From contig OZ018416.1 of assembly GCA_963969595.1 (NCBI GenBank), positions 14,276,065 to 14,340,064 on the forward strand: a stretch of 64,000 nucleotides of DNA, written 5' to 3'. Origin of the DNA: Neckera pumila (Eukaryota; Streptophyta; Bryopsida; Hypnales; Neckeraceae). Position 1 is the stretch's first letter. The number at the start of each line of letters is the position of its first letter. Below the pieces are notes generated by a model, which searched no databases, was not told where the DNA came from, and was given only the letters and a program-made list of their open reading frames with translations. Position numbers and translations under genes: made by a program. Shown one piece after another: positions 1 through 64,000 of this stretch.

Positions 1-466
1 GAAGAGACTGACGCTGTGAACAATGAGTACAACAATACATGTCAGTTAAAAGCACCCCTACAGTCCATTGTGAGATCTCCTGACAAGAAATGAACTTGCA
101 TATTATACAAACACATCTTAGTATATTCACGCACGACGATAATTATGGAGGTCAAAAATATCCGATTGAAATCATAACTCTAATTTACAAATGGATTTCG
201 CATATAACCTTACTATAACATTACAATGTGGCTTACAAAATGAGTAAAATTTAAAATGACTCTTAAGAAATGGGAATGTCAAGTATTTAAAAAATGCATT
301 TACAATATTTACAATGAGTTTAAGAGTATTAAATAGTAAGTAATGAAGTATGCCAAAAAAGAGATTGTGACATCTCCAAATCGAGTCCCACGCAGAAGAA
401 TAACCAGATCTAAGTTACACCCTTCAATATATCACACCCCAGTCTGGTCAACGGGATCGCTGGATG
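1..466. other. Non-coding stretch at the window edge
   Basis: AT-rich sequence with no long frame and no recognisable motif. It lies downstream of the minus-strand FCP1-like domain, so it may be that gene's 3' flank or part of the same CACTA element. Confidence 0.4.
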
Positions 467-1039
467 CTAACCACAAGGAAGCGGGTGGTCTTTAACATAC
501 GCTAGGACAGCTTTCTGTGACTTGAAAAGTTTGTTGAGCCAAGGAAACAGCTTCCCGTACAAGTAATCATCTCTCATATCACCATCCCAAGTGTTGTGGA
601 AAATGGCGCTATGAAAGTCCTTCTGGAGGTTCTTTAATGGGTCGTCATCAATGAGGAGAATATTTTCCTGTGTCCGCAAATTCAGCTTACGGACAAAGTG
701 TGACAAATCCTTCAGAAAGTAGGGCCTGTCCGGACAACGCCGGTCTCTGTAAGACGAGAGTGTGTAGTCCTCTTGTGTGAAAACAGGCACATCCTTCGGC
801 TTCACAACTACTAGGGACAGTATCTGGTTCAAAGCGAACGTCACATTCTGTTTTGTCATACTGCTCCAAAAAGCGAGCTTAACAGTCCTATGCAGCCAGT
901 CCAGGAAGTGTGTGCATCTCGGTTGCACAACATAGCAACGTCTATTACGATCATCGACTGTCTTGTGAATTAGAACTCCATTCAAGTCAAAGATCACAAA
1001 ATATGGCCGCGGTTCTACCTTTTTCAATGACTTCGGCAC
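467..1039 (-). pseudogene. FCP1-like (HAD phosphatase) domain, transposon-associated
   Basis: A 190-residue frame resembling the FCP1/NLI-interacting-factor group of HAD phosphatases, which dephosphorylate phosphoserine/threonine using a DxDGT nucleophile motif. Motif I near residue 18 reads FDLNGV, so the first Asp is kept and the second is Asn. AFWSS near residue 57 fits motif II, and LLIDDDPLKN near residue 128 fits the acidic motif. The changed second Asp makes catalysis doubtful. Upstream on the same strand is a long acidic, low-complexity region, the same order as in the second copy at 21,628-22,851. I infer this is the C-terminal domain of a CACTA accessory gene rather than a host phosphatase. 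The frame ends in TAG; the true end is unknown. Confidence 0.6.
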
Positions 1040-1122
1040 CTCTTCACGAGAGACTTTGGTGACTCAACAACCTGTTGAAAATCCGAGAAACAGCGCGTTA
1101 GAGTCCAGTTAAGAATTCGTTC

Positions 1123-3370
1123 TCAGATATAACCATTATAAAAAATGGTTGGCTTCTTACCTGGAATCCGGGGTTGGAGGTATTTTTGGGAAGACCCTTC
1201 TCCGCTCTTGTCAATGCTCTGCAGTGCTTTCTTACCCTCATCACCGTCCCGTTGCCGATTTCCTATCTCGTCGAGAATCATTGGCCCTTTCCCCCTCTCG
1301 TCGCCGCCATTTTGCTCTTCCCCACCGTCGTCAACGATAATTGGCCCCTTCCTCATTTCCTCGTCGTTGTGGCCTACTTGCCCTTCCTCATTGCCAAGTT
1401 GATCCATTGGATCCCCTCCTACCAGTCCTACATGCGGCCCATTCTAAAATGCCCAGTTAAAGAAGGGTTTGTACAAGAAACGGTACGCTTGCCTTACGGC
1501 TTGCGTATTTTTTTTCTTCTTTTGAAGTTTAGTAGAATCTAAAGGGTCAATGATTTTCAACGCAATTACATTGTTACTCGGTGATTCAGCAATTGATTTG
1601 ATTGCATCCACAACACAGAATTTCATTATGTTTGCGGCCTCATAGGGTAAGGCCTCCAGCACTTCTTTGTTAATTCCCTCATCGTTTCCAGGAGCCACTT
1701 CTTTTTATACATCCAGTGCAATACTGGAGGCTTCAAAAGCAATATCCACAGCCCTCCTTCCTCTCATTCTAGGACTCATGGGCAACAAGTCAACGAGGGT
1801 GTCATCCTATTTGTCCACCGTAACACCCGTTGGCAAGAGACTTGGCAAAGGAATCGTCGTGATATCTTCCAATGTAGAAGTTGCTACCCCTACTACAGGT
1901 CCGTCAATAACTTTGCCTGTTGCCTGATCAACTTGCGCCATGACAACCTCCGTTTCCTGGACGATTAAGGGATCCCTTGATGCCTCTGTGCCCACCCTAC
2001 TCCCCTGATCACGATTTCCAGAGCCTGGTGCAGGGGCATTTGTTGTGGGAACCTCCAATTCAAGTCTGCTAGGATCAATCTCTGTGAGGTCTCCACCAAG
2101 AACAAGTTGTGGGCATCCTTTACCAGTACCCTCTAAAGTCTCCTGGATCAGCGTGGGGTACCCAGATGATTGGCGGCCAGTGCTCTCATCTGAGTTTTCC
2201 AGCCCTGGGATACGCTCTAGAACAGCGAACACCCTTCATTATATCCATCACAGTCCTTGTGTTCATCATGGAATCCCTTGATGGCCCTCAACTTCTGCTG
2301 TCTCCCGTGTGTTCCATCCCTCGGGTAGGTTCTGTGACATCAAGCAATTTCTTGATAACTCCATCAGCACTAGCTGTTTGCGGCTCTTCTTCTTTGCGAG
2401 CGCTTAAGTCAATAGTCTCTAGAGGTGACGGTTTGCAAGCACATGTCAGAAGTATGCTTGCCGTGTGTGATGCTCCGGGATTCACAATCCTAGTCGACAT
2501 CTGCGGATCTTGTTACCCCTCGGCAACATCCCTGTTCTGCTTCCCTTTGGAACTCACCACCTTCTACATCTGTGCTGCGGCTGCACTACCTTTCCGCTGT
2601 CGCTTTGCAGACTTCTTTCCAGCAGCATCTCTTCCACAGTCAAGTTCCTTGGCCGAATTCATTCCAGTCTTCTTTCTGGATGTCCTCAGGTTCACAAGTG
2701 GAGTCACTGTATCCTCATCCCCTGTTGAACTGTCGAACAGGATATGCACTTTTCGTCTAGCTGTTGTTGGCTTAGGAACTTCTTGTGGCTGCTTGACCAC
2801 CTTTGCCGGCCGACCTGGTGCTGTCGGTTCAAAATTATCCTCCGGCTGCTCGACCACATCTTTCGGACCCGTTGGAGGCGACTGAACATTGGGATCACTA
2901 GCGTTTACGTCCTTAGTCCTTCCTTTTGGAACAATCGAAGGCTCATCATTCTCCTGCATGGAATCCAAAAACGAATCACTTGGACATTTAGAATCCCATT
3001 CTTGAACCGCAAATCATTAATGTGAGCTTGCCAGGATCCGGAGATCTCACGATGGTTCAGCAAGTAATGCACGCTAACCTTGGTGTGCTCAACCAACTTT
3101 GGTGTGCTCAACCAACCTTGTTCCTGTACGTTGCTGGGATTTGTCAATGACCTCATTCACTGTATCTTCCTCATGCTTGTCAAGGGAATCCAAAGGACCC
3201 GCTGGGTCATTTTCATCATTATCAGCCTCGATGTCAGGTTGATCCTTGGCCTCGCCAGGGCCTAGTGGAACTGGAGGAGCTGCCGCGGGTGCTTCCTTGT
3301 CGTTCCAAATCTGTCTGGCAAAAACCTCACTTGCCGTCACAGCTTCAGCGAAATGCACAACTTCCAGCAT
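1123..3370 (-). pseudogene. Decayed acidic linker region upstream of the FCP1-like domain
   Basis: Minus-strand frames at 3370-3089, 2968-2564, 2500-2288, 2232-1807, 1698-1444 and 1407-1123 are rich in Glu, Asp, Lys, Pro and Ser and lie in two alternating phases. Several follow one another in the same frame across single stops (for example TAG at 2564-2566), the pattern of a decayed coding region, possibly with introns. The sequence is low-complexity with no enzyme motif. The second FCP1-like copy has a similar acidic linker. The upstream end is cut near 3,420, where gag homology of a gypsy element begins. Exact exon structure cannot be fixed by eye. Confidence 0.45.
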
Positions 3371-3419
3371 TTGAACACCTCCTAAATTCTGAATTACACC
3401 AATCAGTTGTTAGTGTGCC

Positions 3420-5150
3420 CGAAACTGGATCCAAATCACTACTCGATTCCGGTTTCCTTGTCGACTTCCGCTTGCTTCTCTTAATGGACCATCTAATTTG
3501 GTTCCTGGTCAAACTGCAGGTGGATACTTGGTTGACCACGCTCTCCGCTTCCACTAGTAGCTCCACCTCACACCGTCACTTTTTGGATTCTCCGTTCCGG
3601 CTAAGTGACCGTAGTTCAGTGTGATCTGCTTCCTTGGAAGAATTTGCACTTGCTTGTAAACCGGCCGTGGTTGCATTGGTTTTGAGCAGTCTTGCTCGGT
3701 ATGTCTATATTCTCCGCAATTTTGGCACGGTAGAATCCGTAGTGCACCTTGCCCTTGTCCCTTGTGAGGACAACTACTGGCATAGTGTCCTGGTTCTCTG
3801 CAACAATAACAAATCACCACTTGTCTATCCGGATATCCAGGTACTTGCATAGGTGGCTACATCATTGGGCCTTGACTAGGTCTAGGTAGAAAGTTCCGGT
3901 TCAATGCATTGGAACGGATTGGAATAGCAATACCTTTTCCTCTCCCGTAAGTTGGTTGAACCTGGTAGACTTCTTCCTCTTCCTCAGCCGCCATGGTGTA
4001 GTAGATCTCTTCTTCCGGATACACATAGTGAACTTGTTTCAGGGCTGCTTTCTGGCATTCACTTGGATAATGACTCGGTTCTCTACATCTTCCGCACCAA
4101 ACGTTGGCTCGGGAAGTTGGGACAATCCGCCTTGGTCTCCGATTCTCAGTGGGGTTGACCTTGATTGCCTCCAGAGATTCTTGGATCTTCTTCATAAACT
4201 TCTTCGAATTCGGATCCTCCATCTTGACTTTATCGACGGTCTTCTTTTGCTGACCCCTCTTGGATGATTGTCGGGGAGGCGAAGTGCTCCGGTCCTCCTC
4301 CAAACTTGACAAATTGGGGTCAGAAACTTCCAATCCGGATGACTCGGAATTGCTCTCTGAATCCAAAATCTTCTTACGATGTTTTGACTTCCGGTCACTC
4401 CTCTTGCTCTTCTCCTTTTCTTTCCTCTCACTTCTCTTCAAAGACTTCCGGAGTGACTGGGCTGAGTTTTTGTAGTTGGTTGCAGCATCCATGGCCTCCC
4501 TAAGCATCCTTGGTCTTGTTTGCCGGATCAAGAACCCCATAGATTCGGGTAATTCGGCCACGTACCACTCTACTTGCAGACCAGGAGCAATCTCCGTAGT
4601 CAACTTCTGCATAAGCGATTTTACCCTCTGCCCATACTTTCGCACGGATTTGGTTGATTTCATCGTGAGTGTACTCAACTAACCCAATGCTCTGGCCTCC
4701 CCACCTACTTCCCGGAAAGCTTGTAGGAAGTTTGCTCTTAGTTGATCTTAGTTATTCCGCATCAGCTCCGGAATGTCTTGATACCACTTGAGAGCTTCCC
4801 CCTTCAGCAATCCTTAAAAGATTCTTCGTTGAGCAGCCTCATTCTCCTCATTGGCAAGTGCGGTTGACTGAAACTCGCACAGCCACTCATCCGCATCCTG
4901 GCTTCCATCTCCTTTGAAGCGCTTGTACCTCAACTGGGTCATCTTGTCTCTTTCTGGCAACGGCTCTTTCGCTTTCAATTCCGACACTTGCTCAAAAGTT
5001 AGAGGTGTATTCCCCGATCTCGGACTCTTGTTTCCTTCTCTAGGTGCAGGTATAAAGATGGATTGGTTTTCCAGTTCCAAAATATCTGGATCACTAAGAC
5101 CTAGTCCCGACGATTCTCCATGCTAATTCTTCCTCAATCGTCTCTCACTT
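3420..5150 (-). pseudogene. gag: gag of Ty3/gypsy element 2, with CCHC zinc knuckles
   Basis: From 5080 to 3554 one frame runs on, broken by TAA at 4814-4816 and later TAG codons. The N-terminal third has a retrotransposon gag signature (DEWLCEFQ, LKGEALKWYQDIP, LRANFLQAF). A Lys/Arg/Ser-rich basic stretch follows (near 4,450), then two zinc-knuckle-like motifs: CGRCREPSHYPSEC near 4,090 and a CYCC..GHYASSC knuckle near 3,790. The same protein is encoded at 12,938-14,252. The frame shifts near 3,560, and homology stops near 3,420 at a junction with the acidic CACTA-related region. Protease and pol are missing. The gene lies just downstream (minus sense) of a PBS and LTR, as expected. It is not functional. 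Confidence 0.85.
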
Positions 5151-5290
5151 CTCGTCCTCCTTCTCATGAGTACAAGATCCGGTTTCCCTCTTTCTCTCTG
5201 TTGAAAACCAAAATTCTAACGACAGCATGGAAATCAAAACAACTACTGACATTAGCTAATAGAGATCAAAACAAAGCCGATAGCTTTAGA

Positions 5291-5309
5291 ATCCCCAGCA
5301 GCGGCGCCA
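5291..5309 (-). other. Primer binding site of gypsy element 2
   Basis: On the minus strand this reads TGGCGCCGCTGCTGGGGAT, close to the TGGCGCCGTTGCCGGGGA primer site used by many plant Tat/Athila-type gypsy elements (tRNA-Asp type). It begins ten bases after the LTR end (CGACA, 5,320), the normal LTR-PBS spacing. This fixes the minus orientation of the element and identifies 5,320 as the 3' end of its 5' LTR. Confidence 0.85.
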
Positions 5310-5319
5310 GATTTTTGTA

Positions 5320-6273
5320 TGTCGCAACACAGGGCAAGCAAATTCCCAGTTACACCACCAAAAACCACTCTAAAGCATAACAAAGTGACTCTAATGATCG
5401 AACCCACAAGATTCTATGAAGTATCTAGCCTTATTTGGTCTCTAAGCTCAGTCAGTATCCATATTTCCTCTTCTGGTCCTATCACCACAACCGGAAACAT
5501 AATAACACCGAAAACTACAATCAGATCCTCTTGCCCTTTCTCGATCCGTCCAACTATCCAATCCGGTCTGATCAACTCTTATTCACTCTTGTTCTCATCC
5601 AGTTTAGTTTTACCTCTGTTTCACCATCAGAGGGTTTGCCGCTCGCTTTTGAGAGTGGCAGGCCCGCCATTCCTTTCGTGACTTATAGTGGCTGAAGACC
5701 CACTTTTCTACTCTCCAATCTCCTACACTAATCCGGATCCGGTTTGATCCTTCACAGCAATCCAGAGAACTCTCCGGATCACTGGTCACACAAAGACCCC
5801 CCATACGATCCTCTCATACTACAACGACCTAGGGTAGCGAGATCTCTTAGGAGATCGGACACTCAACTGGATTTCCCACCTAGGACTTCTAGCGCGACTA
5901 AGGAATCCCTCCCTATCCGCCTAGCCTAACAATGGTTGTCTCACCCGGAAATCTAAACCTTAGAAGTGCTGAGGAACTGAAATCTACTCCCAACTCTTTC
6001 ACAACCCGCTCAGTTGCACATAAGATCAAAACAAGAATACCAAAGGGAGAAGTCACACCCAAACCAATGTGCGCCTTCCTAACTTCTCACCACACAGCCC
6101 TGCCATACACACAAGAGAGACACACAACAAGAGGCCAATAGAAGACACAAACAAAATTTGGGCAAAAAGACTTGCAGCTCCCAAGCATGGGCTGACTTAT
6201 ATACAACTTGATTTACAAAGGCAAAAAGACCCCCGGAAATCCGTGCAAAACTTCCAGGTCCGATTCTAACTGG
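5320..6273 (-). repeat. Truncated 5' LTR of gypsy element 2 (family A)
   Basis: On the plus strand it starts TGTCGCAACACAGGGC, as do the complete family A LTRs at 6,274 and 46,346, and it parallels them for about 950 bases before stopping at 6,273, exactly where the next LTR begins. It therefore contains only the 3' part (minus sense) of the LTR. The PBS lies directly next to it. Compared with the neighbouring copy it lacks roughly 75 bases near 5,830. Confidence 0.85.
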
Positions 6274-7379
6274 TGTCGCAGCATAGGGCAAGCAAATTCC
6301 CAGTTATACTACCAAAAACCACTTTAAAGTATAACAAAGTGACTCTAAAGATCGAACCTGTAAGATTATGTGAAGTATCTAACCTTATTTGGTCTCTAAG
6401 CTTAGTCAGTACCTATATTTCCTCTTCCGGTCCTAAAACCACAAACGGAAACACAACAACATCGAAAACTACATTCAAACCCTCTTCTCCTTTCCCAATC
6501 TGGTCAACTTTCCGATCCGGTCTGATCAACTCACATCCGCTCTTACTCCCATCCGGTTTAGTTTTATCTCTGTTTCACCATCAAAGGGTTTGCCCCTTGC
6601 TTTTGAGAGTGGCAAGCCCGCCACTCCTTCCGTAACTTGTAGTGGCTGAAGACCCACTTCTCTATTCTCCAATTTCCTACACTAATCCGGATCTGGTTTG
6701 ATCCTTCACAGCAATCCAGAGAACTCTCCGGATCACCGGTCACACAAAGACCCCCCGTACGATCCTTTCATACTACAACGACCTTAGCGCCACGTTCCGT
6801 CTGTACAAAGTCAGGTGGTTGTAAGTGAACCCGTCCGTTCCAACAGCAACTAAAGTCCTTCTGTTTGCCAACTAGGGCGGCGAGATCTCTCAGGAGATCG
6901 GACACTCAACCAGATTTCCCACCTAGGAGTTCTAGCGCGACTAAGGAATCCCTCCCTATCCGCCTAACCTAACAACGGCTGTTTCGCTCGGAATTCTAAA
7001 CCTTAGAGATGCTGAGGAACTGAAATCCACTCCCAACTCTTTCACAACCCGCTCAATTGCACATAAGATCAAAACAAGAACACCAAAGGGAGAAATCACA
7101 CCCGCACCAGCATGCGTCTTCCTAACTCCTCACCACACAACCCTGCCATACACGGGAGAGACACATAACAAGAGGCCAAGAGAAGACATACACAAAATTT
7201 GGACAAAAAGATTCGCAGCTCCCAAGCAGGGGATGACTTATATACAACTTGATTACAAGGCAAAAAGGCCCCCGCAAAATCCGCGCTGGACATCCGAGTC
7301 CGATCCTAATCGGCCAGACCGGGTCAACATTCAATCCGGTCCTAACTATCTTACAAACACTACATTCCTACCTGTCTAC

Positions 7380-8602
7380 CTACTCTCCAACTCCCCCACC
7401 CAGCTTAGGACTCTTGGGTTCCGCGGGCAGTTGGTTGAAAACTTCAGTCAAATTCCTGTTCCACTCTCTGGCAGTAGGATCCGGAAGATCTGATTCTGGC
7501 AATGAATCCAGATGAATGGGTTGCCCAGGCCGAGGCCTTCGGTGACTCTTTCGTGACTCAGGTGTCTGATCTTTGGGCTCCCTTGAATTCGATCCTCCTG
7601 TTGGGAACGAATTCGGCAATGAGAGGTCCGAAAGTTGGATCCCTCGGAAGTACATGGACCCATTTAGCTTTCGGCTGCTGATGTCCATCCGGTTTGCTGC
7701 CTCCCTTGCCGCCACCAATGACGCTTCCACCTGATCGGTGAAGTTGGTTATGATCCAAACTATTCGGGAACCGGATACCTTCTTCTCCTCATGCACCCCT
7801 TTGTCAAATAATTCCGCCTTGACCGCGGTGGATCCGGACTCTCCGAGAGTGGCCTTCACAAACTCGGCCACCTTCCGGGTTGCTTCTGCCATTTCTCGGA
7901 CTGCGGCTTTGTCCTCTCTGAGGGCTACCATCTCAACCTTCAGACACGGGGGGTGCACTTAGTGTATCTAGTCCAAACTACGTGCAAACAAAACTTTGTA
8001 CCCCCTATATTATATCCTAAAATTTAAATAAATGAAAACAAAAAAAATATGAATATATTTTCCTAATTTGAAAGTTTATGTTTTGAATTATTGATATTTT
8101 TATTTGCTAATGATAATTAGTTACAAATTTTTGAAGTAAATAGATACACTGCAGAACTGAAAAATAACTTTCACACCCCTATATTATATCCTAAAAAATT
8201 GTCTAAAAAATGAACAAAAAATTCCTAAAAATAACTCTCTATTGAAAGTTCATTTTGAGTTGAATATTGATGCAACGGTCATCTAAATGTGTTCTCTATA
8301 AATATTTGAGTTGGAAAATATGCCATTTTAGGTTCATTTTCAACCTCTTCTAGAAATCATTCTATATTTCATTTGAGTTGGAAATTTTGGCAATAGAAAA
8401 CTATAGTCATTATCAAACAATGCTCAAAATTTTAGTTTGAAATTATAGTTTATTAGAAACCACTTGTTTGCACGTGGTTTGTAGTAGTAGAACCAAGTAC
8501 CCTCCCCGAGTCCGCAGTAGGGATGACCGGAACTACGTTTCAGAGTTTGACGTCGGAGGAGGAACTGGGCGCTCCCGGTCTGCTCTTATGCAGTTGAGGC
8601 AT
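7380..8602 (-). pseudogene. LTR-encoded accessory frame (family A), interrupted
   Basis: The start lies at 8,602 (MPQLHKSRPGAPSSSS) and matches the start of the longer frame in the solo LTR at 46,346-49,648. The C-terminal part at 7,958-7,380 matches 47,993-47,448, including the VALREDKAAVREMAEATRKV helix, likely coiled coil. The middle of the protein (the conserved domain and acidic tract) is missing, replaced by AT-rich DNA. The product is of unknown function; it is not gag, pol or env. It is read in the same sense as gag-pol but lies inside the LTR. Confidence 0.7.
7962..8485. mobile_element. AT-rich insert with short terminal inverted repeats (MITE-like)
   Basis: About 520 bases of AT-rich DNA lie between two GC-richer LTR segments. 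ACTACGTGCAAACAA near 7,977 faces TTGTTTGCACGTGGT near 8,465 in inverse orientation. An internal CCCCTATATTATATCCTAAA motif occurs near 8,010 and 8,177. No coding capacity is seen. A clean target duplication is not visible, and the host LTR lost roughly 1 kb here, so this is either a MITE plus deletion or a replacement event. Confidence 0.45.
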
Positions 8603-9156
8603 GGACACGGACGGCTAACTGGACCCTTCTCGGTCGCTACCTCACTCTCTCCTAGCTGCATGTCCCATTCCTCACTTCCTCTCGTCCGATCTCAACCGGA
8701 AGACAACACAAAACCTGCAACCCATACAATCTCTACCTCTCCTACACACTCTAATGTACCCGGCCTGAGGTTTACACACACACAACGGCTCTGGCGTAGA
8801 CGGAGGCATAAAAGCACTTAAGGTCAGCTCCAGAACTCGAGGGAAGTAAAAGAGTGAAAATGGAGACGACCAGCCTTTATATAGTCCCAGGACCCCTGGC
8901 TAATCATCATGACCTTTTCCGGTCCGGCCCATATCAATTTGGTTCAATCCTAATCCGATCTGAGGTGAGATCTGGATGTGATTCTGCTCTTGAATACTAA
9001 CATTCTGACCGGATCAGATCCAGTTCTCTCCTTACTGGATTAGCATTGTCTATCTTCAGTCTTCTTCTGCCCCTCTAATAGGATCCGGATCCTAATTACC
9101 CGTTTCCGTTCCAACATTTAGGTAAGCAAAGGAAAACCAAAAATCTGGTTGCAACA

Positions 9157-9172
9157 TTACCCCTTCCTCATC
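9157..9172 (-). other. Polypurine tract of gypsy element 1
   Basis: The minus strand reads GATGAGGAAGGGGTAA immediately before the TGTTGCAACC start of the 3' LTR. A purine run at this exact position is the plus-strand primer site for reverse transcription and confirms the LTR boundary. Confidence 0.8.
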
Positions 9173-9285
9173 TATGAGCATCCTCGCGAACATCATTTGG
9201 AGTCGTTGGAAGAAGTAGCAGCAATGTACTTCTTCACCCTTGATCCGTTCACCCGAGTATCAAGCCACTGATCTCTTAAATTTTA

Positions 9286-10416
9286 CTATTGTAGAGATTT
9301 GTTCTGGAAAACCTGGTTGACTCGGAAAGGTCCCATCCATTGGGTGTGTAGTTTACTTGGAAAATCCTTGTGACAATTGTCATAGAGGAGAACTAGTCCT
9401 CCCTCTTGGATTCTGTGATTGGCTGGAAGTTTCCGGTCATAGTCTTCGTTTCGCTTATTCTGCACTTCCAAGGTTTTCTCCAATGCCGTATTCCGGATTT
9501 CTTCCAATTCTTCAATGGCGAGGAGTCGGGGAAAGGTAACCTTCCTTGACTCCGCACTTTGAGCTGCCATGACTCGAAAAGTTTCCACGTCCAACTCCAC
9601 TCCATAGATTGCCTCCTGACCAAAGACCAAAAAGTACGGTGTCTTTCCAGTTGTGGTTTTCTCTGTGGTGTTGTACGCGTAGACTGCTGAAGGTAGTTTT
9701 TGATCCCAATCCGTCTTGTGAGCAGAAACCATCTTGTTCAAGATCTTACCAACGATCCCGTTTGCCCGCTCCGTCAATCTGTTTGCTTTAGGATTGTAAG
9801 GAATCATCTTCCGGTGCTTGATAAGGTACTTGGTCATTAAGCCTACAATAACATCATTGAGGAAATGGGTTCCATGGTCGCTGACCAGCTCGAGCGGATG
9901 ACCAAATCGCATGAGGATTTCTTCAAACAAAAAGTTTGCTGAAGTCTCCGCATCGTTCTTTTGTGTTGGTTTGGCCTCCATCCATTTGGTTGTATAATCC
10001 GTGGCTAGGATAATGTACCTCTTCTTCCGTCCACTAACCGGAAAGATAGGCCCAATAAAATCTATCCTCCATTTCTCGAACGGTGCTAGAGGATTGATAG
10101 GAGTTAGTGGCCAATGGTTCCGGAAGGACGAGGCTCCTGTCCGCTGACACTGATCACAACTCCGAACAAAATTCCTCACATCTCTATGTAAATAAGGCCA
10201 CCAGTATCCGATTGATTGGATGCAATTTACTGTACTTACAAAGGCAAAATGCCCTCCTGAACTTCCCGCATGAAGAGCTTGGATCACTTTCTTCCGTTCC
10301 GGGGGTTCTAGGCATCGCCTGAGAATGTCATCCGTTCCTAACTTAAAAAGGACTCCTCTAATCAAAGTATAAGGAGCCACTTTCCTTTGGAAAATTTCTT
10401 TCTCCTCGTGACTCAT
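9286..10416 (-). pseudogene. pol (IN): Integrase of gypsy element 1
   Basis: A 376-residue open stretch. Order: zinc-binding HHCC-type region (HAGSSGGHF ... CDQCQRTG, residues about 49-93); catalytic core with D in WRIDFIGPI (about 116), D in LVSDHGTHF (about 180) and E in RLTERANG (about 216), the DDE triad of retroviral-type integrases; then a C-terminal GPFRV region. It would insert the element's cDNA into host DNA. The core residues look intact, but the frame is separated from RNase H by TAG (10,414-10,416 region), so the polyprotein is broken. The 3' LTR follows after about 130 bases. Confidence 0.9.
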
Positions 10417-11990
10417 CTATTTCGGATATCTAGACTTCACTAAGTAATCTATGATGTCCTGATATTCAGAAACAGACTCATTGTTGAGGTAAAAGACTTC
10501 AACCAAAGGAGATTCTAAATTTTCTATCACTACCAGATTTGCCATCTGATTCGGAAATTCATCCAGAAACTCGGCAGAGATATAAGCGACGGATTTCTGC
10601 CCTCTCTGCCTCGAGAGGTAATTCGCATTAACATTTGCCTTCTCGGACTTGACTACAACTTCATAATCAAACTCTTGTAAGAGCAAAATCCATCTAGCAA
10701 TCCGGCTTGACAAATTCGGTTTGTTCATAAGGTATTTCAAAGAATCATGATCCGTGTGAAAAATTACCTTGTACCCCAGTAACTACTGCTGGAACTTCTT
10801 ACAGGAATACACCATGGTTAGCGCTTCTCGTTCTGTGGTTGTGTAATTCCGTTCCGCCAAACTTATTTGTCTGCTTGCATAGTAAATCGGATTCTCCCGC
10901 TTTTCTGCGTTGAATTGCCACATAATGGACCCCAAATACCAACCGGATGCATCGATAGTAACATGGAACTCCTTGGTCCAATCCGGAACCAACAGGATCG
11001 GAGCTTTAGCTAACTGGGTCTTCAGATCTTCGAAGGCCTGTTGTCTCTTTCCGGTCCAAACAAATTCCGTATCCTTCTTCAGAAGTTCCGTGAGTGGAAT
11101 AGCCCTCTTGGCATATCCATCGGTGAACCGTTTGTAGTAGCCCACACATCCAAGAAATCCGCGGACTTCTTTTACATTGGTTGGAGGTAACAGGAAAAGC
11201 ATCACTTTCACCTTTTCCAGGTCCGCCTGTAATCCGGTTCGGCTTACCACGTGACCAAGTAGAATTCCAGATCCCATTCCGAAAAAACATTTTTCTGGGT
11301 GTAGCTTCAAACTGGTCTCTCGGCACTTCTGGAATGTCTTCCTCAAACACTTGAGATGACTTTCCCGGTTGTTGAAAACTGCAAAGTTGTCTATGAACAC
11401 TTCAATAAAATGCCAAAGGAAGTCTTTGAAGATGTCCATCATGAGTCGCTGAAATGTTCCAGGTGCATTACACAGACCAAACGGCATCCGGGTGAAGGCG
11501 TAAGTCCCCCACTCCGTCGTAAATGTCGTCTTCAATTGATCGCACCACCAGATGAATACCTGGTTATAACCGAAGAATCCATCCAAGAAATTGTAGCTTT
11601 CATGTCCAACAACGTGATCCAAAATAATGTCAGTGAACGGAAGAGGGAAATAGTCCTTCTTCGTAGCTACGTTCAATTTCCGGAAGTCTTGACAAACCCG
11701 GATCTTGACTTTCCCATCCGCTCCGACCTTCTTTGGAACAATCACAATGGGGGAAACCCATTCGGAGTTGTGGACCAGATAGATGAATCCTGCCTCCAAC
11801 AATCAATCGATTTCCTCCTTGACCATCAACGAATACTTGGGATTGAGCCGGTACTATCGTTGTTGGACCGGAGTGGATCCTTCCATCAAGTCGATGCGAT
11901 GCTCTCCAAGGTGAGAGGGAATTCCCTTTAGGTTGGATGGCTCCCAAGCAAGAATGTCAAGGTATTCCTTCAGAGGTTGAATATAACCGG
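10417..11990 (-). pseudogene. pol (RT-RH): Reverse transcriptase and RNase H of gypsy element 1
   Basis: RT signatures include VRVCQDFRKLN-like (IRVCQDFRKLN), TRMPFGLCNAPGTFQRLM and GFLGCVGYYKRF. The catalytic box, normally F-V/M-D-D, reads VFIDNF near 11,390: the second Asp is Asn, which should abolish polymerase activity. RNase H follows with TIDASG, TTTEREAL and HTDHDSLKYL; its late Asp in the A-D-x-LSR motif is Asn (NANYLSRQ). A stop near 10,780 splits the frame (TAG after CKKFQQ). Both Asp-to-Asn changes are G-to-A. The minus-strand order protease, RT, RNase H, integrase identifies Ty3/gypsy. Confidence 0.9.
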
Positions 11991-12235
11991 ATCTCTCCGT
12001 ATCCTTCAAGAGCTTATTAAGATAGAAACTCTTGTTGGGTCCAATACTCTCCTCTTCATAATCAGTGGGTGAAACAACCGGCTTGACTTTTTCCGCGTAC
12101 CCTTCCTTCGGAAAGGATGCTAAAATTTCCCCAACTCAATCCTCTCGTCTCACCTTCATTTGTTGGAAGATTTCCAAACTTGATCTGCTAAGCGATCCAC
12201 TCAACCGTAAGCGGAACACTTGACTCCCCTAAGGA

Positions 12236-12800
12236 TCAATCTTCCAACACTGTCTCCTGGATTTCTCCCAGTTCATGTTCTAATACAGCATCGGAGAATC
12301 CATAATTTGCCTCGGATTGGTGTTCGAATGGATCTATATAATAGCTTGCAGCGGAGTCTTCCGGTTCCGACCAGTCCGTCATGTAACCATCCGAGTCGCT
12401 GGTCTCTCCCAAATGTTTCTCCGTGGCCCAAGGAATCCGGGTAGAAGGTTTCCCTACCACTAGTTCCTTGGCTCCCCAATCCACAAGAACCCGGGCAGAA
12501 TATAACCAAGGTCTTCCGAGTAACATTGGAAAGGGTCTACCTTTATGAACACGGATGATGACATAATTCAACAGATAGTCCTTTTCTCCAATCCAGGTTG
12601 GCACTTGTGAAAGTCTACCAACCGGATGTACTTGAGACTGGTCCGCCATCCGGAGAACTTGTTCCGTGGCTTTGAATGTGGTGAATCCCAAATCAAATGC
12701 TGTATCTTCCAGCATCAAGTTAACTCCCGATCCGCCATCGATGGGAACTTTGGGAATCACACATCCCTCTATCTCTACAGTGACCTCTGGAGCTCAGGCA
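12236..12800 (-). pseudogene. pol (PR): Retroviral-type aspartic protease of gypsy element 1
   Basis: A 174-residue frame begins with VPIDGGSGVNLM, where DGGSG is the D-S/T-G-like active-site loop of retropepsins (D-G-G here instead of D-S/T-G). It continues with GRPWL near residue 80, matching the conserved ILGRPWL of plant gypsy proteases. It would cleave the gag-pol polyprotein. The frame lies between gag and RT and is followed by a decayed linker of about 250 bases leading to RT. Stops upstream near 12,795 separate it from gag. Confidence 0.8.
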
Positions 12801-12937
12801 TCTTCCGGTTGAGAAAAGTTAGCTGCCACTGCTGGTAGCTTCACCTTCTTCTTTCGTTTCCGTGTCCAAGCGTCTCGGATTAGCTTCTGGTACATCACAT
12901 TGTCATGCACGAGCTATCCGATAGTCACATTTGCCTT

Positions 12938-14252
12938 CTAATCTTTAATATCCTGGATGATGTTGTACTCGTGGGTACTCACATCCGGAATAACAATCAC
13001 TGGAGCGTCACTAAATGTAACCATTTTCTGGATCCGTACGATATCCGGTCCAGAGATTTCCCTTTGGATCTCTGCACTGATGTCTATTGGAATCCGGTTA
13101 CGGTCTACTCCTTCCTTCGATTGTTCAACCTCTAGTTTCGGTCTCTGTTCTGGAGAAAGCGGATCCGAATCGCTACTCGATTTCGGTTTCCTTTTCAACT
13201 TCCTCTTGCTTCTCTTGATTGACCGTCCGGTTTGGTTCCTGGTGGAATTGCGGGTTGATACTTGGTTGACCACGCTTTTCGCTTGTACTGGCAGCTCCAC
13301 CTCACACCGTCACTTTTCCGGATTTTCTGTTCTGACTGAGTGACCGTAGTTCAATGCGGTCTGCTCCCTTGGAAGAATTTGCACTTGCTTGTAAACCGGC
13401 CACGGTTGCACTGGTTTAGAGCAATCTTGCTCGGTATGTCCGTATTCTCTCCAATTCTAGCACGGCAAAACCCGTGGTGCACCTTGCCCTTGTCCCTTGT
13501 GAGGACAACTGCTGGCATAGTGTCCTGGTTCTCCGCAACAATAACAAATCACCACTTGTCTATCCGGATATCCAGGTACTCGCATAGGTGGCTGCATCAT
13601 TGGGCCTTGACTAGGTCCAGGTAGAAAGTTCCGGTTCAATGCATTGGAACGGATTGGAATAGCAATACCTTTTCCTCTCCCGTAAGTTGGTTGAACCTGG
13701 TAGACTTCTTCCTCTTCCTCAGCAGCCATGGTATAGTAGATCTCTTCGTCCAGACACACATAGTGAACTTGCTTCGAGGCTGCTTTCTGACATTTGCTCA
13801 GGTAGTGACTCGGTTCTCTACATCTTCCGCACCAGATGTTGGCTTAGAAAGCCGGGACAATCCATCTCGGTCTCCGGTTCTCAGCGAGGTTCACCTTGAT
13901 TGCCTCTAGAGATTCTTGGATCTTCTTCATAAACTTCTTCAAATCCAGATCCTTCGTCTTGAATTTAACGACGGTCTTGTCTTTCTGACCCGTCTTGGAC
14001 AAACGTCGAGGAGACGAAGTACTCCGATCCTCCTCCAAACTTGATGAACTGGGATCGGAAACATCCAATCCGGATGACTCGGAACTGCTCTCTGAATCCG
14101 AAATCTTCTTACGATGCTTCAACTTTCGGTTACTCCTCTTGCTCTTCTCCTTTGCTTTTCTCTTGCTTCTCCTCAAAGACTTCCGGAGTGACTAAGTTGA
14201 GTTTTTGTAGTTAATTGCAGCATCCATGGCCTCCAGAAGCGTCCTTGGTCTC
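12938..14252 (-). pseudogene. gag: gag C-terminal part of gypsy element 1
   Basis: Matches the gag at 3,420-4,500: a Lys/Ser-rich basic segment (14,176-13,844), a first knuckle (CGRCREPSHY near 13,830), then YTMAAEEEEEVYQVQPTYGRG and the CYCCGEPGHYASSC knuckle near 13,530. It goes on past the point where element 2 is cut, into SSSDSDPLSP and the region before protease. TAG stops occur near 13,457 and elsewhere. The N-terminal half, 5' LTR and PBS are absent, because the sequence ends at 14,252 against the TGTGGGAATACG start of a family B LTR. Confidence 0.85.
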
Positions 14253-17200
14253 TGTGGGAATACGTAAGATCAATATTTAAAAATCTGGGTTAGTTTAGGA
14301 TCAATTCCGTAAATATTTTCAAAATTTTGTAGTAGTAAAGCCGGAAACCAGAACATCTAGTAGAAACTAGGCAGTTAGAAATTTCCGGCTTGCTAATATT
14401 TTGTAGAATAGGTAAGAAACGGACTTTGGCCGGAATCCGTAAACTGGAATGGGATCCGGATTTACGCAACCTACGAATTAGGGGTCCGACCTACAAAAAC
14501 TAGGGATCCGTTTGCAATGGCGGCGCATTAAGTGACCGAACCAACGGATGTCGGTCGCTGGCCGGGTACTTAAGCACATAGGTCTTTTATTTTCTCCCTC
14601 TTTCTTCCACTCGAGGAGGTGTGTGCTTGCAGGTTTTTGGAGCGCGTTTTTAGAAGAGTGAAAGAGTGGTGAGTTAGACCGGATAGGGAGAGAAAGAAAG
14701 GAGGGTGCCGATTGCACCGGATTGTAGTTCCGAATGGCGGAAACATCGGCGCAGGGCCAGGAGGCTATTCCCTCTGTCAAACTCCTATACCCAATCATTC
14801 TAGCGGACTCCGCTGAACGCTTAGAGTTAGAAGAAGATCTCTTCAACATAAGGTGTATCGGATTGATCCGGCACCCCTGGATAGTTAGAAGTGAGGATTT
14901 TCTTCGTGAATTGATTATAAGAACCCTAAATTAGTTTGAGACGACGACAAGGGGTCGGTGGGCCTCTTGGACGAAAAAAGTGTGGGCGGAGACTTACGGG
15001 TTCAAACAGACCGGATCCGGAAATGCGACCCGGATGGATAGGTATTACAACGAGAAGTTTAAGTAACCGCCGCACCACAAGGAGGGTTTTGCCATTAGTG
15101 ACTGCATAGACGAGCGTCACAAGCGGTTGTTAGATTTTTTGATTCCTATCGTGTATCTGGAAAAGCCAACGAGAGTTACGGTTACGGTGGCAAATACGAT
15201 TTTTGGAGCAATCGAGGGCCGGGTCGTGAACTGGGCGACTATAATCCACCAGAAGGTTAAGAAGATGGCGAGGGCTATCGACAAGGCCAAGTAGAGTCCG
15301 CTCAGCACCTACTTGTTCCATATGTACCACCATTTTGATTTTATGACCCCGCAAGAACAAGTAGCCTATGAGACTGAGATGCAGATCCTGAAATACGGAT
15401 TCACGGAAGAGTTGAAGCTGACGGAAGCAACGCCACAAGAGGAAGAAGAAGAAGAGGAGGATCTGGAATCGAAGCCGCTGGAGAAGAAGAAGAGACAAAA
15501 GACCACTAATCCGGATGCACAAAGAATGAGTCTGGACATGCCGGAACCGAATCCGTACTTGACCCAGCCATCACCAGAAACTTCCGATGAACTCGACTTC
15601 TATGAAGCCGGAACCCGATGGATGGTGCAGTGGCAGAAGTTGCACACCGAAATGGTAGAGGTGATCACGGGCGTCGCCAAAGAGTTGAATGTAGAGACGG
15701 ACCAGATCTTCAATGAACTCCGGAAGAGACCGGATCTGGCACTACTCCAAGAGAAGGACAAGCAGATTGAGCTGCTTAAGGCGAAACGAGATCACTACAA
15801 GAACAAGTTCCACTAGACAGAGGGGCAGTCGCTCTCAGCCCGGAAGAAAGAGACGGATGCCCTGAAGTTAGTCAGGGATTTGAGGGTGCTGGTAGAAGAA
15901 CCGGAACATCAGATCATCCGGTCCGCTCTTTATACAAAGAAACTCGAGAATGACGTCATTGTTACCGGATCAAGAATACTGCAAGTCCTGGTCGATTACG
16001 AGGCTAAGATGAAGATCGTTCTAGACGAGATGCGGCAGCTGCTGGGATACCTAGATGTGGCCAAGAAAGACTTTGGACCACTTTCGGATATCTTCATGGA
16101 ATCCCCGGGCAAATACGGAGCGGGAACTTCCGGGACACAAGAGGATCTAGGTCTAAAGTCCCTGTTTAAGATACCTAAGGCACCTTCCTCAAGTCAATTC
16201 CCGAAGTGGGGCACGGTAAGCACTTTTGTCCCTTCCTCATAGTCTTCGAGGGAAACTGGAAAGGCTGGGCAGAGGTTGCCGATCTGGAGGGATTTTTTTA
16301 GAGGGTTTGGGGACGATAAATCTAGCGAGAGAACACTCGGAGGGATTCTCTCATATGTGGCAAGCGTCACCAGCACGGGATGGAGAATTGATTGACTTGG
16401 GAGATCCGGCTCTAGAAGTGAGACCGAAAACCAAGTCGGAAACCCGGCTGAAGAAGAGGACCGAAATAGTGGAAGCCAAGGTCATAGATCTGGATGAAGA
16501 ACTCGAGATTGTGGGGCCCGAGAAGCAACTAAAACTCCGAAAGTGTGAGAAGCGAAAACCGGAAGGTAAGAAGCCGGTGAAACAACAGATTGAAGACTCC
16601 GAATCTAGTGAATTTTGAGTCAGGATCAAAGTCTAAGGAGGATACGGAGGAGGAAGAGACGTCTCCTGCGACCCGTCAGAATCCACCCCGAGCCGCCAAG
16701 ATGATGCCAGCAAAGAGTTCCGGTAAGCTGCCAGCCAAATAGAGAGCCTGGAGTTCAAAGAAATCCCGGATGGACAAGTAGTTAGAAGGGAATTACTTGT
16801 AAAAGGTGGGTTAGAATTTAGATAGTTTAGTTCCGGAATCGGATTCCAAACGTGGGCCCAGTTTTCAAAAACTTAGGGATAAGGACTTTCCGGTTTATTC
16901 GGGATTTCCTTGGTGTGTGTGTGGTTGCCCTGGTTTGTGGAGAGCCCTTTTTCACTTTTAGGGTGTTGACTTTGGTTTTGTTTTGGGGTTTTAAGGGCAG
17001 GCAAGTTAGTTGCCCCTCATTCCCTCCTAGTTGATATTAAAATGTATTTCATTCTTTTTTCAAAATCTGAGCCCTCGGGTGTGCATTTTGGCTCTATCGA
17101 TGCATTCGGATTGTGTTGATCTGTAGTTCGGGTGTTGGAAGGAAAGGATGGGTGAGGAGGAATCCGGATTTAGGAGAATGCGGTCTGATCGAGAGTGTAC

Positions 17201-17402
17201 TATTGTAATGTTGTTGAATTGTTGACTTAGGAGCTGTGCACAGTGTCTATAAATTACTAGAAGAGTAGTCCGGATCACAGAGTAGCGGGGAAGTGAGTCC
17301 GGTTGTCAAGCCGTGCGAAGGTAAGCGCCCGCCCAAGGAAGCCTCCACCTTTCCGGTTTAGATCTGCCAACCTCAGAATTCATTTAACATCTAGAAAGAT
17401 TA
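14253..17402 (+). repeat. Family B LTR, plus orientation, 5' part
   Basis: Begins TGTGGGAATACG at 14,253. It runs parallel (inverted) to the complete minus-strand LTR at 17,403-21,045, ending at CTAGAAAGATTA. The missing 3' part is found beyond that inserted LTR at 21,046-21,543, which ends in CGACA. So one plus-strand LTR of about 3.65 kb was split by insertion of another. No target duplication is found around the outer pair (GTCTC at left, CCCAC at right), so the outer LTR borders a rearrangement. Confidence 0.85.
14734..16780 (+). pseudogene. LTR-encoded accessory frame (family B), plus copy
   Basis: One frame runs 14,734-16,242 across stops (TAG at 14,932 and 15,814 among them), then shifts by one base near 16,230 and continues to about 16,620. 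It begins MAETSAQGQEAIPS. A conserved block near residues 70-190 (GRWASWTKKVWAETYG, CIDERHKRLLDFLIPIV, VTVANTIFGAIEGRVVNW) resembles the domain found in plant 'putative transposon protein' ORFs of Athila/Tat-like elements; that assignment is by eye. An acidic Glu run, a Lys-rich tract and a coiled coil (EKDKQIELLKAKRDHYKNKF) follow. Function unknown. The paralogue at 18,506-20,557 restores the interpretation at each stop. Confidence 0.7.
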
Positions 17403-20400
17403 TGTCGTACGTGCAATCTAGGCGTAAGTATCCTTAACACAAAAAGGTGCCAAGATAACACGAAATATCGTCCCAGGGAATTTCCGGATTATATGTAGCA
17501 TATTCTAGCTATCCGACTTTTCTATCTTTTTTTCTTCTCACCTACTCAACAATCTTCCAGATCTTTTCACAATCCGGACCATAAACTATCCAGAATCCGG
17601 TTTACGTCTCTTCTTCCAATCCAGTTTTCAATACCTCTGTTTTACCTTCAGAGGGTCCACTAGTTGATCTTTTGAGGGGGTAAGGACTTCACCACTCTTG
17701 TTCTCCTACAATTCTAACAAACACAAATAACAACATCCAAGTATTCAAAAGGTTGCAGCAAGACGAGAAGATCCGGATCCTCACAGCTTCCGAATGGCAA
17801 CTCCGGACAGGAGGTCACTCAGGAATACTTCACTCTCCCTTACTACAACAACAGATCTCAGAGTCCGGAATAAATATGGGGGTATGATCTTTTTAGAGGT
17901 TAGATGAATCCTGAGGTTGGCAGATCTTCCGGACAAGTGGAGGCTTCCTTGGGCGGGCGCTTACCTCCGCACGGCTTGACAATTGGACTTGCTTCCCCGC
18001 TACTCTGTGATCCGGACTACTCTTCTGGTAGTTTAAAGACACTGTGCGCAGCTTCTAAGTCAACAATCCAACAACATTACAATAACACACTCTTGACTCA
18101 GACCATATTCTCCTAAATCCGGATTTCTCCTCACCCATCCTTTCCTTCCAACAGCCAGCCTACAAGTCAACACAATCCGGATACACTGATAGAACAAAAA
18201 TGCATACCCGAAGGCTCAAATTTCGAAAAGGGAATGAAATACAATTGAATATCAACTAGGAGGGAATGAGGGGCAACTTACTTGCCCGCCCTTAAAAACC
18301 CAAAACAAAGCCAAAGTCAACACCCTAAAAGCGAAAAAGGACTCCCCACAAACTAGGGCAACTTCATATACACACCAGGGAAATCCTGAATAAACCGGGA
18401 AGTCCTTATCTCTAAGTTTTCGGAAACCGGGCCCACACTTGGAATCCGATTCCGGGACAAAACTATCTAAATCCTAATCCACCTCTACAAGTAGTCCCCT
18501 TCTAACTACTTGGCTACCCAAGATTTCTTTGAACTCCCAGCTCCTTGTTTGGCTGTCAGCTTACTGAAACTCTTTGCTGGCATCATTTTGGTGGCTCGAG
18601 GCGGATTCTGACGGGTTGCAGGAGACATCTCTTCCTCCGTATCTTCCTCCGATTCTGAGCCTAACTTGAACTCACCAGACTCGAAATCTTCAATCTGTTG
18701 CTTCACCAACTTCTTGCTTTCCGGTTTCCGCTTTTCAGACTTCCGGAGTTTCAGTTGCTTCTTAGGTTCCACCATCTCGAGTTCTTCATCTGGATCCGAG
18801 ATTTCGGCCTCCACTATTTCCATCCTCATGTTCAACCGGGTTTCTAGCCTGGGTTTTGGTCTCGCCTCTGGAGCCGGATCTCCTAAGTCAATCAATTGTG
18901 TACCCCGTGCTGGTGACTATTCTGACATATGAGGAAATCTCTCCGGGTGCTCTCTTGCCAGATTTATCGTCCCCAAACCTTCTAACAGATCTCTCCAAAT
19001 CGGCAACCTCTGCCCAGCCTTTCCGGATCCTGTCGGAGACTGTGAGGAAGGGACAAAAGTATTCACCGTGCCTCACTTTGGGAAATGACTCGAGGAAGGC
19101 ACCCTAGGCATCTTAAACAGGGACTTCAAGCTTGGATCCTCTTGTGTCCCGGAAGTTCCGGCTCCGTGTTTGCCCGGGGACTCCATGAAGATATCCGGAA
19201 GTAGCCCAAAGTCGTCCTTGGCCACATCCAGATGACCCAGCAGCTGTCGCATCTTGTCCAAAACGATCTTCATCTTGGCCTCATAATCGACTACGACTTG
19301 CAGCACTCTGGATCCGGTAACAATGTCGTCGTTCTCAAGTTTCTTTGTGTAAAGCACGGACCGGATGATTTGATCTTCCGATTCTTCTACCAACACCTTC
19401 AAATCCCTGACTAGCTTCAGGGCATCTGTCTCCTTCTTTCAAGCTGAGATCGACTGCCCCTCCGTCCAGTAGAACTTGTTCTTGTAGTGATCCCGTTCCC
19501 CCTTAAGCAGCTCGATCTGCTTGTCCTTCTCTTGGAGTAGTGCCGGATCAGGTCTCTTCCGGAGTTTGTTGAAGATCTGATCCGTCTCAACATTTAACTC
19601 CCTGACGACGCCCGTGATCACCTCTGCCATCTCGGCGTGCATCTTCCGACACTGCACCATCCATCGGGTTTTGGCCTCATAGAAGGTGGATACATCAGAA
19701 GGTTCCGGTGATGGCTAGGTCAGGGACGGATTCGGTTCCGGCACGTCCAGACTCGTTCTTCGTGCGTCCGGATTGGTTGTCTTCTGTCGCTTCTTCTTCT
19801 CTAGCGGCTTTGGTTCTGGATCCTCTTCTTCTTCTTCTTCTTCTTCTTCTTCTAGTGCTGCTTCTCCCGTCGGCTTCAATTCTTCCGTGAATCCATACTT
19901 CAGGATCTGCATTCCGGTTTCATAGGCAACTTGTTCCTGCGGGGTCATGAAATCAAGATCATGATACATGTGGAACAAGTAAGTGCTGAGTGGACTCTAC
20001 TTGGCCTTGTCGATAGCCACCGCCATCTTCTTGACCTTCTGGTGGATTATGGTCACCCAGTTCACGACCCGGCCTTTGAGTGCTCCGAAAATCGTATTCG
20101 CCACTGTAACCATAACTCTGGTTGGCATTTCCGGATACACAATGGGAATCAGGAAATTCAGTAATCGCTTATGGCGCTCATCGATACAGTCACTAACGGT
20201 GAAACCCTCTTTGTGGTGCGGCGGTTTCTTGAACTTGTTTTCATAAAACTTATCCGTCCTGGTCGCATTTCCGGATCCGGACTGCTTCAACCTGTAAGTT
20301 TCCGCCCACATACCTTTCGTCCAAAAGGCCCACCGACCCCTTGACGTCAACTCGAACTGGTTTGGCATCCCCATAACCAACTCACGAAGAAAATCTTTAC

Positions 20401-21045
20401 TCCTAACTGTCTAGGGGTGCTGGATGTACCCAATACACCCTAGTTTGAAGAGATCTTCTTCTAACTCTAAGCGCTCAACAGAGTCCGACGGAATGACTGG
20501 GTACAGGAGCTTGACAGAAGGAATAGTCTTGTGCCCCTGCGCCGATGATTCCGCCATCTTCTTGACCTACAATCCGGTGCAATCGGCACCCTCCTTTCCT
20601 TCTCTCCCTATCCGGCCTAACTCACCACTCTTTCCTTCTTCTAACAAAAACGTGCTCCAAAACCTGCAAGCACACACACCTCCTTGAGCGAAAGAAAGAG
20701 GGAGAAAAACGAAAGGCCCGTCTGCTTAAGTACCCGGCCAGTGACCGACACTCATTGGTTCGGCCGTTTAATGCGCCGCCATTGCAAACGGATCCCTAGT
20801 TTTCATAGGCCAGACCCCTAGTTTGTAGGTTGCCTGAATCCGGATCCCATTCCGATTTCCGGATTCCGGCCAAAGTCCGTTTCTTACCTATTCTACAAGT
20901 TTTTGTAAGCCGGAACTTCCTGACTACCTAGTTTCTACTAAATGTTCTGGTTTCCGGCTTCACTACGACAAATTTTTGAAAATTTTTACGAAATTGATCC
21001 TAAACTAATCCGGATTTCTAAATATTGATATTGCGTGTTCCCACA
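17403..21045 (-). repeat. Complete family B solo LTR, minus orientation
   Basis: Plus-strand ends are TGTCGTACGTGC at 17,403 and GTGTTCCCACA at 21,045, giving TGTGGGAA...CGACA on the minus strand. Flanking 5-mers are GATTA (17,398-17,402) and AATTA (21,046-21,050), a target duplication with one G/A difference. Removing it and one duplicate joins the two halves of the plus-strand LTR in register with the solo LTR's own internal sequence (CTAAAAAGATCATACCC region, near 17,890). No internal gag-pol is present, so it is a solo LTR. Confidence 0.9.
18506..20557 (-). pseudogene. LTR-encoded accessory frame (family B), minus copy
   Basis: A single reading frame of 684 codons from ATG at 20,557 to 18,506, broken only by point stops (TAG at 20,411, about 19,997 and 19,715; TGA at 19,439 and about 19,073). 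Order: N-terminal segment; conserved block GRWAFWTKGMWAETYR ... RHKRLLNFLIPIVYPE ... VANTIFGALKGRVVNW; Glu run near 19,840; Lys-rich tract; coiled coil (LQEKDKQIELLKGERD); basic C-terminus with SKLTAKQGAGSSKK. Nuclear or nucleic-acid-binding function is possible but unproven. It shares architecture with the family A LTR frame. No insertions or frameshifts are seen over the full length, so the open copy was intact recently. Confidence 0.75.
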
Positions 21046-21543
21046 AATTACACTCCTGTATTTGTTCCGGACTCTGAGATCTGTCGTTGTAGTAAAGGAG
21101 GGTGAAGTATTCCTGAGTGACCTGCTATCTGGAATCACCATCCGGAAGTTGTGAGGATCCGGATCTTTCCGCCTTGCTGCAACATCTTGAATACTTAGGT
21201 GTTCTTGTTTGTGTTTGTTAGAATTGTAGGAGAACCAAAGTGGTGAAGTCCCTACCCCTCAAAGGATCAACTAGTAGACCCTCTGAAGGTAAAACAGAGG
21301 TATTGAAAACCGGATTGGAAGAAGAAACGTAAACCAGATTCCGGATAGGTTGGGTTCTGGATTTGTGTTCTGGATTAAGAAAGTATCCGGAAAATGGTAA
21401 TTTGGTGAGAAGAAAGAAAGAAAGAAAAGCTGGATAGCTAAAGTATGCTACATATAATCCGAAAATTCCCTGGGACGATATTTCGTGTTATCTTAGCACA
21501 TTTTTGTATTAAGGATACTTACACCTAGATTGCGCATACGACA
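21046..21543 (+). repeat. Family B LTR, plus orientation, 3' part
   Basis: Continuation of the LTR begun at 14,253. It is the inverse of 17,403-17,900 and ends TGCGCATACGACA at 21,543, the CA end of the LTR. The segment contains a stretch shared in style with the family A LTR (TACCTCTGTTTTACC-like, inverse). Beyond it comes CACTA-related sequence with no PBS, so no internal domain follows. Confidence 0.85.
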
Positions 21544-21627
21544 CCCACCCCACACGAACAGAGGTCTGCAGTCATGATGTCCTTGTGGCCTTCCCATCAT
21601 CGTGGGAACAATGTCATCCATATAAGA

Positions 21628-22851
21628 CTAACTCTTTCTGCCCCAAAATCCCACTGTGAAATTAAAGAAGCACCGTGATAAAAAGGGCTGCAACCATGGC
21701 CTCAAAAACACCCTCTGAGTTGTTGTTCTGAAAGTTGGCCTAATTCTAGAATTCGGGTTCTTTTCCTCAGCCAAATTGCAATCTAGTAAGGTCCCATGAA
21801 TGTTGAAAATGAGCAATTTCTTCTTGGCATTTTCAATGGGTATAATGCGCAAATTCAAGGCAGCTCTCACCTGACCTGACCTTGAATGAGGGAGTGTTGC
21901 CTTGACATTTACCTTGCTGGATGCTCTTGTGGCCTTCTTCTTTGTCTTCGAAGAAGACTTTGTTGGAGCAGTGCGCGCTTCCACTACCTTCTCCAAGTCC
22001 TTCGCCGTGTCCTCTCCATTCTGGATCACATCCACCGCTTTTGTGAGCTTCATCTATTTCGGAGGGGAATGCTTTGTTGGACCAGCAATTGCTACCACTA
22101 CCTTTGCACTTTCTTCCACCATGTTGCCCCCAGCCTCTTCCACATCCACCAGATTCTCTGGATCAGTGCTTGTGACACGCGTGGCACCACTACCTTTGCT
22201 CTTGTCGACTTCCACAGCCTTTCGATCTTGCAACTTTGCTACAGCAGACGCGCCAGCTTCGTGGACAGGGACGTCATCGGACTCGGACAAGAAATTAGCG
22301 GCCGACACCACCGCATCTTCAGTCGGAATGGCCTCCTGGCATTCGGAAGTCCTCTCTTCCACATTCTCCATCCGAGTGTCATTCTCTGTGAGGGGATTCA
22401 AGTCTGCAAGTGGCTTCGATGTTTTAGCTACACGTACCTGCCCCGGGGACGATTTTGCCTGCTCTCCAATGTGGGCTGCCTGCTCCAGCTCTTGAGCTGC
22501 GGATGGTGACTGCACTTTGGAGTGCAGTGTTTCTTTAGTCCCATTGGTCGTCTACGACGGGCTGGGAGGGGGGAGCACCTGCTTGGGCACTTTCTGACTA
22601 CTGGGATCGCTGATTAGGTCGGCTCCGACCCCCTCTAATAGCAGACTGGACGCCTGAACCTCTAGTGCAGATGGATAGCCATGGGAAGTATCCTTCTCTT
22701 TTCCCATGAATGTGGCGAACATCGACTTCAACTCCTCCACCCTGTTGTTCCTAGTTGTTGTACTGACAAGAACTTTTGAAAACTCGCACTTCAAGTCAGT
22801 TTGAGACTTCTCTATAGCACATATTTGAGCTGAATCTCCAGCAGTGAGAGA
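21628..22851 (-). pseudogene. TnpA-like CACTA gene, third exon: coiled-coil/acidic linker plus FCP1-like domain start
   Basis: The exon opens after TTGTAG acceptor at 22,852 (phase 0, matching the previous exon's end) and one frame continues to 21,628 with TAG at 22,552 and 22,054. It encodes a helical segment (AQICAIEKSQTDLK ...), an acidic linker with Lys/Ser-rich tracts, then KKLLIFNIHGTLLD near 21,835, an FCP1/HAD motif I in which both Asp of DxDGT are changed (N and H). The domain continues to FTVGFWGRKS and is then lost at 21,627, next to the retrotransposon nest. It is the same arrangement as at 467-3,370. Confidence 0.6.
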
Positions 22852-23484
22852 CTACAATTTGAGGCCGCCATTCAAGCAAGGGAAATGTGGAAGTTAGCTC
22901 AAAATCACGTCCCCATTAACGGGGCAATTGCTGAATGACTAGCCTACTGATAAACAACTACATTACAACTCATTCAGCCATGAAGTGGCAGAAGTTGGTA
23001 TTGGTTGACGACTGCTGTACAACCACTACCAGAGATGTTACTGTGTCATGACTGCGGCACAACTACTGCAAACTAGGTAATGACTTTGTGGTCCCCCTGA
23101 ACCTGTTAAACAAATCTTCTATGAAATTATTCATAGCGTTGACACGAGGCCTCTACTGATACGGTAATAAAGGTAGAATGGCAAAAGCTATTAAATTGAC
23201 GCTACTACTGGCACTAGCAACATAGCTTCCATACAAGAGAGAGAAGTTGAGAGGGCCTTACCGACCCACTTCGGGTGAGGCCGGAAGAAAGTTGCATTCC
23301 CTCGGTAATGTCCACTAATCCTGGGCTGCTTGATTGTCCCTTTTTCTGCACCCGACATGCAAGCAGCTTATTAGTCACAGCATATTCATCTTTACGTATT
23401 CCTTACAGAATATAACATGAAATCAACAAGAAAGAAGGCTAGGTCTATACTCCGTAAATGGGAAATCTTGAAGCCAACACTCAC
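22852..23484 (-). other. Intron of the TnpA-like CACTA gene
   Basis: Runs from donor GTGAGTG (23,484) to acceptor TTGTAG (22,852). It contains several TGACTG/AGTCAT-type short motifs (near 22,935, 23,005, 23,050, 23,080) like those near the CACTA right end. Confidence 0.45.
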
Positions 23485-24416
23485 CAACTCTGCCTCCTTC
23501 CTTGCCTTCCCTTTCCTACCCACACCGGACAAATTCTTAACTTGTCTCCTTGTGTGGGCCGTTGTTGCTGCTTTCTTCTGTTGTTTCTCTGTAGCCCAAT
23601 AGTCCTGCAGCCTCCCACACTGATTGGGATTCACATGAGATGGGCAATTGTCTTCCCCATCTCCAATGCTTAGTAAATGGGCCTTCAGCCTAGAACGCTC
23701 CGTCTTCAAGTACCTCTTGATGGCATTCTTGAAGCCCAGCATGCTCAATTTGTTGCCCAAGTACTCAAAGTTGTTGTTTAGGATAGCCCTCAATTTCTCC
23801 ACACTTTGATGCTTTTGTTTATCCCAGTCTATAATGCTCATGTCAAGAATGTGGGGCACATACGTCCTCACAGAGCTAACCCAAGCGTTCTTACCCAGAC
23901 AAGCTGCATCAATCTCTCCTTCATCCATGACTGAGATGCTGTGAGGTTTTTTCCCAGCCCTGCTGCGGTCCCTTGTCCCCTCCTCATAGATGCTGCGCTT
24001 CAGACATTGTGATGCCCTTACAGCGCTATCTGCTGACATTTCCCCTGCCAGAAGGAAATCTGTCGATTGAGAATTCCCCGCCAGCCTGTCCAGATAGGGA
24101 GCTGAAGAAGGCTGCGCCCCAACCCCCCATCGTGGAGGGTGCATTGGCGGTGGCGGCATCCATTGGCTGGTAGGCACCCACTGCCAATTGCCACCATACG
24201 CAGGCGCTTCTTGCAAACATGGTGCCCCCGAATTGCCACCATATCCAGGCGGTTCCACCAAACGTTGTGTAGGCGGGGACCGCGGTCTGTGAATCTTGAT
24301 CAGGGATCGCGTTGGCACCTCCAATCTCTTGCGCTTCGTCCTTTTGTCGATTAAGTTCTCCTCAGCATCCAAGTCGTCGTCCTCTGAGTTAAAGACTTGC
24401 CTCCCAATAACAGTAC
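23485..24416 (-). CDS. TnpA-like CACTA gene, second exon (Ptta/En/Spm plant transposase domain)
   Basis: An uninterrupted exon of 932 bases between acceptor CTGCAG|GTACTG (24,416) and donor GAGTTG|GTGAGT (23,485). It encodes an acidic start (SEDDDLDAEENL), a basic NLS-like KRTKRKRLEVP, a Pro/Gly/Trp-rich middle, and a C-terminal block resembling the plant Ptta/En/Spm transposase domain (NNNFEYLGN, IKRYLKTERSRLKAH, QDYWATEKQQKKA, ending KGKARKEAEL). Family members such as TnpA bind subterminal repeats of CACTA elements. It lies divergently from TNP2, the usual two-gene CACTA content. Phase to the upstream exon is 1 and to the downstream exon 0, both consistent. Confidence 0.7.
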
Positions 24417-24798
24417 CTGCAGAAAAGGGAGAGAGTATTTTGAGAAGTGCCCAGAAACCGCTGAAGTCATTCCATGTGTGGCATCCTTTACGTAAGCAAG
24501 AAGCAGCAAGCAAAACCCTAATTCAACTCTCCTTCTCTATCCGCTCGCGCTATTTACTATGACACAGCACCAACTACAATGCGGGATGGTGATCCACAAA
24601 GCAAATCAAACTATCTCCTTTACATCCTGGACAGAGTGGGATTTCCAAAGGTACATTGTCCACTACGATGATGCTCCAAAACCCTAGTGAGCGTACAAGG
24701 AGGCCCACACCCTGAAAAGGCTCAATTACCTGCAGCCGGGACCTCCAAGGCCGTGTTCTCTTGAACATGTGCACACACTATTGCTAGACTCATCATAC

Positions 24799-25034
24799 CT
24801 GCGGCAATGCCTTCATCATCTATTTTTGTCTCATCGGAGGAAGAAGCTGCATCTACACTCATTTTCCCCCTTCTTCGCACACGCGCGCTCTTGCCTCGTC
24901 TGTTCCCTTTCCCCTTCACTAGCTTAGTTGGTTGACTCTGGTTCTGCAATTGGCTGCTTTTTCTTGCAATGTGGGCCCCTCCCTGATCGGCACCTTTCTT
25001 TGATGCTTTCTTCTGTGGATTCAGATCCTTCGTC
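24799..25034 (-). CDS. TnpA-like CACTA gene, upstream exon
   Basis: Between acceptor TTTGCAG|GACG (25,034) and donor GCCGCAG|GTATG (24,799). The frame is open throughout and very basic (TKDLNPQKKASKKG ..., KGKGNRRGKSARVRRRGK), then acidic (SSSDETKIDDEG). Joining to the next exon gives G|GT, in phase with GTVIGRQVF. The basic run could be a nuclear-localisation or DNA-contact segment. The true start codon is further upstream and not identified. Confidence 0.55.
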
Positions 25035-25366
25035 CTGCAAACATAAAGTCACACCTTCAAGGACTTGAACGGCAGACAATGGGGTATGAAAAAACAAATG
25101 CAAGAGTGCGCGCATCGCTGGAGGTCGACTAACATTAGAAGATGCATTACAGGCCATGGAGGAGTTCTAGGGTTCTGTCGGCATTTTGGAGCCTCCGTAT
25201 GCCGCCAAAATGCCATGTAGGGTATGCGACGTGGCGTTCTCCAACTTAATACCCCCAAATTTAACTAAGTGACTGCACCCTTCACTCATGCATGACTACA
25301 ACATAACTACACCGCTACTGGAATGAGAGCTGCAGTCATATATTAGTAGTACATGTAACTGGCACT

Positions 25367-25615
25367 CTACTGTGGAATGACTGGACTTGATTTCCAAGAG
25401 AAATTAATGTGGCTGTTAAACAAGCAACCGGACCAACGGGCACCAATTCCACACAAACTCCTCTGCATGAAGAATGAAAGGCAAAGGACTGACATCTTCT
25501 GTATGGCCTCCTCCATAGGCTGCACTTCCCGCCTCAACAGTGCTACGCGCTTGTCTCTTTGTAATTCGTAAGCGTGCTTGCCCTCGTCTCCTATTCCCGC
25601 ATTCTCTTCCTCCAT
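25367..25615 (-). CDS. Possible 5' exon of the TnpA-like gene
   Basis: An 82-residue frame starting MEEENAGIGDEGKHAYELQRDKR, with a charged helical beginning like a real exon but a Cys/Phe-rich end that looks intronic. A donor inside it would be needed. It is upstream of the other exons on the same strand. Could be chance. Confidence 0.25.
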   Translation of the reverse strand: MEEENAGIGDEGKHAYELQRDKRVALLRREVQPMEEAIQKMSVLCLSFFMQRSLCGIGARWSGCLFNSHINFSWKSSPVIPQ

Positions 25616-25619
25616 ATCT

Positions 25620-26776
25620 TCAATTTGGAAGGCTGCCGATCGCCCCGTTGCACTCGGGCAGTGGTGTGTAGTGCTTCATATTGAAATAGAGCGGGACAAA
25701 CAGAGGAAATCACAGTGGTGCACGTCCCTCCAACTTTGCTGCAGTCATCGGCATCTAGTGCGAGGAACACATCTTAGGTAGTTGCGGAAGAGGCGAATTG
25801 GAGGAGGCTTCCAACAACCGTACATGGGGTGCGTGCAGGAGGAGCTGGCGTGGTGGTGTATATCTAAACCGCATCCTTTCCAGCATTGTGGAGGGAGTTT
25901 TGTGTGAGGGAGGGAAGAAGAAGGTGACGTCAGCCCTCTTCCGAAGGCATAGAGCATTGGCGGCACCAAATCCCCACCTGATATGGTAATAAATGTGTAA
26001 TCCATTCGCTAATTGTATTATGGATGTCAATCAAGAGAGCATTGTACGTCCTCTAAGTCGGTGACATTTTAGTGAGATGGCCATTAAGGGAGGTGGAATG
26101 GGATCCTGTCATTGCGGACTGTGCCCTTCATTCACCCACGATTTCATGAAGTGCTGTCCACCCTGAAGCGTTCATACCTGTTGAGGATTAATTAAACATG
26201 TTTGCAAACATGTAATTCTATAATAGACCATGGTGGTTGGCATAATGATCCGACACTCTTAATCTAAATTAATATGTTTTCAAATGTTCTCCTATCTTCT
26301 TGTACATACCATGTTGGGGTTCGTTGTGCATGTGCCACATTGTCAATTGTCATTCTCCTTGTAGTAACGAAGGGGACGTTCTGTACATGACAAATTAAGG
26401 TGGCAGAGTAATTACGTATATCCTAAATCCAAAAAGTTAGTAAACGACTCTTTTTTAACTGGCTCCAGTCATTCTGTAGTTGTATGCAGTAGATACTCAG
26501 TGGACCCTGGTCCTCGGAAGTCATTTGTTAGTTGCAGTAGTTGGCTGTAATTTCAATGTAGTCATTTCTTAGTTGCAGTGAATATGCAATGAGTCCAGTG
26601 CAGGGATTTCGTAGTCTCTTCTCATAAATGTGATAGTGTCTTACAGCGGTCCCCCCAAATTGTATTTGACAGACCTCAAATCCTGTAGTTCATGTGAGTA
26701 TATCCCAAATTTGCACTACTAACAATTGACAATGGCATCCTCGTGCAGTGATTGAAGTCTACAACTGCTTGCAAAG
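25620..26776. promoter_or_regulatory. Divergent intergenic region between TnpA-like and TNP2 genes
   Basis: No supported gene. The two CACTA genes diverge from here, so their promoters should lie in it. Several AGTCATTT / AGTTGCAGT motifs cluster at 26,465-26,590, like the AGTCAT motifs near the CACTA right end, and may be binding sites for a TnpA-type protein. No clear TATA box was assigned. Confidence 0.35.
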
Positions 26777-28450
26777 ATGCTACCAAGACGCTTGCCCCTT
26801 TCAAATCCGCAAAGGCAACATCTCCAAGATGACAGATTGTGGATTCGCGAGAGAGAGAGAGCTCGTCAAGTGAACGCTTCCAAACTCCATTGCCCATGCA
26901 CGGAGTGCCAAGGTCAACGAAGACTTCTAATCAGAAACGTGCGGGAACACCTTCTGCAAAATGGGCAGCACCCACACTTTAGGGTGTGGAGAGGGCCTGG
27001 CACTCAAGACTTGTCGGACGATGAGTGGGAGGACAAATTCTGGGGCCCTGGTGAAAACCGTATCGTAGGTGTAGACGCCCAAGTGGATACTCGAGGGATC
27101 CTGGAGAATGCATTCACTCAAGAAGATGGGACAAATGATATTGAGGACAGAGTTCTGGAAGAAGTGGCAGAGGCTTTCCGAACCGCTGACAAAGTGCAAA
27201 GTGACTGCAGCATTGGGTCAGCACATGGCCTGCCAAAGAATGACGAAGTTCCTTGTGATGGGGGGCCTGTTGGTGAAACCGGGGAAGCAGAATGATAGGA
27301 CCGGCAATTTCATCCTCATCAATTGGAGGAGGCAATTGAAGAACTTTATAGTAGCGCCAAGTGCACAAAGCTGGCAGCTACTATTTTGCTGATGAACTTG
27401 TGCACAGTGCATGGAGTGAGTAATACTTTTGCAAACGAGTTGTTCAATATCCTGCATGGTCGCCTGTTGCCTAATCGGAATTGTTTGCCAAAGAACTACC
27501 ATGCGGCCTGGTCATTGACACAGTCATTGGGACTCGCATACACCAGCATTCATGCCTATGAAAAAGGTTGCGTTCTTTTTAGAGGCTTACACGCAGATGC
27601 AATGCGCTGCCCTCAATGTGACGGGCCCAAGTATAGAGATGAGGCAAGGAAGATGTTACTCGTGAAGGTTTTGAGGCACTTCTCCATCATACCAAGACTG
27701 CAGCGAATGTTCAGGAGCCCAACCATTTCGAAACTAATGCTATGGCATTCGGAGAATAGGAGCGATCAAGAAGGTGGGGATGGTTTGGTCCGACATCCCT
27801 GTGACTCAAAGGCATGGCGGCATTTTCACAAGAACATTGACCCAGCTTTCGGGAACAACCCCAGAAATGTCCATTTTGCTCTCGCTGCAGATGAGGTGAA
27901 TCCATATAAGCAAAATCGGTCCAATTGGTCTACTTGGCCGGTATTGCTGCTGAATTATAATTTACCACCATGGTTGAGCACCAAGAAGTTTTTCATCATG
28001 CTATCCTTATTGATCCCGGGGAGGTAGTTAGTCACTTGTGAAAATTTTGATGTATTCTTAGAGCCACTCGTGGAAGAATTATTGCAGCTATGGGAAGGTG
28101 TTCCGGGTTATGACATCACAAAGGAGGGAAGTGCAAGAGTTTTCACGTTGCGGGCCATGCTCCTATGGACAATCCATGATTTTCCTAGTTATGGGGTGGT
28201 GGGTGTATTTTCCCATCAGGGATTTGCAGCTTGTCCCTGGTGCGGACCAAACTTGGGTGGACAGCACTCTGTCGAGCTAGGGAAGCAGACATTTGGTGGG
28301 ACAAGGCGGTGGTTGCCATTAGAACATAATTATAGGTCAGCTCACATGAAAGACTTATTTGATGGCTGCATGGAGAATCGATCAAGACCTCTACCTATGT
28401 CTGTTGAAGACCAGCTGCAGCATGCAGCCAACTATGAGGCCTATAAAGCA
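26777..28450 (+). pseudogene. TNP2: CACTA TNP2 transposase, N-terminal part (exon broken by insertion)
   Basis: One reading frame from 26,777. Residues about 35-80 form the transposase-associated zinc-binding domain (CPCTECQG ... NVREHLLQNGQHPHF). The TNP2 core follows: LLPNRNCLPKNYHAA, DGPKYRDEARK, WRHFHKNIDPAF and FSHQGFAACPWCGP. In-frame stops are TGA 27,293, TAG 27,296 and TAG 28,025, with no indels. The protein would cut and join CACTA ends in the nucleus. At 28,450 the frame is interrupted by the 16-kb transposon and resumes at 44,501. This is a dead copy with good family recognition. Confidence 0.85.
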
Positions 28451-28453
28451 ACA

Positions 28454-28482
28454 GGGTACACATGAGCTAATATGAGCCACTT
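28454..28482 (+). repeat. Left terminal inverted repeat of the 16-kb transposon
   Basis: Twenty-nine bases identical to the inverse of 44,468-44,496. Homology stops abruptly inward (GCGACATGG here; AGGACGTAA at the other end). Confidence 0.9.
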
Positions 28483-28730
28483 GCGACATGGAGAGGGTGC
28501 TTAACGGAGTCCTTTATGTGCAAGTGTGTTGATGACTGCCGTTTTTGACAAGCCTTGCTGGACTTCCACCTGGGGGTGCGATTTTGAAATGGCGCTCCCA
28601 CTTTTGTTCCTTGCAACGGAATCGGACTCCCGTTCTCTCTCTCCTCTCGACGTTACGGTTGACGAGGTGCTGTCAGGCCAGTTTTTTTGAGGTTTCATTT
28701 TCTCTTGTGTAGAAAAAGGGAGGAGTTACG

Positions 28731-28855
28731 GAGCTCGCAGCTTGGGGTTTAGGGTTTGAGGTCGCAACTTGGGGGTTTACGGAGCTCGCAACTTGGGGTT
28801 TAGGGTTTGAGATCGCAACTTGGGGGTTTACGGAGCTCGCAGCTTGGGGTTTAGG
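28731..28855 (+). repeat. 51-bp tandem repeat upstream of gene A, with telobox motifs
   Basis: GAGCTCGCA recurs at 28,731, 28,782 and 28,833, an exact 51-base period, about 2.4 units. Each unit holds TTTAGGGTTT, the inverse of the plant telobox AAACCCTAA, a promoter motif bound by telobox proteins. It sits immediately before the gene A start, so a promoter role is plausible. Confidence 0.75.
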
Positions 28856-28897
28856 ATTAGTTACGGGTTTACATTCACTGCGTTTAGGGGGGGGTTC

Positions 28898-29776
28898 ATG
28901 GATTCATCACTTGTACGTGGAGAGTCTGCACATCTTGTGAAACAGAGGAGGGCCTCGTTGGAGAGGAAGCCGCGACCAATGAAAGCTGGCGCCGGTGTTC
29001 CAGAGCTCTTAACGGAGCTAGCAAACTTGAAGGCTCAGACTCATGAGTTTTTTGAGACTGACAGAGGCTTGTGTGGAGAAGGGTTAAACCCTAAACTCGC
29101 TAGCGATATGGCCGTGGTGACACAAGAGAAGATAGAGGAGGTTTGGGGGAAATGTACAACCTACAAGACTACCAACAGTGCATTGCTGCCAGAGAGGAGG
29201 AGAGAACTCGTCAAGTTGTACGCAAAAATTTGTGGGAAAACGGAGGTCACAAACAACAAGTTCATGGCGTGGGTAGTTAAGGGAAACATTGCAAAACAAA
29301 TTGGACTGAAGGTCAACTGGGCCTCTGTGGCTTCGTCCACTTTGCTTACACTTGCAAGCCGTGTGGAGGGAGATTTGGTACGACGTGATCTTACATCTGA
29401 GCAGCTAGCTCGGCTGCAGGTTCTGGCCCCCCATGTAGCACCAAGAACTGCCGGATCAGATAAAAAAGGAGCGGTAGGGACACCTGAGCAAGATTTGAAA
29501 CCTGAGAGGTCTCTTTCTGCCATTGGTCACGTTTCAGATGCAGATCTTGCGACTATTGAGGAGGTGCTGCGAGTGGAAGAGGAATTCCTGGTGGGCAGTG
29601 AGAGGAAGCAGCAAATTCTCTTGGCAGCAAAGAAGACCATGGAGGAGAAGATAGTTATGTACAAGTTCGGAGTGGACGACCGACTGGCCGATGCAAAGGA
29701 AGCTGCTGAAAATGTGACAGCAGCAGAGGAGGCTTTGGCAAAGATCGATCTGCAGATTGCTAATGTCTTGGCCTCG
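28898..29776 (+). CDS. Gene A exon 1: helical N-terminal region
   Basis: Starts at the ATG at 28,898 (MDSSLVRGESAHLVKQ) and ends at donor GCCTCG|GTAATA (29,776), phase 0; 293 codons without stop. No known domain recognised in residues 1-200. Residues about 215-290 are a strong coiled coil (ATIEEVLRVEEEF ..., AAENVTAAEEALAKIDLQI). It is the first of at least four exons. The start is chosen because upstream frames have only a TTG and run through the tandem repeat. Function is inferred only from its place in the transposon as accessory protein. Confidence 0.65.
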
Positions 29777-30217
29777 GTAATACTTCCCGATTCTCTCTCC
29801 ATCCTCTACTGTTGTTAGCCATGGCTTGTCAAGCTTCAACTCTAGGTTTGTTGGTGATTAGGTGAAGGGTTTCAGGGTTTAGGGCGTCTACCTGAATGGT
29901 GGGTGCTTATTTTACAGGGTCAAATTTGCAGTTATGTGCACTTCACGAGTTTTGAATTCTCAGCTTCTTATCACTCGTGTGATTCATGGTTCTCCAAGTT
30001 TTAGGGTTCAACATTCACGGCAAAGCTCTGGGGCTCCCAGTCAAGCTCTATGTTTATTAGATTAAAGGAGTCAAAATTTGACTTGGTTGGGCCCAAATAT
30101 GCTTTTTGATTTTCAGATTATTCATGCTCTGGTTTTCATTGGCTTCTAAAATCTTAGGGTTTGAGGTTTGGAGATGCTGAGTACTTTTCCTCTTTCATTG
30201 CCCTTATGAAGGTCCAG

Positions 30218-30854
30218 GGTTACAGGGACAGACTTGACGAGGGGAATGACGGATTCACTTTGGGACTGAAGAAATTAGATGAACTGAAGTGTGATAGAGA
30301 CGTATTGGCACGCAAGCTAGACTTTGCTATTTTTGGCTCTGACGATGCTGCGAGGAAGTCCAAAAAAGCACAAGCCTTATACAAAGATGTATGTTTGGAA
30401 TTGAGGAACTCAGAATTGGACATACAAGCTGTTTGCGAAGAAATCTTGGAGTTTAGGAGGCACAAAGAAGCAGTGGCTAATGAAATTGAGAAGCTGAAGG
30501 CTGGTGCAGGTTTGCATTGCTGTCCGAAACCTTGTTTGCACCCTCACAAAGTTGAAGAGGCTGCAGGTCCTTTTATGCTTGAGCCTTGTGCTGTTTGCAA
30601 TCGTTGGTATAACTCGTATGACGTGGTCATGGCAAGCTGCCGACACTTTTACCATCCTTTCTGCATTACAAAATTGGCAGAAAGAGTAAACAGTTGTGTC
30701 ACTTGCAATGAGGTATTTGCCCCTAGCTGGTGGGCATCATTTGCATTCCAGAAGATGCAACCGGGAAAGGATGCTACAAGGCTTCAGTTGGACAAATCAG
30801 TGTGTGAGTTGAGCGACACAATGAAGTGCAGTTTTGGAATTCGAAGCCTAATGT
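30218..30854 (+). CDS. Gene A exon 2: coiled coil and RING-like zinc finger
   Basis: Acceptor GTCCAG|GGTTAC (30,218) joins exon 1 in phase 0; donor ATGT|GTAAGT (30,854) leaves phase 1. Residues 1-110 are charged helix (LKKLDELKCDRDVLARKLD ...). Then comes a cysteine/histidine block: CAVCNRWYNSYDVV, ASCRHFYHPFC, NSCVTCNEVF, spaced C-x2-C, C-x-H, H-x2-C, C-x2-C as in a RING/U-box-like finger. RING proteins commonly act as ubiquitin E3 ligases, but ligase activity here is only an inference. Another Cys-rich cluster (CCPKPCLHPH) precedes it. No stop in the exon. Confidence 0.65.
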
Positions 30855-32151
30855 GTAAGTGGCCTCATTCCGTTCTCTGCTGCTGGATTAGGGTTTGATT
30901 GAAAACAACCTTCTTCACCTCTGAATGTGCAACGTTGCTTGGAAATAAACCTCTGTCATTGATCAAAATTTGAAAGCTTCCTTCATAATCTGCTCCTCTA
31001 CTTGAATATGTACACTGTTGATTTATAAGTTTGCTAGGATCCTTCTATGCTTGCTGTGTTGCTATAAGTTCTGAGTTCTTGCTTGAAATTCTGCTTTCTG
31101 GCTAGAAAATGTGCGTGGTTGGTACTATGTTGGCTGTGTTGCTTAAAATGTAGCCAATCACTTGTTAGAATATGTGCTTGGGTGCTACTACCTTTTATTT
31201 GTTGCTAGAAATTCTACTTACTTCCTAGAATTTGTGCTTGTGTGCTAGTATGTTTCTAGATGACTGCTTTGATGCTCAAATTTATCCTTTGTTGCTGGAA
31301 TATGTGCTTGGATGCTACTATCTCTGCTTTCTTCCTAGAAATGCTACTTCCTTCCTAGGACATGTGCTTGGGTGCTACCGTATGTGTTAGGGTGCTAGTG
31401 TATGTGCTAGGGTGCTACTGTATGTGCTTGGTTGCTAAATTATGTGCTTGGTTGCTAAATTATGTGCTTGGTTGCTAAATTATGTGCTTGGTTGCTACTG
31501 TATGTGCTTGGTTGCTACTGTATGTGCTTGGTTGCTACTGTATGTGCTTGGTTGCTACTGTATGTGCTTGGTTGCTACTGTATGTACTAGGATGCTATTG
31601 TATGTGCTAGGGTGCTATTGTATGTGCTAGGGTGCTACTGTATGTGCTAGGGTGCTACCTGATATGCTGTGTTGCTAGAATTTTGGCTTTGATACTCGAA
31701 TTTATGCTTTCTTGCTGGAGTGTGTGCCTGGTTGCTACTATCTTTGCGTTTGTGCTCGAAATTGTACGTCCTTCATAGGGCATGTGCTTGGGTGATACTA
31801 GCTTTGCTTCCTTGATAGAATCTTTGCTACCTTGCTAGGAACTTTGCTTTCTTGCCTGATTATGTGCTTTGTTCCTTGAAGGCATGCTTTACTGTTTAAA
31901 TGGTTGCTTTCTTGCTAAAATGTTTTATTCTTGCTATGATTTCTAATTTGTTGCCACATTATGTGTTGAGATGCTGAAATGAGATTACAAAGTCTTCTCT
32001 TATTGGTATCAACTGATCTCTTCTATTCTACTCTTTATATTGGAGTTTCAGATCTTACATCTTTGAGAATGTGCTCTCCTATTGGTGGCTGGTCAGCCAT
32101 CATCCCTGCTCTTGTACTTAGAGAATTAGCCTCCTTTCTTGTATTTTGCAG
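30855..32151 (+). other. Gene A intron 2, homologous to the gene B intron
   Basis: Starts GTAAGTGG and ends TATTTTGCAG. It matches the gene B intron (39,484-40,759) in the sense direction of each gene: near its start (GGGTTTGATTGAAAAC; GCAACGTTGCTTGGAAATAA), middle (AATCACTTG / TAGCCAATCACTT region) and end (CAACTGATCTCTTCTATTCT; CTTACATCTTTGAGAATGT). Both hold the same 20-bp minisatellite. No coding content. Confidence 0.8.
31360..31665 (+). repeat. 20-bp minisatellite in the gene A intron
   Basis: Tandem units of TATGTGCTTGGTTGCTACTG and variants (GCTAGGGTGCTACTG), about fifteen copies, with looser TGTGCTTGGNTGCTA units on both sides from about 31,160 to 31,800. The Cys/Leu-rich peptide frame across it is a by-product. 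Confidence 0.9.
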
Positions 32152-32451
32152 TATCACAGTCAAAAGGTAAGCACTCAGATTGGGGATCCACTGGGTCCAT
32201 CCAACAAGTGCATTCCCTGCTACCATGCACGTCTGGCAGCAAGCTTGTTCCTGGGTCCTTTGTAAGTGGAGGATGTCAAACTCAGGATGAAGCAACAGAA
32301 ACAGGAAATGACGATTCACAATAGGTGGTTGACTCGCCAATAAAACAGCCCTATGCTGCTCGGCTGCACCAGTCCGGGGTCACGTAGGCTCTCTCAAGTG
32401 CTGTAGTACTGCTGGATAGTAATGCCCTGCGAGTGGTGGAAGCCACAGCTG
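32152..32451 (+). pseudogene. Gene A exon 3 (acidic/Ser-Gly-rich), with two TAG stops
   Basis: Acceptor TTTTGCAG (32,150-32,151) continues gene A in phase: SQSKGKHSDWGSTGS ... DEATETGNDDSQ. TAG at 32,322 and 32,385 interrupt a frame that otherwise runs to a donor at CTG|GTAAGAGC (32,451). Both stops are one change from CAG. No domain recognised. Confidence 0.45.
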
Positions 32452-32752
32452 GTAAGAGCCTGCGCATACATGTGTATTCATTTGATTTTGGGATGCCCTC
32501 GCGTACTTTAGCAGTCTTCTCGTGTCGAGTAAAGTAGGCTTGGGGTGGTAGTACATCGTTTACTGGGTTCTTGCAAGAAATGTGCAAGCTTCAATGACGA
32601 GTTGGAATGCCGTATGTTTTGCTGAGGTACAGTCTACATGTGCCTGTTCGCCACGAATCCTAATAATTGTGAACTCACATGTTTCCACTTGCATTCATGG
32701 TGTCGATCTTCTGAGTCACACTCCTCCTGTGCCTCCTTTCCGATGCATTCAG

Positions 32753-33167
32753 TTCGTTTTTGGAGGTGATTACCAATTTGTATGGTTCAGTAGGGGTCGT
32801 GCATGGAGAACTTGTTGTATATAATGTGGTAGAGGACAAAAGTAACGATGACGATGGAGCTGAGAAAGGGATTGAACAGGACGCACATGAAAATGAAAGT
32901 GGGAAGGGGATGCACGGGAGTGGAGAGGGGCATTATTCTATCACCGGTAAAAGAGCCCACATTCCTGCCTTGGAAGAGCAGGGGCTTCGAAAAAAGGTTA
33001 GTGTATCAAGGTTGGGGAAATCGAGTGGAGAACTGGAAAAGGCAGGTAAAGCTCAAGTGCCAGCCCCTACAATGCATCACACTTGCCATTCTCTTGCCAA
33101 ACAAGTTGAGGCCGAGGCAGCAGAGAAACCCAAGAAGAGCGGTAGGGGTAGGCATAAGAACAAGTGA
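32753..33167 (+). CDS. Gene A last exon: charged, basic C-terminus
   Basis: An open frame ending in TGA at 33,167. It begins near EVITNLYGSVGVVHGEL and becomes acidic (VEDKSNDDDGAEKG), then basic and ends SGRGRHKNK, an NLS-like tail. The upstream splice phase does not fit perfectly with the donor at 32,452, so the junction is uncertain. No known domain. Confidence 0.4.
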
Positions 33168-36100
33168 TCGTTTTCTTTGGGTTGAAAATATGTATCCCAG
33201 AGGTCTATTGCATATTCCCAACCACAACGTCATATATTCTGTACAGGTGGATGCTACAGGCCGCATGCAGGTATTTGTGGTTTTGTTTTGATCGAGAATT
33301 GGGACTAGGTTATTATTTTGAAGAGAATGGAGTCTGCACAGACAACAACTTGCTGAAGGTTTACTGGATGGAGATCAAGCAATAGAGTAAGCTTGATTGG
33401 CAGACTAGCACTCCCGCTTTTGTGTAAACCTGGTCTGCATGCTATACTTCTCTGAGCTAGTAGATACTGGATGTCATCTCTTTCAGACCAGCATAGATGG
33501 AGAAGAATTTGTACTTCACAGATGTACTGCCTAAGCAACTATATCAGAATTTTTGTTTCATTCATTTACTTGTAGTTGACGAGTGAAACGGATGTGGTGC
33601 AGGAGATGCTGCCTAAGTATATCTCTTTGCAGGTGGCCTGTGCAGTGAGACCAACAGGGGACATCAGTCCAAAAAAATGCCTTGATTGACAATAGCAAAC
33701 TGCCAACTTTATTTGCACCTAGATTTGTAGCAACAAGTTTACTCTATTGATTGCATGAGTGCCCACATCACGAGCTTGCAAAAACAGCTTATACAGTAAA
33801 ATTCATTGAATCATCATGCTACATGTTTGTGCCCTGCTTTCAATTTTTGGTTATAATGCTAACTTTGAGTACTGAATTTGCCTTATTTGCGATGCAGATC
33901 TACTACTTATTTATTACTTAGTGATTGCTACACATTCTGTAGTGCCAAACTAGTTTGCTTTGGGCTTAGTTCTTGTTATGGCCTTAGAACAAGTTATTGT
34001 GCACTTTTTTTGTTGTAAATATCAGAGTGTACTAATCATTTACTGCTTTGAAAATGTGAGTAAATTTATATTCTAGAAGGGAGTGAAAAGTTTAGTATAC
34101 ACTAAACTTGTCTTTAAAATTGTCTTCAAAATTGTCTTCAAAATTATTGGTTTGCCAAGTCTCATTGTCTCATTGTGCCATAGTGTCCACAATATTTAAT
34201 CCCTAATTGCTCTAGGCTTTTATTGAGCTTCTAGGAATTTGCTCCAAATTGAACAAAAAGACAACATTTGGATAAGTTATATCAATTTTTTGTAAATGTA
34301 ACCATACATAATCAAACTAGACACATTAGAGATCACATAGGATAAAAAATCACAACAATAATGCTTATGAATTGAAAGAATGTAATGTTTAATCATAAGG
34401 ATGCTAAAATTGCAAAAGTGATTTGAAGTCTTTTAATCCTTTTTTCACAAGTCAAATCTAAAATGTGGTCACCAAAAAAATGAGCTTTAAGGGCCTAACA
34501 TACATAACCGGAATCAAATTATCACTTTTCAAAAACTACTCAACAATTTTCTAATGGGATTCCAATGGCTAAAAAGGAATTTCTAATGGGATTTCTTATC
34601 CAAGATCTAGTTTATTTGAGGCTCGTTTCTAAAAGTCCTCAACACTATGGAGAGTAAAGATTGCAATAGACAACCTTGCAAAAAAACTTAAATAGAAAAA
34701 TCATAATCAATTATTATCAAAATCGGATTTATAGTGCTAAAACTAGACTTCAAAAAGAAAAATTTCAAAAATACATACTACTAAAAATAATTATTTGGTT
34801 AAGATTTATTTTAACTTCAAACTATTGTCAAGACTAAGAAGGAAAATACTGCAACAAAGTCACATTGTAAATTGCAACATAAGCATGTCAACAATTACAT
34901 CTTCATGTGTTCAAAATACACCTTGTTATTGGAAAGCAATATTTTTTAATATTAAATTTGATGCAAGTTTTTTATTTGAGTTCTTTACTACATGGTAAAA
35001 CTTTTGCCTATAGCACATGTTTGCTCATTTTAGTTGTAACCTTATTATGTATAATATATTATGAAATGCAAAATTTGTCCCTAATTCCAAGAGGATGAAG
35101 TGTCACCTTAGTCTATAAATGGAAAGTTGGGTATAATTCTATGAACTCTATTTTATGTATGAATTTTTTTTTAATTTATAGAAAAATAGATTTGTTTTAG
35201 GGATTATAGTTTTCATTTTCAGTTTCCTATCAATGTGTTATGTGTAAAAGCAAAAGGTATGGCATCCATGCTACAAAATGGATTTTGTAGGCAAAAAAAA
35301 AATGACAATCATTTATTAAAATTTGTTATAGAAATATTCTTGTGTATATGGAAAGATTTGATACTTTCTATTTGGGTTGCTAATAAAAAAGTCAAAGAAA
35401 GTCTTATGTTGGGGATAACCATAGCATTGATTTTCTTAAAATAAATGATTGCATTCATTTTTTAATTCAATTTTTATAGTTTTTTGAAAAAATCAAGTTC
35501 GACATGCTTTAATTTCCTCTCTAAACCCTAAATCTCATTATTGGGATTATATTTCATTTATGTATTTTTATCAAATTATTATTATTTTTAAATTACATAA
35601 TATAAGTATATAGATTTTTGGTTTGAAACAAGGTAGTATCTTCAATTCATTTTGTATTTTTGTATAGAGCTAGGTTGTTGATTTTTTTTTGATAACAATA
35701 TAGGTTTTGAAATAGTATTTTCTTAAGAACAAAATAGGCCTACATTCTTTTTTTATTTTTGTAGTGACCATATTCTGTACTTTTCCTTTTCTGTTACGAA
35801 CTAGGTCCATCAATGAGATTTGATTGGAAAATTGAGTAAAAAAGCACAGGTTTCTATACTACAAGGGCTTCTACAGTGTAGCAGTGGATGGTTCTTCCAG
35901 CAAAGTAGAAATTTAGGCAATGTCAGACAATGAGGCTCCACACTCATCTAGAGTCTTTGATTGGTTGCTAGGTTGCTTTCTTATCTAATTTGTATAATTG
36001 TCTTTTTAGTTTGACCTGCTCCATCGGTAGAAAGTTGCATACTAACCGAAAAGTTCTAAATTTTGAAAATGGTAGGTAAGGTCTGCCATGTCAGTTTTGT

Positions 36101-36600
36101 ACATGGTCATTGTATTGCCAGCATTTTCTTCTGAAAACGTATTTTTTGCAAGAGCAATGTATTTCTAGTCTTTTAGAATTATAGCCAATACTTTATGAAT
36201 TAGCTCATTTGAATTTCAATTGTGCTAAGCCCTTCCAAAGCCAACAAGAAAAGAAAAAAAATTAAAAACTAAAAAATGCAACTTCTAAGCCCTACTAAAT
36301 GTTGAAATATGGCCAAATACAAGACTTTTAGTCAGTGCACAGTATACAAGGAATTTCCCAAGACATTAGAATCATTCAAAAAAGCAACAAAAAATTAGTA
36401 TCACTGGTCAATTGCTACCATGTTCTATTGTCAAAATCTCATTGAAGGAAATCCTCATGAAGGAAGACAAACATTGCTATGTATACAGAAACTTGCACTA
36501 AAGCAACCAAATACATGCGCCATGCTTTGTATCAAACATCCTAAAGGGGTTAAAGAAGCAGTTCAACTGATGCACTCCAGCTCTAGTCGAGCTGGACGCT
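33168..36600. other. AT-rich centre of the 16-kb transposon
   Basis: About 3.4 kb of AT-rich sequence between the 3' ends of the convergent genes A and B. No frame over 90 residues and no domain or RNA gene recognised. It may carry termination signals for both genes. Composition resembles the 58-64 kb region. Confidence 0.5.
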
Positions 36601-36644
36601 GACACACTGCAGCTCATTATGCAACAATGCACGGTGCCTGGTCA

Positions 36645-36810
36645 TTATGCTGCAGATGCTTCAAGGCGGGGGGGGGGCTCAGTTGCCGCTTTTTTTTTGG
36701 AAAAATTGCTGGTCATCTATGCTGCAGATGCTTTCAAGGCGGGGGGGGGCCTCAGTTGCCGGTTCTTAATCAGAACAGTGGCTGCTCATTATGCAGCTGC
36801 AGATGGCTGG
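36645..36810. repeat. Imperfect duplication with long G-tracts
   Basis: Two similar units near 36,650 and 36,721 contain GCTGCAGATGCTT(T)CAAGGC followed by runs of 11 and 9 G and then CTCAGTTGCCG. A shorter GCAGCTGCAGATGG relic lies near 36,793. Confidence 0.75.
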
Positions 36811-36959
36811 TCACTGCTTTTTAATAAGGAAAATCCCTTGCTCCAGTTCAGTTCCCTTTTAACAAGGAGGGTATTTGTTTAGTGCAAATTCTTGAGTTAG
36901 TGATCATTTTAAGGATATAAGGACAAGTTTGCCTATAACGCGAGTCCAAATTATCTCCC

Positions 36960-37092
36960 AAAACGTGAAATGCTAGTGCAAGCCCCACGCACATGACATT
37001 CACACAACTGATACACCCCAAGCCAGTTACGTGAAATGCAAGTGCAAGCCCCACACACATGACATTCACACAACTGATACACCACAAGCCAG
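36960..37092. repeat. Two-copy tandem repeat (about 66 bp) downstream of gene B
   Basis: ACGTGAAATGC near 36,963 and near 37,029 each start a unit with GTGCAAGCCCCAC, ACATGACATTCACACAACTG and CAAGCCAGT. It lies just past the gene B stop (minus sense). Confidence 0.75.
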
Positions 37093-37307
37093 TCACAGCA
37101 GTTTAAGAATGCTATCGAAAAATCTGGCAGCAAGATGTGCAAGTTCACATGGCATACTAAGTGCAAGGCAACGATTTCTTGTAAGTTCATTGAAATGAAT
37201 TCGTATTAAATAAAATACGGTTACAAAAGGCATAGATCGCACCAAAAAACAATGTGTCCACACATAATGTACAATCTCCTCTTTCAAGACCACAGATTCC
37301 TCCACTG

Positions 37308-37770
37308 CTAATCTAACAATGCTGCGGCACAAGCAGCCTCATCGATAATCTCCTTCACATCAAGCTTCAACTCAAACCCCGCAAACCGACTCTTCACAGG
37401 GTGCGAGATAGGAGGCAAGCTGAATTTTGAAGTCAACAGCAAATGGCTATAAACCGAACTCGGTTCCTTATCGTTTCTCAACAAATAAGTACAACTACCT
37501 TCTTTAAGACGCTCGTACCAGAAACCTGAGAAAATAACGTCCCCAGGGCCATACCCATTCCCTTCTGGGTCTGTGAAGCTGTCTTGAAGCGTGCGTGTTG
37601 CAGTATGCACTAGCATTAGCCAATATGGCTCCTCCTGAAGTGGTGAACGCACAGCAACATTATCTCCAATGCAAAGCCCGTCGGCAATCCACTCACGGTC
37701 AAGACCAGCTTCCACCTCCTCGTTGTTGTTGTACAATTGGCGAGCTTGGCTTGGTCGCTTTGGAGTCAAC
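37308..37770 (-). CDS. Gene B last exon: transposase C-terminal region
   Basis: Joined to the preceding exon in phase 2 (AG|G TTG ACT) at an acceptor ending GAAAG (37,770), and ends in TAG at 37,308. It encodes LTPKRPSQARQLYNN, then IGDNVAVRS ... EPYWLMLVHTATR and VIFSGFWYERLKEGS, a small beta-rich module like the BAH-type C-terminal region seen in the related protein at 52,727. It probably binds chromatin or DNA; that is inference. No internal stops. Confidence 0.6.
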
Positions 37771-37875
37771 CTTTCGGTTGCACATGCAATTACAGATGAC
37801 AACAACATTCACTCAATCAGTAATGCCTCCAATAAATCAAGGCAGCATACCACGTAAGTCAGAACATCATGTAGC

Positions 37876-37982
37876 TATTTGCCAAAATACCCAACATAAA
37901 CCAATACAACAGCATTCAAGAAAGAGTCTATTTGCCAAAATACCCAACCTAAACCAATACAGCAGCATTCAAGAAAGAGTCT
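37876..37982. repeat. 53-bp tandem duplication in a gene B intron
   Basis: ATTTGCCAAAATACCCAAC at 37,877 and 37,930; each is followed by TAAACCAATAC and GCATTCAAGAAAGAGTCT. Confidence 0.85.
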
Positions 37983-38014
37983 GGCAAAGTCAGCTACAAA
38001 GGGAGAACTCCCAC

Positions 38015-39483
38015 CTGTGCAAGATGAAGCTAGGAGCATGATCTGATTGGGAACAAGGACTCTCATAGTCATAACCAAGACAAGCATGACAGAGGTAGCT
38101 CAATTGCCGATACTGTATCAATGTCGGGTCTCTAGCGGACACTGACCGGTACTAGTGATTTCCCATGCTGCCTGGCACTGTTTCAGCCTAAAGAGGGTCT
38201 GTTCTGTCCACCAAACCAGGTCCAGAGACTGGAATCTCCCAAAAAAATTTACTTGTAGTGCATCGTGCACCTCGTGGCCCCGCATGTGCTTTCTTGTATT
38301 CCTCTTTCAAGAACACCACAATTTCTGCAGCATTCTGGAGCTTGCGCCCATCCACCTTCATTTGTTCCTTTCGTATCTTTCTTTTTAGAAGAGCACCTGC
38401 ACCATCCACTTCCCCCTTCCCATGCCCACTTCCAAAATAATTCCAGCACATTTGGCACCTAGAATTTAAACTCACACCACTAGTGAGATTAGGATACCTC
38501 CTAATGAAATACCAAGCATGTGAAGACTTAAACTGACCACTACATCCATCAGACCAGACAATGTGATTAGAAGGTGAGAAACCTTGACTGCGCACATACT
38601 CCCACTTCAACATGAAGCACTTTTGCACATACAAAGAGTCGTGATTTTTGTCATCAAAAATGTAATAATGAATTTCTTTCAGAAGCAGTGGCTCTTCGTT
38701 TTCAGCTCTCCATGCAGGATTAGGTCTGTAGGTTATATGCACTAGAATGGTTATCTGGTCATTATGCCAATGCATTGATTGGATTTCGTTCTGAACCTTG
38801 AGAGTATAATTTTCAGAGAAATCCACACAAGATATGAGAGTGTCTGCAGGAACAGACCCAAACAGCTCCCGGAATTGGAAATCTTGCCAAGTTGCAATGT
38901 AATTATGAAGTACAAAAGCTTGTAGTTTGGGTTTGAGGTAAGCGATTAACTCACGCGATGGTGACTCTTGATACTCCATCGTCACCACTTTCTTTGGATT
39001 TCCATTTGCAGTTGTTCCCACTACCTTGTATCCAATGCTTTTCCACTTCACGAGCTGGTCAGTGCTTTCTTCAAGTGGACAAACCATAAGCAGCTGTAAG
39101 CCACAATTTGGACACTCTCCTAGTAAACAAGCCCGACGATGCCTATCAGAGAACTCGACTTTCTCACATAAAATGGATGACCACAAGTTTGTTAGTCATT
39201 CATATACTTCACGATGAGCATTGCAGAATCGGCCAGCATTTGCAGAATCCAGACCACCACAGACAAATTCACATTCACAATTGCAACTACTGTGAATTCC
39301 AAGCTTATCTACACGCATGGTGTCAAGAGCTCTCAGGAGCTCTAGCAGCTCCTGATGATACTTATAACAGGATGTATTCCATAGCCATAAACGCCTAACC
39401 CACCATGGTTTCATGCTCTCGAAAGAAGTCAAGCTACAGAGCAAGTTAGGATACATGGCCTTGAAGCTCGTGTAGAACTCGAG
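38015..39483 (-). pseudogene. Gene B central exon: DDE-type transposase catalytic domain
   Basis: Acceptor GTGCAG|CTCGAG (39,483) joins exon 1 in phase 0; donor CACAG|GTGGG (38,015). Order: LEFYTSFKAMYPNLLCSL, a Cys-rich finger (LLGECPNCG), then the RNase H-fold core with D in CVDFSENY (about 38,821), D in IVWSDGCSGQFKS (about 38,548) and D in GHGKGEVDGAGA (about 38,406), the putative catalytic triad. C-terminal RSVSARDP and HACLGYD follow. Three in-frame stops: TGA 39,196, TAG 38,188, TAG 38,152. The motif style matches a eukaryotic family of DDE-like proteins known from animals and plants; I cannot name it. Inactive as it stands. Confidence 0.75.
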
Positions 39484-40759
39484 CTGCACAACCGTAGCTG
39501 CCGTTAGAAATAAAACAGAGGAAGATACTAAACATTCACAGATATTGCAAAATGAGAGCAAGGACGCTAAATCTGTAAGTACAGGAGCAAGGTGATGGCT
39601 GGCTAGCCACCAATAGGACAGTACATTCTCAAAGATGTAAGATCTGAAACTCCAATAGAAAGAGTAGAATAGAAGAGATCAGTTGATACTAAAGCATGAA
39701 TTCTAGCAACACAGCATATTCAGTAGCACCCTAGCCCATACAGTAGCACTGAAGCACATATATTAGCACCCAATCACATACAGTAGCACTAAAGCACATA
39801 CAGTACCACCCTAGCACATACAGTAGCACTGAAGCACATACAGTACCACCCTAGCACATACAGTAGCACCCTAGCGCATACAATAGCACCCAAGCACATA
39901 CAGTAGCACCCAAGCACATACAATAGCACCCTAGCACATACAGTAGCAATCAAGCACATACAGTAGCAACCAAGCACATACGGTAGCACCCTAGTACATA
40001 CGGTAGCACCCAAGCACATACAGTAGCACCCAAGCATATACAGTAGCAACCAAGCACATATAGTAGCAACCAAGCACATATAGTAGCAACCAAGCACATA
40101 ATTTAGCACCCTGGCACATACACTAGGAAGGAAGTAGCATTTCTAGGAAGAAAGCAGAGATGGTAGCATCCAAGCACATATTCCAGCAACAAAGGATAAA
40201 TTCTTGCATCAAAGCTGTCATCTAGAAACATACTAGCACACAAGCACAAATTCTAGGAAGTAAGTAGAATTTCTAGCAACAAATAAAAGGTAGTAGCATC
40301 CAAGCACATATTCTAGCAAGTGATTGGCTACATTTTTAGCAACATAGCCAACATAGTACCAACCACGCACATTTTCTAGCCAAAAAGCAGAATTTCAAGC
40401 AAGAACTCAGAACTTATAGCAACACAGCAAGCACAAAAGGATCCTAGCAAACTTTGAAGCAATAGAGCTAATATTCAAGCAAGAGAAGAAGTATCGTATG
40501 AAAACATGTTATAAATCAGCGATGCACATATTCAAGCAAAGGCGCACATTCTCAAGGCATGAAACAAATTCTGAGCATTGACTAAGGTTTATTTCCAAGC
40601 AACGTTGCACCTTGAGAGGTGAAGAAGGTCGTTTTCAATCAAACCCTAATCCAGTAGCACAGTTGAAGGAGAGAACAGAATGAGGCTACAGGAAGATACC
40701 AAACATTAAGAGGATTGCAAGCAACGTGGAAGTATAAAGGAACTATATTTTTACAATAC
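39484..40759 (-). other. Gene B intron, homologous to the gene A intron
   Basis: From donor CTCAG|GTATTG (40,759) to acceptor GTTGTGCAG (39,484). Nearly its whole length is the inverse of 30,855-32,151, hence in the same sense relative to each gene. It carries the same minisatellite (39,720-40,125). Confidence 0.8.
39720..40125 (-). repeat. 20-bp minisatellite in the gene B intron
   Basis: On the plus strand units read CAGTAGCAACCAAGCACATA and CAGTAGCACCCAAGCACATA, about twenty copies. It is the inverse of the array at 31,360-31,665, with more copies. Confidence 0.9.
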
Positions 40760-41593
40760 CTGAGATACTTGTAGGAAATGGGTAGCATGGGAGACCCATT
40801 GCCGTGGACCCTCGTGGAAAGTCACAACATCTTTGCGGTTTGGGGACACTGTCGTCTCTTCCGCCCACCATTGCTCAACCAGAGTCTTCACATTTTCAGC
40901 AAGGGAGTCACTCCGAGTCTTTCTCCGATGGTGCAGCCAAAATGCATCTTGAGCAGAGTCTAGTAGTACTCGTCTTCCTTGCGCCTTTGAGATATTACGC
41001 CTGTCCATCCCTAACAGCCTAGCAATTCCTCTTCCACTGCCAACATTTCCCTTAGAAGCGAATGTACACAAAATATCCTTTGCCATTATAATTTTAGAAG
41101 TTTTCTGACCCACCAAATGCTCTCTCATGCCTTCTCGCACACTGCTAAAAACTGAATGTCCCAACTTCACAGATTCTAAGTTACTCAGGTACGTTGGAGT
41201 GATGTCAGCCATACAAGTGTGTCCCAAGAGTTTCTCAACAGTGAGAGCTTGTATGTTCCTATCATACTGTTGAAGACGCTGTGCTGTAAACGCAGCAATT
41301 TCCTTCGCTTCATGCGCACTAATTCTATTCACCTTAGATGCACACAAATCAAAAGTACCCGGCGATTCATAAGATGGATTGGAATCAATCGGGACTTCCC
41401 TGTTTGCGCCAGCTGCCTTCCTTGCCCTACAACGTCGTGTTCGCTCCCGACTGTCTCTTTTGTGTTTTTCAGCATACCATGCTTGGTGTGCCTCTTCTAG
41501 TCCACCTTGTGCCTCTCCTAGTCCAGGTGGGGCTGATTCTAATGCTTCAGCAGAAGCCATTTCTTCTGCCATTTTAGGAATTAGTGGCCTCAC
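40760..41593 (-). CDS. Gene B first coding exon: N-terminal DNA-binding region
   Basis: Exon from acceptor TTTTTTTAG|GTGAGG (41,593) to donor CAG|GTATTG (40,760), 278 codons with no stop. The likely start is ATG at 41,572 (MAEEMASAEALES). After a charged segment (KHKRDSRERTRRCRARKAAG) comes ISAHEAKEIAAFTAQRLQQ, then an HTH-like stretch (GSGRGIARLLGMDRRNISKA), then FWLHHRRKTRSD and EETTVSPNRKDVV, the pre-catalytic region seen in related DDE families. The HTH would bind transposon ends; this is inference. Confidence 0.65.
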
Positions 41594-44467
41594 CTAAAAA
41601 AAGAAGGTGCATACAGTAAGAAAGTCTGATTTTCTAGGTTGATCAAGCTCTTATCCCCTACACCCTAAACCCTAATTCACCAGTGATCCCTTTGGTGAGA
41701 AGAAATTGTTCATCAGCTAGTTGTGAACCACTATATTGGTTCACCCTTCAGGTAATTGAGAATATAAAAACTATGAATGAGTTTTTAAGTTCAAAAGTGT
41801 TAGTACATTAGATTAAACTATAACCATTAGTAAAAGGCTTTTAGTGCACAGGAAGAGAAACTAGATCAAAATTGCAACCCTAAAATATATAAAAGATAAA
41901 AGATACAAAAAGGAATCCAAAACAATGGTGAGAAGTTGAAAATGGATCTAAACATAAATAAAAAACCAATAAAAAAGAAGAAATATGGAAAAGCACAAAA
42001 GAAGTGATCAAACTTAAAATTACTATGAGAACACTAACATAGTGGTAGAAACTCTAATTTAGGCAATAAGTAGTGATTTAATGGAATTTCAGTAAATTAG
42101 TGTAGATGAAAGTGATTAGGAGTGTTAGTTAGTTAGTTAGTTGGGGTATTAGTCGAATTAGGGTTTGGTGCTCACTCTCTCTCTTGTTTTGTTTTGGGAG
42201 AGAATGTGTGAAGAGGTGGAAAGTGGACAATACATAGGAGAACAATGATTGCAAGGAGGTAGGTTAGGATGATAGTCAATTTGTCGAGTAGGTTTTCACC
42301 TTGTGGGGTAGAAAGTGGGTGAAAAGTGAGGATTGTGGAGGTCAGATGCAAAAAGTGTTGGGAAAGAAAGTCCGTTGCCCTTGCAAGTGGAAGCAGCAAC
42401 TTTGGCAAGCTATCGCGAGAGCATGGAGTAGCGGATGGAGCCGAAAATTGGTGGAATGGTGCGTCTTCAAGCTAGCTTTCCAACAAGACTCAACTCGACC
42501 GATTTGGAGCATAGATGAGGCAGTGGTGGTTGATTTTGTGGCGGAAGGCCTACTGCCGCAGGAATTTCGGAGCTGCAACTTGACGGACGATTGCAGAAGT
42601 GTGGCCAAGCAGAATGAGCTGAATTTTTGGCGCAAGGAAGATGGAGAAGTCAGCTTTCCAACGAGATAAGGCTCGCTCAATTTGGAGCCAGGATGAAGAT
42701 AGGGTGGACAGATTAGTAGGAAGAGGTTGGCTGCCCTATCGGCTATGAGTTGTGTTGTGTTTACTATGGTTCTTGTGGTCCCAAATGAATAAAAATGTAA
42801 TGATAATTACAATTCAGATTGGGTCTTGCATGTTTGGAGTACATTTCTCATGGGCTTGTATGATTTGGATGTTTAAAAAGAATGCATCATTAGTGAATTC
42901 TACTTGTTAGGGTCTTGAGGGCACATGTGGAAGCATTGCCCAAAGGGAGTCTAGATTAGGCACTTGGTGTGAGTGAATTGTGCTGTGATTAGTTTTTAGG
43001 ATGCAATTTAGTTCACTTAGGGCCTAAATTAGGCAATTTTAAGGTGATTTTGACCTAGGAAGTTTACTTGTCCTTTCAAAACATGTATGAAGATGAATTG
43101 GGAGTGTTAAGGCACAAAATGGGATGATTTGGAGGTGCTGCCCTTTTTTCACTTAGGCTTGATTTATCAAAAATTCACTAAAGAAAAAATTTGGAAAATC
43201 CATTGCTTGGAGGCATTTAGATTAGAGTCCACACACTCCTTTTCGGCCAAGTTTGTGGATGGGTTTTACCTCATGGTGAAATTCACTCACACTAGTCTTC
43301 ATGCCTTTTGTTGGGTATACTTCACATTACTAGCAGGACGCTTACACTGTGAAGAATACCCATTGCAACCACACTCCCCACACAAAACCCACAAAACCCA
43401 CGTCTGCAAACGCCCTGTATTCTTCCCGCGGCAAGCACTCATCAAACCCTCTCAAAACGAAAATGACGCAAACAATACTCCGTCAAACAATATATTAATG
43501 TCAAAAAACCTACCCAAAACAGCCTCATTTGCGCATCACACACGTTCTCACCCTGAACCCTAATTCCTTGTGGATGCATGGGTCCTGTCGTGCAAAATCA
43601 ATGACAGCAAGTAGTAAACCCTAAAGCAATATAACTTCAAGCTTGCAATGAGGTAGAACTTACCAAACCACTTATTGAACGTAACTTCCAGAATGCAATG
43701 AAACCCTACTTCAATAAACGAAGTTCTGAAGATCACCCAACCCTCCACTCTGCTCCACAGACCCTAAAGTAGCACCCTCCCCCATCGACCATCCTGGTTC
43801 TGCATTGTAGATGCAGCTTCGGCTTCTGACAGTTTCTTCACAAACAACAGGAAATGAAACGCACGCATAGCACCTGGAGAGTATGGGTATCCCATTTGAA
43901 CGCAGTCTTCATCGTGAGAGTGGTGGCGTGAAAGCAAAATCTGTACGTGCAACGAGATCCTACTCTCTGCAAGCCAAAAAATTGTTTTACAAAAGCAGCA
44001 TCTTCAGCGTCATGTGTCCACCAATGCAATGCAGTGCTCAAGGTAACTGGCGGCTGAAGTAGAACACAGCAGAAGCAGAAACACAAGCACAAGCAGAAGC
44101 ACTAGGATCCGAAAGAGACGACAGGAACTAAACCCTAGAAGTCCGCAGTTGGGTTCATCCGCAAATTGCGCTCATCCGAACATAGTCATCCACTAACGTA
44201 GCTGGCAACCTCGATCTTCTGAAGTCACTTATTCATCTTTCACTCAATAGTATTCATCCGTTTAAGGACCTTTTAGCACAAAAAGCACTGGTTTCATGAA
44301 TATAAAGTTGCTTTTGGGATCTCAAACGATGACTAAAAGTGGATGGCATTACAAAATAAGATTCTCTAAAGTTTATGAAAAAAGAAAACATAATCTTCAA
44401 ACCAAAATTCAATCACACTTTTCACACAACTATCCTAAAGCATTTAAAAAAGGAAGTGTTACGTCCT
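41594..44467. other. Right arm of the 16-kb transposon, no supported gene
   Basis: Holds the 5' flank of gene B, with AAACCCTAATTC teloboxes near 41,664 and 43,553. Frames at 42,301-42,669 (plus) and 43,129-43,563 (plus) lack recognisable domains and splice logic. TTTCCAAC(A/G)AGA with ATTTGGAGC recurs at about 42,477 and 42,655. An untranslated first exon of gene B could lie here. Confidence 0.4.
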
Positions 44468-44496
44468 AAGTGGCTCATATTAGCTCATGTGTACCC
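44468..44496 (-). repeat. Right terminal inverted repeat of the 16-kb transposon
   Basis: Exact inverse of 28,454-28,482; ends TGTGTACCC at 44,496, followed by AGCA. Confidence 0.9.
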
Positions 44497-44500
44497 AGCA

Positions 44501-44567
44501 GTCAACCGAGAACCTGGATCGAGGGACCCATCTAAAGTGCACAGTGTCAAGCGATTGAGCATCCTGT
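44501..44567 (+). pseudogene. TNP2: TNP2 exon continuation after the 16-kb insertion
   Basis: Resumes the frame of 26,777-28,450 as VNREPGSRDPSKVHSVKRLSIL, the TNP2 segment where a GxRDPxKVxGIKRxSxL-like motif is expected. The following region to about 44,990 is intron-like and contains AGTCATTT and GACTCA motifs. Confidence 0.8.
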
Positions 44568-44995
44568 AGTCCTATATAGGTTGCCTTACTAGAAGGTATT
44601 GACGACTTATAGCACATGTCATGGGTGTCAGATGAATATATTTACACTTGCTTGAGTTGTTCTTTTCTGATTTGCACATATAAGGTATTGCAGTTTACTG
44701 GTCCACTGGCCTATTCTGCATCCCTTCAAACTGTCGTTATGTCCAGTGTCTAAACCAGCAATTTATGTTGCCTTCTTATTTGAGCCCCTCAGCATATAAT
44801 GTGTAGATGGTAGACTAAAGGTACTAGTAGGAGACTGTAGGGCCAGTGTAACTCAGTTGTGAAAGGGACGCTCACGGCGGAGACGTGACTCATTCACAAT
44901 TGTGACTCAACTAGAAGTAGTCATTTCTCAGTTGTGGTGCAGTGATACAATGAATTTACAGTGATTCATTGTTTCAAGAGAGAAACAATTTCCAT

Positions 44996-45928
44996 TTTAA
45001 TCCTTGTAGTGTCTCCTCTGTGCATGCAAAAATTGCTTATTTGTTATACTCTGGATGTCATGCATTGCGAAATGAACTTGGCTAAGAACTTTTTGAAAAC
45101 CATTACTGGGAAGAAAAACACAGTCAAAGTCAGGCATGACTTACAGAGGCCGAATATACGACCGCACTTGTGGCTCACTCCGCACCCAAGGAATCCAACA
45201 AGAATGGTAAAACCTGCAGCACCATATGTATTGAAGAATGCAGAGCTTGAAGTATTTCTGATGTGCATAGAGTCTTTGAAGACACCAACAGGCTATTCCT
45301 CCGATTTGGGCAAGCATTTACGTAAGAAGAACTTTGGGGGGCTGAAGTCTCATGATTATCATGTCCTAATGCAGCAAATATTACCATTGGCTTTGAGAGG
45401 TTTGATGGAACTAGGTCCCAGAATGACTGTCATGCGGATGAGCAAGGTTTTTCGAAGAATTTGTACAAAAGTGTACAATTCTGCTAGATTTCTTTCACTA
45501 GAAGCCGAGGTGGCGGAAACCATGGCTTTGTTGGAGATGGAGTTCCCACCCTCATTCTTTGACATCATGACGCATCACCCATATCATTTGGTTAAGGAGT
45601 TGGACTTATGTGGTCCAGTGAGTGCTAGGTGGATGTATCCAATAGAACGGTACATGAAAACCCTGAAAAATCATGTGAGGAACATGGCTCGCCCTGAAGC
45701 CTGTATAGCCGAGGGATACCTGAAGGATGAAAGCATTGGATTTGTTACTGAGTACCTGCAGAACTTTCAGTTCACAAAGAGGCACGTCTGGGATGCTGAC
45801 AAGGAGTATGGCAATGCAGAGGACGTGCTACAGGGCGAAGGTAGACCCTACGTCATGACTCCTGTACTTTGGGACTTGGCACATCAATACGTTCTGACTA
45901 ACGTCTCTTGTTTGCAACAGAACTATTT
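44996..45928 (+). CDS. TNP2: TNP2 transposase, second large exon
   Basis: Open frame from an acceptor near CTTGTAG (44,995) to donor CTATTT|GTAAGT (45,928). Conserved TNP2 signatures are LDVMHCEMNLAKN (the TLDVMHIEKN box), LKSHDYHVLMQQILPLALRG, FPPSFFDIMTHHPYHLV, ELDLCGPVSARWMYPIERYMKTLK and RPEACIAEGY. This half contains the third acidic part of the catalytic region of CACTA transposases. No stop inside the exon. It splices in frame to 46,314 (TT|G AAT TGG). The 5' splice site of this exon is approximate. Confidence 0.85.
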
Positions 45929-46313
45929 GTAAGTGGATCCTAAATCTTCTCTTTTCTATGTGCATATCAAATGTTACACCCTAAGATTTGTTTTTCATTA
46001 CAATCTTCCATCTTTCACAATGAAAAAGAACGTGTGAAATAGGAAATGCCCGATGTTGGAATACTCTATGGTAGTGGCAATGACGAAGTCAAGTGCGAGT
46101 TGTTGTTTAGTCAAATATGAGTCACACATGGTCACTGGATCAAGGATATCACTATAAAATGACTATGTGCAGTTGTAAGTGAGCCATAGGCCGAAGCAAA
46201 CCGCCGACAACATGGGCTCTTAATCCCTTCTGCTGTTGTTTAAGTATTATGGTTCTGTACTCTTGTTTTTGAGTTGTATGTATTAGGGGTTCACATTTCT
46301 GAAGTAACTGCAG

Positions 46314-46345
46314 GAATTGGAAGGCAAAAGTCTAGCGAGATGCGG
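46314..46345 (+). pseudogene. TNP2: TNP2 last exon, first piece before the solo LTR
   Basis: Follows acceptor AACTGCAG and reads NWKAKV-stop(TAG 46,333)-RDA. Family A solo LTR is inserted after base 46,345. The exon continues at 49,649. Confidence 0.8.
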
Positions 46346-49300
46346 TGTCGCAACACAGGGCAAGCAAATTCCCAATTATACTACCAAAAACCACTTTAAA
46401 TTATAACAAAGTGACTCTAAAGATTGAACCCGCGAGATTCTGTGAAGTAGATAGCCTTATTTGGTCTCTAAACTAAGTCAGTATCTATATTTCCTCTTCC
46501 GGTTCTAACACCACAACCGGAAACACAACAACACCAAGAACTACAATCAAACCTTCTTCTCCTTCTTCAATTGGGTCAACTTTCTGATCCGGTCTGATCA
46601 ACTCACATCCGCTCTTACTACCATCCGGTTTAGTTTTATCTCTGTTTGACCATCAGGGGGTTCGCCCCTTGATTTTGAGAGTGGCAGGCCCGCCGCTCCT
46701 TCCATAACTTATAGTTGCTGAAGACCCACTTCTCTATTCTCCAATTTCCTACACTAATCCGAATCCGGTTTGATCCTTCACAGCAACCTAGAGAACCCTC
46801 CGGATCACCGGTCACACAAAGACCCTCCGTACAATCCTCTCGTACTACAACGACCTCGGTGCCACATTCCGTCTGTACAAAGCCAGGCGGCTACAAGTGA
46901 ACCCATCCATTCCAACATCAACTAAAGTTCTTCCGTTTACCCACTAAGGCAGCAAGATCTCTCAGGAGATCGGACACTCAACCGGATTTCCCACCCAGGA
47001 GTTCTAGCATGACTAAGGAATCCCTCCCTATCCGCCTAGCCTAACAACGGCTGTCTCGCCCGAAATCCTAAACCTTAGAGTTGCTGAGGAACTGAAATCC
47101 ACTCCCAATTCTTTCACAACCCGCTCACTTGCACATAAGATCAAAATAAGAACGCCAAAGGGAGAAATCACACCCGCACTAGCATGCGCCTTTCTAACTC
47201 CTCACCACACAACCCTGCCACACACGGAAGAGACACGCAACAAGAGGCCAAGAGAAGACGTACACAAAATTTGGGCAAAAAGACTCCCAGCTCCCAAGCA
47301 GGGGCTGACTTATATACAACTTGAGTACAAAGCAAAAAGGCCCCCGGAAATACGCGCTGGACATCCGGGTCCGATCCTAACCGGCCAGACCGGTTCAACA
47401 TCCGATCCGGTCCTAACTATCTTACAAAACTTTACATTCCTAACTACCTATCTATTCTCCAACTCCCCCACCCAGTGTAGGACTCTTGGATTCCTTGGGC
47501 AGTTGGTTGAAGACGTCCGCAAGGTTTCGGCTCCGCTCCTCGGCAGCTGGATCTGAAAGATCTGACCCTGGCAATGAATCCAGATGAATGGGTTGTCCAG
47601 GCCCAGGTCTCCGTTTACTCTTCCTCGACTCAAGTGTCTGAGCCTTGGATTTGACCCTCCGGCTGCGAAAGAATCCGATAGTGATAGGTCCGACAGGTGG
47701 ATCTCCCGGGAGTACATGGACCCGTTCAGCTTTCGACTGCTAATGTCCATCCGGTTGGCTGCCTCTCTCGCTACCGCCAAGGATGCTTCCACCCGATCGG
47801 TGAAGTCGGTGAGGATCCAAACTATCCGGGAACCAGATACCTTCTTCTCCTCATGCACCCCTTTGTCAAATAATGCCGCCTTGACTGTGGTGGATTCGGA
47901 CTCTCCAAGAGTGTCCTTCACCAACTCGGCCACCTTCCGGGTTGCTTCCGCCATCTCCCGGACTGCAGCCTTGTCTTCCCTGAGGGCTACCACGTCAGCC
48001 TATAGGGTGTCGACTTCCTCCTGAAGCCGACGGATCTTTGCCTCCTGCCTTCGATTCTCATCCGGATTGGCTAGGTACTAGCCCACCTTACTCGGCAACT
48101 CACTATCCGCCGGTGCACCCACCAGACCTTCGATAGCGACGAGAGCTCTCCTCTTGACCTCCAAGTCCGCTTGTATCCCGCACAGGATTACCGTCAACTG
48201 GTTGAACGGGTCGGTCGAGTCCTTGGGATCCGGCATCTCCACATCCGGTCCTTGCTCTGGAGTGGACCAGGTGGTAGGAGGGGTTCCTCACTTGCGAGGA
48301 GGCGTTGTCTTCATCCGCTTCCTCGGCTGGGATGGCTCCTCCTCTTCTTCCTCTTCCGTTTTGGGTTTGGACCTAGTTTGCTCTTCCTGTTCGTCATCCG
48401 AACCCGACTCCCCGTACTTCAGGATGGACTCCTGAAGGCTCCACGTCTTCTCCTCCATCTCTGTGAGGAGTTGGTTCCGGTGGTAGAAGTGGAAGAGATA
48501 GGGACTCAAGGGAGTGGCCCTACTCTTTTCGATCCTTATCACCAGCTAGAACACCAGATCGAAAAAGATCCGGGCCCAGTTCACTTTCCGTTCCCCGCTC
48601 AGGGAATCGAAAATGGTGTTGCCGATGGTCATCGTCACCCTTGTCGGCTTCTCCGGGTGGACAATCAGAACTAGGAACTGCAGGAGGTTGCGGTGCCGGT
48701 CACTCTTATAGTCCACGACCGCGTACCCGTCCTTGTTACTCGACTCTCCATGAAATTTGCCATGGATGAACTCATCCTTCCTTCCAGCCATGTCGGAACC
48801 TCCAATCTGGAAGTTGTAAACTTCCCTCCACCGCTCTTCTTCCCATTCGGTCGGGCGGCCCTGGAGAGTATTGTCAAACTTGTTCAACGCCTTACACCTA
48901 ATCTCTCTCACCATCTGCTCCTCTCTAAACCCCCAGGGTTTATCCATCAACACGGGGCACCCCATGGCGTTGAGATCCTCCATGAGCTCGGACCTGGCCG
49001 GTTCCTCCGTGGGAATGACCGAAACTACCTTCTGAAGCTTGACATCAGAGGAGGAACTGGGCGCGCTCGGTCTGGCCTTACACAACTGAGGCATGGACAC
49101 TAATGGCCACTAGACCCTTACCGATCGCTACCTCACTCTCTCCTAGCCGCACGTCCCGTTCCTCACTTCCTCTCATCCGATCTCAACCAAAAAATACCAC
49201 AAAACCTGCAACCCACATGCTTCCTACTTTTCCTACACTCTCGGACATGCCCGGCCGGAAGCACACACACATACAACAGCTCTGGTGCAGACGGAGGCAT

Positions 49301-49648
49301 AAAAGCGCTCAAGGTCAGCTCCAGAGCTTAAGGGAAGTAAAGGAGTGAAAATGAGGACGACCAGCTCTTATATAGTCCCAGGACCCCTGGCAGGTCATCA
49401 TGACTTTTTTCGGTCCGGTCCATATCAATCCGGTCCAACCCTAATCCAATCTGAGGTGAGATCCGGATGTGATTCCGTTCTTGAATACTAACATTCTGAC
49501 CGGATCAAATCCAGCTTTCTCCTTACTCGATTAGCGTTGTCACTCTCCAGTTTCCTTCTACCCTTCTAACCGGATTCGGATCCTAATTACCCGTTTCCGT
49601 TCCATTATTTAGATAAACAAAGGAAAACCAAAGATTCTGGTTGCGACA
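46346..49648 (-). repeat. Family A solo LTR (3,303 bp) inserted in the TNP2 exon
   Basis: Plus-strand ends TGTCGCAACACAGGG (46,346) and TGGTTGCGACA (49,648). Flanking pentamers TGCGG (46,341-46,345) and TGCGA (49,649-49,653) form a target duplication with one G/A difference. No gag-pol inside, so a solo LTR left by LTR-LTR recombination. It is the most complete family A LTR in the window and carries the accessory frame. Confidence 0.92.
47448..49081 (-). pseudogene. LTR-encoded accessory frame (family A), fullest copy
   Basis: One frame from MPQLCKARPSAPSSSS (49,081) to 47,448, about 545 codons, interrupted only by point stops: TAG near 48,546, TGA near 48,288, and two TAG between 48,080 and 47,998. 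The conserved block (SDRHRNLLQFLVLIVHPEKP, VTMTIGNTIFDSLSGERKVNWARI, SPYLFHFYHRN) matches that of family B. A Glu run, a Lys/Arg tract and coiled coil (ENRRQEAKIRRLQEEVD; LREDKAAVREMAEATRK) follow. Not gag, pol or env. It is in the sense orientation of gag-pol, at the 5' (U3) side of the LTR. Confidence 0.75.
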
Positions 49649-50351
49649 TGCGACTATTCCAGCATTTGAAGACTGGCTCCCAGACATAGTGTAGAACTGG
49701 CCCTTTGATGTGACGAACCCTGATGACAGGGACCACTTGCTGCTAATGAGAAAACCAGCATAGAAGGCAGCACGCTACACTAGAATGAAGTCGTTTGGTA
49801 GTCATTTCAGAGTAGATGACGGAGATACCCATCGTTTCCAAACGAATAATTTTGGAGTAGCTTCAGTTTTTGAGGTACCGACTGGCGATGCAAGGGATGT
49901 GTCGGTGAACTACGTCGGAGTCTTGAAAGACATATTGAAGCTTGACTACGGACCACTGAATTCACCAATCGTTCTTTTTCGATGCCAATGGATGAAGACT
50001 ACAGACAATAGAGGCAATGCAACGTATCTCCGAGATGATGCTGACTTTTTGATGGTGAACTTCCGGCACGCCCTACCGTGCATGTTAGAGCCATTCATTT
50101 TCTCCAGCCAAGCAACACAAGTCTTCTTTTCTGATGTGCCCCAGAAACCAGGATGGAAAATAGTTTTGCAAAAAGAAGCAAGAGCTAAAAGGGAGGTCTT
50201 GGATAGTCCTGATGTGTTCATAAGCACCACTGTGGAAACTACTGGTCTTACTGCTTCAAAAGTTGTTGAAACACCTTCACAAGTACCATCTCTAGTTGGG
50301 GCCATTGAATTGTCCCTGGGAGACAGCTTATTAGCACGGGCAGCATACTAG
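49649..50351 (+). pseudogene. TNP2: TNP2 last exon, C-terminal part with DUF4216-like domain
   Basis: Continues the exon begun at 46,314: ATIPAFEDWLPDIV, TAG 49,692, NWPFDVTNPDDRDHLL, TAG 49,761, KAARYTRMKSFGSHFRV. From about 49,850 it carries the C-terminal module common in plant TNP2 proteins (GVLKDILKLDYG, IVLFRCQWMKT, DADFLMVNFRHALP; DUF4216-like). All three TAG in this exon replace what would most simply be CAG. Ends TAG at 50,349-50,351, or continues past a TAG|GTAACC donor. Confidence 0.8.
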
Positions 50352-50900
50352 GTAACCGAGGTGTATTCTTTTTGTTGGAATTGTGCTCACACCCTTCCAT
50401 CTACCTTACTAAACTAAACAAAAAAGGTCTTTCATATTTCTACGACTATGTTTCTGTTTTAGTAGATGTGAATTGTTTTGATATTCATTTCAAAGACCGT
50501 AGCATGGCTTCCACTTATTTAAAGCTCAAGCAAATCATTTCAGGCGTGCATGCATTCAAAGTGGATGTTGGACTCATTTCGTAGTCGCTTTCAATCATTC
50601 CCCAGTAGAAAGAAGTCATTCACGGTGTCTGACATAGTTAACACACAATCAGGAATAAACTGCTGTATAACTAAGTACATGTACTCTAGGGTCTCATCCG
50701 TCCACGTCACGCCACCAAACAAAACAGTCACAGAAAACGAACGGATGACTGTAGTGTGTGTTCACAAGTACAGCACTCCCCATCCCTACATCTCATCTTT
50801 GACTATGAAATGACTATTCTTTAGAATTGTGCTAGAAAATGTGAAATAACAGAGTTGCAGTCATAACATAGTCATTTAGGACAGCGAGTCATACTTCAGT
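50352..50900. other. CACTA 3' subterminal region
   Basis: No gene. Short motifs of the type GTCAT/ATGAC recur (50,620, 50,740, 50,811, 50,855, 50,870, 50,889), as in CACTA subterminal regions where TnpA binds. Confidence 0.5.
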
Positions 50901-50931
50901 CGGTCGTGGCGGACAGGTTTTTCTTGTAGTG
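50901..50931 (-). repeat. Right terminus of the CACTA element
   Basis: On the minus strand it starts CACTACAAGAAAAACCTGTC, the diagnostic CACTA/En/Spm end. Beyond 50,931 the sequence is a gypsy RNase H coding frame (Y-T-T-T-E-R-E-A-L), showing the element inserted into a retrotransposon. The matching left end and the upstream pol half are not in the window. Confidence 0.93.
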
Positions 50932-51810
50932 AATATACCACGACGGAACGTGAAGCTCTGGCTATAGTATATGCTTGTAAGAAGTTCCGTTACTATCTTC
51001 TTGGATATCGGATTGTGTTCGACACCGATCATGATTCGTTGAAGTATTGGTTAACAAGCCCGACCTATCCGGACGGATTGCTAGGTGGGTATTATTACTT
51101 CAGGAGTTCAACTACGAAGTGATGGTCAAATCCAGAAAGACCAATGCAAATGCGGATTTCTTATCAAGATATCGCAGAAAGGAAGCTTTGGAGGACATTT
51201 CTGCCGAGTTTCCGGATGAGTTTCCGGATGATAAAGAAATATCGGTGTTCCACCTCAACGGAGAACACTAGTCAGACTTTTAGGATATCATTGACTTCCT
51301 TATGGAACAACGATATCCGAAAAGTCTGAATCAGGAAGAGAAAGGTATCTTCCATTAGAAGGTAGCTCCCTATTCCTTGATTAAGGGAATCCTGTTCAAA
51401 ATGGGAGCAGACAATCAACTTAGGAGATGTTTGGAAACTAAAGATTAGAACAAAGTTATGAGGGCTTTGCATTCCGGACCTTCTGGAGGCCATTTTGTTG
51501 CCATCACGACAATCAACAAGATCCGCTCAGCCGGATACTCGTGGCCGTATTTGATACTTGATGTCAAGGCGTATGTGGAGGGCTGTGACCAATGTCAGCG
51601 GACAAAGCGCCTTCCTTCTGGAATCACTGGCCACTAACTCCTATCATCCCACTTGTACCATTTGAGAAATGGGGGACAGACTTTATCGATCCCATTGCTC
51701 CGGTGAGTGCTAGGAAGAAAAGGTACATAATCCTAGCCACGGATTATGCTACCAAATGGGTAGAAGCACGTGCAACCCGAAACTGTTCTGCCAAGACGGT
51801 TGCTTCTTTC
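50932..51810 (+). pseudogene. pol: Gypsy pol fragment: RNase H and integrase, plus strand
   Basis: Reads YTTTEREALAIVYACKKFRYYLLGY, DTDHDSLKYW, then after a one-base shift RIARWVLLLQEFNYEV ... NANADFLSRYR (RNase H end, Asp kept), RALHSGPSGGHF and CDQCQR (integrase zinc region), and after another shift WGTDFIDPIAP ... RYIILATDYATKWVEA (first catalytic Asp). TAG stops near 51,269, 51,281, 51,357 and 51,446. Homology ends near 51,810 before the second catalytic Asp. Same family style as 9,286-11,990 but diverged. It is the host sequence of the CACTA insertion. Confidence 0.85.
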
Positions 51811-52726
51811 AACATCATATTCAAAATTTTGGGAGTTCAGGTCCCTCCCAAAATAATGGTCTCCATTTGTAGTGTTCAAAAATAGAATACAAATGAATGA
51901 AATTTAAATTGGAAGGACCTAATTTTGAAGTTAGAAATTGTAGTTTCCATTAAAATGACAATTTATGGTATTATAAATAATAACTCCAATTATAAACAAC
52001 CCACATAAATTATTTGATTATTGCAGAAGTAAATTAGGCTTACGTAGATAGTTTACGATTTGTTGCCTTTTTTCAAGGTAGACTATAAAATGTGGACTTT
52101 TGCACATTAAATATTGGTCCATATCTATAAATATATATATTTTTTTGATAATAGGTCACCCTATTGAGTTAGGGTATGTTGCGGGAAATAATATAGAGAT
52201 TGATGGTTGTGTAATTGCTGGTCCGGGTTCGATTCCTGTTGACTTGCATCAAATTAAGCGGTGGGGCGCTATTCCAAAATAGAACAACAAGGTGCCTTGT
52301 ATTCAAATTCTACACACACAAATTTTATTGTTTCCAGTTTGAGTTCATAGAATAATTTCAATGTTCCCAAATAACATGAATACATAAACACAATACATTT
52401 AATACAATACATTTAATACAATACATTTAATACAATACATTTCAATTAAAATACAAATAGGTGTTTAACAAAACAATAATATATTTCAAATATTATCTTG
52501 GCATGCAAGATAATTCATACAAAGTATGATACTATTTTGAACACCAATCCACAAAGTCAAATATCTATACTTCAATCAAGACAATATGGCCTTGTTTACT
52601 ATAACACGTGATATCAAATCATATGAAGCAAACATAATTAGGAAAAAAAAGGATAAAACATTACTCTATACTCTCAAACGTATCCCCTACCATTTGAAAA
52701 GTATTTCTGTAGTTCTCTATACGCAT
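51811..52726. other. AT-rich spacer with a 14-bp tandem repeat
   Basis: No gene. AATACAATACATTT repeats about four times at 52,390-52,450. A GGTTCGATTCC box-B-like string at 52,227 has no convincing tRNA or SINE context. Confidence 0.55.
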
Positions 52727-55618
52727 TCATTCTGCATCAAAGGAAGGCAGAGTGCCCTTGATAACTTCAACTTGAGCAGCTGGTATCTTCAAAACACACT
52801 GAGTCGTGTCTTTTTTCACCCTAGACTTCCACGCTGTCACAAGAGAATTGGTATTCTCCCAAACTGGATCTTCGGTGTCGTCTACTTTCTAACGCAATCC
52901 TTTGTTCAAGTCCCAACCATGATAAAGCTCTTGAACATTTCGCTCTCGTGACGTAGGCATAAAGTATTGAATCTTAATACAATTAGGATGCTCTGGATTA
53001 CTGAAAGGGTCAGACAAGGCCCTAGCAATCCATATCGGCTTTGGATCTTCACTAGCAAGTCAAAGTGCAAGAAAATATCCTTCGTAAACATCACGCGCCA
53101 CTCGAAAAGATGGATTAGGGCGATTGCGAAGGTTTCCAACAAATGCATCATCCTCAGCAAACTCCTCACAAACCTCACGGTCGTCATCAAGTTCGTCTTC
53201 CTCTGTGGTTTCTACTCTAGTGGAGGGCCAAAAGCCATCCTTCAATTCTACAGATGGCTCAATTGGCTCCTTCAACGTTGCATTCACAGCTCGCCAATAC
53301 AACACCAAATGCTCAAAGCGCCTTCTAGCCTCCCCACTTCCATCTTCATTGCATAATGTTTCCCAATTTTTGATGAATCCTGACAATCCCTTGTAAATCT
53401 CGTTCACAGTCCTCATAGGAAGGTGGACAACAGGCAATGGCTGTCCACGAGGCCATAGGCTCTGTCCCTGGGAATCTTCTTTCCACAATATAATCCCTTC
53501 TTATGAGGAGTTTGCTGAGGATGATGCATTTGACTCCTCACAAACCTCACGGTTCTTCTGGAAGCCAATCACTATCTGTGCAGTAGAACTTGTACTTCAT
53601 GATAGGCAGACCTGCGGCATTCAAATAGAATTTGAATTGTTGGGCCTTGGTATGGCCAACAAGTGCATCTTCTCCATCACAAATGCAATCTTCAATGAAG
53701 GACATGAAATCTAGCACTTCTTCAATGAGATGAGGAATCGTAGGCACCAAATCAACATCCATGAAGGACTTCATGAGTGATGGGATGGTAGGGAAATTTT
53801 CTTTTTTCAACTGCACACTCCATCTCCCAAACAAAGCATCGATGTCATCATGAGTGTGACCAACCAGCATGAAGCTAACAGGAACTTCACGGAAAATCTT
53901 CTTTGCAACAAGGAGAGACCAAAATGCAAAGACAAATCTATTCTTATTGTCTCCTGTGGCGTTGTCCATCTGAACGTTCAGCACTGGAGGCAATGCAGTT
54001 GCGGCAATTGGTTCTTCAGGTATTGGCTGGAGTGAGGATTTGCACATGTCTGCGCTTTGCAAGACTGCACAAAAGAGAGGAGCCGATCCTGATCTAGCAA
54101 ATAACTCTCGTGAGGAGTACTTGGGAGGTAGTTCAAGGTCGCGCAAGAGCTTGGCAAACGACCCCATCGTATAGTTTGAATCATGATGAAAGATATCTAG
54201 ACCATAATGGGCGTAACGCACATCACCATGTCCGTGAGCAATCATACTTGTCACAGAGACTGGTAGCTTCATGAGTCCATCTACTTGTTTGCTTTTGTGT
54301 GAAAAGACAGGAGAGGCTGTCTTTGCTTGGTCCATTTTGTCATGCATGATTGTCAAGCATTCATGAGGGTATGCACTGGATTTATACCGATTGGCATAAT
54401 ATTGGTCCCGATGTGCCCGAGCAGTAGCTAAATGCTTCTCTAATAGAAAGGTCCACTTTTGCTTTGAACTACTAAGAGCCGCCCTTCTAAGGGTTTGCAA
54501 CTTATCACACTTAGAGCATCATGCAAAGTTGTCACCAAGCTTCTTGGCATAGTACTTAGGAAAGTTCAACTTCCTAATCTTGCTGATATTCGATGGTGAC
54601 ACACTCTTCAATCCAAAGACTGCGTTTGTTGCATTTACATCTGGAAGGGTATCTTTCCACGTGAAGGTGGCTAGCAAGACCATGGATACTACTTTCTCTC
54701 TAGTGGGAAGAGAATGAGTGCGATGCGGCATGTGGTCTGCTTGCCTCTTGAGAATGGCCTTCAACGTTGCGGTAGCTTGCAATGTATGCTTCCGGGGCTT
54801 AAGCCTCCCGAGATTGCCATGAGACTGAGCTTGCTCCCCTAGTGCAGCATATCCTTGGAAGCAATGAAATGTGGACTCCGACACACCTGAAATGTGGCAC
54901 CAAGCTGCCAGACAAACATCAATTCCTTCCATAGTGACCACTCTCTTTCCTTGAGCATCCCGATGGACTTATTGATGTACATCCAGCTTCATGTGGTGCC
55001 GGAATTCAAATGTAGTTTGGTGATAAATCCGTTCTCGGAACGCCCGAATTTTGTCTCTTGGGAACGGTTGAACATAGTTACTTGTGCATCACGTTTTGCT
55101 AGAAACAGCATTTATGGACAATTGGGTGAAAAGTTCCTTGGCCTTCACACAAGTCTCAGGTGTGGCATTCCGGACAGTACTTGTATAGGGCCTTCCAGGT
55201 GAAGCTGGTGGCCATCCATGAGTAGCTTGCCAAAGATTGTAGTTGGCTTGCACTTCATGATCAAGAAGGCTTGCTCCATCTAGAACCACTTGTCCAATGG
55301 GCCACGCATGAAGGGAATACTTCCAATCCGCAAGTACATGAACAACATCAAGCGACTTCAAGATTTGCACAGTGACGAGAGAATCTCCAAGCGGTCCATG
55401 ACATCCCAAAACAAGGTCAGAGTTCACATTATGCACTATCCCCTCCACTACAGGTAATCCCGCGGCACTGCGAAGTTCAACAACTTGAGTGCTCTAATGT
55501 CTTTGAGGAATACCCTCGCAGTCTGGAATGACTTCAGGGCCCTCAGGTGCATTCTCGATCTCTCCATCATCAGATGAATACTCTGGCACGGGAAGGATAA
55601 CGGGGTTAACTTTCAACG
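52727..55618 (-). pseudogene. DUF7869-type DDE transposase-like protein, decayed
   Basis: Starts upstream of 55,600 in an acidic segment (EYSSDDGEIENAPEGPE). One frame from 55,618 to 53,547 carries FLAWCHISGVSESTFHCFQGY-like text (AAWCHISGVSESTF), GNLGRLKPRKHTLQA, the FAxCSKCDKLQ knuckle, MHDKMDQAKT, NVQMDNATGDNKNRF and LVGHTHDDIDALFGRW, typical of the eukaryotic DUF7869 family with RNase H-like fold and acidic triad. In-frame TGA (three at CGA-like codons), TAA and TAG occur; a 50-base filler shifts the frame at 53,503-53,552. The C-terminal part ends at TGA 52,727 and holds a BAH-like VYEGYFLAL ... KPIWIARAL module. No introns are evident. Dead copy. Confidence 0.8.
53503..53552. other. Templated filler insertion
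   Basis: Bases 53,533-53,552 copy 53,161-53,180 directly; 53,505-53,532 is the inverse of 53,140-53,167. The two abut, interrupting the pseudogene between GAAGAA and GGGATT codons. Confidence 0.85.
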
Positions 55619-55968
55619 TTTAATGATATCAATCAGATACAACTTGAATGAGGGGCAGATCAATGTGGACGTCACGCCGAAGTGTGCTAATCAGAGAACT
55701 AAATACTTCTGTAGGCATTTGTTATTCCAAGAAGAATCTCCTTAACAGAGCCAGTTTAATTTGGTTCTACTCGAACACTAATTTGCGTATGGTAAATTCA
55801 TTTAACATCTACAAGGGATCCCTCATTTTGAACGCCTCGAACTGGATTAGCAAACTTTTCATGAAATATTTAAGTAGATACGACTTGAAGTCAAAATTGT
55901 ATAATCTGTTGTTGGAAATCGGACAAGGGAAATCCAATCGTGTCGACATGTTTGGGAACATTTCTTGT

Positions 55969-56530
55969 GCATTCAAGTTGGTACGACTTGAATTACCCCA
56001 TGAAGTATGGAGTACTTTCACATCACAAATCTAGGTAAGCTTCTGCTATAGATAATTCACTAAATCAACTGAGGCATTCAAGTTGGTACGACTTGAATTA
56101 CCCCATAAATTATTGTATAAGTTCACTTCACAAACCTAGGTAAGCTTCTGCTACAGATAATTCACTAAATCAAACGAGGCATTCAAGTTGGTACAACTTG
56201 AATTGCCCCATAAATTATTGTATAAGTTCATTTTAGAAATTTGGGTACGCTTTTGCTGCAAATAAGTCATTGAATCAAATGAGGCATTCAAGTTGGTACG
56301 ACTTGAATTACCCCATAAATTATTGAATACGTTCACTTCACAAATCTGGGTAAGCTTCTGCTACAGATAATTCACTAAATCAACTGAGGCATTCAAGTTG
56401 ATACGACTTGAATTACCCCATAAATTATTGTATACATTCATTTCAGAAATCCGGGTATGCTTCTGCTGCAGATAATTAATTGAATCAAATGAGGCATTCA
56501 AGTTGGTACGACTTGAATTGCCCTCAGAGA
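55969..56530. repeat. 105-bp tandem array
   Basis: GCATTCAAGTTG recurs at 55,969, 56,074, 56,179, 56,284, 56,389 and 56,494, an exact 105-base spacing each time. Each unit holds CAAGTTGGTACGACTTG (a short palindrome arm pair), CCCCATAAATTATTG and AAGCTTCTGCTACAGATAA. Units differ by single bases only. The period equals 35 codons, and a minus-strand peptide NLWGNSSRTNLNA recurs, but stops break it. Confidence 0.92.
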
Positions 56531-56736
56531 TCTTCTATAGTGTGGATGCATATGGTTAATAAATAGAAATTCAAGTCTAGTTGACTTCATTGATGTTATT
56601 AATTACGATAAAATTGACTCCTTAGCATTATAAAAGTATGGCTCTCAAATTTTCCAACAACATTCTCGGACATTTTGCCCGCAAACTCGTATGCACCAAA
56701 CAATCAAATAATCAGTCAATCAATCAATCAACAGTC

Positions 56737-57365
56737 AACAATGAATAGTGATAACATCGCCCACACCCAGAGTCTATAACACAAAATGCAAGAAGAAGAA
56801 GACAATGTTACATGCATTAGCTGAAAGGGAATTAGAAATTATCCTAAGTGAATTGGAAGATCAAAATTGGATAAACGTCTGCCCAATTGACACTACAACG
56901 CATATAAGCATGTACGCAATGAACAATCAATGTATCATTTAGTCAATCAATCAACAATCAACAATCAACAGTGACAACATCGCCCACGCCCAGAGTCTAA
57001 AACAAAAAACGCCCAAAAAAATGTTACATGCATTAGCTGAAAGAGAACTAGAATGGATCCCAAGTGAATTGGAAGATCAAGATTGGATAAACGTCTGCAC
57101 AATCGATACTATAACGCGTATAAGCATATACGCAATGAATAGTCAATGAATCAATGAATCAATCAATTAACAATGAACAGTGACAACATCGCCCACATCC
57201 AGAGTCTAAAACCGAAAACAAAAAAACAAAAAAAGAAAATGTTACATGCATTAGCTGAAAGAGAATTAGAAATTATCCTAAGTGAATTGGAAGATCAAAA
57301 TTGGATAAATGTCTGCTCAATCGACATTACAATGCATATAAGCATGTACGCAAGGAATTTCACTA
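56737..57365 (+). repeat. About 210-bp tandem repeat, three units
   Basis: ACATCGCCCAC occurs at 56,753, 56,976 and 57,185. Each unit contains ATGTTACATGCATTAGCTGA, then TGAATTGGAAGATCAA and GGATAAACGTCTGC. Each can encode MLHALAEREL, LSELEDQNWINVC. Spacer lengths vary by a simple CAATCAAT expansion. Confidence 0.85.
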
Positions 57366-57577
57366 TAGAAATCTAGCAGGAAGGTCCAGAGACAAGTGTT
57401 GTGAAGATTGATTTCGGAGAAACACCTGCAACATTGAGTATTCGACGCTTGAGACCATATACGCAAAACAAATTCACTGAGTATGAATCCGGCAGAAAGG
57501 TGCATACCGCAAGGAGATTTGAGCCGAAGTTGTAACCCACGACCTAGCGAGCCAAGAGTATGGAATAAGGAAGCTGA

Positions 57578-57958
57578 ATGAATAGAAGACTTCAAAACCT
57601 CCGAGACGAAGCTGCTCCAACTACATCAATATGCGGCAGAGCGGCGGCAAAGACAAGATTAGAGAGCAAGAAGCACAAAGCACAAACATTGAGAGAAAGG
57701 ACGAAGGTACTGCAAATGGACAACAGTACAAGTGATGGAAGAAAGTGGACCAGAACTTGGAAAACCTTAGAGGGAAAAGAGACGCGGCAGACTCGAACGG
57801 TCTCCTCGAAGCGCAGTCCTCATCATTGGGAATCCGTGTCCAACTGCAAAAGTGGGCATTTGAAGAAGAAAATATTCTCATTGCTTGGGAAATTAAATGG
57901 AAAGGTGCCATACCAGTATCCAACTAAAGTTCCGCCTCCATACCCTGACATTAAATGA
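57578..57958 (+). CDS. Unassigned frame downstream of the tandem repeat
   Basis: A 126-codon frame (MNRRLQNLRDEAAPTT ...), Lys/Arg/Ser-rich, ends at TAA 57,956. No domain recognised. The region is less AT-rich than its surroundings (57,360-57,960) and has competing frames, one with single TAG/TGA stops (DLASQEYGIRKLNE ... IAWEIKWKGAIPV). It may be a decayed transposon exon. Confidence 0.2.
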   Translation: MNRRLQNLRDEAAPTTSICGRAAAKTRLESKKHKAQTLRERTKVLQMDNSTSDGRKWTRTWKTLEGKETRQTRTVSSKRSPHHWESVSNCKSGHLKKKIFSLLGKLNGKVPYQYPTKVPPPYPDIK

Positions 57959-58139
57959 TAAGTTGTAACCACATGTTTAATAGGCTGTCCTAATTGTAGG
58001 ATTCTGTCACTGTCCAGAAATGGACGTTTATTTCTTTAAAGTAGGACAAGAATTTACAAAATAAATAAAAAAAAGGGTTGATAAAGACCGAATTTTATTA
58101 GCTAACATTGTATTTTTGTAGGGTTTTTTGGCTTCAATT

Positions 58140-58220
58140 TTTTCAGGGTTTAGGCTTTAGGATTTAGGGATTAGGACTTTAGGGTATAGGGTTTAGGATT
58201 TAGGATTTAGTGGATCTAGG
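58140..58220 (+). repeat. Degenerate telomere-like TTTAGGG array
   Basis: A run of TTTAGGG variants (GGTTTAGGC, TTTAGGATTTAGGGATTAGG, TTTAGGGTATAGGG, TTTAGGATTTAGG) about 80 bases long. It matches the plant telomere heptamer in decayed form; interstitial in position. Confidence 0.7.
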
Positions 58221-60110
58221 ATTCAGGGTTCCAAAGTTACATTGACTTATGAAGAATTTGCAATTCAACCTTACTATTAGTGATTATGTTTTCATCAATA
58301 CTTCACTTTACATGACAAATTGTAACCACATATTTAGGGGACTATGTTTTCACCAATACTATCATATTGAATACGAGTAAAAAAAATTTGAGAACACATT
58401 TTTGGACACATACAACCATAGGATGTACTAGTACATTGTTTTAAAAAGATGTAGAAAAGCATTTCAGAATTTTCCACCCTCTACATTACAAGATAATAGC
58501 GTTTGAACTGACAAGGATGCTTTCCTTGTCCGTGCAAAAAAACAAGGAGTTGCACTTCAGAAGGTCACATTTATACGAAAAGAAGTTATGGTGGTAATTT
58601 TTTGGATTCATTATTGAAGGCAAGTTGGCTACATGCTTGAAAATTTTCATCATTTGGAATTGTAGAACATATAGGAGAAAAAATTTGCCCAAGTTGCCCA
58701 AAGATCAAAGAAAAGTATTTATCATGCAATAAATTTTATCATGCAATAATTTTTTAAGCTTAATGTGAAATGCTATAAGAATTTATGGGCCTTAAAGCTA
58801 TTCCTCCAAAACATCTTGTGTGAAAATTTCAAAGAAAAGAAAAGAAAAATTCCATTCATTGTAATTTGCCCATAATCGCTACATTGCCAAAAAACGGTTT
58901 TTTGATTTTTTAGAGGTTAAACAATTTAAATGTTCATGACAAAGGCTTTCATGTTCAAGCAATTTTATAGTTCTCAATTCTATTTTGCATAAAAAAACTT
59001 CGAGAAAAATTACTATATTTCCAGTTTACTACACAAGTATTTAATTTCTATGTTTTAGAAAACATACATTTATTATGATGTTTAGGCTTTTAATAGATAT
59101 GAATGTTTAGGATCTAGGACAAATATCAAATGAGATCAAATGTAAAAGGTGCACGACCATTTGGAAGTAATCGTTGGTTGTTTTTGAAAGTAACACATAT
59201 TAAACAATAAAGACATAGGAACGTTGCATGTACGAGGAAAATTATTCATTAATATGTTCTAAGTTTTATTGGGAAGTAGGATGTAATTTTATTTTATTTT
59301 TTTGAATGAAGTGTTTTTAATGTATAAAAAATTTATATAATTATGACTAACCATTCTGTGTACTATAAATCATTCTTTGACTATAATCATTTTATGACTA
59401 TAATCATATTATGTATTGTAAATCTTTTGCAAGTGAAGAATCTAAACTTAATGGCAACATAGATGTGTAGATTTTTGTGAAGGATCTATTAAAAAATATT
59501 GAATTAGGAATGCACCAAATCATAGTTTACATATGTAATTTTATAAGATAATTGCACCTCTACTTTCACTGATTTTTTAGAATATAAGATTAATTATATC
59601 ACTCTCACTTTAGTTTGTAGGTCTAACTTCTAAGGGCAATTTTGTTATATCCAATGTCATTTTGAAAAGTTCATAAACCTCAATCAACAACTAAAAATCA
59701 ATAATTACCAAATGGATACCTTTCAAAGTGAATGCTGAACATATCAAAATTTCGAACTTGTATACAATGTATCATTCAAACATTGTGTTCATGACCATGT
59801 ATAATATTAATATTGGAATGTAGTGTTCTATATTCTAAGTACATTTTTGAAGAAGGAATTTCAGTTTTGTAACAGAACAAGGTGTGCTAAAATATATTAT
59901 GTATATTTTTTTAATAAAAAGCCCACATCAACTATTTTAATTTTTTTTTAATTTTTTGTTTTTTGGAATGTTATGCATGCCAAAGATACCAAAATTTGTG
60001 AAATAATACACAATGTATCAGTTAATGTGTTTAGAATTATATGTAATAATATTTGCAATGTTCTATAATCTAAGTCCATATTCTAAAGGAAGAATTTAAA
60101 ATTCGTACCA
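58221..60110. other. AT-rich non-coding region
   Basis: No supported gene. GTTCTATATTCTAAGT at 59,826 and GTTCTATAATCTAAGT at 60,061 begin similar segments, part of a local repeat family. Confidence 0.5.
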
Positions 60111-60115
60111 AACCC

Positions 60116-61902
60116 GGGGAGATCACTATCAGTTTTTTAGAAAACTACGTGAGTTAAAAGATAGGGTCTATTTAATTCAAAGCAAAGAAATTTTATATAA
60201 TGTGTAGGGCTACTATAGGGTCCATGAAATGCTACATACTCTCTTATATATAATTTAGGGTATAGAAAAACATCATGTAGTAGGAATTTTTATTAATAAG
60301 TTAGCCTTAATAAATAGAGGTTGTGCAAATGTTTTATAGTACGATGAGTATAGATGTGGACTAATAATTTCATGTAGATGATAAAATGGACATAGTCAAG
60401 AAAATCTACAATGAAGGGTGGTTGGTTGAAGTTGTGCCACAATACTGGTGGTGTATATAAAAAAAAAATTGAGTGTAAACGTAAAGCACTAACTATAAAT
60501 GGCAAAACTGTCACATTACACAAATAGGGAAGTTTACCTAATTATTTTAGTGGGTTCTATGAACTAATAAATGCACAACATGAGTATAGAATTTATAGTT
60601 TGTTTAATTTCATTCTTTGAAGCCATAAATGTTAAATACATTCATATTAAATGAAATGTTTATGGAATAGTTTCAATGGAGATTTTGAAGTGTTCAATGG
60701 TAAACTTGTTATTGACCCAAAAGATCAGAGGGTGTTTTGGAAGAAAAAAAGTACAAGACTGCCCATTTTTTATGCATTGTTCAAATTAAAAATTAATTAT
60801 TTTTTTTGAACTTCAACCATAAGTGTATTAAGCAAATAAGGCACTGTGTGGAATAAATTCAGCCCATTTGATCATGTAGATTGAAAGATTATAACGTTTG
60901 AAGCGAGGAAATTAACTTTATTTTATTCCTGCAAAATATAGCCAACAAACTTTGAAACCGCTTTGAGTAAAATTTTTTGCTCTATACAAAGATGAAGATT
61001 TTGGCCATTCATACATCTATGATGTCAGATTTACTCATGAAAAAGTTTAGAAGCAAATATAGAGTCTAGCTTACTCTAAATCAACATGCAATGTAAGGAG
61101 GTTAAGTGCATTAGCAATATTAATAGTAGTCATTTTTTGATGATTTCTTGTGCAATGAGGATTTTTAAAAAAAATCCAAATAGTAAAAATTAGAAACAAA
61201 AATTTGGAATACAATATGTGGGAAAAATTTTAAGAACTTTAACTTCATATATTGCAAGATAATAGGACTTGAAGTAGAAAAAATTGATTATTCTTGAAGC
61301 CATTCCAACATAGCTAAAAAAATTGATTCCTCTTAGTTTATGATTTGAGAATTAATTTTCTTTTTGGTAATTGTATTCTATATTTTATTAGTTACATACA
61401 TGCTAGATTTCAAAAGTTGAAGCATTTCTATAAAAAGTGCCTAAAAGATGCTTGAATTGCCTCGATTGCCAAAAAAATTCAAGGCAATATAACTTTAATT
61501 TGTTTTAGGTACTCACTTAAAAAAAAGTATATTTTCACTAAAGGTCCGGATCATGTCCACACCTTGTGTCAAAATTTTGTGAACAACCGACCGAAATTGA
61601 CTTTTTAAATCCTATCCAAGTTTTCCATTGTTCATTCAAAGGACAATTGGTCTTCTAGGCTTAAAAAATTCCACTTGGTCAATTGGACACTTAAATTTTA
61701 TATGTAAAATAGCCTCACTTAAAAAACCTTATAAACAAATTTACAAAAAACCATAGGGTGTTGAAAATATGCCCCTTGTAGCTTTTTATGTAAAAATACA
61801 GTCATCTTAAATACAATAATTAAGGTAAATAGCCCCACATCAAATACCCTCTTAACTCAGGTGTATACCTTAAATTACAAGGAGTGATCTCCCCGGGTTA
61901 CT
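60116..61902. mobile_element. Candidate non-autonomous TIR element
   Basis: ACCCGGGGAGATCACT at about 60,117 faces AGTGATCTCCCCGGGT at about 61,886-61,901, a 16-bp inverted repeat with weaker similarity inward (GAGTTAA motifs). The right flank (AAGGTGTGCTAGAATATA) and left flank (AAATTCGTACCA) both match the uninterrupted sequence at 59,826-59,935, which looks like a paralogous empty site. Interior is AT-rich without coding capacity. Confidence 0.5.
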
Positions 61903-64000
61903 GAATAAGGTGTGCTAGAATATAGTAAAGTTTTTTCTTAATAAAAACCCCTCATCAAATAGATCAAAAACTTTTTTCCCTTTGTTTCTTTGTAATGTCA
62001 AAAATTTGAAAGCACAGACAATTCAAACTTTGTAAATATATATTTCTTTATTATTGCGGGTTTTGGATTTAACCCCTAATTGTTCAAAGCACCATAATAT
62101 TGAATATTTCAAACTTCAAGGTTAAATAGCGTGAAGTTTAAAACCAAATTGTAATTTCCAACATAGGAATTTTTGAAAATTTTGTATTGAAGTTTAATGT
62201 ACCTTTACTATACTTAGGACATCCGATCATGAAATTGAATAACAATGACTTCTCTATACAAGATTTTGTGCAAGGATAATCATTTACTGTTGTGAGTTCT
62301 TCAAAATAAACCTCAAATACACCCAATCTTTCAAAAAAAATTACATTGACTTCAGTTATGAAGTAGTAGCAGGGTGATGATTTCAAGTATTACATAATTA
62401 AAATATTTTTGTTTCAATGAAGGGACCTCCTTTTTGAGAATGCAAAAGGCCCCTAGTCACTACATTGATTCTTTGATGATATTTGTTTAGGCATCAATTA
62501 TACCTCTGAGTTATACTCATCTAAAAGTGCCACTATCCATTAATTTTGAGCCATTTGTACTAATTTGGCCCTTGAATGGCCAACTTCATTCACCCCAAAC
62601 CACCCCAAGCTCTCAAACACAACTAATGGGAGTTGAAGCTTTTCCTTTTTTAAATATGGCCATCAATTAACCCCTAAGTAAACTGCTTGGTTGACCATAT
62701 CTAGTCGACCCAAATTTTGGGCTTGTTTATGTGTGGGTATTTAAATTTTTTTGATAGTTTAAAAATTTTATGTGTAGTATTGAAATTTATCTATTAAAGG
62801 CTTTTATTTATCATTGAAAACAACACACATTTGATTTTTTGAGAGGTCCTCAAGGCCATATATGTACCATTAGTAAAAGAGTAAAGCTTGCCAATTTCAC
62901 TTGATTTTGAGATCTTAAAAATAGTACTTATCCATTTGCTTTGAAAATAGTCCCATTAGAAAGAATAAAATGTTTACATGATTTTCACCATTGAAAATTT
63001 AAGCATGTAAGTACTGATGTGGATTTATTTGCAATTCCATTGGATCATGCACTAGATTAGTATAAAAATGTGTCGAAGAAATTTCAAAAACTTTGATAGC
63101 AAGGATTGCAAGATATTTACGATTCAAGTGCCCATTGGAATGAAGAAATTTGTTTTTTTGCACCTTGTCTGAATTGATTTTTAAGGCTTTGAATCTTTGT
63201 AGCTTAAAATTCTTAAGTTGCACACATTGAATTTTTTATTTTCTATTGAAAATTTGAGTTGAAAGTGTTGGACCAGAATTTCAAAAAAACTTGCTCATTT
63301 TTCATTTAAAAAAAAATTATTAAGTAGAAGTAGGGTTGATATTGAAGGAGAACTAAATCATAAATATCTCTAAGATGGAACCAAAAATCACCAATATCAA
63401 AGGTGAGATTGTTCTAGCAAGATAATTGAATTTCGTACAACTTTCTTTTGGAAAAAATGTGTAAATTGCATTCAAAAGTGAATCCTATAAGCTATTTTTT
63501 CAAGAAGATGCTTAGATTGCCCCAAAATAAGATTGTCCAAAACTTTCTCATCACTATTCCAATTATAAAAAGAATTGAATCTTTTGATGTCAACAAAAAT
63601 ATTTGTATGAGAAAAAAAATTTAAAAATTTTATTTAGGCTTTTTGTGATTTTTTTTATGATGACCAACAAACTCCATGTTGGACTTTGGGTGGCAAAACC
63701 TTTGCTTCTTAGAATTGATGGAAATAAAAGTTATATATTCACAAAATTGTTTCAATTTTCTATCTATAAAAGAAGCTCCAAAGAAAAAACCATAGGAGAC
63801 CATAGGATACCACCCAAAATCCATTTTGTCCCTCTTTATGTTCCTTGTAGGAACAATGGAAGTTAGGGGTTAAAATATTAGTCTCCAAAGCATGGCTAAA
63901 ATCTTCATCTATATATACTCCTTAACAAATCCAACCATCAAGCTTTTAGTTAACTTATTAGAATACCATCCTCTTAAAATTTTGGAATAAAAAACCATAC
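61903..64000. other. AT-rich non-coding region to the window end
   Basis: Only short frames under 90 residues, none with a recognisable domain. I see no RNA gene or ordered repeat. Confidence 0.5.

Follow-up and report, generated by a model that had tools for sequence, protein, structure and literature searches.

A 16-kb terminal-inverted-repeat transposon with a predicted DDD transposase and a RING-type partner gene, nested in a TNP2 gene of Neckera pumila

Which kind of mobile element interrupts the TNP2 gene at this locus, and do its ends, its two genes and its target site belong together? The window, i.e. the whole analysed stretch of 64,000 bp, lies on contig C9 of the Neckera pumila genome, of which 339.5 Mb on 18 contigs were searched. 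The original prediction was of a 16-kb terminal-inverted-repeat (TIR) transposon that sits within the TNP2 gene of a CACTA element and codes for a DDE transposase and a RING-like protein; copies, empty sites, derivatives and fold predictions agree with it. The TIR DNA transposon occupies positions 28454-44496 (16,043 bp) inside the TNP2 gene and carries two convergent genes. We consider it very probable that this is a cut-and-paste element with this two-gene layout, probably from the Sola superfamily.

Ends, target site and copies

28454-28482, plus strand: left 29-bp TIR (repeat search, alignment of copies)
44468-44496, minus strand: right 29-bp TIR (repeat search, alignment of copies)
28450-28453, no strand: left copy of the 4-bp target duplication, now AACA (mostly AGCA in TNP2 relatives)
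44497-44500, no strand: right copy of the 4-bp target duplication, AGCA (flanks compared with TNP2 relatives)

The 29-bp inverted ends are perfect, as had been claimed, and are of the type GGGTACACATG, not CACTA. Allowing up to three mismatches, this end occurred 32 times genome-wide, and the reversed control gave no occurrence. We looked for ends without a partner: 26 of the 32 formed 13 pairs, i.e. 13 copies with both ends, and six were not in a full-length pair. Of these six, one is the end of a 450-bp derivative, two stand back to back as remnants on contig C6, and three lie in copies whose other end was unmatched. Ten whole copies and the window copy measured 14,076-16,440 bp and could be aligned along their length. 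In the flanks of the other copies read, the element starts at GGG (exceptions are AGG or GGA in two copies and GAA at one end). Because the other copies begin at GGG, the window element runs from 28454 to 44496; the left edge first proposed, 28451, was 3 bp too far out, and the ACA at 28451-28453 is flank.

Domain matches showed that TNP2 flanks the left junction on both sides and that DUF4218 lies to the right. The TNP2 coding sequence rejoins as predicted, its frame being kept when the element and one 4-mer are removed. AGCA had been reported on both sides of the element. The right copy (44497-44500) was upheld, whereas the left AGCA (28447-28450) is displaced from the true left copy, AACA at 28450-28453, which matches the right copy in three of four letters. 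A search for an uninterrupted TNP2 locus with different flanks yielded eight relatives, 86-92% identical, that span the junction without an insert and match on both sides. At the junction they read GCAGCAGT (5/8), GCAGTAGT (2/8) or GCAACAGT (1/8), and the closest relative (92%) has AAAGCAGCAGTC, which supports AGCA. Because most of these relatives, the closest included, show AGCA, the pre-insertion site was most likely AGCA, and the left copy would have mutated after insertion.

The length of the target-site duplication (TSD), which the original prediction had left open, was settled at 4 bp by the flanks of copies and the empty sites. An exact 4-bp duplication was present at 17 of the 22 element pairs tested: 7/11 window-type pairs, the relative D1, 2/3 further full-size relatives and 7/7 short derivatives. 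As a control, cross-paired flanks of the first 12 matched in 1 of 132 combinations. The five pairs without an exact duplication are the window (AACA/AGCA), c2, c4, c13 and the C2:10.18 relative; an explanation is at hand for two of them, the window site and c13. Any other TSD length was excluded by the flanks of the 22 pairs and by the empty sites.

On contig C7, the two inverted copies at 15828655-15844957 and 16017892-16034183, one of which is c13, have exchanged their 4-bp flanks (AATA/ATGA versus ATGA/AATA). This points to a 173-kb inversion by recombination between them, because an inversion between copies would exchange the duplications of c13 and its inverted neighbour. The flank exchange, as the mark of this inversion, indicates that copies of the element reshaped the genome. 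Two copies on contig C1 (26579590-26593874 and 26625839-26640083) have common flanks whose order is inverted, so that one of the two must be a duplicate or a product of the assembly; the pair represents either a single insertion that lies within an inverted duplication or a palindrome created in the assembly. This C1 pair, at 26.58 and 26.63 Mb, is what speaks for regarding the whole 16-kb block as an assembly or duplication artefact, or as two independent repeats that happen to adjoin. Such a reading is virtually inconceivable; it is refuted by independent insertions, visible in the differing flanks of the other copies, the 4-bp duplications and the empty sites.

A degenerate end derived from the window type and D1, GGGTNNANNNNNNNTAATANGAGCCA, occurred 254 times with at most one mismatch (control: 3). 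Among the matches listed, 24 facing pairs were found, of which 14 were 11.6-16.3 kb and 10 were 362-450 bp long, the latter being too short for the two genes. Copies lacking genes A and B were also sought: all 14 full-size pairs among the matches listed carry both genes, but gene-less derivatives of about 440 bp do exist. The diverged subfamilies and these derivatives have the degenerate end in common. Because the short gene-less relatives match the full-size copies in their ends and in having a 4-bp duplication, they are suggested to be non-autonomous relatives moved in trans.

The two genes and their domains

28898-29776, plus strand: gene A exon 1, start codon to GTAATA donor (copy alignment, gene model, relatives)
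30158-30854, plus strand: second coding exon of gene A, 3' end at GTAAGT donor; coordinates are those of the open frame, with tentative 5' boundary (copy alignment, gene model)
30587-30706, plus strand: RING-H2 (C3H2C3) finger of gene A (ligand pattern; PF13639, E 2.5e-4; BRE1 RING, E 0.0016)
32715-33167, plus strand: tentative last exon of gene A, open frame to TGA at 33165-33167, with tentative 5' boundary (gene model)
40760-41572, minus strand: gene B exon 1, N-terminal region (copy alignment, gene model)
38147-39483, minus strand: gene B exon 2, catalytic core with D492, D583 and D631 (codons 38823-38821, 38550-38548 and 38406-38404; relatives' alignment, fold prediction, gene model)
37308-37770, minus strand: gene B exon 3, BAH-like C-terminal domain (domain comparison, gene model)
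39196-39198, minus strand: premature stop in the window's gene B (further stops at 38188-38190 and 38152-38154)

The two genes are multi-exon and convergent, as the prediction had it. The gene B model, with splice sites inferred from consensus, joins exons 41572-40760, 39483-38147 and 37770-37308 into 870 codons, and contains three premature stops in the window copy. An exon break at 39196 was rejected: the position is an in-frame TGA that is a sense codon in nine of the ten other copies, the tenth being frame-shifted in the comparison. The predicted D...D...D core was recovered with the aspartates at codons 492, 583 and 631, which are invariant in 24 gene B relatives. The fold check against DDE superfamilies, proposed with the original prediction, gave for the core of a gene B relative a predicted RNase H (DDE) fold of the integrase/Mos1 type, in which two of the aspartates terminate strands 1 and 4 and the third directly precedes the helix that follows strand 5. 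Together with the ends shared with gene-less derivatives, this makes gene B a predicted DDD transposase. With moderate confidence, its C-terminus shows a putative likeness to BAH domains. The N-terminal helix-turn-helix region, also predicted, found no Pfam match in the window protein; one distant relative contains HTH_22 at E 0.0015, below the cut-off.

No Pfam DDE family was matched by gene B or by any of the 24 relatives, one of which gave a weak CxC7 match (E 0.11). A sequence search against solved structures returned nothing for gene B, and a viral structure library produced no match with an E value of 0.001 or lower. Gene B has named relatives in the moss Ceratodon, the liverwort Riccia and the charophyte alga Klebsormidium. 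Its relatives further include anonymous DFAENY proteins of animals and protists (P0023, 23%; P0024, 29%), which retain the motif D-F-x-(E/Q)-N, the second aspartate and the motif HGK..CDG. Proteins with the motifs DFSENY, SDGCSGQF and HGK..DG, anonymous so far, are thereby tied to a transposon with ends, target duplication, derivatives and a second gene.

The RING-like finger proposed for gene A was borne out by the pattern C-x2-C-x13-C-x-H-x2-H-x2-C-x10-C-x2-C, in which the eight ligands and their spacing are identical in the window and D1. The RING exon matched PF13639 below the curated cut-off (E 2.5e-4) and the BRE1 RING at E 0.0016; the Pfam match of the D1 RING (E 6.1e-5) was likewise below the cut-off. 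A database search with gene A exon 1 yielded 14 relatives; they are 37-93% identical, cover 44-59% of the query and do not extend into the RING exon. Six of these 14 gave weak matches to hAT-like_RNase-H (best E 0.0012, below the cut-off).

Two other features lie in the window:

53547-54518, minus strand: DUF7869 protein (PF25273, E 2e-44), with the DDE-like motifs QMDN..GDNKN and VGHTHDDID
9286-11802, minus strand: LTR retroelement frames with reverse transcriptase, RNase H and integrase (domain matches)

A relationship between gene B and the DUF7869 protein was rejected (hhalign probability 0.5%, with a single sequence on one side).

Gene pairing and decay across the genome

The catalytic exon of gene B had at least 125 genome matches, merged into 110 loci; the count is a lower bound, as 120 of 238 candidates were scored. 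Contig C11 (12.3 Mb) holds many gene B relatives and is possibly a transposon-rich or sex chromosome. The window's RING exon as a probe gave 84 matches at 80 loci. A RING locus lay within 20 kb of all 15 gene B loci at 90% identity or more, of 21/27 at 50-89%, of 7/28 at 44-49% and of 6/40 below 44%. Among the pairs found with this probe, 47 of 49 were convergent; of the two exceptions, one does have a convergent RING exon of its own at a distance of 10 kb, behind that of a neighbour. The D1 RING exon added eight further pairs, all convergent. With both probes together, 57 of the 110 gene B loci were paired within 20 kb, 55 of them convergently, and 53 were unpaired. If the 80 RING loci were placed uniformly, about 1 of the 110 would be paired by chance, a rough estimate as transposons cluster; clustering leaves the orientation unexplained. 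Against the pairing stand the 53 unpaired gene B loci and also 30 of the 80 RING loci, which had no gene B nearby; most of these 30 were weak-scoring and possibly host RING genes.

These counts bear on the role of gene A. It could be a captured host RING gene, i.e. passenger cargo without a role in transposition. Plant transposons capture host gene fragments, as is known for MULEs, and the likeness of the finger to the BRE1 RING (E 0.0016) would allow a host origin. We nevertheless consider this improbable: the two genes are neighbours in unchanged orientation even where subfamilies have only about 30-50% identity in gene A, D1 has kept all eight zinc ligands at their spacing, and chance cargo is not expected to be retained so long or to be always convergent. 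A RING gene that is kept with the transposase through such deep divergence suggests ubiquitin signalling in the relation between transposon and host.

31027-31756, plus strand: intron segment after the RING exon, with a 20-bp minisatellite; inverted copy of 39725-40454 (86%)
39725-40454, minus strand: segment of gene B intron 1; inverted copy of 31027-31756
41722-43281, no strand: 1,560-bp insert, in the window copy only among 11 copies read (copy alignment)

The window copy is broken, and D1 has decayed too, as stops interrupt exon 1 of its gene A. Across five coding regions, divergence among the 11 copies was 1.6-4.5% (median 3.4%). In total, C-to-T and G-to-A substitutions made up 700 of the 887 changes from the majority, with 254 of the 700 at CpG, from which we infer that the copies have been methylated and silenced. 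In gene B, variable sites were distributed over the codon positions without bias (42/47/31 in exon 1, 53/49/55 in exon 2 and 27/25/21 in exon 3), so that no selection is visible in the decay of copies once inserted. The insert of 1,560 bp has no clear duplication or inverted ends. The inverted intron copy (730 nt, 86%, with the minisatellite) was present in four of four window-type copies examined and absent from D1; it therefore arose within the window subfamily. It could make read-through transcripts of both genes form hairpins, which may trigger silencing, as has been proposed for Mu killer (PMC3440606).

Proposed mechanism and comparison with known systems

In the mechanism that we propose, the 870-residue DDD transposase of gene B would bind the GGGT...TAATA.GAGCCA ends, excise the element and reinsert it at staggered cuts, which would give the 4-bp duplications. 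The RING-H2 protein of gene A may be an E3 ubiquitin ligase that serves transposition, its targets most likely being chromatin or host silencing factors, and the BAH-like tail would hold the gene B protein to nucleosomes. A more specific idea, which we regard as doubtful, is that of an old lineage, its partner gene drifted to about 30% identity, with a chromatin kit of its own: a nucleosome-reading BAH-like tail and a dedicated, BRE1-like RING ubiquitin ligase for modifying histone H2B or clearing away silencing factors. If true, such a kit would let the element be expressed in, and move from or into, methylated chromatin.

Several known groups do not fit. CACTA (EnSpm) elements have CACTA ends, a 3-bp TSD and a TNP2 transposase, and this assignment of gene B was rejected by its non-CACTA ends, the 4-bp TSD and the lack of a tnp2 match; KDZ/Zisupton elements have an 8-bp TSD instead of 4 bp and were rejected likewise. 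No relation to MuDR of maize emerged from the Pfam matches of the 24 gene B relatives. Mutator elements (MULEs) have long TIRs and 7-12-bp TSDs (PMC10741241), in contrast to the 29-bp TIR and 4-bp TSD found here, and were rejected as well.

Sola elements are described as having a DDD transposase, a 4-bp TSD and TIRs of 11-1124 bp, with most 2-9 kb and some more than 15 kb long, and they have been reported from the moss Physcomitrella (PMC10741241, PMC9033089). The element resembles this description (Sola1/2/3) in its transposase, its TSD, its 29-bp TIR, its size and its occurrence in a moss. It is probably a Sola member, a placement based on described features. That it instead represents a DDD superfamily of its own, likewise producing 4-bp duplications, is possible, if somewhat unlikely. 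The case for this lies in the lack of a Pfam DDE match in the 24 relatives, the comparison with Sola by description, and the very different ends of the Sola groups, which Repbase keeps distinct as Sola1, Sola2 and Sola3 (PMC4455052); against it, the element has all the quoted Sola features (PMC10741241, PMC9033089).

Because the 4-bp duplication and the DDD residues point to Sola, the family itself is probably not new. What is probably new, within a known superfamily, is the conserved convergent RING partner together with the BAH-like tail, neither of which is mentioned in the passages describing Sola in these sources (PMC10741241, PMC9033089). A two-gene anatomy of this kind, a RING/ubiquitin-ligase partner or a BAH transposase was not found in open-licence literature, so that the absence is weak evidence. 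The Sola2-Fanzor elements of slime moulds also combine a Sola-type transposase with a second protein and have a 4-bp TSD, but their TSDs are AT-rich and their second protein is the TnpB-like Fanzor1 rather than a RING protein (PMC3627910). The BAH-like tail suggests chromatin targeting, comparable to that of chromodomain integrases (PMC7466625). Finally, VANDAL elements with VANC and fungal TET/JBP transposons carry a protein that acts on host silencing (PMC5735166, PMC10398659, PMC12730594); their proteins differ from gene A, which by analogy may have a similar role in silencing.
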